Of a stretch of 64,000 bases of DNA, positions 1 through 64,000 are shown piece after piece. The translations under genes were made by a program, and so were the position numbers. The DNA comes from Bolinopsis microptera (Eukaryota; Ctenophora; Tentaculata; Lobata; Bolinopsidae): contig NC_087074.1 in assembly GCF_026151205.1 (NCBI RefSeq), positions 17,582,712 to 17,646,711 on the forward strand, written 5' to 3'. The first letter of the stretch is position 1; each line of letters opens with the position of its first letter. Below the pieces are notes generated by a model. That model worked only from the letters and a program-made list of their open reading frames with translations, did no database searches and was not told the DNA's origin.

Positions 1-525
1 ACTCCTCCGGTTGATCCAGATGAGACAGTTCTAGCAGATGATCAGTTACAGACTGAAGAACATATCCCACAGATTGATAAGTTTAAGACTTGTGCACGTA
101 CTAGGCCTATAGGACACCAGAAACTAGACCAAAAATTCTTCATAAAAGAGCACACCAAACCGATATTCAAGCATAATAACATTCTAGCTATACAAAATCT
201 ATATACATACCACAGTTACCTGGAGCTCTACAAGATAATGAAATTCCGTGCTCCAATATCCTTACATGAGGGTTACACATGTTCATCAAGGAAACCCTGC
301 CTTCTAATCTGTCAGGCAGACCCACCTGACAATCACAACACTAGATCAACCAAAATTTTTAACATTTTAACCCCAAAGTTCAGAATGACTGATTTTACTA
401 CTAGTGTAATGTGCTTGCGAGGAAAGCTAAAACGTGCGCTACTAGCTAATCAACATAACCACGCCCTGCTTGATTGGACCGTAAAAGACTTTGACTGCAC
501 AAATATTATTTTCCAAACATTATAA
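1..525 (+). pseudogene. 3' end of a LINE reverse transcriptase ORF (truncated by window edge)
   Basis: Frame 1 is open from the first base to a TAA at 523-525, about 174 codons. The segment reading FKHNNILAIQNLYTYHSYLE resembles the region C-terminal to the RT domain of CR1/L2-type non-LTR retrotransposons, where an 'N-I-L-(T/A)-(I/V)-x-N-L-Y' block is common. No RT catalytic motif lies inside the window, so the family is inferred. The following 3' sequence is AT-rich with an AATAAA-like stretch near 617. It may be a complete element running in from the left or a 5'-truncated copy. Confidence 0.6.
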
Positions 526-972
526 CTGGCTGGTCACACACATCTAAATTAAATTACCCTAGGCTACTGTTTTCCAAGTCTTGTCCTGTGAGTAAAGTAT
601 GTGTGAGAAAGTTTTAATAAAATGAATGTATATTTTTGAATTTTTAAATTTAAATTTGAGAATGAAGTATAAAGAAATTTTTAATTAGCATTGTATAGTT
701 TAAAATATTTATAGCTTATTATAACCATTGATAAATTTAAGCCATAATCTTTCGCCTGCTCTCCAATATCCACCTTGAAGGTGCATTTTTAATCCTTGAA
801 CTACACAATATAAAATCAAGCATGTTTTAGTGTAGACTTTTTGTCACAACAGGACTGCAACCTATATAGTAAAAACTTTAAACAGAACCCCTAATGTCTG
901 CTAACAATTTTTCGTATAGTCCTAATGTGAGCCTTGTCTCTAAAAACTTAACTGAACTAGCGTTTTGGTGTG

Positions 973-1168
973 TGCAAAAGCTCCCAGGCACGCGCATTCC
1001 TTGCCCCGTTAGTTACCTGTCCTTCCAAAACCAAACAAGCAGTCAAGGACAAAAAGTCATACACCAAATGGGCATTATATTTTATGAATTGTTTTACATC
1101 TTTTATTCTGTAAAATGTGCTAAAATTAAATTTCTTGTTTCATTGAAATTTCTTGTTTCATTGAGATC
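973..1168. repeat. Dispersed ~190-bp repeat, copy 1
   Basis: This stretch is nearly identical to 14913-15109: both carry GGCACGCGCATTCCTTGCC, the CTGTCCTTCCAAAACCAAAC block and a duplicated AAATTTCTTGTTTCATTGA tail. The second copy starts exactly where the LINE at 10.7-14.9 kb ends at its 5' side. It could be an upstream piece of that LINE family or an unrelated interspersed repeat. Confidence 0.75.
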
Positions 1169-1349
1169 AATGCGTCAACATCTGCAAATGAAGGTACTTC
1201 AATCTGCTCTTCTTGTATATGTCTTTGTGCCTGCGTCTGTGATTGTACTGAAGTGTACTCTGTGTGTTTGTGCCTGTGTCTGTCTTTGTATCGAGTGTGT
1301 GTCTCTGATTGTACTGCGTGTGTCTGTAATTGTAATGTAGTGTACTGAA

Positions 1350-1842
<493 letters not shown>

Positions 1843-1915
1843 CTTTCATAGAAGTTGTTATTTCCAAGATACGAAGTTCGAAAAGCTAGCATTTAGTAAT
1901 AGACGAATTTTGCAG

Positions 1916-2937
1916 CTGATATCAGAATCGAAATGATGATGGTACTACACGAGATGCTCATGGAAAAGGTATCAGTTTGCTTTTCTCCTCCCACGAGCAG
2001 TACAAAGTGTGGGTTCAACTTAAATCTGATAGAAGATATCGTATGCAGAACCCAAGCCCGGCTATGTCTGTACATAATAACGAAAGAAACCGGTAAGTTT
2101 TTAATCATGTAAATGTTCGGCCGAACGTTTGCTTTCATTTTAGACTAGTGACGAAAATCAACAATCGTTTGCCAGTTTGGTTAGTAAAATCGACAAAAAA
2201 TAGTCCATTCCCCAAGGCCATGATATTCGAATTCTGCCCGTTGAAATCAGCCACTCTGATTTTTATCATTGAACTTTGCATTGATGACATGTTCATTCTC
2301 TACAGGTTATGCTGCGAGGGCGTTTAGCTCGATAGATGTTGAAAATGCCCACAGCATTATAAATCATTTGGACCGCCGAGGGGTCCAAAACTCCTCAATC
2401 GAAGAGCTTAGTAGACATGTCAGCAACCTACAGAGACTTCAAATTCTCAGGAAAACCTCTCTAGGACGGTAATACATTAACTTGTTTAGTTAATAAATTT
2501 AATAAGTAGATTTTGAGTGATGATTACTCAATACTGATATCGAGGTACCATAAAAAGGGTATATAAACTTATCACTTATGCTTATATGCTTATACTCCTA
2601 TACTATCAATGAATATCAAATCGCCTTCTCTAGTTATCAAACCCAACATAAATTAAATCTCGGCCTACAAGGACTATTCGATATTTACAACATACCGAGT
2701 GAATGTCTCAATCTTTTCAGGAAGCTTTATACTCCGACATCCACAATTTACCACGCCCCTGAGATCGACAAAGGTCTTTCTGATAGATTGACTTCCAGCC
2801 AATTCGATCTATCGAAGCCGAGTGGGAAGAACAAAGAACTGAAACCCATGGTCGCAACGATGCTCCTCGCGGACAAGGGAGAGTTAGGGCCATCGGTGGT
2901 CACAAGACTGCAGAATATTTATTTTTTTAAGCGTTGA
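1916..2937 (+). CDS. Unrecognised gene, last three exons (partial at 5' end)
   Basis: Three exons join in a compatible phase: 1916-2092 (donor GTAAGT), 2306-2468 (acceptor TCTACAG, donor GTAATA) and 2721-2937 (acceptor CTTTTCAG, stop TGA). The joined protein includes EDIVCRTQARLCLYIITKET, then YAARAFSSIDVENAHSIINH, then KLYTPTSTIYHAPEIDKGLS and ends in FFKR. Exons two and three have even amino-acid composition and no stops across 380 bases, which supports real coding. Upstream exons were not found. They may lie left of the microsatellite or beyond the window. I do not recognise the family. The exon at 1916 is the least certain, because it rests only on good splice sites and phase agreement. 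Confidence 0.55.
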
Positions 2938-4427
2938 GGTTGTCACGAAAGCGTACTGTAACGGGACTGTATCAGATTTGAGTGATTTGATTTTGTGATT
3001 CGCAGTTCACGTGATTTTATTGTGATCTTAGACTGTAAAAACTATAAAGGTTCAAGTTGAACTATCGTCGCCATGATTATGTATTTTGGAACTGTTCACG
3101 TTGAAATTGCTTCGTTAATCAGCAGTCTTCCTTGGTTACCTTCTACTGTGTAATGCAGCTACGATCAACGATACTTAGCTAGTACATTCATATAAGTAAC
3201 TGCACTGAGAAGAGTAAAAAATTTGAGCTTTGACAATAACATTTCCTTGTTTTTAGATACGGTTACTATTCTAGTGAGGGGTTCATAGCTGACCATTAAT
3301 GTCTTACTCACAATAATTTGTGCTCTGATATTGGCCGTACTGACTGCTGTTGAAAAAGCCACGCCATCAGATGCGCGTCACGAGAGTCCACCCCAGTAGA
3401 CTCCACTACGTACAAAATTTGAAATTTTCCCAAAAACTTCTGACTAAGCTAGTTTGTTTTCAATAACTTTTGCAATATTAACAGTAGACCCTTCAAATTT
3501 TCACCAAATGTTTCCCTAGACACTAGTTCATCGTAACTGTGTCATAAAATTTTAATTTAGGGACCCAATTTTGTGCAAGACTCCGGTATCTGACGACCGG
3601 TCGCGGACGTGGTTATTGTAATGTCAACTTCTGTTGCACACTGAGCGAGCTATATTTTGAGAACAAAGATAAACTTTACACCAGGTGAAAGCTGAGACGT
3701 TTCTCTTTAAGATGATCACCTCACATTCTGTGTATCTGTGACATTGAGATAGTAACGATTCAAAACGTCAAGTTGAACAGGCTACAAAATACGCGCTGAA
3801 TAAAAGTCCACCCCAGGAGTCCACCCCACGCGCGTAGGGTGATTATGTAGCCCAATAAATTTTGAGCATATATGCTATAGATTCGTTATAGCGTTTAGTA
3901 ATTTGGTTTTTCGTCTAGAAAAGGTGGGTCCTAAAAACGACCCTATCGTCCCTAATGGGTTAATATCAATATCAATATCAGACTAAACTATCGAATAAAT
4001 AAATTATCAAATATTAATTATTTATTCGTTCTGATAAAAATGAAAAAATGTACAACTATTTAAAAAAATAATTTGAGTAACGTTTTAATTACGTTTAACT
4101 AGTCCATACCCTAGCTAGGCTCCATAATGTAAAACATTTGTAACTGTAACTCCTAAATGAAAATTGTAACTCCTAAATGAAAAGTTGTAATATACCCGGT
4201 CCAAATTTGGGGCCTTATGTGCAAGTACAACCCAAGAGTACAACCCAATAAGTAATATTTGATGAATCACACTATTTCCATGACGAACCGGCCAAACACA
4301 AGTATAAGCTAATCGACTTTACAGAGCCATGTGTCTACGTTAGCACAAGTACATGTAGTTAACAATATATCCTGAGAGATAACAAAGTTAAGGTAACAGT
4401 ATATAAGCCAAAGGTCCTATAATATAA
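2938..4427. other. Non-coding spacer, no gene seen
   Basis: AT-rich sequence without long open frames. It holds two GTCCACCCCAG-type motifs around 3388-3400 and 3804-3830, short AATATC repeats near 3964, and a duplicated GTAACTCCTAAATGAAAA block at 4144-4184. It may be the 3' flank of the preceding gene followed by degraded repeats. Confidence 0.5.
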
Positions 4428-5267
4428 GGACACGTTCATTTGAGTTTGAGGATATTGGTAAATATAAGTGACCCTATTAAATGGCACAGTGTAGTTGAAT
4501 TTGTCACACTATGAAATTACATAAACCCTTGATGGTTAGGATAATCGTATCATCCTCTAGGCTAACTTTGTCACATAACGATATCTTAATCAGGTGATAA
4601 GATATCGCTTAAATACGGCCGGCACGGAAATGGTTACATTGTCACACTATAAACATGTGACGGAGTAAATATGGACCCCTTGCTGCCGTTTTTGACCAAA
4701 TTTTTGAGTGTCCAGTTGATTGGATGGGTACATATGACCATTACCTACATATTTTACGACTTTTTTCGTTAGATGGTGCACTCAGGTTTACTCTGTCACA
4801 CATTAAAGAAAATATGTGATGAATGTTTAGGGCACCCTGATAAGCAATGCTGAGTAGTGTAAGTTTATTTGATGGCCTGAAAGTGCTGGGAATTGTTATT
4901 ATATCATATAGTCGTAAGGAATTAAAACACAGAAGGCACAACCAAGTTTACTTTGTCACATAATCTTGATGATATCTGAACATGTGTGAAATTGAACAAA
5001 TAATGATATACCAGCTTAAACCCCTTATATTACGTTATCAAACCCTTATATCAAACAACACTGCTAGTACCATGCACCAGTCACATGAATCATTATCAGG
5101 TGGTAATATGTTAACAGTGTCACAATTAAACTACCGCAACATATGGTCAAAAATAGGATAATTTCGTCACAACAAAATTATTATAACTCTGTTAGCTCCT
5201 TGCTGGCAAAATAACTAGTTTATCGAAAAATTTGTGATGATTAAGTTTCATAGTATTCTAATAGAGG

Positions 5268-5915
5268 TATAGTTCTTCAAAATAGGGGCAAGACATGTTT
5301 ACTTTGTCACATCAGTTATTATAAGAGTTAGGTAATCGTCATCAGATTAAAAGATATTTTTCGTAGTTTGGATCGATTAAAATACCTGTAATAAAGCACC
5401 CAATGCCAATTTTAACGTGCACTATCTTGATATTGTTGGGGCAGGGAAAGTTAATTTTGTCACATTTTCAGTGTCATTGACAAATTAATCTAAAATTGTT
5501 AAAATTGAGCTCTGATGTTCTGGACAATATTCTTCCAATCGTTTCTGAAAGAATGTTGAATTCTAATAGAGTTATAGATCTTTAAAATAGGGGCAAGACA
5601 TGTTTACTTTGTCACATCAGTTATTATAAGAGTTAGGTAATCGTCATCACATTAACATATATTTTGTAGTTTGGATTGATTTATATAGGCAATAAAGCAT
5701 CCTAGTATGCCAATTTTAACACACTATCTTGATATTGTTGGGGCAGGGAAAGTTAATTTTGTCACATTTTTAGGTCTTTGACAAATTTAACCTAAAATTG
5801 TTAAACTTAAGAATGTAAGAATGTTGAATTCTAATAGAGGTATAGAATATAGGTTTTCAAAATAGGGGCAAGACATGTTCACTTTGTCACATCAGTTATT
5901 ATAAGAGTTATTATA
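5268..5915. repeat. Degenerate ~300-bp tandem repeats with GTCACA motifs
   Basis: The block AATAGGGGCAAGACATGTTT, followed by ACTTTGTCACATCAGTTATT, occurs near 5280, 5586 and 5864. A companion block ATATTGTTGGGGCAGGGAAA, followed by GTTAATTTTGTCACA, occurs near 5433 and 5737. This gives two full and one partial unit of about 300 bp. Single TTTGTCACA or AATGTCACA motifs continue across 4500-6730, so the motif is denser here than elsewhere in the window. Confidence 0.8.
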
Positions 5916-5989
5916 AGAGACTATTTCATTCTATAATCATTGTTTTTAACCTATTTACGATTTCGTATAATTTTTTGTGACAATGTAAA

Positions 5990-6217
5990 GTGGTTCCACT
6001 CAGTGAGCGTGTTGCATGTGCTGCACAGCTTGCATTACACTTTGCAGTAGAGAGTCAGAGTACTAAAAAGGGTAGAGTAGGTAGACACCAGTCGAACTTG
6101 CTTAAGACTATTAAATTTGATTTAGGTAGCAGGAACATTCCATTTGTAAATACAGACGATTTGTACAATTTAAGACTTTTAGCCTCTGATAGAGCGGGAT
6201 GGAAGAAGTTGTTATAG
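5990..6217 (+). pseudogene. Short frame resembling the C-terminal end of a retroelement ORF
   Basis: The 75-codon frame ends LYNLRLLASDRAGWKKLL. A terminal 'A-x-D-R-x-x-W-(R/K)-x-L' is common at the end of LINE/RTE-type endonuclease-RT polyproteins. No upstream RT sequence is found, so if the resemblance is real this is a fragment trapped inside the TIR element. It could also be chance. Confidence 0.3.
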
Positions 6218-7002
6218 CTTGTGTATCAGTTTTTCTTTTTTTCTGGCTACTTATCAGATCTTTAAGATGTTCATTTATGTTCTATTTTTGATTTGAATAA
6301 AGTTATATAATAAGACAATGTAAACATCAACTGATCTTAACTTGCATCAACTACATTGTCATCATATAAAGTTTTCGCGCCTTTCAAACCAAAATCAAAT
6401 ATAAATAATTCGCCCAAAATTTAAAATTTCATATATTGTGACAGAATTAACCTCATTTCCCAATAACCAAGTGCCTGTATTAGCTAACTATTCAAAACGA
6501 TATATTTTAGGGCTATGATTGGTAGAGCAACCATCAAATAATGAGTTGAAAGGGTTTTTAGGACACCTCACAGTAGAATAGAGGTATGGTATCATGAGTG
6601 TGACAAAGTTACCCAAATATTGCCTTGTAACCGTTCGATCCGTGCCCATTAACCAATGTTGTATCATGATTGTAAGATTGACCTAATTTACTATATTTCA
6701 GACCAAGGAATGATAATTAGACAACTGCAGTTAACTAAGTCACACAAAATGTGACATTTGATCATTATAGTGCCTAACAACAATAGATTTTCTTTCTGAG
6801 CGGTGCATATGGGAGTATGGGTCACGTGGCTAATGTTCAGAACTTCTGAATATGCTAGGTTAATAGATGTCAAAATTAAGCCACTATCGTCGAAAACGCT
6901 ATTATTTTTGTTTACCAATATCCTCAAACTCAAATGAACGTGTCCATAAACTAAAGGTGTAATATAAAGGACTGGAAATATATAGCCTGACAGTACTATA
7001 CT

Positions 7003-7430
7003 GCGTGACACGCTCGTTTCGGCGGTCACGCGCTACTGCAAGCCAAAGGGCTCTGGTTAGAGCAACTAATCGACTACAAATTTGGTGGAAGAAAAGGCCT
7101 GGTATATTGAGGTACCCGGTATAAAGAGGCACAGTAAATAAAGGTTTCACATAGCCATGTGCCTACGCGTACTTCGGCGGTCGCGCGCTACTGCAAGCGA
7201 GAGGGCTCTGGTTAGAGCAAAATAAAGGTTTGACTGTATACGATTCAGGAAATCAAATAAAGACTAAATAGCTTATTAAATCAATTCGTAAAGTAATGCA
7301 CTACTTATTAGCTTTGATTAACACAAAAGTAAAATTGACAATCGAGTTCACATAGCCATGTGCCTACGCGTACTGCGTGACGCGCTTGTTTCACGCGCTA
7401 CTGCAAGCGAGAGGGCTCTGGTTAGAGCAA
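7003..7430. repeat. Three copies of a ~60-75-bp GC-rich repeat
   Basis: Copies at about 7003-7064, 7147-7221 and 7347-7430 share CGCGCTACTGCAAGCGAGAG followed by GGCTCTGGTTAGAGCAA. The last two also share an upstream CACATAGCCATGTGCCTACG hairpin-prone block. Spacing is 145-200 bp. A related CAGAGCCATGTGTCTACG piece is at 4322. The GC content stands out against the AT-rich background. An open frame (ending VVSRLARD, stop near 7571) starts inside the third copy, but no splice support was found for it. Confidence 0.75.
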
Positions 7431-8395
7431 ACAATCGAGTAGCATTGATTGACGATATCGACCCTTCCAGATCGTTCCTCTGCGAATTGACAAATCAACA
7501 ATCTTGTCAATCTTGGCTTCGATGCAAAATCCCGTTTAACCCTAAAGTGGTGTCAAGACTAGCGAGAGACTAAAATGATTATTACCTATTTAATTTACGT
7601 TTTAGACAACACTTGGGAGTCTAAATTTTGGGCACTAAAATTCTTATTCCTTGGCCAATTTTTTATTTTTTCATGCTGATTTGAAGGCCATTAAAATATT
7701 TGACCCAGTCATAAAATTTCAGTTGTATATCTTTTACGATTTTTGCGGAAAGTCGCGTTAAAGTTGATGCCGTGGTGTCAGTAAAATGGCACGGATCCAT
7801 ATATATATATCGTCTCGCTTTATATATAGTAAGATAGCATAAACAATAATCCAACCTTAATATATAATGTAGTTGACACACGTTGCAACCCCTTTTCGCG
7901 TGCAAAGCGCGCGCGGTGGCCTCCGGTCACAAAAAGGGCACACTGCCTTGAGAATTGTACAATATTATTTGTAGGGACGCAGAAAATGCGTCCCTATTAA
8001 ATGATTTGATCACCATATTTTGATGTAATTGCTTCAGATGATGCGCGCGCGTAACCATAATATTTAATTGCATTATTGTTCACAAAAATGAAGTGTTTTA
8101 AAATTAATTGTCAATTTTTGTTTGCCATACCTTTGTTTTCGAAACCCAACATTTATAAGCCTTTACATATAATTTTATTGGTTTATTTTCCAACAGAGGT
8201 TACATAATTGCTTAATAAGCTAATGAGATTCTAAAAGTTTTTGAGTCCAACAAAGCTTATATTATTATTACTGGGCGGCGTTCAGCCTGTCATTCCAATT
8301 GAAAACAACAATTTTAAGAAAACAACGAATCTCTATTTGTTTATGAAAATTATAGCCTCATGGGACCCAGGTAAAACTAAGCTTGAAGTAATAGC
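7431..8395. other. Non-coding spacer with MITE fragment
   Basis: No convincing gene. At 8268-8295, TGGGCGGCGTTCAGCCTGTC matches in inverted orientation the sequence near 62977-63003 (ATGACAGGCTGAGTGCCGCC), so a dispersed element end is present in both places. CG-rich specks occur at 7896-7915 and 8043-8050. Confidence 0.5.
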
Positions 8396-8661
8396 AAGTT
8401 AAATCATTAAGAGATTTGGTTGGGGAGGCGGGTTATCGTTGTGAAGTACTGTACTACTCACGAAGTACTGTACACGATGTTTTCAACCCACGAGTCAGAG
8501 AGCAAGCTCAACTGACGGCTCCCAGATGGCGTATGCACATGTAGGTGAATCGGACTGATCAAGTATAGTTGGTTGGGCTGTGATTGTATCGACCATGAGT
8601 ACCAAGCAAGCAGATATTTGAATTGACTAGATTTCCACTGGTAAGCGATTCGGAAAATCAT

Positions 8662-8744
8662 GGGCCGGCATAGTGCCGGGGCGGGTATGATCCGCCAACC
8701 TCCGAGTTACATGCCTGGTGCTCTACCAATTGAGCTACCGGCCC
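8662..8744 (-). tRNA. tRNA-like sequence, unit 1 (possible Thr, TGT loop)
   Basis: On the minus strand the sequence reads GCCGGTA then GCTCAATTGGTAGAGC, a clean D-arm and A box (TAGCTCAATTGG). It continues with a stem-loop CCAGG-CATGTAA-CTCGG and a T-stem GGCGG/CCGCC. The expected T-loop TTCGAAT is ATCATAC, position 33 is A instead of T, and the acceptor 3' strand is displaced by about 7 bases. It is therefore best read as a tRNA-derived pol III promoter head of a SINE, not a working tRNA. Confidence 0.4.
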
Positions 8745-9148
8745 TATTCAGCTCAGGAATTTCTTGCACGCCTATCAGTAAGCAATCGTGTTGTTATCTC
8801 ATATCTGCTGCTATTAGTACACTGCATTATATGCAGCTGGGATACTCACTGCCATATTTGTGAGTGTGCATACTGTGTGTAATGTTTTTAATTTTAAGAG
8901 ATTTGGTTGGGGAGGCGGGTTATCGTTGTGAAGTACTGTACTACTCACGAAGTACTGTACACGATGTTTTCAACCCACGAGTCAGAGAGCAAGCTCAACT
9001 GACGGCTCCCAGATGGCGTATGCACATGTAGGTGAATCGGACTGATCAAGTATAGTTGGTTGGGCTGTGATTGTATCGACCATGAGTACCAAGCAAGCAG
9101 ATATTTGAATTGACTAGATTTCCACTGGTAAGCGATTCGGAAAATCAT

Positions 9149-9231
9149 GGGCCGGCATAGTGCCGGGGCGGGTATGATCCGCCAACCTCCGAGTTACATG
9201 CCTGGTGCTCTACCAATTGAGCTACCGGCCC
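9149..9231 (-). tRNA. tRNA-like sequence, unit 2
   Basis: Same sequence as the tRNA-like segment 487 bases upstream, including intact A box and degenerate T-loop. Confidence 0.4.
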
Positions 9232-9635
9232 TATTCAGCTCAGGAATTTCTTGCACGCCTATCAGTAAGCAATCGTGTTGTTATCTCATATCTGCTGCTA
9301 TTAGTACACTGCATTATATGCAGCTGGGATACTCACTGCCATATTTGTGAGTGTGCATACTGTGTGTAATGTTTTTAATTTTAAGAGATTTGGTTGGGGA
9401 GGCGGGTTATCGTTGTGAAGTACTGTACTACTCACGAAGTACTGTACACGATGTTTTCAACCCACGAGTCAGAGAGCAAGCTCAACTGACGGCTCCCAGA
9501 TGGCGTATGCACATGTAGGTGAATCGGACTGATCAAGTATAGTTGGTTGGGCTGTGATTGTATCGACCATGAGTACCAAGCAAGCAGATATTTGAATTGA
9601 CTAGATTTCCACTGGTAAGCGATTCGGAAAATCAT

Positions 9636-9718
9636 GGGCCGGCATAGTGCCGGGGCGGGTATGATCCGCCAACCTCCGAGTTACATGCCTGGTGCTCTAC
9701 CAATTGAGCTACCGGCCC
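9636..9718 (-). tRNA. tRNA-like sequence, unit 3
   Basis: Third identical tRNA-like copy. It lies about 35 bases from the truncated end of the trimer. Confidence 0.4.
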
Positions 9719-9766
9719 TATTCAGCTCAGGAATTTCTTGCACGCCTATCAGTAAGTTAAATCATT

Positions 9767-10662
9767 GTCTGACACTTGATATTTTGTCCAAATATTTCAG
9801 TAAGTAAGTTTATTTCTAATACCTTTGACTGTTAGGACGACTCTTTTAATTCGGTTTTTATCACGTTAATCTCTTTATTCTTGACAAGAGTTGCACTAAC
9901 AAAGTATTTGTTGTTGAATGAAGATATATAATATACAGGATTGAAGGTGTCTTGATCATTTTAATGGCTGAAAATAAAGTTTAATTATTTCCAATTTTGG
10001 ACCATATTCAATAAGTATTTACTTCAACTTTCGTGTTGACTGTCAGAACATATAGTATCCTAAATACTTATGTTGTACCTCTTTCTACACGAAGAGCTCA
10101 AACTAGTTACTCAATTTAGTATATTTTATGTGTGTAGCCAAAATGACCGATTTTCGCCAATATCCCTACAAAAATAAGTATTTAAGTACTTCACCGAACA
10201 AGTTTATTCCACTTTGTCGTAATTTATATTTCGAGAACGTATATATTGTATATACAAACAATAAATCCTTAAGGATAATACACCACAAGCCACTTCCACT
10301 CCACAAGCTTCAAAATACCCCTCACACGGCAAACTTTATTCATTTATATAATAAGTCTGTGTACAAACGCTGATAAGCTCCCAGTGTATGCTGCATATTA
10401 TAATACACGACACACGCTATCCTGTGGAATGGTCATGTTATCCAATTCCTAAAACCTGTTGTATATGTGTAAAAATTAAAGATTGTTCTAGTTGTGCTCT
10501 AATAGATGCAAAGTGTCATGAGTTATCAAAGTTGACGTTGGTCATGATCATGTTCATGTTGGTCATGGTCATGTTTATAATATCTTATCTCTCCGGCCGC
10601 GGCCGGCCGGCTTGGTGTGCCAGATTTTTTTTAAAATGATTAAATTGAAAAACAAAAACGGT
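9767..10662. other. Non-coding spacer
   Basis: No gene supported. A short GTCATG-rich palindromic run lies near 10543-10575 and a GGCCGCGGCCGGCCGGC CG-rich patch at about 10594-10610. Confidence 0.5.
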
Positions 10663-10834
10663 GTGTAAAGTAAAGTAAAGTAAAGTAAAATTTATGACAT
10701 CACATCATCACACATGTCTACAAACTATCATCGCACTGTGTGAAAAAATATATAATAAATATTTCCCCACCAACATTAATTAATTATCAAATACAATATT
10801 TAAAAACAATTTCATCAAAAACATTATCCTATTT

Positions 10835-13800
10835 TTAAAACTTCCCAGTGGAATAAAGATTTATAAAACGCTTCTTTGCCACATAAGGATGGAACCAAAG
10901 ATAATTGTTATGTTTCTCTTTATTACTGACATAACTGGCTCCCTCAATTCTTACTAAAACTTCATTAGAAACATTCCAAAAAAAGCAATCATTTGTAATA
11001 CTTTTAGAAATCATATCTATCTTATATCCTTCTAATTTAATTTTAAAACCTAAAACTGTCACAGAGTTCTTGACGTCCGGAGGGAGTTTGTTCCAATATG
11101 GAATAACTCGCTCCGGGAGAAAAGACTTCTGGATATTCTTGACCTTTGTCACACTTTTACTACATCTATTGGATGAAACCAGATTAAGACCTGATCTGCT
11201 TGGTCTGAACAAGTCTGAACCATAATCAGTCATAGCATTAATAACCTTAAAAGCTTCAATAAGGTCCCCACGTATTCGCCGCTCTGCCAGCGTTGTCAAA
11301 TTGAGGATTTCCAGTCTACGGCTGTAAGGAAGAGTACCCACCTCATCAATCAGACGGGTAAACCACCTCTGGACGCTCTCCAGCTCCAAAACAGTCCCCC
11401 AACTTCCATGAGCCGCAGGTGGATTCCACAATTGGACACAATACTCAAGATGAGGTCTTATTAAAGCTTTATATATAGCAATCATAACAACCTTTTCTCT
11501 AATAACTAAATTCCTTACAATCCAACAAATCATACAATTTGCCTTAGCGATACATGCTTTGATCTGTTCGTTTCAAAGCAGGGAGCTATGGGTAATAACC
11601 CCCAAATCTTTTTCCTGTGCAGATACTTCAAGTTCTATACCATTTACCTTATAATTTAAATTAGGATTGTTGTTAAAATTAATGTGCACTACTTTGCACT
11701 TGGCAGGATTAAATTGTAAAAGCCAAATACTTTCCCAAACTTCTAATTCTTCGATATCTTCAGCAACACTACCGTGGTTAGCTGCATTACCAATTAATTT
11801 AAGATCATCAGCAAATAACTTTATCTTATTTTTTACAAGGTCAGGCAAATCATTAATATACAGAATGAATAGGAGAAGGCCTAGAACTGACCCCTGAGGA
11901 ACACCAGATAAAACATGTTTAACCTCGGACCATTGTCCTTCTACAGAAACCCTCATAGTCCTGTCTGTCAGAAAATCTTTAATAACATTCAACACCTTTC
12001 CTTTGACACCAAAGCCTTCCAATTTAGACAGAAGTCTAAAGTGGGGGACTGTGTCGAATGCCTTACTAAAATCAAAGTATAGAAGATCAACCGGGGCACC
12101 TTCATCTAAAATGTCAAGAATGTCATCAAATGTCTCTAAAAGATTAGATAAACACGATTTACCCTTAACAAATCCATGCTGATGCTTCGAAATTCGATGT
12201 TCTAGAAAATTTAATACATGTGCTCTCACCAACTTTTCATACACTTTGCACAAAATACACGTTAATGAAACTGGTCTATAATTTAAGGGGTCCGATTTAA
12301 TACCCTTTTTAAACAATGCTACAACAGATGCAGATTTCCACACTGCAGGTAAAGATCCTGTATCTGAACACTTTTGAAATAATTTAGTCAATGCTTCAAC
12401 AAAATTATTGTCATAAGCTAGCGATTTCAACAACTTCGGATGAACACCATCCGGACCAGAACTCTTAAAAATGTTAAGCTTTAAAAGTTGCTTTTTTATA
12501 TCAGAACTGCTGACTTCCATATCATCAATATCATCAATACTCTCATTGTCAGGTCTTAAATTCTCAGTTTTAGGGAGAGGGCCAGGTGGTTCACGCACAA
12601 AAACAGAGCTAAAGGCACTTGCGAGTACCTCAGCTGACTCAGTTGAACTATCTGTGCGTGTACCATCTCCTCTATCTAAAGAAACCACACTTGATTTAAT
12701 TTGACGTTTATTTCGTAAATAAGAGTAAAAAGACTTACAATTCTGCTTTAGATTAGATGTAATTTTCTTTTCATAGTTAACTTTAGCTTTAATTTCTGCT
12801 ACTTCATAAGTATGTTGTTTGCTACTTGCATAACTAAAATTAACATCAGATGGATTAATATCAAACTCAGCCCATGCTTTATCTTTATTCTTTCTCATTC
12901 GTTTAAGTGCAGATGTACTCCATGGCAACTTGACAGGTCTGTTGTCGAGATAAACCGAAGCAGTCGGAACAGCTGCAGCAACAGTCTCCAGTTTACCATG
13001 TAATTCAGCCCACATATCTTGAACATCATTTGTAGAACTATAATCCCAGTCGATATTTTTCAAACTAAAATTTAATAACTCTTCAGAGGAAATCTTACCC
13101 CATATAGGTTTGATAATCTTCTCTTTTAAACATTTGCTAGTATCCGGCGAAACAACTAGTTCGACAAGTATCCCAACATGATCACTCTTACCAAGCGGAG
13201 AAACGATCTTACAACCGTTGACAAGAGCATCATTTGTATACAGGACCTGATCAAGAAGACTCTCCTGGAGAGTATCCTTCACAAGCCGTCTTCTAGTTGT
13301 CTCGTTGGTGAAATACCAAGTTAAACCACTGTCATTGAAAACATCCATGAATTTCTGTTGAGTAACTAAAAACTGGTTCTTGCTAACAATATTACTATTT
13401 ATGCTACCAGTTTCCCATAAAACATTTGGTAAATTAAAATCTCCTAAAAGGAGTGTTTCAAAATCATTCCTTTCACTACAGATGCTCTTGATACAAGATA
13501 TTAACGCATTATTCTGTTCTAAATTCAATGAAGTGGATCTATAAATACAACAAATACTAATCAGTCCACCTGATGTGTTGATATTAACAGCTAAAGAATC
13601 CGGTGCCTTTAAAAAAGAGTTCACTAGTGAAGCATTACAACAGTTTTTAACATAAATTATAGAGCCTCCTCCACCACTTATACTGCCAGTGGAATTGTCA
13701 ATTCTAAAATCTCTATCTTTTCTAAACATACTAAATCCTTCAATATAAATTTCGGCATCTAATATATCACTACTAAAATGAGTTTCTGTTACACAAATTA

Positions 13801-14065
13801 CCTCAATAGATTTATACATTGATAAAATACATTTTAGTTCATCAATTTTATTAAATAGGCCGTTAGCATTGGTATAAAAAATATTTAACGGCTGGGCACT
13901 GCGGCCTCCGCTTTGTCCTCTGTCTTCTCTGGCTCTCTTTTCTTTGCTTCCTCCTTCGTCTTCTCTGTCTCTCTTTTCTTCGCTTCCTCCTGCCTCTTCT
14001 TCCTCTCCTTTCTGGCTAAAAAACGAATATCTCTGTCTGCCTTGCAGAGGTCCAAGTTGATCCAA
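10835..14065 (-). pseudogene. LINE ORF2: EEP endonuclease plus reverse transcriptase, one internal stop
   Basis: The frame is open from 14065 to a TGA at 11573-11575, then reopens in the same frame to 10835. The N-terminal apurinic-type endonuclease shows T-N-A-N-G-L, V-T-E-T-H-F, L-L-G-D-F-N-L-P and S-D-H-V-G. The RT shows F-D-F-S-K-A-F-D-T-V, S-G-V-P-Q-G-S-V-L-G and the catalytic L-F-A-D-D. After the stop come the thumb and the C-terminal region ending PYWNKLPPDVKNSV and beyond. About 1,077 codons in total, normal for CR1/L2. The single nonsense codon falls between the RT palm and the C-terminal domain, so the copy is probably inactive unless the stop is a sequencing error. Confidence 0.85.
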
Positions 14066-14862
14066 TAAGTTGACTCTTTCCAGCCCTTACCATGGTCAGC
14101 GTAGAAATTTACTGACTCTTCATCTCGTGTCTGGATGATGAGCGGGCGACGGTGATCTGGCTTGTCAGCATCAAGCTTGCCAGAGCGATGGCAACTTATC
14201 ATGTCGTCCTTCTTAATCTTTAGGGTCTCCCTGCAGAACTTGGAGTCGTCCTCCTGGCGTTGCTTAGAGGTAGTCTTTTTGCTCTCTGGAACCTTGAGCA
14301 CACACAGATTGAGTTTTCGTTTGTTTCGCTCAAATGTATCAGTGTGCATCTTCATTTGCACTTCCGAAATAACAGTTTCAGAAGCTTGTTCACGACTCAT
14401 GTCATCGAGAACCTTCTTCTGGGTTTGTGCTGTTACCTCAGAATAGAGACGAACAGCTTTATCAACTGTTTTCTCTGCGCTTCCTTTAATAGCTTCCTTA
14501 ATCGAGTTAGTCAGGGCCGGGGTCAAATGTTGGAGTTCCTCTTTAATAATAGCCCTGACAGCCCCGTTTTCCTTAGTGTCAGCTGAGGTATGAGGCGCCA
14601 CAAAACAGTATGGGCACTTCCAGTTTGTTAAATTCAGTAACATCTCGTTTTTAAGTCCAGATAAACCAACACAACTCAGGTGCCAAAATAATTGGCAAGC
14701 TTCACATTCAACTGATAGTTCTTCTGACATGTAAACATCACATTGGCAGTATTTTTCCTCTGGCACTGGGACATTATCAGAAGATGAATCCTTAGGGGGA
14801 CTCGTCTTGACTCCACGTTTTTTTCGTATCGACACCCTCTCGGGTACATTGCTACTTGCCAT
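13885..14862 (-). CDS. LINE ORF1p with PHD finger and coiled-coil
   Basis: About 325 residues from the ATG at 14862. Residues near 38-90 form a PHD zinc finger (C-x-C ... C-E-A-C-x-x-F-W-H-x-x-C ... C-P-Y-C). A helical segment follows, then a basic region with a C-terminal domain around FYADHGKGWKEST, and a highly charged Lys/Glu tail (EEAKKRETEKTKEEAKKR). PHD-bearing ORF1 proteins are known from CR1-clade and related LINEs, where they bind RNA and may contact chromatin. The 3' end overlaps ORF2 in another frame, which suggests coupled or reinitiated translation. Confidence 0.8.
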   Translation of the reverse strand: MASSNVPERVSIRKKRGVKTSPPKDSSSDNVPVPEEKYCQCDVYMSEELSVECEACQLFWHLSCVGLSGLKNEMLLNLTNWKCPYCFVAPHTSADTKENGAVRAIIKEELQHLTPALTNSIKEAIKGSAEKTVDKAVRLYSEVTAQTQKKVLDDMSREQASETVISEVQMKMHTDTFERNKRKLNLCVLKVPESKKTTSKQRQEDDSKFCRETLKIKKDDMISCHRSGKLDADKPDHRRPLIIQTRDEESVNFYADHGKGWKESTYWINLDLCKADRDIRFLARKERKKRQEEAKKRETEKTKEEAKKREPEKTEDKAEAAVPSR

Positions 14863-14912
14863 CCCTGAACTCAAATTATTTGTTATATAGTAGTGTTGAA
14901 AGTATTAAAACT

Positions 14913-15109
14913 GCAAAAGCTTTAAGGCACGCGCATTCCTTGCCTTGTTAGTTACCTGTCCTTCCAAAACCAAACTAGCAGTCAAGGACAAAAAGTCATA
15001 CACCAAATGGGCATTATATTTTATGAATTGTTTTACATCTTTTTATTCTGTAAAATGTGCTAAAATTAAATTTCTTGTTTCATTGAACAAATTTCTTGTT
15101 TCATTGAGA
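14913..15109. repeat. Dispersed ~190-bp repeat, copy 2
   Basis: Second copy of the repeat at 973-1168. It abuts the 5' end of the LINE. The duplicated AAATTTCTTGTTTCATTGA tail is present here as well. Confidence 0.75.
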
Positions 15110-15823
15110 ATCTCATAGAGAGGGGGAGGGGGCAACAATTCCTAACTTAAAAATTAAAAAATGGATAACATATGTTTTATTTGGGTAGACGGCAAAAATT
15201 TAGTGACGGGTGGGGTGGGGAGGGGCACATGTACGTTTCTCCACTGGCCACTTCAATGCAAACTGAAAATGTTCTCTTTGGCGACAAATTTGGCAACAAA
15301 TTAGCTATGAAGTTTGAATGTATTATTATGTCATGAGTCAAATTTTTACGTGTATGAGACAGTATCACTTTTTCCTTCCAATATCCTAAATATATGAAAG
15401 TTAAGTTAAGAATTCTATGGTAATCGATTTAAATCACAAGCGGTTACCCAAATCTTAAGCACAATATTATGGAGTGAACTGATCAGAGCTTGTAGTGGAT
15501 TTAAATCACAGGCGCAATTTTTTTTCATAGGATTTCAAAAGGATTTCAAAATAAAATGATCATTACAATAAACATTGTGTCGGATCTCAATTTAAAAAAT
15601 AAAGATAAAATGAAAGTCAAAAACGAAAAAACCGAAACCTGCCCTGAAAAATGCACGGTTGACGGTTATAGTCTAAAGAGTTTAAAAACCGAGCTATTCT
15701 AAAAAGGAATGTTCATGACGCGAACAACCAGTCCTTTGTGTCCATGCCTAAGATCCACACATAAATTCCACACTAAATCAAAAGTGTGAAACGCACACGA
15801 AAAATACCAGTTGAGTCCGTGAG
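15110..15823. other. Non-coding spacer
   Basis: AT-rich, no gene supported. It contains a purine-rich GAGAGGGGGAGGGGGCAAC near 15116 and two similar ATTTAAATCACA-x-GCG blocks at about 15429 and 15499. Confidence 0.5.
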
Positions 15824-17308
15824 TCATGTTGTTAGTCCTTCCTTTTCTTTTCTGTCACTCGGGGGGAACCTCCGCTTGTTCACTTTACTCAAGAATCTGG
15901 CAGTTTCTCTGATCAATAGGATATCCTTGAAGAGGTCGGCAAAGGTCTCCGCTCCAGTGGTGATCATGGTTCTCGCCTGCTGACCTATGTTTCGCCTCAG
16001 GTCGTCGTAAAGCAAACAATCCGTGAGAACGTGTTTCTCATCTTCAATGATCGGCTCAAACATTGGTAGCTCAGCCAGTATACCGACAGCTTCAAGGTCT
16101 GATGAAGAACAGTGCTTACAAATGCGACTGAGCGGATTTTCACGGTTGATGGCGTATCTACTGGTCTCGATGTTGAACTTATGAGCACTCATTCTGAACT
16201 GCGCCAGCCGCTTCACCTCTTCTCCACTGAGCTGCAGGTTCAGGTACGCTTCAGCTGTAAATTCACTTTTGATAGTGTTGTAGAAACTGAGCTTCCGGTT
16301 GTTTTGCCGCTCCTCCTTCCAACAGTTAATAAAAGTACTACGTAGTGCTGTTTTGAATTGGTTGGGGTAGGTCAACCTGCGAGATGATACTGACTGAAGG
16401 CTTTGTCGGAGATCTTCTATACCTTTGTACCATGGCAGATTGAGTGTGCGTTGTTCTATGAACGCCTGTCTGGCTAGACTTGTGCAACCAGCTCTGTCCA
16501 TTTGCTCAAGTCGGTTGAAATACCCAAATACTTGCTTTGATGCCTTTATCACTAGGGGGCAGCGGCCTGTATCACCCCATACACTCGCATTTGAGGTTTT
16601 TCTGCCCACTCCTAAGGTCCACTTGAGGAATGAGAGATGAAGCTTTTCGAGAGGATCTCTTGCAGTCTCCTTCAGGAGAGATTTGGTGTTGATATTATCT
16701 TGATAGTTTCTGACAAAGAGAGTCTCTGGGAGCCACACCTGACATCCGTATGTCACAATCGGTACCACAAGCGTGTCGAATAGCTTGAATACGATTGTTC
16801 GCCTGAAGTGTCTTAAGTCAATACTGCTTTTTAGCGCAAAGTAGCTTCTGAGACCTTTTTGCTTCAGTTTTTTCTGTGCTACTGCTGAAGAACCGTTGAG
16901 GGTAAAGGTTATCCCGAGGTAGCAATATTCTCGAACTGATGTGATGTTGGTTTCGCCGAGTTGGAATGTCAGACTCTCTTTAAGGAGCCTCCCGGAACGG
17001 TTGAACACCATCACAGCCGTTTTTCCGATGTTAACGGTTAGTCCCCATTCGATACAGTAACTGTGTAAAACGTTTAGAAGTTTCTGTAGTCCAGTATGAT
17101 CAAGGGCAAGAAGTATAAGATCATCTGCCCAGAGGAGATGAGTGATATTAACATTATTCAGTTCAGGGATGTTGACTTCCTCAGCGTTATCCAGATCTAG
17201 GGAGAGTTGGTGGATGAAACACTTGAACAGCTCAGGAAACATCGGGTGACCTTGCTCAGTCCCACAGTGAATGTCGATTGTCTCTGACAATCTGTTCAAC
17301 AGTTTCAT
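15824..17308 (-). pseudogene. 5'-truncated LINE reverse transcriptase fragment
   Basis: A 494-codon frame starts abruptly just before RT motif B (C-G-T-E-Q-G-H-P-M-x-P-E-L-F) and contains the catalytic block L-L-W-A-D-D-L-I-L-L, followed by the thumb (EYCYLGITFTLNGS). A long C-terminal part with a Cys-His cluster near I-C-K-H-C-S ... H-V-L-T-D-C-L follows, and the frame ends KEKEGLTT. The endonuclease and the RT fingers are missing. The upstream boundary is another LINE's tail in the opposite orientation. The catalytic block reads WADD where most LINEs have FADD or YADD. The family differs from the two CR1-like elements in the window. Confidence 0.8.
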
Positions 17309-17310
17309 AT

Positions 17311-17356
17311 AGTGTGATGATGTGATGTCACAGTTTTTACTCTACTTTACTTTACT
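17311..17356 (+). mobile_element. Tiny 3'-end copy of the CR1-like LINE
   Basis: TGTGATGATGTGATGTCACA followed by TTTACTCTACTTTACTTTAC matches the 3' end and tail of the LINE at 10.7 kb, here on the + strand. Extreme 5' truncation is normal for target-primed reverse transcription. Confidence 0.65.
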
Positions 17357-17658
17357 ATCCTCATACCAATATAGTGTCTTAGCCTTCTGTTACTTAACTA
17401 TTGCCCGTTATTTTCGACATTTTTGTAGATTGCCCAAAAGTTGAAATGATTGAGTTTCATCAAATGATCAAGTTTCAGCCTTTTATTTTGCAAAACTGAA
17501 CAGTTAAAGAAGTTATTTCAGACCGCAAGTTTATATCTTTAATAATGGCCAAAAACTATGTAGTTATACCTTTTGCATACCTGTCTGAAGAATACAAATT
17601 CAATTCTGGTCTTTGTCTCAATATTGATAAATCATGTTTTCAGGAAGTGTACACAAAT

Positions 17659-19277
17659 ATGATAGAATTGTTGCCAGCCCTTGCTGTGTTAGTAGCTGTA
17701 TTCCTCATTCTTCATTCCCGAAACAGTCAGAGCAAAACCAAAGTTGGTGTTATTGTCCTTGGTGATATTGGACGAAGCCCTCGTATGAAGGAGCATTGCC
17801 TTTCCTTAGCCAAAGAAGGCTTTGACGTGGACTATATTGCAGAGAAGGGGAGTGAGATTCATCCAAACCTGGTAACAAATAAAAGGATTTCCATCCATCT
17901 CATGAATCCTTACTGCATTTCCCTTCCAAGAGTATTGAACCTCATTGTAAAACCTATTTTCCAATCTATAGTTTTGTTTACAATGTGCTGCCGACATTTC
18001 TGGGCCTGTAGCACTATTTTGATGCAGAACCCTCCTACAATCCCTGTCATGGCAGTTGTTTGGCTTGTTTCTAGAATTTATAATGCTAAGATGGTTATAG
18101 ACTGGCATAACTATGGCTACACAATCTTACAACTTGGTCTGAGTTCTGATAGCACCCTTGTTAACATTGCAAAGAAGATTGAAAGAATCTTTGGAAGGTA
18201 ATTAATTTTTAGATTCATCTGGGGATACTTAATGTTGGCGTCTGTACTCTGTATGCCTTTTTTATGTGATATGAAAAAAAGAAGGTTTAATTTATTTTAC
18301 TAGACATGCTCATATTATAACAAATGTAATGAAAGATAATTTTCAGGTTGGCAGATGACAACTTCTGTGTCACTAATGCTATGTCACTTGACTTGAATGA
18401 CAGCTGGCACATCAAAGCCTACTCCCTTCATGATAGGCCCTCGGTTCTAACCTCTCTAACCCCAAGACAGAGACATAACCTCTTTAACACCCTAAAATTA
18501 AAATATCCTGTTTTTGGGTGTAGTTCTAGAGCAGATGATGACAGTATTACTGCTCTCTCAAGAGATGAAGATGGCAAGATAAGAAGAGTGGATGGGCGGC
18601 CCGCTCTGATAATTAGCTCTACAAGTTGGACTCCTGATGAAGATTTTTCAGTGCTTCTTGCAGCTCTGGTCAAATACGACCAAGAGTGGACTGCAGACCA
18701 CCCTGACATGATATGTGCTATCACAGGAAATGGACCACAAAAGAGTTACTATCAAAGCAAGATAGCAGAACTTAATATGTCTCACGTGAAAATTGTAACG
18801 TGTTGGCTTGAACCAGAGGACTACCCCAAACTACTTGCTGCTTCTGATTTGGGCGTGTCCCTTCATTTCAGCTCTTCAGGCCTCGACCTGCCCATGAAGG
18901 TTGTAGACATGTTTGCTGCTGGTATTCCTGTTTGTGCCAGGAACTTTAAGTGTCTAAAAGAGCTGGTGATACACGGAAAGAATGGATGTGTCTTTGAAGA
19001 CAGTGATCACTTAGGTAGACAGTTACTGCAGATATTCAAAAAGTTTGGGTCAAAAGAAAACAGGCATCTCAGTATTTTAAAGAGTGGAGTTGAACATTTT
19101 AGGAAGTTGCCATGGCATTATCACTGGAGGCATGTTGCTCTGCCAGTGTTTGATGACGAGTATGTGTTTCAAGATTATGGGAGTGAGGAAGAGGACAAAA
19201 TTCCGCATGGTCTTTCTGACTTTGGTATTCCTGGCTCTGGTCTCCCTGGATCTGGAATTCCTAGGAACATGATTTGA
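17659..19277 (+). CDS. ALG1: Chitobiosyldiphosphodolichol beta-mannosyltransferase
   Basis: ALG1 adds the first mannose (from GDP-mannose) to GlcNAc2-PP-dolichol on the cytosolic face of the ER, starting the mannosyl part of N-glycan precursor assembly. Two exons, 17659-18197 and 18347-19277, join in phase to give 489 residues, close to the usual ~460. Visible marks are an N-terminal hydrophobic anchor (LPALAVLVAVFLIL), the GT33 motif V-I-V-L-G-D-I-G-R-S-P-R-M, Q-N-P-P-T-I-P, the strongly conserved V-I-D-W-H-N-Y-G-Y, then N-A-M, S-S-T-S-W-T-P-D-E-D-F and the C-terminal S-S-S-G-L-D-L-P-M-K-V-V-D-M-F nucleotide-sugar site. A frame extends upstream to 17545, but a TTTTCAG acceptor at 17637-17643 makes the ATG at 17659 the likely start. 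The tail (PGSGLPGSGIPRNMI) is unusual. Confidence 0.95.
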
Positions 19278-19939
19278 ACAGCGACTGGATAAAGGAGAAG
19301 ATGACTAGAATTTAGCAGGGAAATTATTGTATTGTTCTTTGAGTTCCGTGGTTTGTCTTTAATTTTGTCGTTTTCTGTTCCTGATAAAATTACCGTAGAA
19401 TTGATTATTGTTAACATGTGTTTAAGATATGATGTTATTCGAGACATTCTTAGATTTTCCATTTTAGGGATATTGATTATATCGCAATGTACTTGAAGCT
19501 GTTAGCCTTCATTAGTTATTTAAATTGAGCATTTCTGAAATAAGATTGAAAATCACACTTTATTTATCAGCTTTTAGGGAAATATAATATTATATCGTAT
19601 TGCAGGCTTGGAGTGGTTAAGTGTTGACACGACACGTAATATGAAATAATATAAAATATTCACATTTCACAATAGGTTATAATTTTACATAATTTTTGTT
19701 ACTGACTACACTTTGATATGCCATATTGTATTTATATAATTGAATAGCTATTAGAGACGAGGCCAACTTACCCATCAGTATAGCGGAGAAGCAGCTGAAT
19801 CTAGTAAATAGCATAGCAACCCAAACCTAAATTAAATGATCGCCTCACTTTAAAGAAAATTAACTGGTTCTGTCGAGGCTAACCCCATTAAACAAATTTG
19901 GCACACTGCCTGAAATATCACACTCATGTCAAATGTGAC

Positions 19940-20620
19940 TTAATAATAATAATAATAATAAGTAGGAATTTATACATCGCTTTATAGCCATAAAGAACTC
20001 AAAACCCAAAGATTCAGTTCAAACCATCTAAAGCGACTCATGAGTAACATGTACATAAGAACTTATTTTTATGAAGTATGGATTTTATGAGAGAGGTAAT
20101 ACATGATACTTATACAAATACGTTTTCAAAGAGATGAGTTTTTAGTTTCTTTTTAAATAAGACGATATCAGTTAGTGTTCTCAATTGATAAGGAAGCTGA
20201 TTCCAAACAGAGGGTCCGCAGTAGCTGAAACTTCTCTCGGTTTTACTATAGTTTGAAATAGGAGGAACATTTAGGAGGAAATAGTCTTCTTCAGTTCTTA
20301 GTACACGTACAGGTTGACTCTTGATGTCAATACATTTGGTGATATACTCCGGCGCTATGTTGTTGACGCATTTGAATACGGTTAGAGCAATCTTATACTC
20401 TATTCGTTGTCGTATTGGAAGAAAATGGGCTTTTTTCAGGAATGGAGTGACACTGTCCCATTTTTTTATAGCTAATAACCTGCTCACTAAGAGTTAGACT
20501 CGTTCTTTTCCGGCTTGGAATGTTTGTCTTTGAAATTACTTCATAAAATTTAGAGTAAGTAATGAAGGATAAGGTAACTTTAATTTTTACAATTCGTTTT
20601 ATTCGCAAAATTAGCACGGG
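19940..20620 (-). pseudogene. 3' remnant of a CR1/L2-type LINE
   Basis: The minus-strand frame 20110-20487 encodes the typical C-terminal region of L2/CR1 ORF2: F-L-P-I-R-Q-R-I-E-Y-K-I-A ... V-F-K-C-V-N-N-I-A-P-E-Y-I ... P-S-V-W-N-Q-L-P-Y-Q-L-R, ending FKKKLKTHLFENVFV. The 3' tail is the (ATT)n seen as AATAATAATAAT at 19943-19962. Upstream sequence (20393-20617) continues in a shifted frame. It is a dead, 5'-truncated copy lying downstream of ALG1. Confidence 0.75.
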
Positions 20621-22743
20621 ATTTGAATATTTGAATATCGATATCGGTTAGCTGAAATATATTATTATATTCTCAATTCTCACATTTCCGTCACATTGTC
20701 ACAGTAGTATTATAGTAGTTATTTTGATTTTATTTGTTAAGCTTTATTTTATGATATTTTATTTGTTTTGATTGATTGTTTAGACTTTTCGTTTTTGAGT
20801 TTATACGGTAAATGCTCATTAAATATACTTGAATTTGCTTCGCTAAAATTATGATAGTGTTTCATTGCGTTGCCTACTCAAAATATGTAAGCTTTATTAC
20901 TGAAATTAAACCCTGTATTCGCAGTACATCTGCCAAATTACCTTAGTGTTAAAGACTTATAATTGATATCAGCTAATCTCTGCAGACAATTATCATTACA
21001 GTGTCTTATACCTACCTGCCGTACCTGGGAGCAAATCTTGATGAGCAACTGTAACTTCCTAATAGAAACTGGTTACCAGTACTGGTTACCTAATAGATGC
21101 TGGTTACCATTTTCCAGTGCCCCCCCTCATTATCTGATTAAGTATTTAAGGTATCAAGCATGTGCGCTACTGCTATTTGCTGAGCTACTACCATTTACTG
21201 TGCACCAGTATCTTACCATGTTTAAAATTTGCTTTATGTAAGCTCATTTGTTGATGTACTGATCAGTTACGTTTCCACCAGTAAATGTAATGTTATCTAA
21301 CCATTTGTTAGGAACTGAGAACCTGCAGTTCCCCGGTTCCCGATATAAAAGTGTAACTTTTCAGTTTGGTCTTTTCTTGTATTAAACGGGTTTAAAGTCA
21401 AAATGGACAGAAAGTGTACAAATGGTCACTTTGTCCTAACTTTGTCCTAATTTAACTTCAAACTTTCAATGATTTTGTCACCATCTATATATGTTAATTT
21501 TGTCTCCTTTAGCATCGACTAAACCACAAATTCGGGCTCTATTTCAGTAATGTGCAGTAAAAGGACCTACATTAACCGTAATGTTTAATCATGGGCATAT
21601 TAACCTAAAAACTGTTATATCATAATCAGAGTAGTAGCTACTTAAACAAAATTTTCACACTGTGTGACTAACTTACAACCAATAAAATGTAAACTTGTTG
21701 TCACGTGAACAGTTTTAGGCTTCTTTGAATAAATGATTTAGCTTTGCCCTCGCATAACATCAGTGAAATGATCTGACAACACCTTCCTCCATTGGATCAC
21801 TCCCACTCCCCTGCAAAACATGTATAACTATATAAATAGTCTGTGTGAACAGTTCGTGATGCTTAGTAAGGGCCGCTGTTCAGTAATTTCTATCCTTCTT
21901 TCGGGCTGGAAGAATCGACTTTCTCTCTCAATATATTCGCCTTATAAAATTCAGGGGCCCCCTGACATGGGGTGGCTAACAACTTCACCGAATTAAACCC
22001 AACTCTGACAGAGTGAACAGCTTGACAGGTTGCTCGCCTTAAAAAACTATAGACAGTAACCAGAGTAACCATCATGTGTATTGTGTAACCATGGTAATCA
22101 TGGTCACTTTTCTGCCCTTGATTGAAGTGAACATGTTTGATGAGGGCATAACAAAGGGTATTACATTTTTCATTGCCTTCTAAAGCTTACATTAACAAAA
22201 CTTGTTGTCTTGTGACCTTTCTTTTATTGGCCTGCGTTTGCTAATCTTCTTGCTAATTCCCTTACTTGCTCCCGTTAACCATACTCTGTTTAACATCCAT
22301 ACCTGCACTTGTTGAAAAAAGGTTTTATTCCAGAAAACTTTGTCCTTGATCATGCTGACCACCCATTCAGACTATGTAGTACTATGTTTTGTACCACATC
22401 TGGTGATTCCTGTGATAGCTCTAAGCAATCGTTAGCACACCATAGCTATAGGACCAGAATATAACGTTTTATCCTGTGTCACATACATATCTTTGGAATT
22501 TTATCTCCGGTTTAAGGTATCAATCTATGGTAACATTACAAAGAGATTGGTAGAGCAAGACCTTGACTTTTAGTCCGCTATCTAGATCTTAATGACGGGA
22601 ACTTAAAGTTCAAAACCGGCCTACGGGGGTAGTTTAAATCCTAGAACTAATTGCAGGTATCATTATTACCATGATGACCCGACTATTGGTCCTTTATATT
22701 ACAATACCTTCACTTATAGGTACTGAAGGATAAACCGGCTGCC
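20621..22743. other. Intergenic region, no gene seen
   Basis: About 2.1 kb without a supported coding frame. A short direct repetition CTGGTTACCAGTACTGGTTA lies near 21069-21110, and two ACTTTGTCCTAA repeats near 21428-21450. The last part, with CTTCACTTATAG at 22708-22719, is the probable acceptor for the next gene's 5'UTR. Confidence 0.5.
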
Positions 22744-24146
22744 ATGGCAAGCAATACACCCCAAAAAAACGCCTCTTCTCATTTCGAGAATATGTACACG
22801 CAGGAGAACACACCAAGGAAGGTTCTAGATAACGTGGAGATACAGCCGAGTCACGTGCTACGTGAGCGAAACAGACACAGCGACATCTTCAACAGGGAGG
22901 AGGAGGAGGAGGGGGGGAAACCGGTTCCTGTTATCAGGTTTGTTTAAATATCTGACTGCTTATTATAAACATTCCTAGGTTCGTCATTTAAGTGTATATA
23001 ATTGTTGTGTAGATCTGTTCACTGTATAGACTACAATGTAATTGTATAGACTATACAATTAATTTAGTAGTATCTTGATCTGTTGTATAGATTTGTGATA
23101 TAGATCTACTTCTTAAGAGTGTATTTGCACAGTATTTGTAGATTCGTCCGGGAGTGTGAGTAAGAATGTCCGGGAGTGTGAGTAAGAATGTCCGGGAGTG
23201 TGAGTAAGAATGTCCGTGAGTGTGAGTAAGAATTTCCGTGAGTGTGAGTAAGAATTTCCGGTAAAGTGAGTAAGAATATCCGGGAGAGTGAGTAAGAATG
23301 TCCGGGAGAGTGAGTAAGAATGTCCGGGAGTGTGAGTAAGAATGTCCAGGAGTGTGAGTAAGAATGTCCGGGAGTGTGAGTAAGAATGTCCGTTAGTGTG
23401 AGTAAGAATTTCCGGGAGTGTGAGTAAGAATGTCCGGGAGTTTGAGTAAGAATGTCCGGGAGAGTGAGTAAGAATGTCCGGGAGTGTGAGTAAGAATAAA
23501 TTTGATAGATACTATTGTACACAGTTCTAAAAATCTTGTGTATTGAAACTATTTTGAAACTTATATCGTGTCTGGCGTCACTTCATTGCAATTAAAACAA
23601 GTTGAATTACATTCCGTTGTCATAGAAAACACTTTTCACTGGTCATGGTGAACGCTAATCACGTGACTTTTATAACATAGACACGTGACTTGTGTTTAAC
23701 ATTAGTCAGACTGCGTTTCGGGTTTACACAAAAATAGATACAGTAAAACCCCGATATACCGCGGACCTTGGGGAAAGGGAAAACCTGCAGTAAATAGGGG
23801 TTTTAGTTTTGGGGTCCGAAATAAGGCCCGAAATAAACTGTTCGATAACTTTATTAAACTTAATATCTTTACTTACCCAGCTTGTATCAAATTTCCTATT
23901 TCAAGATAATAGTAACTTCAAAAAGTTGTAGATTTAAAAAATCTTGAAAGTAGCTATTTTCGTTGTTAATGTAAATATAACATTATCTAAAATTGTAATT
24001 CCAGGTCTAACGATGCCGCTAACGACTCAGCAAGAGTTCAGTACAAGGCGCGTCAAGAAACCAGTAATGTTTTCGCTCAAGAGCAGAACGCACCACCTCC
24101 AGCACAGGCTGAGAAACCACACAAGATCTCTAACGTGTGCTTCTAA
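22744..24146 (+). CDS. Small two-exon gene of unknown function (111 aa)
   Basis: Exon 1 is 22744-22937 and exon 2 is 24005-24146. The split AG|G codon keeps the phase and the stop is TAA. The protein is polar and probably disordered, with two related basic motifs: LRERNRHSDIFNREEEEEGG and YKARQETSNVFAQEQNAPPP (R-x-x-S/T-(D/N)-(I/V)-F). It ends KPHKISNVCF. The repeated S-(D/N)-(I/V)-F resembles short microtubule-associated proteins such as the Jupiter/JPT (HN1) group, but the match is weak. A CTTATAG acceptor lies 24 bases before the ATG. The single intron carries a 22-bp minisatellite and a MITE end. Confidence 0.6.
23143..23500. repeat. 22-bp minisatellite, about 16 copies
   Basis: The unit is TGTCCGGGAGTGTGAGTAAGAA with single-base variants (GAGAGTGAG, TTTCCG, GTTAGTG). 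It lies inside the intron of the small two-exon gene. Each unit contains GTGAGTAAG, a close match to the animal 5' splice-site consensus. Because 22 is not a multiple of three, the minus-strand frame shows a 22-residue Leu/His/Ser periodic peptide, which is not taken as coding. Confidence 0.95.
23747..23830. mobile_element. MITE end of the CAGTAAAACCCCGATTTACCG type
   Basis: CAGTAAAACCCCGATATACC followed by an internal TGCAGTAAATAGGGGTTTTAG inverted counterpart. The same terminal sequence occurs at 26298 and near 43944. Such termini are common on pogo/Tc1-like MITEs, though the superfamily is inferred. Confidence 0.5.
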
Positions 24147-24920
24147 TTTGAGAGGGCCGGGATTGTGGAGTAGAAATATATTTAGCTTACAGTATTATTT
24201 TCTTAGCAAAGTTATCTCAAAACTTAGTAACTACAGACATTTCAAATATGTAGAAATATCAGTGACCGACTTCAAAAAATCGTCCAGCTTCGGGATCACT
24301 GTCGGTCACTAGGAAATATGTACAGAATTAGAATGGTAGTTTATTGTAAATATAGCGCAAAAGCATTTTGATATTATATGTATTAAATATTATTCGATAT
24401 AATATAATCAAATATGAAAGTTTGAATGATTAGCAGAATATTTTTGGCTGACTTCGGACAATTTGAGTTGTTGATTTCAGGGTCATTAAGTTGTCATTTT
24501 TCTGTAAGTTGCTAATTTTTTTCATAGCCCTGTAATGTATACTATTTCTTTTGCAATTGTAAATTGTTACAGAGGTATTGTCCTTAATAGTAATACATCT
24601 TTAAATCTAGATCTAGACTCTAGAGATGAACTTTCGTACTAAGAACTTTTCTACTTTGTTGTTTTGGAGTCGGTCGTGAATTTAGCAACATTATAATGAA
24701 ATAATGTAATGGTAACGTATCTGTCATGGTAACGCATCTATACATTTCTTATAGTTGAAATAAATGTACATTTAATGATTATAATTTTAACCATTTTACG
24801 CGTTTCCTTTCGAATAATTTTAAATCCATTCAAATATAAACATTTTTGAAAATAAAACAACAAATCATGTGCTAGGTATGTTATAGATTTTGATTCTGTG
24901 AGAGATGAAAATATTTGGTT

Positions 24921-24992
24921 CTGACACGTGACAACGATTAACCAATCAGCTTTTAGTATTGACCAATCAAAACTCAGGATCACGGTCACGTG
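24921..24992. promoter_or_regulatory. E-box/CCAAT palindromic cassette, copy 1
   Basis: The block reads CTGACACGTGAC, ACCAATCAG, TTGACCAATCAAAAC, then GGTCACGTG. Two CACGTG E-boxes flank two CCAAT boxes. A similar arrangement occurs at 62230-62306. It could be a promoter module (NF-Y plus bHLH-type sites) or part of a dispersed repeat. No gene start was identified next to it. Confidence 0.3.
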
Positions 24993-25310
24993 TTAAACAA
25001 ATATGGTTCACCTTCCCACTATCCAGTTCTATAAATAATAAAGTTACCAGGATTAGAATTCCTTCTTGGAACCAACAAGTATCCAGTATCCTGAATTTAT
25101 GACCGACGGCCTATATTTTTTAATTTCATAAATTTTTTCCCCAGTTCCAATATCAGACATTGTCTATGTAATATTATTTATATAATATGAGTTGTCAGCA
25201 TTTAAAAAAATTTGTGCTATTTATGATATATTTTAGTTTGATTTTTGTTGATTTAAAAGTTTAAAGTTTTAACGCAAGATACTAAGCTGCCAAATTTTTC
25301 ATTTGGGACC

Positions 25311-25400
25311 GCTCACATAATACGTCAGCAAGATTTTGGTTCTGCGCCTAACCCCCCTACACATCGCCCTACACCTCGTTTGCTGACTTACTATGTGAAC
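25311..25400. mobile_element. Short hairpin MITE (~90 bp)
   Basis: GCTCACATAATACGTCAGCA at 25311-25330 pairs imperfectly with TGCTGACTTACTATGTGAAC at 25381-25400. Related GTGAAC/ACGTAA ends occur near 47400-47421 and 51006-51111. Confidence 0.55.
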
Positions 25401-25484
25401 CCTCCCAGATTACATAGTTGATTTATTTATTAAGTTATTATTAAATATTGGAATATTATAGACATTGGCACAATTGGTTAGTTC

Positions 25485-26212
25485 TACCTTACTCGGGATT
25501 ATTATGACCGGGATAAAGTGGCGGGTTTAGGGTAATTTCGCCATATTTTTCCCGAACCACATTTTCACCGGTCGTTAATAAACCCGCCGTCTCAGCTTTT
25601 AGGGTTCCCAAGGGGTATGGGTGCTCATATTTTAATCGTTGTCTTATATTCACTAAAGAAGACTATTGGGACACTTGTTGTAGGTTTTTCGACTTCATTT
25701 GGTTAAAATTGCAAAAAATTCACCTTTTTGCCCAATTCTTGTCATATATCCTTATTTTCAAAGTTGATTTAAATAGGCCAATTTTTAATTTCTTAGGTAT
25801 TGACTATCTCTACATAATGAAATAGGACTCAAAGTAAAAGTAACAGTTAAATTAAAACTTGAATTAATTAAAACTGTCGATAACATGAATCAGTTTCATC
25901 AGTCATTTATTCATAATTCTAAAAAATGTGAACGATGCATTCTTTCGAAGATTTTCTACAAATGGAGTCATAATGGTTATTTGATACACAAGTTTTAGCA
26001 ATGCGAAAATTTCTAAACTTGCTTATCTCTAATAAGGAAATTTACATCTGAGACAAAATTTTTGAATCTAAAATTGAAAGGTTGGACAGTGGACACCGGT
26101 AAAATGGCGACCGGGAAAATGTGGTGGGTTTTGAGCAATTTCGCCATATTTTTCCCGAACCATATTTTAACCGGACGTTAATAAACCCGTCGTAATAATC
26201 CCGAGTAAGGTA
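25485..26212. mobile_element. ~730-bp MITE with terminal inverted repeats
   Basis: TACCTTACTCGGGATTATTA at 25485-25504 is matched in inverse at 26193-26212, and the tetranucleotide GTTC lies just outside both ends (possible target duplication, or TA with chance flanks). Oddly, an internal ~75-bp block (GGTAATTTCGCCATATTTTT and onward) is present near both ends in direct, not inverted, orientation. Confidence 0.65.
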
Positions 26213-26297
26213 GTTCTTGTCAATGAGAAATTATCCTTCACACATCTGAAGGTAGTAAAAAAGGCCCAAATTTGAGAAAGTCTGAGATTTCCTTGCA

Positions 26298-26415
26298 CAG
26301 TAATACCCCGATTTACCGCTCCCAATTTTACCGCAAACACCCCCCCCCCGGCCCCCCCATTTACTGCGTCTGTTCTCCTTCCCCCCAAACTCGCTGGTAA
26401 ATCCGGGTTTTACTG
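26298..26415. mobile_element. 118-bp hairpin MITE, CAGTAAAACCCGGATTTACC termini
   Basis: The left end CAGTAATACCCCGATTTACC and right end GGTAAATCCGGGTTTTACTG are inverted copies. The centre is C-rich with a run of ten C. Same family as the MITE ends at 23747 and 43944. Confidence 0.7.
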
Positions 26416-26800
26416 TGGTATGTAGTAGTGGTATGTAGTAGTGGTATGTGTAGTGGTATGTACCGTACTAATGTAAAGACAGAATATGTTTATATATTAC
26501 ATGTATTTTTGGTAGCATTAAACTGTAGTAAATAATTTATTGAGCTAGTTATCAACATTAGACAATAGACATATAATTACATAAAACTCTTGTTTTACTG
26601 TTGATCTGAAAAATAACAATAAGTATAAAATCTCACGGAAATGCTGAACTATCATAAAATCACTGGTACTGTGTCCATTTGAAAAGCTGATATCTACTCC
26701 ATATTCAGTTGATACCAGCAAATATTTGTGTTTATATTTAGTTGACAAAGTTATTGTGTCCAAATGAATAAATAAGAAGTGAACTGTCAAGTAGGAAGTA

Positions 26801-28924
26801 ATGGCCGGAAGAAAGAAGGACAAGAGACGGAGGAAATACTCATCATCTTCATCTTCCGACTCAGACTCTTCTTCATCAAGTAAGAATTCCTTCTTTCGGT
26901 ATTTTACGTTGTAGAAAACTTAAGGTTCCCTAAATCCCTAATCTCAAGTCATAACTCATAAACATTCTCTATGATTTGAAGTCTTAAATCTGGCGCTTAG
27001 AATTTCGTCTTTATTTAATTGCCTGATATTTGACCCCCGGCCCCCCTTAGTTATAACTTTCCCCAGGCTCATCCTCAAGCTCAGGATCCTCCTCTGGTAG
27101 CAGCTCCTCCTCTCGTCCTCGTCAACAAACACCCAATGTCAGCACTCCTCCAATCTCACAAAGCTTGGACCCTGTTTCAGCTATGTTTCTAGATACTAAA
27201 CCTGAGGATCTTATTGATCAGATTTTCATCATTCTTGACGAATCAGAGGTTTTTATTAACACTTTAGAGTTCAGTTTTGTTTTCAATTTCTTGTCTCGAA
27301 GCGTTTCTCTTCGTTGGATATAGGAAAATTCGATCAAAAAAGAATTGAATTCAGCTTTAATAGGTCTCACACTGTTATAAAACATATAAAACTCATTATT
27401 AACAGGTAAAAGATCTGTGTCCCACGATTATAAAACACATGAGTATAACCGACCTTAAAGAGAAAGCCCTCAGGTTTGTTGCTCTTTTAAATGTTTCTCT
27501 GCCATATTTTATTTAATCGACCATGGGCAGTTGAATGACCCTGAATGATTAAGAGCAACTTTTCGTTCGTATCTCGTATACGTACATCAAACAGCTGACT
27601 AACCAACATTAGCCTCATTAAAATCAATACACTGCACACGAAATTACATTATAAATGTCGTAAGTTCTCTCTTAATGTTGGGTGAAAGTGAGATATGTAT
27701 CGCAACATTACCAATTACCATACTCTCAGCTGTATAAGAAGTCTGGACGATGCTGGGTTACAATCACTGTACGTCACCCAGGATCCGGACCCTGGGGCAG
27801 ACGAGATAGACAAGGCCCTGATACAACTGGGACTGGTGGGTAACAACACCTCCATCCTGGACAGAGACACCAGCAAGTGGAGGACAGTACAGGAGGCCCC
27901 GCCCACTGTTGGCGGTTTATCTGATAACGAGGCGGGTAATAGTGGGGAGGCGGCAGGGAGCGATGGTGAGAAGGATGGTTCTATCTTCGAGGAGGAGGCT
28001 AAATCTTTAGGTGGGTTATTTAGCTTACAATCATTGGTGTTAGTTGGGGTTATGTTTTAGAATGTTTGGCCTGAATACAAAAGTTAAAAGTATAACTTTT
28101 TCCATAAAAATAACCGTTTAAATCGTTATTGTTATAGTATTGGTCTGGAATGTTGAAATATGTTAATTCCACTAATCTAACCCACCCCAGAACCCCCTCA
28201 ACCTGACCTAACTAAGAGGAAACTTCTAGAAGACGCCCCACCGGAGAGTAGCGATGATGCAGAGTTGTGGAGGGCACTCCTCATGAAAGACAAGCAAAAG
28301 ATAACCCGGGAGCTTGTCAGTACTGATGTTATCGCTAAAAATCTGAGCGACAAACCAATGGACTTTGTACCTCAGGAAACTGTGGTCAAGAGGAGAGGTG
28401 ATGAGTTATCGGACCATGAAGATGAGTCAGGTAAATCCTCACCTAGGTCACCAAAGTCTCCGGATGAAGAAAGTCAACAGATTGGTAACCCCCCTCTTGC
28501 TGTTGGGAATCCACCTCTTGCTGAGTCACCTGGTAAGCCTAAGATGTCGTATCGTCAGCGTGCTGCAGCTGCTGCGGCGCAGGATGAAGATGAAGATAAG
28601 ATCTCTGCAGGAGATCTGAGTTCTGGGGCTGGTTCTTCTGATTCTGAGTCCTCTAGTTCTGAAGAAGGCGAAATATCTGACGATGATGATGACAAAAAAA
28701 AGAATGAAGAAGGGGAGAAGAAAGATATCAAACCTGAATCTGACAGCGAAGAGAAACGCTCAGAAACACCTGAAAGATCAGGCTCTGCCGATAAAAATTT
28801 AGATGAGAAGTCAGATAGTGAGCGGGACAGATTTAGTCCTAGGAAAGACTCAGAGTCAGAACAGAATGAATCAAGGACAGAAAATGAGAAAAATGAGGAT
28901 GTTTCTAAGTTGTATGCCTTGTGA
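26801..28924 (+). CDS. CAAP1: CAAP1-like protein (caspase activity and apoptosis inhibitor 1 family)
   Basis: Five exons (26801-26879, 27067-27248, 27406-27473, 27730-28010, 28191-28924) join without stops to 447 residues. The protein opens with a basic start MAGRKKDKRRRKYSSSSSS and a long Ser tract, as in CAAP1. The core is residues ~65-130: LDPVSAMFLDTKPEDLIDQI, F-I-I-L-D-E-S-E-V-K-D-L-C-P-T-I-I-K-H-M-S-I-T-D-L-K-E-K-A-L. This parallels the CAAP1 family core around its conserved 'M-L-x-Q-x-F-x-I-I' and 'L-P-x-(I/V)-(I/L)-K-x-x-S-I-x-x-(I/L)-K' pattern. An acidic/phospho-rich C-terminus (DDDDKKKNEEGEKKD) follows, plus MSYRQRAAAAAAQ. Human CAAP1 is described as modulating caspase activity, but the molecular role is unclear. 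The assignment rests on the core block and the N-terminus. Unlike its neighbours it has no clear acceptor just before the ATG. Confidence 0.65.
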
Positions 28925-29700
28925 TACAGATATTTTGTAATATTTAAATTTTTAAGCTTTTGAGGTTAAGTTGATGAACTGTTGACATTTTAAGGTTTGG
29001 TGTGACAGTATTTGCTGAGCTAAGCTAGCTGTGAATCAGGTGGTTTATAAATAATCAAAGTAACATTAATTTGGCGTAACTTGGGGAACTTTTCTTCAAA
29101 CTGGTTACATGAGTTTTTTAAAGATCATTCTATAAAGTGGTGTAAGTATCATTTTACAGAAATTCTCGACTATACTTCAAGGGTTTTTATTTACATACCC
29201 CACATAATATTTGTGGGAGGCGAAGCCGAGTATATTGTTTTGACTATTAACAGCGTGAGGACCAGTTGCAGTGAAACGTCCCAATAACTGGCACGTGTTA
29301 AAACAAATTCGCTCCGTCTTTTTAGTTTAAGTCGATCTTGTGGTGTAATTTATACAGAAGAATAAATACAATATAACTTAATTTAGCAGATATCCCATGT
29401 TTAACTTACCTTCATTACTGTAATATGACGTATTTTGCATTTAATTTCCAATAGACGCTCACTTTATTTTACAAAACTTGTGTATTACTGTCGTTATCAA
29501 TTATGAAAAAGTCTACAAATATTATTATAAAGGATACATTATAATTAATTAAATAGCATATCTTGTTTTAAATAGTAGTCCAACCTTTTATCTTCCCCCG
29601 TCTTTAAAGTTTTTGACAAGCTTGTCTGAATCTATAAACTGTATTGCAACTACTGCTCAAATAAATTATTACGAATTTTAGCGTTTAATCTCTATTATAA
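28925..29700. other. Intergenic spacer with polyadenylation signals
   Basis: AATAAA occurs at about 29361 and 29660. No coding frame of interest. ATTTTAG at 29675-29681 is a possible acceptor 19 bases before the next ATG. Confidence 0.5.
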
Positions 29701-30147
29701 ATGGGGTCTAATGGATTAACAGAGTCTGCCTCCGATCTGGAATTCAAAAGGGACGGCAACTGTCACGAATTGAGTGTTCAAAAAGAATACTTTGCAAAAA
29801 TAAAAGACGGGACCAAAACAGTTGAAGGACGTGCTGGAAAGATAGACACAGAAAACGATATCCACGAAAATTACAGAGATAAAGAGACAAACTTTAAAGT
29901 AGGTCACACAGTCAAATTCATGATATCAGGACACTCAGCTGACTCTGAGAGTGTGACTTGTGAAATAACGAGGGTTGAGTTCCATGAAACATTTGAAGAA
30001 ATGTTAACTAAAAGTGGTCTCAGTACATGTTTACCTGGTATTGGGAGTATGGAGGAGGGTGTTAGGATTTACAGGAGTTTTAGTGGTTACCAACAAAGAG
30101 AGAACATGTACGGGGTTGTTGGGATTCATCTTCGAGTTATAACTTAG
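29701..30147 (+). CDS. ASCH-domain protein
   Basis: A single-exon frame of 148 residues. ASCH domains are small beta-barrel folds related to PUA that bind RNA. Some bacterial members hydrolyse N4-acetylcytidine. Visible are H-E-L-S-V-Q-K-E-Y-F-A-K-I-K-D-G-T-K-T-V-E-G-R, the family hallmark (K-T-(V/I)-E-G-R) with the Lys/Thr/Glu used for nucleoside contact, then V-G-H-T-V-K-F-M-I-S, the strand C-E-I-T-R-V-E-F-H-E-T-F-E-E-M-L, and the C-terminal Y-G-V-V-G-I-H-L. The length is typical. No AATAAA lies in the 270 bases to the next gene on the same strand, so shared transcription is possible. Enzymatic activity is not shown. Confidence 0.8.
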   Translation: MGSNGLTESASDLEFKRDGNCHELSVQKEYFAKIKDGTKTVEGRAGKIDTENDIHENYRDKETNFKVGHTVKFMISGHSADSESVTCEITRVEFHETFEEMLTKSGLSTCLPGIGSMEEGVRIYRSFSGYQQRENMYGVVGIHLRVIT

Positions 30148-30417
30148 TGTTAATACAGCTAGATACTGGACACTATCTTATCAGATAACTTAGTGTTTAC
30201 AGCTGGACACTTTCTTGCAATTACTTCAATTAGTTTTTAAAGAAGATCAAGACGTTATTGATTTAAATCATGGTTTTAATTGCCTATGGGAGTAATTGCT
30301 TTATACTTTTATACAATGCACAATGTAGATACTATATTCAAATATTTGTTCTCTCTTATATGATATTTTGTAACAATTTAATGTTTAAACTCATTCTATC
30401 TGCTCAGAAAAGCTAAC

Positions 30418-31884
30418 ATGTCTGCAAAGATCCTAAACTTCAACACAGACTTTACTGCTTTTCTCAATGGAACAACCAGACACGTGATCAAAGTGGTTAC
30501 TGACAATGAGGTTATTGAATGCAGTGGTGTTATCTTATCACAGCACAGTAAAACTTTGAAAAAGATGTGTAGAGAAGATGAGGAGTTGTTTTTGCTCGGA
30601 TATGAGTCAGTGGGCGATATTCTAGCAGTTCTTCATGGTGGTTCTGTTATTCTGACACTTGAAAACTGTCTAGAAATGATAAAGTTCGCTTGGGAGTTCG
30701 GGGTCCCAAATATAGCCGAGCAAGCGTTCAATTTCATGGAGTCTATCGCTAATAAAACCAACATTGTCCCTTTGACAAGAATGTGTTTGACAGCCACAAA
30801 ATTGAGCGGGTTTTATGATGTAAAAACCGAAGAAGATGTATTTTGGCCTTGTGAAGACGTTATCAAAAACCTCGATACCGATGAGATGAGAGAATTTGTT
30901 CAAAACTTTCAGCCTAAAGAAATTGTACGTATGTTTAAGAACACTGTAATCATATCCAAGGTTATATTGCCATTATCAACGATGGTAAACGTTGATAACG
31001 TGAAGGAAATCGTTAGGATACTTCAAGAGATAAATTATGCTGATTTGGTGTCCGCTGCTTCTTCTTGCTCTAAAGAGAGTGCTGCTTTGCTATTTGAGGC
31101 AATAGAGGCTCATAATATTCCTGCAAGCTCAGTAAAGTTTTTGCTGAGTCTAAAAAAGCTATTTTTTCGTGAGATTTGTAGTTCCATGCTAACAGTAGCT
31201 GCTTTATCTTCGAATGTCGATGTGATCCGTCGGAATTGGAAATCCTATGATGCCACTAACATGTTGCGGATATCTGAACAGATAGAATCGAGTTTTATCT
31301 TGGTGGAAACTATCTTGTCTTGGGTTTCTTATTTCAAACCTGATGAAAAATTCGTCAAAAGGTTATGCAGGAATATAGATCCCAAATTTCTTTCTTTGGA
31401 CTACACAAAACATGCTATTTGCATCTTTAAGAATTTAGGGTTTGATATTTCCTTTCCCCTTAATAGATGTATAATACGTCTTGACGAAGATAAAAAAGTA
31501 ATCGTTTGTGGGGTCAAAACCACCCTCAACAAAATGGAAAGCAGCAATGTTATATCTGTTTTAGAAAAAGAAATACGATTCAATTGCAATTACATCAATC
31601 GCGATGACAAACATGTATGCGTTGATCCACCATCAAAGTTGATTTTCAGACCTTACAGAAATGAGAGGGCTGATTTCAGGAATTCTTCCTTGTTTGTGTA
31701 CGCTAAAACATGTGGGCGAAAACACGTACCATTCTATACTGACCCAAAATTGGCTGCCAATATGGATTATGATTTGAGCTCTATCAAACTGACCAGGCTA
31801 TCTCCTTTCCAGCCTGAATCATCTAAAACTTTTCAGTCAAAACGAGCAATTAGTCTAGTCATTTATGGACATTTATGGAAATGA
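30418..31884 (+). CDS. BTB/POZ-domain protein, stop supplied by a hairpin element
   Basis: A single-exon frame of 488 residues. Residues ~13-110 look like a BTB fold: D-F-T-A-F-L-N-G-T-T-R-H-V-I-K-V-V-T-D-N-E-V-I-E-C-S-G-V-I-L-S-Q-H-S, followed by alpha-helical E-N-C-L-E-M-I-K-F-A-W-E-F-G-V. BTB domains mediate dimerisation or recruit CUL3 ligases. The remainder (helical, then Cys/His-containing C-terminal part FVYAKTCGRKHVPFYTD) is not recognised. The last ~11 codons and the TGA lie within the terminal repeat of the element at 31851-32828, so the original C-terminus is probably lost or altered. TCTGCTCAG ends 10 bases before the ATG. Confidence 0.65.
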   Translation: MSAKILNFNTDFTAFLNGTTRHVIKVVTDNEVIECSGVILSQHSKTLKKMCREDEELFLLGYESVGDILAVLHGGSVILTLENCLEMIKFAWEFGVPNIAEQAFNFMESIANKTNIVPLTRMCLTATKLSGFYDVKTEEDVFWPCEDVIKNLDTDEMREFVQNFQPKEIVRMFKNTVIISKVILPLSTMVNVDNVKEIVRILQEINYADLVSAASSCSKESAALLFEAIEAHNIPASSVKFLLSLKKLFFREICSSMLTVAALSSNVDVIRRNWKSYDATNMLRISEQIESSFILVETILSWVSYFKPDEKFVKRLCRNIDPKFLSLDYTKHAICIFKNLGFDISFPLNRCIIRLDEDKKVIVCGVKTTLNKMESSNVISVLEKEIRFNCNYINRDDKHVCVDPPSKLIFRPYRNERADFRNSSLFVYAKTCGRKHVPFYTDPKLAANMDYDLSSIKLTRLSPFQPESSKTFQSKRAISLVIYGHLWK

Positions 31885-32828
31885 ACCTGCAAATTTTCAG
31901 ATACTCACGAAACTTTGCACAGACCTTCCCAAAGGTATGAATAAACGATTTTCGGTTGGAGACTTTTTTTTACCGTGGGCAAAACCCAGGAGGGCCACGC
32001 CCATATTGACCCAATAACATAACTGACCCTTTGCTTCTGAAGGTCGTAGAGACTTCAAAATAGGCTTAAACGAAGCCGCATATGCATGTTTATATAGAAT
32101 TTATTGATATCAACATATGGCCTAAAATCCTTACTTTTCGAGAAATTCGCCGAAAACCATTTTGGGCGTGGCGCTGAGCCCATTTTACTAAATTTTGATA
32201 GGATCGTGATAGAGTCTTCGAAAAGAGTTTAAAATAACCGCAATTAGCATATTTATATATAACTTGCGAAGAAACATATGCCTTAAAGTGCTTACATTTT
32301 CAGTTATTGGCGAAAAACTGATTTTCGGTTCCAGAAATCATGCAAAAATATGGGTATCTGGTAAATTGGGCTATGAGGGCCCTAGAGATCTTAGAATGAG
32401 TGCAAATTGTGCAGAATGGCCATGTTTATATACAACTTATAGATATGCTAATTGTGGTTCTTTTAAACTCTTTTCGAAGACTCTATCACGATCCTATCAA
32501 AATTTAGTAAAATGGGCTCAGCGGCTAGCGCCACGCCCAAAATGGTTTTTGGCAAATTTCTCGAAAAGTGAAGATTTTAGGCCAATAACTTCTATATAAA
32601 CATGCATATGCGGCTTCGTTTAAGCCTATTTTGAAGTCTCTACGACCTTCAGAAGCAAAGGGTCAGTTATGTTATTGGGTCAATATGGGCGTGGCCCTCC
32701 TGGGTTTTGCCCACGGTAAAAAAAAGTCTCCAACCGAAAATCGTTTATTCATACCTTTGGGAAGGTCTGTGCAAAGTTTCGTGAGTATCTGAAAATTTGC
32801 AGGTTCATTTCCATAAATGACTGGACTA
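31851..32828. mobile_element. 978-bp foldback (long inverted repeat) element
   Basis: The left end TAGTCTAGTCATTTATGG at 31851 and the right end CCATAAATGACTGGACTA ending at 32828 are inverted copies, and the match extends inward over most of the element. Blocks such as AACCTGCAAATTTTCAGATA, AAGCCGCATATGCATG and GATAGAGTCTTCGAAAAGAG recur in reverse order and complement. The arms reach about 400 bp. A small ATTTATGGAC duplication occurs only in the left arm. There is no transposase. Transcription of the upstream BTB gene would place a long hairpin in its 3'UTR. Confidence 0.9.
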
Positions 32829-33819
32829 AAAACTAACATAATAGTTTGTATGCTTCTAGGGAGCTGTGATCTTTAGTTCGGAGTAGAACTTTTACAATGT
32901 TGAATGTTGAATGTTGAATATTTAATCATACTACCCAGTAATTGGTTTAAAGTTTAATTTATTATTATGTATATTAAAATATTATGCAATATTCTATACT
33001 CATTTTGCTGGCAATATTAATAATATTATACAATCTGCAAAATAGTTTAGGGCATGTTCCGCGTGTAGTGCAGAGTTTGTGGTTATTCCAGCATTTTAAA
33101 TTATTGATTTATCTCAATAATGCACACACGTTTTTTATGAACATTTTTTATTTCAATGTGTATCTCCGTACTGACTATATGTATATAGTGCACAGATTTA
33201 GAAATTGTTGGTAAGGTCAACCAATCAAAATACAAATAAAAAATATCCAGAGTACCTAACTAAACGTTTCGAGTAGAAATGCCATACGACCCTTTATAAT
33301 TACAATAATTAAAAATCTCGACCGCCAATTCTGAATCGTTGCACTATATTTTTAAAAATATATAATATTCAATAATTAATTAAAGTTTTTAATTTATATA
33401 TTATTTTATAATTTTGTACCTCAATTATTACGTTAACTCGACGTAATTTATTTTTAGCCAAGTTTTTAGTTTAAATATTATGCAAACATTTATTTCGTAA
33501 ATTTGTAACCGTTCGGTAACTTTATAACCATTTTAATAGCATTGCTTCTGTTGATCTAGTTAAATTTTAGATCTAGATTGTATCACTTATAATACAATTT
33601 TCATAAATTCAACTACTTTCATACGTTCTCAATTACGCGTTTGATTTATAATTAAAATATGACAGTAAGGATCATAAATGTGGAGAAATAGAAACATTTC
33701 CCCCTAAAAATCTATAATCATACCCTTGTAATTGTCTTTGTTTGTTCAATATTCATAGATGACAATTTAAAAACAAACAATTTAAATTTAACAATCTCCC
33801 TTCCTCTCAGTTGCATGTA
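32829..33819. other. AT-rich spacer / possible promoter or 5'UTR intron of the next gene
   Basis: Extremely AT-rich with no gene. It ends in the pyrimidine-rich acceptor CTCCCTTCCTCTCAG at 33796-33810, 9 bases before the start codon of the AKAP1-like gene. Confidence 0.5.
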
Positions 33820-36800
33820 ATGAACACCAAACAGCAGATAGCAGCTGGAGCAACCCTAACACTCGGAACAATATTCTTCTTCTACATCTACCAAAAATTC
33901 AGCTCCAACAAGTCCGACAAAACCAGCAGCTCAGCAACTAAACGGAGCGCTGCTCGAACTCTCCTCTCCAAGTACAACCCCAGACCCACTGCCCAGGACA
34001 TCCAGACAGACAATGAGTTCCAGGGGAGGGTAGTGAAGAGTAAAGTTAGTGAAGGTGGGATTGTGTATCATGATATTAGATACCCTAAACCAGACGAGCA
34101 GGAGGAGCACGCTCCGGAGGTAGCTTCTGGAGTTAGCGACCAATCAGGACAAGAACTAGCCTGTTGTTCCACAGAAACCCAGCCTGCTCAACCAGCTGAC
34201 TCTAGAGATAATGAGCCTGAAACGGAGATATCTGAACCTCAGTCAGTGTCAGTTGTTGAGACTGAGCTCATACCTGACACTACACCTGATATTCCTGTAG
34301 TGGCTGCATCTTCTGTTAGTGAGGTGGAGAATACCCCACATATCCCGCATACCCCACAAACCCAACAGAAATATAATCAGAATGGAGCAGATAAGATTAA
34401 TGGTGACTCTACACCTAACACTGAAGCAGAACCAAGCTCAGATGCCACAAACTCCGTGCCATCCACCTCAAATGATACCCTATCAGACACTATCGTGAGG
34501 AATGGCGTGGTTGGAGGTCTGGTCACTACTGAGGAATTCGTTAGGAATGTTGTCAGGTTCGTTACTATTTACAAACCTTTTTTACAAAAACTCTTTCACT
34601 GAGCTTATTCCTAGTCTATTTTGTCATGAATTCTTTTTATGATGGTGTATAATTTATATTGGCTGTCGGCCAATATAAATTGGCTGATGTTGCTTTTAAA
34701 ACAATAATTTGCTTTCCACTATTCATCTTGATACAAATTAACAGAGCTAAAGATAAAGTAGAGATGGAAAGAAGAAGAGACAAAACAGAAACAATCGAGC
34801 AGATATTCAACATTCCTTCTAAAGCTGTGGGTAAGAACATGATGCTTCTAGTTTTCTTTCCCTCATCTCATTCTGTGTTGCCTTTACAGGGCTATATTTA
34901 AACTACATTAAACTATATTTCCTCTTTCTCAAGTACCAACCATGTTCATCGTGCTCTATCACACAGTTCGGTTATCTTAAATTATTCCCTGGCACTTTAT
35001 GGCAATTGTCAATAAATAGTTTTCATCATTCAGTTGTCAGTAACTAACCCCAAAAACCTGTACAGGAAAGATAATAGGAAAAGAGGGTCGGAGTATAAAA
35101 GCTATACAGCGTGATAGTGGTGCTAAACTTAAGTTCCCTGGAAACAGGGACAGATCAGCGACATTCCAGAAATTGTTTGTGTTCGGTACACTTAGACAGG
35201 TAAGCTATTTCGTGCATGTTCATTAACTGTTTCGTGCATGTTATAGTGAGATTGTATAATCTACTTAATCTTAATAATCGTGAAAAAACCGTGGGTGCGT
35301 GTGTAATGTACAAATAACTTAATCGAGAAAACAGTAAGAGTAAGGGTACTGGTTTTTTCGGTATAGTGCCGACAAAACTCTGAGTAAAACGAAACAGGTT
35401 TTCACAAATTGGCCGGCGGTAAGTGGTTTAATTGATGGTAATGATATTATAAAATAAATAAATAAATAAATAAATAAATAAAGTCAATTTTTACAGCACA
35501 GCAATATATATCTAAATATCAGATCCTCTGTAATCATAATGTATAAAAAAAGGAGCTTTTCTCTGTGCTGAAGGATGAATCAAGGCAGATCATGGTTCTG
35601 TTAGCAGGCCACCCTAGTTATGGACAATACATATATATAAAATAATTAAATTATAATTTTAAAATTGTGTCAAGATTGAACTAAAACATAACTCAGGGTA
35701 AAATAGACGTATTCCCTTCGTCAAATTAACTATTTACAATACTAAACTTAAACGAACTCCGGGTAAAATAAACGTAATCCCTTTGTCAAACTTGCTATTT
35801 ACAATAAGTTAATAAATTAATACGGTTGAAAATTATTTCATATTCAATAACAATGTAGCATCAATATAATTGATACAAATGAGGAGCATACAGTGAGAAT
35901 TGCACATAACAGGAGGACTGGAGGTATGGAGCAATAATGATTGACAGTGCACCTTTCCACTGATGTTCCTAATTTCCTGTAATAGCTTAATAGGCATGGA
36001 AATACTTTGATTGCAGGGGATAGATTGGATTCACTTATGTACTGAGATAACTTAACCGAAATAACATAACTGCCTAGATACATTGGCTAGTGTTGGGTGG
36101 GATCATGAATTTATCGTAAGAGTTATCCCCTTGGTAATTCTCATCAGTTAGCAACATATTCATAAGAGTTTCTTTGTATAACTTAGAAAATTTCTTAACG
36201 TCGTCACACTCTCTAAGGGACTTTGGTAATATGTTCCAGGCCTTAGTTCCTAGATAGTTAAACTCCTTGTGAGATCTTGATTTAGGAGTATAAAGATTGC
36301 AGTTTTCTGCCTCACGTGATCCACCAGAAATATACGAGAATTTCCCGATAAAATGCTTTGGACATGTTTCATTGATTATACGGTACATATATGAGCTAAG
36401 ATGAACCTGTCGTCTCAAATGGAGAGGAAGCCATCCCATATTTTTGTATACATTAACCGACCTCTCTCTGATGTTTACATCTAGGGCTATTTTAGCAACC
36501 TTTTTGTACATGATATCTAACTCTCCTAGTCGTTTTTTATATGTTCTTGACCAGATGGTGTCTAAGTAGTCAAAATGTGGCAACATAAGTGCATTAGCAA
36601 ACATCTTCCTGAACTTAAGAGGGAGAAGTTTTTTTGATCTATACATAGCACCAATTCTTTTGGATATCTTTTTCTTAATGTTATCAATATGTTCATTAAA
36701 TGTCAATCTGCTGTCAACTATAAGTCCAAGGTACTTATGGGATTTAGTTTCACAGATTACCAAAGTAAGGTCATCACAAATTTCAACAAGGATGGCATCA

Positions 36801-39800
36801 AGGTTAGGCTTAGAGTCAAGGATCATTAGTTTTGTTTTTTCATTATTCAGGGATAGTTTATTAGCCTGAAGCCATCTGATAACTAATTTCAACTCTTGTT
36901 TGATGTTACCATAGTTTCCTCTAGATATATTGTCAAAATATAATGCACCGTCATCAGCAAATAGATAAGGTTTAGAAAATAGGCATGCATTAGGCAGGTC
37001 ATTGATAAAAATGCTGAATAGAATTGGTCCTAATATACTTCCTTGAGGCACTCCAGAGTTCAATGAATGTAAACTGCTTATCCTACTCCCAACTCTAGTT
37101 TGCTGTAATCTATCTGTGAGGAAGCTCCTAAACCAGCTCAATGCAGTATCTTTTATTCCATAATGCTTCAGCTTTTGAATGAGAATATCATGGTTAACAG
37201 TATCAAATGCCTTTCTGATGTCCAGGAAGATAATTGCAGGATGCTTGGCACTGTTCTTAGCAGTAAATATACGATCAAACAGATCTAACATGAGATAAGT
37301 TGTAGAGTGATCTTTACGGAAACCATATTGATGCTCTGAAAGTATTCCCTTTTCATCAAGATATTGAGTCAGTTGGGAGTTCACACAAAATTCGATGCAC
37401 TTTCCAAGAATCGGTAAAATTGAGATTGGTCGATAATTACTAGGATTCTCAGTATCACCATCCTTATGGATTGGGGTGACTTTTGCAACCTTGCAGCTGT
37501 TTGGCATGATGCCACTGGATAAACTCAAATTTACAAGATGTGTTAATGGAGCAATAAATGCAGGTAAAATTTGTCTAAACACTCTCAATGGTATATGATC
37601 ATTAGTGGATTTGCTACAAGGGATACTTGCCACATAGTCTAAGATATTGGACTCAGTTATTTCAGTAAAGCTATTCAAGCTGGTCTCGTTGTCAATCTGC
37701 TCATTTTGTAGATAAGATAGAAATTCATTTTCATTTTCCAGCTGCACTTCTGCTTGGATCTTTGGACCTATTTCAGCAAAATATTTATTGGTGGTTTCAG
37801 CATCAAGATTGTTATTGATATTGTTAGCTTTAACAGGCAGATTTGATGCTGTCTTTATCGTTTTCCATACACCCTTTAGATCATTCATGGCACACTTGGC
37901 TTTCAGTTCTGTTGCTAAGTTAGTCTTCCTATTAATTCTAGACAAATAGGTTGAATAGTTTCTCTGCCGTTTATATGCCATCCATAATGAGTCACATTTA
38001 TTACAGTGTATAAGACCATTTGGATGTATACGTCTGTTCTTGTTGTGTGTTAAAAATTTACGGTAAAGTTTCCCTTTCAATTTCTTACTTTCTAAAAATT
38101 CTGGAGATGGCTTATGGATGTAATCACTATGGCACTTAATTTGTTTAATTGGACAGAAGTGATCATAGTAGTGATCAATATGTTCGTTTAAACCATCAAC
38201 TGCATCATTCAGACTAGTTGAATCTATTATTGGTCTATAATCACAGGTTTCCAAAAATTCTTTAAGAGCAGTAACATTCATTTTGCTGTGATCTCTTATT
38301 AGTAACTTCTTGAATTTTGAGGCCTTATGCACATTGAAATCGACAATGAACTTTACGACCTGATGATCTCCTATACAATCATCAAGGACTTTGCAGTCAA
38401 GAAACTTGGAGTAAGTGTTTGTTATGACAACATCGATTGTGGTCTTTGTGATTCTGTTTCCTAGTTTAGCAATGCGGGTAATATCCTGAACTACCTGTAC
38501 CATTCCAAACATTTTCATTGTAATGTCTAATTTCTTATAGTTCATACTGCTGATGTTGTTTTGGTCTACATTTACATCACCCAGCCAAATAACATTCTTA
38601 CTTCCTATACTCATCATGCAGTCTGTCATATAATCTAAAAATTTGTCAAGAGGACTAAACAACTCAGATCTGTAGAAACAGCAGATGAAAATATTGCAAT
38701 CTGTAAGATGGATCCAAATAGCCTCGATTTGGTCATATTGCAAAACTAAGTTTAGTTGAATCATTTTAAACTTTATGTGCTCACTGATGAGAATGCCACA
38801 TCCCCCATGACCATTGTCGTTAGGACGGTCTTTGCGGATAAAAGTAAAATTCTTGGGTAGGTTTAGACTGGCTGAGTCAATATCCGACTTAAGATTTGTT
38901 TCATTCAGGCATAAAACATCTAATTTCTCTTTCCAGATTAGATCTTGGATTTCAAGACATTTTGGCATACCTGTTAGTCCTCCCTGCATGTTGCAATGTC
39001 CCACTGCAAGCTTTTTGGCATGGTATGAAACTGTGATTTTACTAATGCACGGGTTAATGCAAGAACTGCTGTGAGAGCATGAAAATTTTTCCAATTTATG
39101 CTGCTATAAACTTGTCAGAATAAGATAAATTGCAGAACTGGCAAATTTGTATGAGATAATAACAAAACTTTCTAAAACTTCAATAAACATGAGGAACAAT
39201 GTGTAATTATCCCTTATCTAGAATCTAGATGAAATAAATGTTAACAATCTTTCTGAAAATTCAAACTTGCTTATGGGCCCAATACTTCAGAAATTTAGCA
39301 AGTCGAATAACACCGCTTGTATTGAGGTGACAGTTATCAGATATTTTTGCAGATGGTCTGGCAAAATAAAATTCTTTCCTGAATCCACTTCTATTATAGT
39401 TAAATAAATTATGGGTGCTAATGTAATTAAAACAAGAATCTTTGCTACACATATCCTTAATAACCTTATTCAGCTCTGCCACAACATCATTGCGGCCTTT
39501 TGTACTCCTGGGAAGAATATTGAGAACATTAATTGTTGCATTCGGATACACTGACTTGAGATAATTTAAGAGATTACTAATGTCACCTGCTGCATCCTTC
39601 AGTGACTTTGAGCCAAAATAGACTGTGTTCACATTATTAGTTCCTGTCATAATATAAATAATAGATGGGGATGGAACGGAGTGTAGGTCAGTTTTTAGTT
39701 TATTTAACATTACTTTGGCATCAGCCCCAGGATAAAACAGTTTACTAGCACTAACAGTGGACGATGATAACTTGTCCGCATCAAGAAACCTGAACATAGA

Positions 39801-42800
39801 GCTGCTTATGAATAGGACAGACTTTTGTGAAGCTTTGGCTGGCTGTTTGCAAACTGAGAGTGCAGGTGAAGAAGAGTCTGTCAGTTTGTGTCCTGAATGA
39901 GGGATGGGTGGGGGCGGTGAACGCAGACCAAACTCAGTTGACTGAGTGATCCTAGGGGGCTTCATCAGTCTTAGGGTGATGCTGATCCGGGGTTCATCAC
40001 ACATTTCGTCTGGCAGTATCTCATGTTGAAAGTCAGCCTGAGACAATTTGGACATGATGAAGACATCTCCATGCTGAAGCTGCACAGAGCCCACAACTTC
40101 ATTGCTGCCGTTTGATCTAATTTGCAGTGTTCTCGTCGCACCAAGTGAAATGGTTACAATATCAGAGTGTTCTACAATACATGATTCAGAATCGCTATGA
40201 GCTGGCATGAACTCTGCTCCAGTTTCATATAGATTGACGAGAATACTATTGTGTCTGAAATTGGGTAATATCACATTAATGTAGGAGCTGAGTTTAGCAA
40301 GGTAGGAATCATTGTGTACACTTTTTGGGTCATGTGTTGCACCTGAATACTCATAGGGAAAGTCACCAAAATAAACCGATTTCCTGTTTTTAAAACCGTG
40401 ACTGAACTCAAGTTCTTCCATTAATAGATCAAGTGAAAATTTTGAGAATGGACCATCATCTAGTAGGGTAACTGGTTTCACTGGTGATGGGGAACAAGTT
40501 ACAGATATATTCATTGGCCCCGGTGTTATAGGATCGTAGACAGGGGCAGGGACCAAGTTTGGATATTTGTCTCTGGGCTTAGGGGTGTTGATCCGTGATT
40601 CACCAGTAGCAGTAGATACAGGGAGATCAGACACATCATCCTCGTCTGCCATAACCTCGTTAACAACAATCTCACTGATAACAATCTCGTTTCCAACAAC
40701 CTCCTGTGGAACAACCTTGTCCACGACATCGTTGTCAACAAACAAACTGTCCGATACAACATCTTCCACAACAATGTCATCTACATCAAACGCTTCTACT
40801 TGATTGATAACAACGTGTGACTGAGGGGTAATGGTTATGATCTCACATTCAATCTCCTCTGATAAGTTCGGCAGCAAATTTTCACACTTAAAACTCTGTT
40901 CTTGTATTTGAGTTTGATCTGATATGAGACTATCATTGTACTGAGCAATGAGATCACTAGTTCTGATAATTTCATTCAATAAAGACAACTTTTTTTCTAA
41001 AAAGTCAATCTTGATGTCTTTTGACAGACAATTGTTACAGTTCTCTGATTTTTCAGACTGGAATGAAAAGTTCAAATGTTCTAAAGGGCGCTCACAAAAG
41101 TGGAGACTAATGTCTGAGCTCTGATTATTTGACATAGTTATATTATCAAGAGTTCAATGTTCAGAAGCACAATAAACACTGTAAACGCAATACCTTCAGT
41201 CCAGATAGTAGTTTTGATGAGAATAGTTTTGATGAGAAGGAGGAGGATGAGTAATCTTCAAGTACACTCACAGCAGTCCTTTGCACGTCAACACTTACGC
41301 TCGTCTATCATATCTCATACCTCAAATTATTTGTTATATAGTAGTGTTGAAAGTATTAAAACTTTTTTAGATACATACCAATTGTAATCAACAAATTGAA
41401 AAATACTTTGCTGAGATTGCAAGTATTCAATCTCCCCCAACTTGTGCAGGTTGAAGAAGCTGTTGCACGTCTTGTAAGCCTTATGCCTGCTGATTCTATT
41501 TGTGCCGATCTTATCAACTGGACACCTCAACTCGCTCTATCAGGTGCAGATAATTATAATAGTAATTAAAAATTATACCTTGCTATCGTTTATATGTTGT
41601 ATTGTATTACCGACTGTAGCTATCTACTGTAAACCATTAAATCTAAAGCTTCCTAACAACTTGTGTTTACAGGAGATTTGAAGTCGGTTGATTTGATAGA
41701 GAATACAGTCTGTATAGGACGAGTTACTCACGTCACATCCCCTGACTGTATTTGGGTTCAAATATGTCGAGGTGTAACCGGCACTGACTACCTCACTCAA
41801 CTTGGTACTCTTACTGACAATATTACTGACACTCTTGGCAGGTAACCGGAAAGTTTCGTTGGGTGAAATGGCGGTTTGTTGATTCGTTTAGATTAGGTGT
41901 GCAGCTTATTTTAGCATAAAGGGTCTTCTGAGAACAAAATATGGAAGGCGCATTTGATGTTTTGCTGCGTGTGAACGTTCTGGGTGCGCGCGTACGTACA
42001 ATTATGAACGCGCGCGTGTGGCAAACGCTTTTTTGGGTTAAATGATCGGTACCCTGAATACCACCCGATTCCAGGTAGTTTTGGAAACCTGATTCAGGTG
42101 GTGGACACTGTCCACCATTGCCTCGATAAGTAAAATAATCGTCGAACTTCGAAGGACAACTTAGTTTTACAAGCCAATGCATTCAACTGAGTGTGAATCA
42201 ATTTCAAAGCATACTTTACGTGTGTACCGATCGACTCGATTATTCCGGTAGTTTCGCGAATAAGTGACAATCGACAGTAAAACTTTCCACTCCGCGTGAA
42301 ATCGCGGTAAGCACCCTAGTTGAAGATTTTCGCGACCATCAAGCACACTTTTCACTGTGAGGAAATTTACAATTCTTAAGACCCTTTCAATCAAATATTT
42401 GAATTGTGTACCTCACTGTTAATCCCGCGTGTTACAGGAAGATCTACGATATGAAAAAAGCCCTGATACCAGTTAAGGATATCAAAGAAGGAACATCCTG
42501 CGCTGTTTTGTTGGAAAGCAGGGGTTACCGGGGCAATGTTATCTGTCCGGGCACGCCAGATAACGATGTTCATCAGGTCAGACTAGTGGACTTTGGGACT
42601 CCGCATTCCTTCACAGAACTCTTCAGACTTGAGTTAGTGTTTCTTAATTGTGTTAATCATGATTGATATGATATCCTAGTCCGATTTCGTGCTTTTAGTT
42701 TCTTTAATTTTGTTCACTTCTATAGGGATCGTGATGAAGATCGTAAATCGACTAAATCTCAAGTTTTTCAGTGCGTACTACTTTGCTATGCCAGCATTGG

Positions 42801-43354
42801 CGGTGAAGTGTTCTCTAGCACACATATCTAAAACTGAGGGAGATCCTATCTGGCCCGACGGTAAAATATTATCTTTTTCGTTCTCGAGCTCACATAAATA
42901 ACTCTCGTTCTTTGAATGGATAAATACCTGATAGTTACGGTATTTTAAAGTTGAATTACACTCATTACTCACCAGGTGCTTCAAAGTATTTGGAGGAGTC
43001 TCTAGCCAACTGTTTTGTCAAAGTGAGGACTGTGACGGCTGGTCACGTGCCAAAAGTAGAACTTTACACTGAGTTAGGACCGAACAGCAAGGTTAGTAAA
43101 ATCACCGGTTTTTGTGTAAAATCACTCTTTTTGTGTAAAATCACAGATTATTAAACTGATTACTGATTAAAAGTTTGTTTGGTTTATTCGAAAAATAACT
43201 ATTGAAATGACTGCGTCTCATTGGGTTCATGGCTTTATGTATTGCGGTTTTATCCACTAAAAGCATTTTACATTCAACCATATTTTTTCCTCAGAATTCC
43301 GTTTACGTGAATCGAGAGTTGGTTTACGATGGTTACGCTTCCTGGGTCGAGTAA
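33820..43354 (+). CDS. AKAP1: AKAP1-like mitochondrial KH/Tudor scaffold protein
   Basis: Nine exons (33820-34556, 34745-34830, 35066-35199, 41450-41543, 41673-41841, 42438-42632, 42772-42860, 42976-43091, 43295-43354) join in phase to 559 residues. AKAP1 sits in the outer mitochondrial membrane, tethering PKA and mRNAs. Seen here: an N-terminal membrane anchor (AAGATLTLGTIFFFYIYQKF) followed by basic residues; an acidic disordered stretch; a KH domain (I-F-N-I-P-S-K-A-V-G-K-I-I-G-K-E-G-R-S-I-K-A-I-Q-R-D-S-G-A-K-L); and a Tudor domain (D-C-I-W-V-Q-I ... G-Y-R-G-N-V ... V-R-L-V-D-F-G ... F-A-M-P-A-L-A-V-K-C-S-L). The end, S-V-Y-V-N-R-E-L-V-Y-D-G-Y-A-S-W-V-E, matches the AKAP1 C-terminal pattern better than TDRKH, which has two KH domains. 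Intron 3 holds an antisense 5.9-kb LINE. The TTG at 33811 is not used; ATG 33820 follows an acceptor. Confidence 0.85.
36074..39094 (-). CDS. LINE ORF2p: EEP endonuclease plus reverse transcriptase, intact
   Basis: 1,006 residues without a stop. The N-terminal apurinic-type endonuclease shows H-C-N-M-Q-G-G, L-C-L-N-E-T-N, G-G-C-G-I-L-I, W-L-G-D-V-N-V-D, I-D-V-V-I-T and G-D-H-Q-V-V. The RT has L-D-I-R-K-A-F-D-T-V-N-H, S-G-V-P-Q-G-S-I-L-G-P-I-L-F and L-F-A-D-D-G-A-L-Y, then the thumb H-K-Y-L-G-L-I-V-D-S. The C-terminus has the CR1/L2-type block L-G-T-K-A-W-N-I-L-P-K-S-L-R. All catalytic residues of both enzymes are present. Length is normal for the superfamily. It encodes target nicking and target-primed reverse transcription. 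Confidence 0.9.
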   Translation of the reverse strand: MEKFSCSHSSSCINPCISKITVSYHAKKLAVGHCNMQGGLTGMPKCLEIQDLIWKEKLDVLCLNETNLKSDIDSASLNLPKNFTFIRKDRPNDNGHGGCGILISEHIKFKMIQLNLVLQYDQIEAIWIHLTDCNIFICCFYRSELFSPLDKFLDYMTDCMMSIGSKNVIWLGDVNVDQNNISSMNYKKLDITMKMFGMVQVVQDITRIAKLGNRITKTTIDVVITNTYSKFLDCKVLDDCIGDHQVVKFIVDFNVHKASKFKKLLIRDHSKMNVTALKEFLETCDYRPIIDSTSLNDAVDGLNEHIDHYYDHFCPIKQIKCHSDYIHKPSPEFLESKKLKGKLYRKFLTHNKNRRIHPNGLIHCNKCDSLWMAYKRQRNYSTYLSRINRKTNLATELKAKCAMNDLKGVWKTIKTASNLPVKANNINNNLDAETTNKYFAEIGPKIQAEVQLENENEFLSYLQNEQIDNETSLNSFTEITESNILDYVASIPCSKSTNDHIPLRVFRQILPAFIAPLTHLVNLSLSSGIMPNSCKVAKVTPIHKDGDTENPSNYRPISILPILGKCIEFCVNSQLTQYLDEKGILSEHQYGFRKDHSTTYLMLDLFDRIFTAKNSAKHPAIIFLDIRKAFDTVNHDILIQKLKHYGIKDTALSWFRSFLTDRLQQTRVGSRISSLHSLNSGVPQGSILGPILFSIFINDLPNACLFSKPYLFADDGALYFDNISRGNYGNIKQELKLVIRWLQANKLSLNNEKTKLMILDSKPNLDAILVEICDDLTLVICETKSHKYLGLIVDSRLTFNEHIDNIKKKISKRIGAMYRSKKLLPLKFRKMFANALMLPHFDYLDTIWSRTYKKRLGELDIMYKKVAKIALDVNIRERSVNVYKNMGWLPLHLRRQVHLSSYMYRIINETCPKHFIGKFSYISGGSREAENCNLYTPKSRSHKEFNYLGTKAWNILPKSLRECDDVKKFSKLYKETLMNMLLTDENYQGDNSYDKFMIPPNTSQCI
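39261..41135 (-). CDS. LINE ORF1p: AlkB-like dioxygenase fused to SGNH esterase
   Basis: 624 residues. N-terminal ~1-100 carry a C-x-x-C pair and a short coiled coil. Residues ~105-170 form a Val/Asp/Glu-rich low-complexity stretch. Residues ~228-392 match the AlkB-type 2-oxoglutarate/Fe(II) fold: K-S-V-Y-F-G-D-F-P-Y-E-Y-S-G; N-L-Y-E-T-G-A-E-F-M-P-A-H313-S-D315; S-L-G-A-T-R; H-G-D-V-F-I-M; distal F-Q-H371; and the 2OG arginine pattern R383-I-S-I-T-L-R389. Residues ~437-620 are an SGNH hydrolase: S-V-L-F-I-S-S-S-M-F-R (block I, with S where the usual GDS has D), G-T-N-N at 498-501, and D600-N-C-H603-L-N. SGNH esterase domains are known in CR1 ORF1 proteins. AlkB enzymes remove alkyl/methyl groups from nucleic acids. 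The metal ligands H-x-D...H are all present, so activity is plausible. A role in protecting or editing the element's RNA is inference. Confidence 0.85.
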   Translation of the reverse strand: MSNNQSSDISLHFCERPLEHLNFSFQSEKSENCNNCLSKDIKIDFLEKKLSLLNEIIRTSDLIAQYNDSLISDQTQIQEQSFKCENLLPNLSEEIECEIITITPQSHVVINQVEAFDVDDIVVEDVVSDSLFVDNDVVDKVVPQEVVGNEIVISEIVVNEVMADEDDVSDLPVSTATGESRINTPKPRDKYPNLVPAPVYDPITPGPMNISVTCSPSPVKPVTLLDDGPFSKFSLDLLMEELEFSHGFKNRKSVYFGDFPYEYSGATHDPKSVHNDSYLAKLSSYINVILPNFRHNSILVNLYETGAEFMPAHSDSESCIVEHSDIVTISLGATRTLQIRSNGSNEVVGSVQLQHGDVFIMSKLSQADFQHEILPDEMCDEPRISITLRLMKPPRITQSTEFGLRSPPPPIPHSGHKLTDSSSPALSVCKQPAKASQKSVLFISSSMFRFLDADKLSSSTVSASKLFYPGADAKVMLNKLKTDLHSVPSPSIIYIMTGTNNVNTVYFGSKSLKDAAGDISNLLNYLKSVYPNATINVLNILPRSTKGRNDVVAELNKVIKDMCSKDSCFNYISTHNLFNYNRSGFRKEFYFARPSAKISDNCHLNTSGVIRLAKFLKYWAHKQV

Positions 43355-43820
43355 ACTACACATCAACTCAACGACCCCTGAAACGTGGAATAATTTTATT
43401 ACTGTGTGATCTTATATGGTTTTATTCTTTTATAATTAAGCTGATTAGAAGTGTTCTATTCGCGTACCCAATACCCATATTGTGAAAAAGCTGATATTTA
43501 GCCATGATTTTCACAAATAAAGCCAGTTGCAGTAGTCAGTACAAAGTCATGATTGTTTTGGAGTGAATTTTGGATATCTTTTTTAATGAATAATTTAATC
43601 ATGACAACTGTTCACAATGGTGCTATATCTCCATTATAATTTTATTTGTTAATTATTTATTATTTTACAACATTTTTTATCCGAATTTTATTTTTTCCAA
43701 GTCATCTAAAGCGAACATTTTAAAAATTTCGTAAATTATATCGCCAACAGTCTTTAGAACGTTTTATTGTGCATTGAAATTTCATCGTTTTTTTTTCAAT
43801 ACTAACTACTTCCCTCTTTA

Positions 43821-43930
43821 GCATGTACATATGGCAGACAAATATTAAGGGTAGGATCATGTTGCCGCCATCTTATCAGATCACAGTGTTTACTGAGAAG
43901 AAATGACGCCACCTCAACATTACTGACGAA
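43821..43930 (+). pseudogene. Relic of AFG3L2 exon 1 (copy 1)
   Basis: GACAAATATTAAGGGTAGGA and GAGAAGAAATGACGCCACCT match the real AFG3L2 first exon at 50774-50921, but a ~7-base insertion after CATGTACA breaks the frame and the end is lost within a MITE. It sits 0.75 kb upstream of the first tandem-KH gene. Confidence 0.75.
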
Positions 43931-43943
43931 AATGAGGAGGTAC

Positions 43944-44140
43944 AGTAAACCCAGATTTACCGCATAGCCAGATTTACCTCAAAGCCATATTTATCGCGGC
44001 CATTTTCTTTCATATACTAGGGCTTTGCAATTTGCATACAGCGTGAAAAATTAAAACACTGATTTAACGCCAACCCCGATTTATCGCGGCTGTTTGCTTT
44101 CCCCATACTCCGCGGTAAAACTAAATCGGGTTTTATATAT
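43944..44140. mobile_element. MITE of the CAGTAAAACCCCGATTTACC family
   Basis: The left end CAGTAAACCCAGATTTACCG and right end CGGTAAAACTAAATCGGGTT are imperfect inverted copies, with two internal GATTTATCGCGG/ATATTTATCGCGG repeats. It interrupts the AFG3L2 exon-1 relic. Confidence 0.55.
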
Positions 44141-44682
44141 TATATATTCTATAGCCGTACTTCTACGCAGCAGGTGTTGTTATAAATATATCTATCACCA
44201 TTTTACTAACATCACAACATCAACTTTAACACAACTTTCCGCGAAAACCGTGAGAGATATACCTTTGTAACGTTTTTGGCTGGTCCGAATGTTTTTATTG
44301 CATTTAGACCAGTATGGAGAAATACAAAATTGGCCAAGGCCATAAGAACTTTAGGTCCCGAAATTTGAATCCCCGGAAGTGGTGTAAAAATCACAGAATA
44401 AATACATATTGGGTATAGGTTTTAATAGGTATCTATGGGGTTGGCCACCACTTTTGGGTTAGACGGGTTTCTGCTAACTTGTAATTATAATACACAGCAA
44501 GAATTATTCAGCGAATTGTTTGATCACGCTAAATTTTGTTTGCTCCAAAGCATGTATAGTGAGCATTTCCGAAATCCTGTCAAATAAAAAAGGATTGAAT
44601 TGTGGTAACGGCCAACCAAACATTTTAAATGCATGGCTATGAGAATTCCATTGCTTTTAATGACACCAGGAAATTCTCTAGC

Positions 44683-46594
44683 ATGTCCAGTCCCCATCCC
44701 AATAGTGCTATACTCCGCCGTCTTCGAGAGAAACAGCAAACTCAGCAAACCAGGATCCACGTTGAGCCAACTGAGGTGTTCGAAATACCCGAGGATAAGT
44801 GTGGTCTGGTGATTGGTAAACGAGGATGTAAAATCCAGAAAATTCGGTCCGAAGCAGGAGTTGGTGTTAATCTTTGGGATAGGAATTCAGCAGTTGATGG
44901 TATGATGAAGGTTTATCTGTGGGGAGACAAAAAAGGGTGTGACAAAGCCAAGAAGATAATTATGAATCTAATTTCTGAGTCAACTGAGGTGTTCGAAATA
45001 CCAGAGGATATGAGTGGCATAGTGATTGGCAAAGGAGGATCTAAAGTCAAACAGATTAGATCGGAAACAGGAGTAAGAGTTAGTCTTGGGTCTCGGGACT
45101 CAGCACTTAATAGTATGATCAAGGTTACCCTGATGGGAAACAAAGAGGGCTGTGACGAAGCAAAAACGATCATTATGAACCTAATTTCTGTGGTTATTAA
45201 GGTGTTCGAAATACATAAGGTGATGAGTGGCGTATTGATTGGCAAAGGAGGATCGAAAGTCAAACAGATTCAGTCGGAAACAGGAGTAACAGTTAGTGTT
45301 GGGTCTAGGGACTCAGCAGTTGGTGGTATGATCAAGGTTACCCTAATAGGAAACAAGGAGGGCTGTGACAAGGCAAAAAAGGTTATTATGGATATAATTT
45401 CTGAGCCAACTGAGGTGTTCGAAATACATAAGGATATGAGTGGCATAGTGATTGGTAAAGGAGGATCTAAAGTCAAACAGATTCAGTCGGAAAACAGGAG
45501 TAACAATTAGTGTTGGGTCGTGGGACTCAGCATTTGATATTAAGGTTACCCTAATGGGAAACAAAGAGGGCTGTGACGGAGCAAAACAGATTATTATGAA
45601 TCTAATTTCTGAGGTATTTGAGGTGTTCGAAATACATAAGGTTATGAGTGGCGTAGTGATTGGCAAAGGAGGATCTAAAGTCAAACAGATTCAGTCGGAA
45701 ACAGGAGTAACAGTTAATATTGGGTCTTGGGACTCAGCAGTTGATGGTATGATCAAGGTTACCCTGAAGGGAGACAAAGAGGGCCGTGACGAAGCCAAGA
45801 ATATTATCTTGGAATTAATTTCTGAGCAAAGTGAGGTGTTTGAAATACATAATGATATGAGTGGCGTAGTGATTGGCAAAGGAGGATCTAAAGTCAAACA
45901 GATACAGTCGGAAACAGGAGTTAGAGTTTATGTTGGGTCTATTAATTCAGCATTTGATGGTATGACGAAGGTCGTCCTAAGGGGAAACAAAGAAGGATAT
46001 GACGAAGCGAAAAGGATTATCATGGAACTAATTTCTGAGCCAGTTGAGGTGTTCAAAATACCTGAGTATATGATCGGCGTAGTGAAGGGTCAACAAGGAT
46101 CTAAAATCCAGGAAATTCAGTCCGAAACAGGAGTTAGAGTTATTGTTGGGTTTTGGGACCCAGCAATTGATGGTATGATCAAGGTTACACTGATGGGAAA
46201 CAAAGATAGCTGTGAAGAAGCAAAGAAAATTATCTTGGATTTAATATCTGAGCCAACTGAGGTGTTCGAAATTTCAAAGAATATGATTGGTGTAGTGATT
46301 GGTAAAGGAGGATCTAAAGTCAGAGAGATTGAGTCTAAAACAGGAGTTACAGTTAGTGTTGGGTCTAGTAATTCAGCAGTTCTGTTTGATAGTACGGGCA
46401 AGGTTTACCTGTGGGGAGATAAAGAAGAGTGTTCCTTTGCAAAGAATATTATCTTGCGTCTAATTAATAATATACCACATCCATATGATATACCATTAGA
46501 TGAGTGGGATGACGACAATGATGACTACTACGAACTGTCCTGTGATCAGTGGTTACTCAGTGGTTACTGTTTTGATCCCTATGAGGAATATTAA
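44683..46594 (+). pseudogene. Tandem-KH protein gene A (8 KH units, one frameshift)
   Basis: KH domains bind single-stranded RNA/DNA through a G-x-x-G loop. Eight units of ~73 residues follow each other, each opening E-V-F-E-I and carrying V-I-G-K-G-G-S-K-V-K-Q-I-Q-S-E-T-G-V, then M-I-K-V-T-L-x-G-N-K-E-G-C-D-x-A-K. Units 1-3 lie in the frame 44683-45510. An extra A in GGAAAACAGG near 45491 shifts the frame inside unit 4, and the rest (units 4-8) is open to 46594. Unit 7 has a degenerate loop (V-K-G-Q-Q-G). The C-terminus is acidic and Tyr-rich (EWDDDNDDYYELSC). The array resembles vigilin or FUBP-type multi-KH proteins in layout, but the units are far more alike to each other, so recent internal duplication is likely. 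The frameshift may be a real lesion or a base-call error. CTCTAG ends one base before the ATG. Confidence 0.75.
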
Positions 46595-48046
46595 CAGAGT
46601 TACATTCAATACTAAGGAAGAATAACTCAATTATCTTTGCGAGAGGAATTTTTTATCTCAGTTTCATTTTTTCTTATTCATTTGTAGCGAACATTACCGA
46701 AATAACAATCATTTTACTTAGCTAATTTGTTATTCATTTATAGCAAAAATTACAGAAATAACAATGATTTTACTTAGTTAAGATTTTATTGAAAAATAAG
46801 TATATTATTATCTAATTTTTGAATGATTTTTAACTTTTTTAAATATAAAATGATTATTGTGGCCTTTATAGCTCAGTCACTGAGTGCCCGATTGAGATAA
46901 TTCTTTCTGGTATTATGACTTTCTTTCGCCACTCATTCGAGGGATATATTAAATAAAAGAATATGTATGTTAAAAATTTTTTCGAACGAAGGTTTATTTT
47001 CGCAATATTACGTAATCATGGCCTGACCCCCCCCCCCCCCCCCCCCTTGACGTTTTTTTCCTAGAAAACACTTTTCTCTACGTTTCATGCTACCCTGGCC
47101 TGATCATACTATCATGATGAGCAGAAATCATTGTTATGATATCCGGCCAAGCAACTTCTAAACTACTTACTATTATAGTCGGATATTCGATCAATTTCTA
47201 AATTAAATCACTATCAGAGTGAAATTGGGTGGAATTTAAATTAAAATATTGTCAAATTGTTAATATTATTCTAGAGGGTAAAAAAGAAAATTGTGATTAC
47301 GTAATCAACGACAAACCCCCCCCCCCCCTCCCCTTCCCCCCCCCCCCCCCCCCCCCCCCCGTAATCAATCGTAAGCATTTGAAAACCCCCCCTCGGCTTA
47401 TTACGTAATATGTGAACGACCCCTAATATATCAACATAAACAGAATGCTTGATAACTTCGTTATTTCAAATCCGTTTTGCCTCATTGCAAAAATTAGTTA
47501 TCTACAGTATCTGAAAATATGGGACATCCAGCATGTTCGGAAAGAGCAATATAGGTGATTTAATATTGAATGGGCGTGATCTGAATTATTCAAATTTCAA
47601 AATTTTTGCGACTGAATCCTCGAATGAGTAGGTACAATATTTCATCATTTGCATGGGAATACCATCGTTTTTAAGAACATCAACAATTTTGACCTATAGC
47701 ATGTACAGACAAATATTAAGGGTAGGATCATTTTTGAATGATTTTTAACTTTTTGTAATATTAAATAACTTTTTGTAACATAAAATAATTAATTTTTTTT
47801 CGATTTATTTTTCTATTTTTGTGTTGGCAATAAAATGAAATCATGATTTATTTACATTATATCTATACCGAAAACAGTTTGGGTTCAGGTAAATATAATA
47901 TAGATCCATTGGTGGCTTGTCTGAAGCATTTGTAGCGACCGTTACAAATTTCTTAAACTATAACGCTGTGAATTATGTTAACCCAACATTTAATTTACAT
48001 GGAAATACCATCGGTTTATAAAACACTAACAATTTCTCCCTATAGC
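46595..48046. other. Spacer with poly-C tracts and duplicated promoter-proximal DNA
   Basis: Runs of C occur at 47027-47046 and 47316-47360 (the latter broken by a few T). Sequence 47500-47660 is similar to 50215-50345 just upstream of AFG3L2 (shared TAATATTGAATGGGCGTG), and 47698-47731 repeats the first ~35 bases of AFG3L2 exon 1 (CATGTACAGACAAATATTAA) before breaking off. A tRNA-like TATAGCTCAGTCACTGAG lies near 46868. The segment looks like part of a duplicated block. Confidence 0.6.
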
Positions 48047-48256
48047 ATGTACAGACAAATATTAAGGGTAGGGTCATGTTGCCGCCACCTTAACAGATCA
48101 CAGTGTTTACTGAGAAGAAATTACGCCACCTCAACATTACTACTGTCCAGATATCTTTCCTCTGCTCCTAACCCTGATGCCAAAATATCTGTCCCCTCGA
48201 ACATGATCGGTAAGATCATTGGCCGGCGAGATGCTACTATCTGGGATATCCTAATT
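48047..48256 (+). pseudogene. AFG3L2 exon-1 copy fused to a KH start
   Basis: The frame begins like AFG3L2 (MYRQILRVGSCCRHLNRSQC, Arg-rich presequence, then RYLSSAP) but where AFG3L2 continues KRDEKSKG this copy reads N-P-D-A-K-I-S-V-P-S-N-M-I-G-K-I-I-G-R-R-D-A-T-I. That is the start of a KH domain with an altered loop (G-R-R-D). Open sequence continues to 48406 without recognisable content. A GTAAGA donor-like site sits at 48210. It could be a live first exon of a mitochondrially targeted KH protein or a dead chimera. Splicing to the ATG exon at 48463 would not keep the KH frame. Confidence 0.5.
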
Positions 48257-48360
48257 TATTATCTATCTGTAATAACTGTAACCCATATTATTAATTTTCA
48301 TTATTTGGGTAACATAGCAGCTCTATCACATAATGATATGTTAAAACTGTATAAAAGTTA

Positions 48361-48380
48361 TTTCCCCCCCCCCCCCCCTT
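48361..48380. repeat. Poly-C tract
   Basis: A run of 15 or so C after TATTT, one of several homopolymer C/G tracts in 47-54 kb that are likely to cause base-call and assembly errors. Confidence 0.7.
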
Positions 48381-48463
48381 CATGCCTTAACCTTTTAACA
48401 TTTTAAATGCATGGCCAGGGAAATTTTATCGTTTTTGTAACACCAGTAAATTATCTCTGCAGC

Positions 48464-49634
48464 ATGTCTAGTCCCGATAGTGCAAGTAAATTTTTAGAGT
48501 CGTTTTTCCGCGGTATTATAGATAAAAAGAAAATTCAGCAAGCCAGGATCGATGTTGAGCCAACGGAGGTATTCGAAATATCCGAGAATAAGTGTGGTCT
48601 TGTGATCGGTAAAGGAGGATCTAAAATACAGGAGATTCGGTCCAACGCAGGAGTTGATGTTAATCTTGGGGATAGGGTCTCAGCAGTTGATGGTATGATG
48701 AAGGTTTATCTGTGGGGAGATAAAGAGGGCTGTGACAAAGCCAAGAAGATTATTATGAATCTAATTTCTGAGCAAAGTGAGGTATTAGAAATACCTGAAG
48801 ATATGAGTGGTGTAGTGATAGGCAAAGGAGGATCTAAAGTCAAAGAGATTAAGTTTAGCACTGGAGTTGATGTTTTTCTTGGGTCTAGGGATTCTGCAGT
48901 TGATGGTATGATCAAAGTTACACTGAGGGGCAAAAAAGAGGGTTGTGACGATGCAAAACAGATTATCTTGGATCTTATTTCTGATGATGAGTTAGAGTGG
49001 GGCAGGCTTGTCCGCCGTGGCTAAAACAGGAGTAAGAGTTAGTGTTGGATCTAGGGACTCAACAGTTGGTGGTCTGATCAAGGTTACCTTGAAGGGACAC
49101 AAAGAGGGCTGTGACGAAGCAAAAAAGATTATTATGAATCTAATTTCTAAGTTAACTGAGGAGTTCGAAATACCCGAGGATATGAGTGGCGTAGTGATAG
49201 GCAAAGGAGGATCTAAAATCAAAGAGATTAAGTCCAATACAGGAGTTGATGTTATTGTTGGGTCTAGGGATTCTGCAGTTGATGGCATGATCAAGGTTAC
49301 CTTAATGGGAAACAAAGAGGGCTGTGACGATGCAAAGAAAATTATTATGGATCTAATTTGTGAGCCAACTGAGGTGTTCGAAATACCCGCGGATAAGAGT
49401 GGCGTAGTGATCGGTAAACAGGGATCTCAAATCCAGGAAATTCGGGAATTAGGAGTTGGAGTGTATGTTGGACCTATGGACTCAGCAGTAGATGGTATGA
49501 TCAAGATTTCTCTGAGAGGAAACAAGGAGAAGTGTGACCACGCAAAGGATTTCATCATGGAGCTGATCTCTGATCTCTGTGAACTAGAGGAGTCGGATGG
49601 GCCGTTCAGTGATGGGGCATGCAGTGATTGGTAA
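48464..49634 (+). pseudogene. Tandem-KH protein gene B (4 full KH units plus a half unit, rearranged)
   Basis: The ATG at 48464 follows CTCTGCAG by one base. Two KH units (V-I-G-K-G-G-S-K-I-Q-E-I and V-I-G-K-G-G-S-K-V-K-E-I) run to a stop at 49022-49024 after a non-KH tail D-D-E-L-E-W-G-R-L-V-R-R-G. Immediately after comes the second half of a KH unit (T-G-V-R-V-S-V-G-S-R-D-S), two more full units and an acidic tail ending SDGACSDW at 49634, in a different frame. The first stop therefore looks like the natural end of one gene copy joined to the middle of another, as expected from unequal crossing-over between KH arrays. Units are close to those in gene A. Whether any part is expressed is unknown. 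Confidence 0.65.
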
Positions 49635-50773
49635 CAAGAGACTAAACCTCATGTAGCCACCCCGAGTAAGGGTGTTCGAGTTGACAGAACATTATGTGTA
49701 TAATCATGGTAATTTTTATTGAACAGTTTCCCATTCAATACTCAGAACGGTTTAATACAGCGAATCATTTATATTTTATATATAATATGACATAATTGCA
49801 TTTTCTTTAAGTTAGCTGCAGCGTCGCAGGCTCGCAGCAAACATTAAACCTGGTTAATGTAGTACCACTGCACCACTGGTTCGAGATTTTTGTCAACTCA
49901 AAAAATAGTCGTGTTCATTTTTTTCAAATGAAGGTTCATTTTCGCATCTATTTAATAGTTTGGATAGTCGGATTGAGCTAAATTTTATTGAATTGTGTTT
50001 GGCCATTCGAATTACGTTTGTCCAGAAAATGTTAGAGATGTAGCTTCTCAGATGACCTAGATACGAAGCATTTAAACGAGTTTATTCATTACGTGTGATC
50101 AGGTGATTGGCTTACCTAATCACGTGATAAGGTGACCCCGTTAACCACCTCGTTAAACATTATGGGAATCTTTAAGGCTGCCGTTGTTAATATCAGGTAC
50201 AGCATTTGATAATCTACCGTCTCTGAAAAAATTAGGCGTCCAGCATGTTCTGAGATAACAATATAGGTGTTTTAATATTGAATGGGCGTGGTCTAAAGTA
50301 TTCGAATTTTAAAATTTTGGCGACGGAATCCTCAAACAAGCAGGTACAGTATGCCATCTGCAAAGCAACAACTCTCAAATATAAAACACGGCGGAGGTAT
50401 AAGACCCAACGTACGGGTACTGACTTTTGGCCCACCCTGTATTATATGTAATCGTAATTTTTGAATGATTTTAACTTTCTGTTTTAAATTTATTGATTAT
50501 TTCGATTTATTGTTTTATTTGTTCTAGTGGCAATTAAGTGATAATTTGGGATGTGTTTAATTATTCCTCGTGAAAACGGTTAAGGCTCAGTAGATAATAT
50601 TGGTAACTCATATATAGCGGCCATCTCTACATTTTGTAACCTATAAGTATAACACAGTAAATTATGTCAACAGTCAACAAAAATGTATATTCATGGGTAA
50701 TTTGGGCATACCGTATAACCATATGTTTGAACAAGTTCTTCCTTCAAAAACACTAACAATTTTTCCCTATAGC
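49635..50773. other. Spacer and probable promoter region of AFG3L2
   Basis: No coding. 50215-50345 repeats sequence found at 47500-47660. A tRNA-derived fragment is possible near 49888-49900 (CTGGTTCGAGATTTT, B-box-like). TTTTTCCCTATAG at 50760-50772 is an acceptor ending one base before the AFG3L2 start codon. Confidence 0.5.
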
Positions 50774-61391
<10,618 letters not shown>

Positions 61392-62787
61392 TTATCTCAA
61401 CACTTAGCCCCTAATGTAACTTGGGAGCTCTCAAAGGATAAACTTATATCTTAGATCTGAAAGAGATAACGCACTCCAAGAACACTTGAACAGTCTCGGA
61501 TTGAAACTCTTTAATTTATTATCCGTTTGATCTCCCTGGTCGTGCTTTTAAGTTTTCAGATAGAATGGAAGATTTGAAATGTCGTGACCCGACCTGATTT
61601 ATATAGTTGTACCCTCAACATTAATGAACGATCACTGGAATGAATTACCAGATGACCAGTGACCACTAAACCATCATGGATCATGACGCTATATATATAG
61701 AATAGTGTGGGGACCTTTCAGTTGTGGTTGTTTATTTGTGTGCGAATAGCAATTTAAAATGTTTGCAATTTGTAATTTAGTGTTGTTTATTCTTTTCACA
61801 AACAAAACATCTGAAATATATATTTGTTATGTGCTAAGCCACTTTCAGTGAGCAGCACATCTATTTTTACCAAGAAGAAAGATCTCTCAAATTTTGAAAG
61901 TAGAATAAATAGTCATGATTCCATTTCCACGATATCAAGCCGGTTAAACCACAATACTGAACTGCCAATACTATCCGCTGCCAGATAGCAATTTGACATA
62001 ATTTGACCTAAGTAGGACCGTAAAGCTGGCGAGGTTCCGTTCTGGGGTAGGTAGAGCATCAAAGTAAAATGTAAAATCAGTGCCACCACAGTTATAATGC
62101 GACAGCTGGTTCACCTTTAAGTACCTCCGTGTTTGACAGGTAAAGGTTGTAACCGTGATTTAGACAGACTCGCTCTGACCCATTCTGACTCTGTATAGAT
62201 CTGGATTCTGTTTGGGAACCATATTTCTACTGACACGTGACTGTCGACAAACCGATAAACCAATCAGTTTCCAGCGTTGGCCAGTCAAAACCCGCTGTCA
62301 CGTGACAAAACAGTTCTACAAGTCTTTGAGTCTGAAAGACACGTGCTAGTCAGGGCGGTAGTGTCGTCACACTCACAGTCACAGTGAAGGGATCTCTATT
62401 TAAAATACTCGCGACTATGACATTGTTCCGTCTCATGCCGATAACTAGTTTTAAGGTATTATTCAGCTTGTGCGTCACGAATCGGAATACTTAATGCATT
62501 ATGGTCGTCATCATTTCACCATGGTGAGAGTGGATGAAATAGTATTTAAGAGGCATTTTCATTTGTAAACGGACCGAATCCGTAACGCTTAATAAATTCC
62601 TGTTAATATTAATATGTACTTGTAGTTGTAGGGTTATAGGTTTTATTTTTAACCTACTTTTATATTTACAATAGTACTAACTACTCCTACTAGTACTAAC
62701 GCGGGCGCCGAGTTGCTTCGCAATTCAGCGATGATGATAATTTCATTTCAAATAAATATTGTACGAATATCACTTGTGAATGGTTTA
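61392..62787. other. AFG3L2 3' flank and intergenic DNA
   Basis: AATAAA at about 61904 is a candidate polyadenylation signal. No gene is supported. Contains the E-box/CCAAT cassette and a GGGCGCCGAGTTGC CG-rich piece near 62704. Confidence 0.5.
62230..62306. promoter_or_regulatory. E-box/CCAAT palindromic cassette, copy 2
   Basis: CTGACACGTGAC, AACCAATCAG, TTGGCCAGTCAAAAC and GTCACGTGAC lie in the same order as at 24921-24992. A further ACACGTGC follows at 62340. Possible promoter module for a gene off the right edge, or a dispersed repeat. Confidence 0.35.
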
Positions 62788-62890
62788 TTAACGGGTGATG
62801 CTCGTAAAATATTTGTTCCAAATAAATCAGGACCGTCGACGAGTCCAACTCGGCGCGCGTCCTGGTAGTGGTAGGTTATAAACCTACAAA
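62788..62890. repeat. ~103-bp repeat with GC-rich hairpin, copy 1
   Basis: It begins TTAACGGGTGATGCTCGTAA and contains AGGACCGTCGACGAGTCCAA, CTCGGCGCGCGTCCTGGTA and a TAGGTTATAAACCTAC palindrome. The AGGAC/GTCCT and GAGT/ACTC pairs can form a hairpin. Its second copy is at 63524. Confidence 0.8.
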
Positions 62891-62975
62891 TGGTTTAATT
62901 AGGTTTGGGATAATAAGAATTTACCTGGGGACCCCAGGCTATTATGTTTATATTTATAAACATATAAAGATTCGG

Positions 62976-63005
62976 CGAAATGACAGGCTGAGTGCCGCCC
63001 AGTAA
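62976..63005. repeat. Dispersed element end shared with 8268-8295 (inverted)
   Basis: ATGACAGGCTGAGTGCCGCC followed by CAGTAAATAA is the inverted counterpart of the sequence at 8.27 kb, differing by a few bases. Confidence 0.55.
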
Positions 63006-63481
63006 ATAAGAATATGATTAAAGAAGCCGGTAGAGATTCGTTCCGCCGCGCCACCCATTTCCATTTTTGCAAGTTTGAAGTTATACTTATAAGCTCGAGC
63101 TTGCTTAATTTAACAAATTATTTTTGATTCTATAAATCGATCCATTAATTTCGCTCTATGCTAGTTGAGTAGTCGTGAGTCTGTACACTGAATGTAGTCG
63201 TCATTCAATTTTCACATTAGTCGCTGAGTCGCTCGCGCTGCTCAGTGCTCAGTGCTCAGTGCTCTCAGTAAACACCAAAAAATTAACAGTGGCAGTTCTC
63301 ACGCAGTTAGACTTAGGGGCATAATAAACCTATTCAACATTTTAGTTGTAATGTGTAATGTCCGTTAATGTAATTCAAAATTTGCAAAATACTTTGACCA
63401 TGAATGATGAAAAAAAACCAGTTTTATTCTTTTGTACATGTACATGGTATACAGTACAGGAAAACTGAGTTGCGGTAAGGT

Positions 63482-63523
63482 AATAGTAATAGTAATACTA
63501 ATACTAATAGTGAATAGTAATAC
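63482..63523. repeat. (AGTAAT)n-like microsatellite
   Basis: Imperfect AATAGTAATAGTAATACTAA repeats just before the second copy of the 103-bp repeat. Confidence 0.85.
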
Positions 63524-63628
63524 TTAACGGGTGATACTCGTAAAATATTTGTTCCATATATTATATAGGACCGTCGACGAGTCCAACTCGGCGCGCGTCC
63601 TGGTACTGGTAGGTTATAAACCTACAAA
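63524..63628. repeat. ~105-bp repeat with GC-rich hairpin, copy 2
   Basis: Nearly identical to 62788-62890, including the full CGTCGACGAGTCCAACTCGG core and the TAGGTTATAAACCTAC end. Differences are confined to the middle AT-rich linker and single bases. Confidence 0.8.
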
Positions 63629-64000
63629 GTAATAGTAATACTATAAAAAATCCAATCTCGAGACCCACTCAGGATCCCAAAACCACGACTCTCCTTCCGG
63701 TCGCGGTCGTCTGTACCTGCTTTTTCCCTCCCAGCAGGAACAAATTCAATGAACTGTCTTCCATCGATGGCCTTGTTCTTATAAGTGTTCACTCGGCGCT
63801 CACAATGGGAGATAACCTGTTCAGAGATCTGCTTCAGAACCATGTCGTGCCGCCATCTATATCTTCATTGACTAAGAGCTACTTTGCACCCAGCCAAAAT
63901 GTGCTGAATGGTATTCATCCTCTCCTCACATAACTTGCACTTCCCATCCTCATCTTCACTCCACTTGGAGTTGGATTGTATCACGTTGCGACCCCCACGG
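63622..64000 (-). pseudogene. C-terminal LINE fragment with Cys-His motif (runs off the right edge)
   Basis: On the minus strand the frame reads K-C-K-L-C-E-E-R-M-N-T-I-Q-H-I-L-A-G-C, the C-x-x-C...H...C motif found near the end of many LINE polyproteins. An in-frame TGA follows, then R-Y-R-W-R-H-D-M-V-L-K-Q-I. That block is typical of non-LTR elements of coral and mollusc genomes (known from their annotated RT-like proteins). The internal stop marks it as dead. Confidence 0.65.

Follow-up and report, generated by a model that had tools for sequence, protein, structure and literature searches.

Does a LINE of Bolinopsis microptera really encode an AlkB-type dioxygenase joined to an SGNH-type domain in its ORF1 protein, is the enzyme kept by selection, and what could a retrotransposon gain from it? 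We analyzed a window of 64,000 nucleotides of contig NC_087074.1 (GCF_026151205.1), and all coordinates are positions in this window. The presence of such an ORF1, claimed from a single copy in the original prediction, was confirmed. The element lies antisense within a host gene, with a KH exon on one side and a Tudor-like exon on the other (Table 1).

Element, copies and spliced leaders

Endonuclease and reverse transcriptase domains of ORF2 lie behind ORF1 on one strand, the layout of APE-type LINEs, and the copies are dispersed, with a short-repeat 3' tail and unique flanks, as in that type. A flank common to copies L024 and L040 was also observed. The reverse transcriptase matches L1 ORF2p and a like chain (E 2.5e-14 and < 1e-12), and the endonuclease models exceed their cut-offs in L052, L054 and L055, unlike in the window copy. 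The LINE context of the original prediction stood, but its CR1 type was not confirmed, the ORF2 being 27% identical to a CR1-like ORF2 elsewhere in the window; a place in the CR1 or L2 clade is putative.

Table 1. Features of the AlkB-encoding LINE in the 64,000-nt window
Feature	Position	Strand	Remarks
Whole LINE element	35452..41362	-	~5.9 kb
Spliced leader A	41321..41362	-	42 nt, 5' end of element
5' UTR after leader	41136..41320	-	starts GTATGAG; junction present in 28/30 family loci
ORF1	39261..41135	-	624 aa plus stop
AlkB / 2OG-Fe(II) dioxygenase domain	39960..40454	-	ORF1 residues 228-392
H313-S-D315 iron ligands	40191..40199	-	invariant in 12/12 ORF1s
H371 distal iron ligand	40023..40025	-	alignment of 12 ORF1s
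R383-xxxxx-R389, 2-oxoglutarate pattern	39969..39989	-	alignment of 12 ORF1s
SGNH hydrolase-like domain	39264..39827	-	residues 437-624; S446, G470, N500, D600, H603
ORF2 frame	36074..39103	-	1009 aa stop to stop; 39th codon is first ATG
ORF2 reverse transcriptase domain	36719..37471	-	PF00078 127.8 bits
ORF2 apurinic-type endonuclease domain	38354..38950	-	PF03372 E 2e-4, PF14529 E 5e-4, both under cut-off
(TTTA)n 3' tail	35452..35482	-	TRF: 4-nt unit x 7.8 copies

The 5' end was placed by the leader, and the flank upstream of it is unrelated in other copies. At the 3' end the match to three other copies stops inside the (TTTA)n tail; since the tail gives way to unrelated flank in the comparison with L056-L058, the last base is certain to within a few bases. 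No exact repeat of at least 7 nt that could be a target-site duplication lies flush with the 5' end. A 10-bp repeat, AACTAGGGTG (at 42321 and 35619), was dropped as a candidate because the element ends lie elsewhere and because, by our estimate, chance alone would give about two matches of this kind.

The window LINE belongs to a young multi-copy family, itself part of a broad radiation of LINEs that combine AlkB and SGNH-type domains in ORF1. All 150 scored candidates matched, in families down to 32% identity, which rules out a single-copy oddity. The start of ORF2 was found behind ORF1 in 28 of the 29 young copies, and the reverse transcriptase is present in all four longer stretches from other families. 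Rfam returned five matches for the window LINE, none reaching threshold.

We show that spliced leaders sit on LINE 5' ends. A second LINE in the window has an identical copy of leader A ahead of its ORF1 ATG, and the genome contains 1150 occurrences of a 29-mer from leader A, compared with 0 for the reversed control. Family copies bear three different leaders at a single junction, and a candidate array of leader RNA genes was found; for these two reasons, chance or a recombination patch was dropped as the source of the 43-bp match between the two window LINEs. A search of 15 further loci, allowing up to 5 mismatches, found leader B in L052, L053 and L059 and leader A in L069 but none in L054, L055 and L060-L068; in several of the stretches searched, ORF1 is preceded by no more than a few hundred bases. 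The leader was not found in viral contigs, its letters were not found in open-licence papers, and its array gave no Rfam match at threshold. Spliced leaders represent one way for LINE RNAs to acquire a defined, capped 5' start.

An AlkB domain under purifying selection

Judged by its residues, the ORF1 of the whole LINE radiation is predicted to contain a catalytically complete AlkB-type dioxygenase. The AlkB fold claimed in the original prediction would have fallen with a structure unlike the double-stranded beta-helix; the domain has that fold, with ALKBH3 as its nearest solved relative and ALKBH2 tied in the fold comparison. Neutral decay of the iron ligands within the genome, the other outcome that would have spoken against the claim, did not occur: the complete catalytic set, H-x-D...H plus RxxxxxR, is intact in all 12 ORF1s compared, which had been picked for open frames, and at the covered residues in 29 of 29 young copies (L029 covers 10 of the 13). 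Identical throughout the 12 ORF1s are Y303, H313, D315, E317, H371, R383, R389, S446, N500 and H603. The domain thus shares with ALKBH3 and ALKBH2 the fold, the iron and 2-oxoglutarate arginine residues and the HSDxE motif, whose glutamate (E317 here) has a role in base recognition in those enzymes. It differs from them in two respects. The N-x-Y motif reads N-L-Y in the window copy and L052, whereas N301 is replaced by T in 10 of the 12 ORF1s, the Y being kept in all; and the first lid segment is shorter, at 6-7 residues in all 11 main-group LINE AlkBs, than in the host AlkB and seven prokaryotic or viral AlkBs, where it is 12-15 residues long. In ALKBH2 the lid segment helps to bind duplexes. 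Its shortness in the LINE AlkBs points to a single-stranded substrate and not to a duplex, and because of it the substrate may differ from that of ALKBH3.

The selection assumed for the domain was borne out by two measures. AlkB dN/dS was 0.153, 0.080, 0.096 and 0.134 in the four of 11 pairs with unsaturated dS, the last being a pair inside one family. Among the 29 young copies compared with the window copy, AlkB has 14 synonymous and 7 nonsynonymous distinct changes (site-corrected ratio 0.14), against 11 and 26 in the ORF1 N-terminus (ratio 0.64; Fisher p 0.012 for the counts). These values show purifying selection on the LINE AlkB domain, which is among the best-protected parts of the ORF1 protein.

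As to origin, the LINE AlkBs do not group with the host ALKBH3-like gene, as orthologues of ALKBH3 would; a clade uniting them is rejected (p-AU 0.0073), and they form a clade apart. The support for this clade of 11 LINE AlkBs is 96/92 in a second tree, from which the Helitron and L010 rows were omitted because of their long branches; in the first tree, which includes them, the split holding the LINEs is weak (75/93). A common origin of the main-group AlkB domains is therefore supported in one of two trees. In both, the ALKBH3-like gene stood for the host, its other ALKBH genes being left out together with L009, L011-L013 and the duplicates L003 and L007; an ancient capture from one of those other host genes is conceivable. 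Searched as a whole, ORF1 found no relative among viral and prokaryote contigs, nor did ORF2 among viral contigs; the AlkB part alone has relatives among viral and prokaryote contigs.

The SGNH-type partner and known systems

The original prediction called the partner an SGNH esterase. Its SGNH type held: 1fxw and 4c1b align to it, the window copy has all five block residues, S, N and H are found in 12 of 12 ORF1s, G is aligned in 6 of 12 and D is present in 10, replaced by H in two. PF13472 gives 23.6 bits (cut-off 32.9) on the window copy and 16-28 bits in 11 other LINE ORF1s; the copy in a Helitron, which likewise carries AlkB plus SGNH, exceeds the cut-off (43.6 bits). The single-sequence model of the window domain (pLDDT 49.6) was too poor as a structure-search query, and the heptad score for a coiled coil before the esterase was equalled by 66 of 500 shuffles. 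The esterase part of the claim fared less well. ZfL2-1, a CR1 type IV element (PMC3905857, PMC4120745), resembles the window LINE in having two ORFs and a C-terminal SGNH domain with Ser-Asp-His in ORF1, but its H191 and S228, given as specific to transposon esterases in the available portion of PMC3905857, are absent from the window ORF1, which has M496 and L538 there by pairwise alignments at 27% identity.

AlkB is nowhere mentioned in the main text on ZfL2-1 (PMC3905857), nor is it among the ORF1 domains listed for 448 Jockey-superfamily elements in the available part of Metcalfe and Casane (PMC4120745). Capture of an AlkB enzyme by a retrotransposon is also described, in the accessible part of PMC9289625, for Phalaenopsis Ty3/Gypsy elements, but these are LTR elements of a plant with an ALKBH5-like AlkB in a separate ORF, whereas the present case is an animal LINE with an ALKBH2/3-like AlkB and SGNH in one ORF1, found in many families. 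Plant RNA viruses, as told in the same part, are also mobile RNA agents with AlkB domains, theirs being in a virus and not in a retrotransposon ORF1. Among the open-licence papers listed, none deals with a LINE that has AlkB; an earlier description may exist.

Possible roles of the dioxygenase

Adducts of the m1A and m3C type block reverse transcriptase, so their removal would favour full-length integration. We give an even chance to a role in cis, in which the ORF1 protein would bind its own element RNA and its AlkB part would oxidatively clear the single-stranded RNA template and the nascent cDNA of methyl adducts on the Watson-Crick face (m1A, m3C); the SGNH part would probably serve assembly or membrane contact, by analogy with the proposal for ZfL2-1. 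Since Helitrons are thought to move via single-stranded DNA, single-strandedness is a feature common to the AlkB carriers. More tentatively, AlkB plus SGNH may be an accessory module that moved across transposon classes (a Helitron and two or more LINE types) and protects single-stranded intermediates of replication from methyl lesions or marks. In this animal, which has spliced leaders, the LINEs would gain a fresh 5' end by trans-splicing in every round, with the terminal AG of the old leader acting as acceptor for the next. A nucleic-acid dioxygenase that is among the most conserved stretches of ORF1 across LINE radiations suggests that retrotransposition is truly hindered by methylated bases, whether these are damage or host marks, and makes it testable whether reverse transcription in nature is held back by methyl groups on RNA. 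The LINE AlkBs may also offer natural enzymes for removing methyl groups that block reverse transcriptase.

An unlikely alternative to repair in cis is that AlkB erases m6A and thereby conceals the element RNA from m6A readers of the host. This has been proposed for the orchid Gypsy AlkB, an RNA-binding protein that demethylates m6A in vitro according to the accessible part of PMC9289625. That enzyme is ALKBH5-like, however, whereas the LINE AlkB is nearest to ALKBH3 and ALKBH2, and in mammalian cells L1 is promoted by m6A and suppressed by ALKBH5, according to the available part of PMC7873242. The same module in a Helitron also argues against m6A erasure. Its presence in both LINEs and a Helitron speaks, as does the tie in fold with ALKBH2, which acts on dsDNA, for clearance of a DNA methyl mark from the chromosomal insertion site, opening the target for integration; with a short lid in 11 of 11 main-group LINE AlkBs we consider this rather improbable. 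Little credence is due to an action in trans on host tRNA, mRNA, spliced-leader cap or protein that weakens host transposon control. Spliced leaders do start the element RNAs, and their cap is hypermethylated in other animals, but AlkB has no separate frame and is part of the ORF1 protein, the packager of element RNA in other LINEs. A catalytically dead AlkB could supply the structural RNA-binding domain reported to be missing from esterase-type ORF1 proteins (PMC3905857, available portion), yet the invariance of the metal and 2-oxoglutarate arginine residues in 12 of 12 ORF1s makes such a scaffold very doubtful. Passive carriage of a recently captured host ALKBH fragment, for which the accessible part of PMC9289625 gives a precedent in retroelements, is hardly credible, being contradicted by the spread of copies (150/150 candidates down to 32% identity), the low AlkB dN/dS and the rejected host clade (p-AU 0.0073).

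Copy number and selection on the AlkB domain

In a search of the 264.65-Mb host genome using a 186-aa AlkB stretch as query, all 150 loci scored among 752 first-look candidates matched AlkB, and a single one carried an internal stop. The AlkB-SGNH LINE of the window is a multi-copy element, not a single one. The scored matches showed identities of 99-100% (n = 31, among them a fragment and the copy in the window), 48-56% (n = 31) and 32-40% (n = 88). A search with the SGNH domain gave 151 matches (150 scored in the first look), mostly at the same loci, the weakest final rows being at 27-29% identity. In 28 of the 29 other young copies ORF1 was followed by the spacer and the ORF2 start, at 98.3-100% identity; the exception was L029.

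Compared with the window copy, these 29 copies showed synonymous/nonsynonymous differences of 44/8 in AlkB, 46/18 in SGNH, 18/19 in the linker and 26/47 in the N-terminus. When each change was counted once, the figures were 14/7, 10/14, 3/5 and 11/26, with site-corrected ratios of 0.14, 0.39, 0.63 and 0.64, respectively. For distinct changes AlkB differed from the N-terminus at p = 0.012, in a set of loci selected by AlkB likeness and thus possibly biased in favour of AlkB. Since the matches contain no identities between 99% and 56%, the search can have overlooked few decayed copies whose AlkB was still scorable.

Eleven further ORF1s (L052-L055, L059-L064 and L068) were fetched for their long open frames, and AlkB and SGNH matches were both present in every one, with the AlkB of L063 recognized solely through PF03171, under its cut-off, and the SGNH scores all at 16-28 bits, under the 32.9 cut-off. 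The codon comparison covered 12 ORF1s of 11 lineages (L060 and L064 are one family) and 11 pairs. AlkB dS was saturated in seven pairs; the other four gave dN/dS values of 0.153, 0.080, 0.096 and 0.134, the last within one family and two of the four with dS above 2. Values for SGNH were 0.096 and 0.068 (two computable pairs) and for the N-terminus 0.27-1.10 (seven pairs). Both domains are constrained, since amino acid identity was higher in AlkB in seven of the 11 pairs and in SGNH in three, with one tie. Neutral decay of the H-x-D...H residues was looked for, and H313, D315 and H371 were kept in all 12 ORF1s, chosen for open frames, as were R383, R389, Y303, E317, S446, N500 and H603. Elsewhere, N301 was replaced by T in 10 of the 12, G470 was unaligned in six and D600 was H in two. 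These alignments show the AlkB domain to be under selection and its catalytic set to be complete; the original prediction, which had argued for selection from the uninterrupted frames, was borne out by the low dN/dS and the 14/7 distinct changes among young copies.

ORF2 lay downstream of ORF1 in four longer stretches, all with RVT_1 and three with an endonuclease above the Pfam cut-off. The L052 ORF2 has an apparent internal deletion and the L053 frame lacks the endonuclease part; L054 and L055 have an ORF2 of another type, Cys-rich at its N-terminus and not recognized by Pfam above cut-off. No ATG was seen upstream of the endonuclease in the window and L052 ORF2s, and these two families may use a non-AUG start, reinitiation or splicing.

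Origin, distribution and possible role of AlkB

In a 21-row tree, eleven LINE AlkBs formed a single clade (support 96/92); with a Helitron and one viral row added (23 rows), the split holding them was weak (75/93). The best host ALKBH3-like frame, L065, is 50% identical to human ALKBH3 and we infer that it is a host gene. Grouping the LINE AlkBs with L065, the only host ALKBH gene sampled, was rejected (p-AU 0.0073). Between F244 and R251 the lid segment measures 6-7 residues in all 11 LINE AlkBs and six in both the Helitron AlkB and L066, as against 12-15 in the host enzyme and in seven from prokaryotes or viruses; viral L009 carries an insertion at this place (61), and the human ALKBH3 fragment does not span the segment. 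A second LINE-like type, L069, has a 777-aa ORF1 with AlkB (83.6 bits), SGNH motifs without a Pfam score and a full-length lid of 15 residues. An endonuclease frame follows, and the stretch, possibly ending before the RT, gave no scored RT. Lid length points to at least two AlkB recruitments; the tree is compatible with L069 joining the main clade (p-AU 0.196).

By its Pfam matches (SGNH 43.6 bits, above cut-off; AlkB 64.9; Helitron_like_N 84.2), L067 is a predicted Helitron protein with SGNH and AlkB in one frame, 2218 aa as fetched and 3226 aa by its listed length. AlkB also lies within frames of 2225 and 2459 aa at two other loci. At L066 an SGNH-like frame lies 0.7 kb downstream of an AlkB frame, perhaps as another element.

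Reverse transcription is halted by m1A and m3C, and laboratory tRNA sequencing employs AlkB to strip them. The substrate of the LINE AlkB would be single-stranded nucleic acid of the element itself. The orchid Gypsy AlkB demonstrates that a domain of this sort can be functional, in that case against m6A (PMC9289625). For L1, m6A is reported as helpful, not hindering (PMC7873242), which argues against simple m6A erasure by AlkB.

LINEs with an SGNH ORF1 (PMC3905857, PMC4120745) and an LTR element with AlkB (PMC9289625) are already known. Metcalfe and Casane list no AlkB in an ORF1 table of 448 elements and report esterase ORF1s in vertebrate groups only, whereas Khazina and Weichenrieder report these in chordates, cnidarians and sponges. 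No description of an AlkB-SGNH ORF1 was found in searches of an open-access paper library; Repbase and subscription papers were outside the search.

Spliced leaders and genomic neighbourhood

Ctenophores have spliced leaders. The 42-nt leader A stands at the start of the window copy (41321-41362) and also, seven bases before the ORF1 ATG, in an unrelated LINE of the window. The element proper begins GTATGAG, and this junction was present in 28 of 30 family loci (L022-L051; absent in L042 and L048). It was preceded by leader A in 13 loci (cut short in L041 and L043), B in 10 and C in three; L025 has leader B plus four extra bases, and in L029 the fetched stretch ends after showing only 8 nt. 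Because they share a flank, L024 and L040 look like a single duplicated insertion. Leader B precedes ORF1 in L052, L053 and L059, and leader A in L069 (at 136); none was found in the examined stretches of L054, L055, L060-L064, L067 and L068.

A leader B 31-mer occurred 478 times in the genome (control 0), and many of the first 100 places listed lay at regular steps on one contig. Three array units read (L070) showed leader B followed by GTAAGA, predicted hairpins and a U-rich site, a layout that looks like that of a spliced-leader RNA gene, here a candidate; Rfam gave no match to the array. Given the three leader kinds at one junction and this candidate gene array, trans-splicing of the LINE RNAs most likely preceded their insertion. 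As the leaders end in AG, an inserted leader could act as the next acceptor. At least two further repeats (L014 and L019; L017 and L021) likewise have leader A in front of them.

The window LINE lies antisense between a KH and a Tudor-like exon, in an intron of an apparent TDRKH-like gene; TDRKH is a piRNA-pathway protein.

Features of the window, of fetched loci and of the host genome
Feature	Location	Strand	Remarks
Three tRNA genes	window 8672-9718	-	identical score, 487-bp steps
CR1-like LINE	window 10835-14911	-	PHD-type ORF1, PHD under cut-off; leader A at 14870-14911
KH exon	window 35044-35223	+	40.1 bits
ORF2 of window LINE	window 36074-39103	-	
Tudor-like exon	window 42403-42663	+	13.8 bits, under cut-off
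Long frames, many KH repeats	window 44629-46594 and 48407-49634	+	beside Tudor-like gene
L052 ORF2	2745-5063		
L066 AlkB frame	1078-1965		
L066 SGNH-like frame	2677-3459		
L067 frame	1348-8001		
Tandem array, candidate leader B RNA gene	G000:C1:14490815-14549153		434-bp steps
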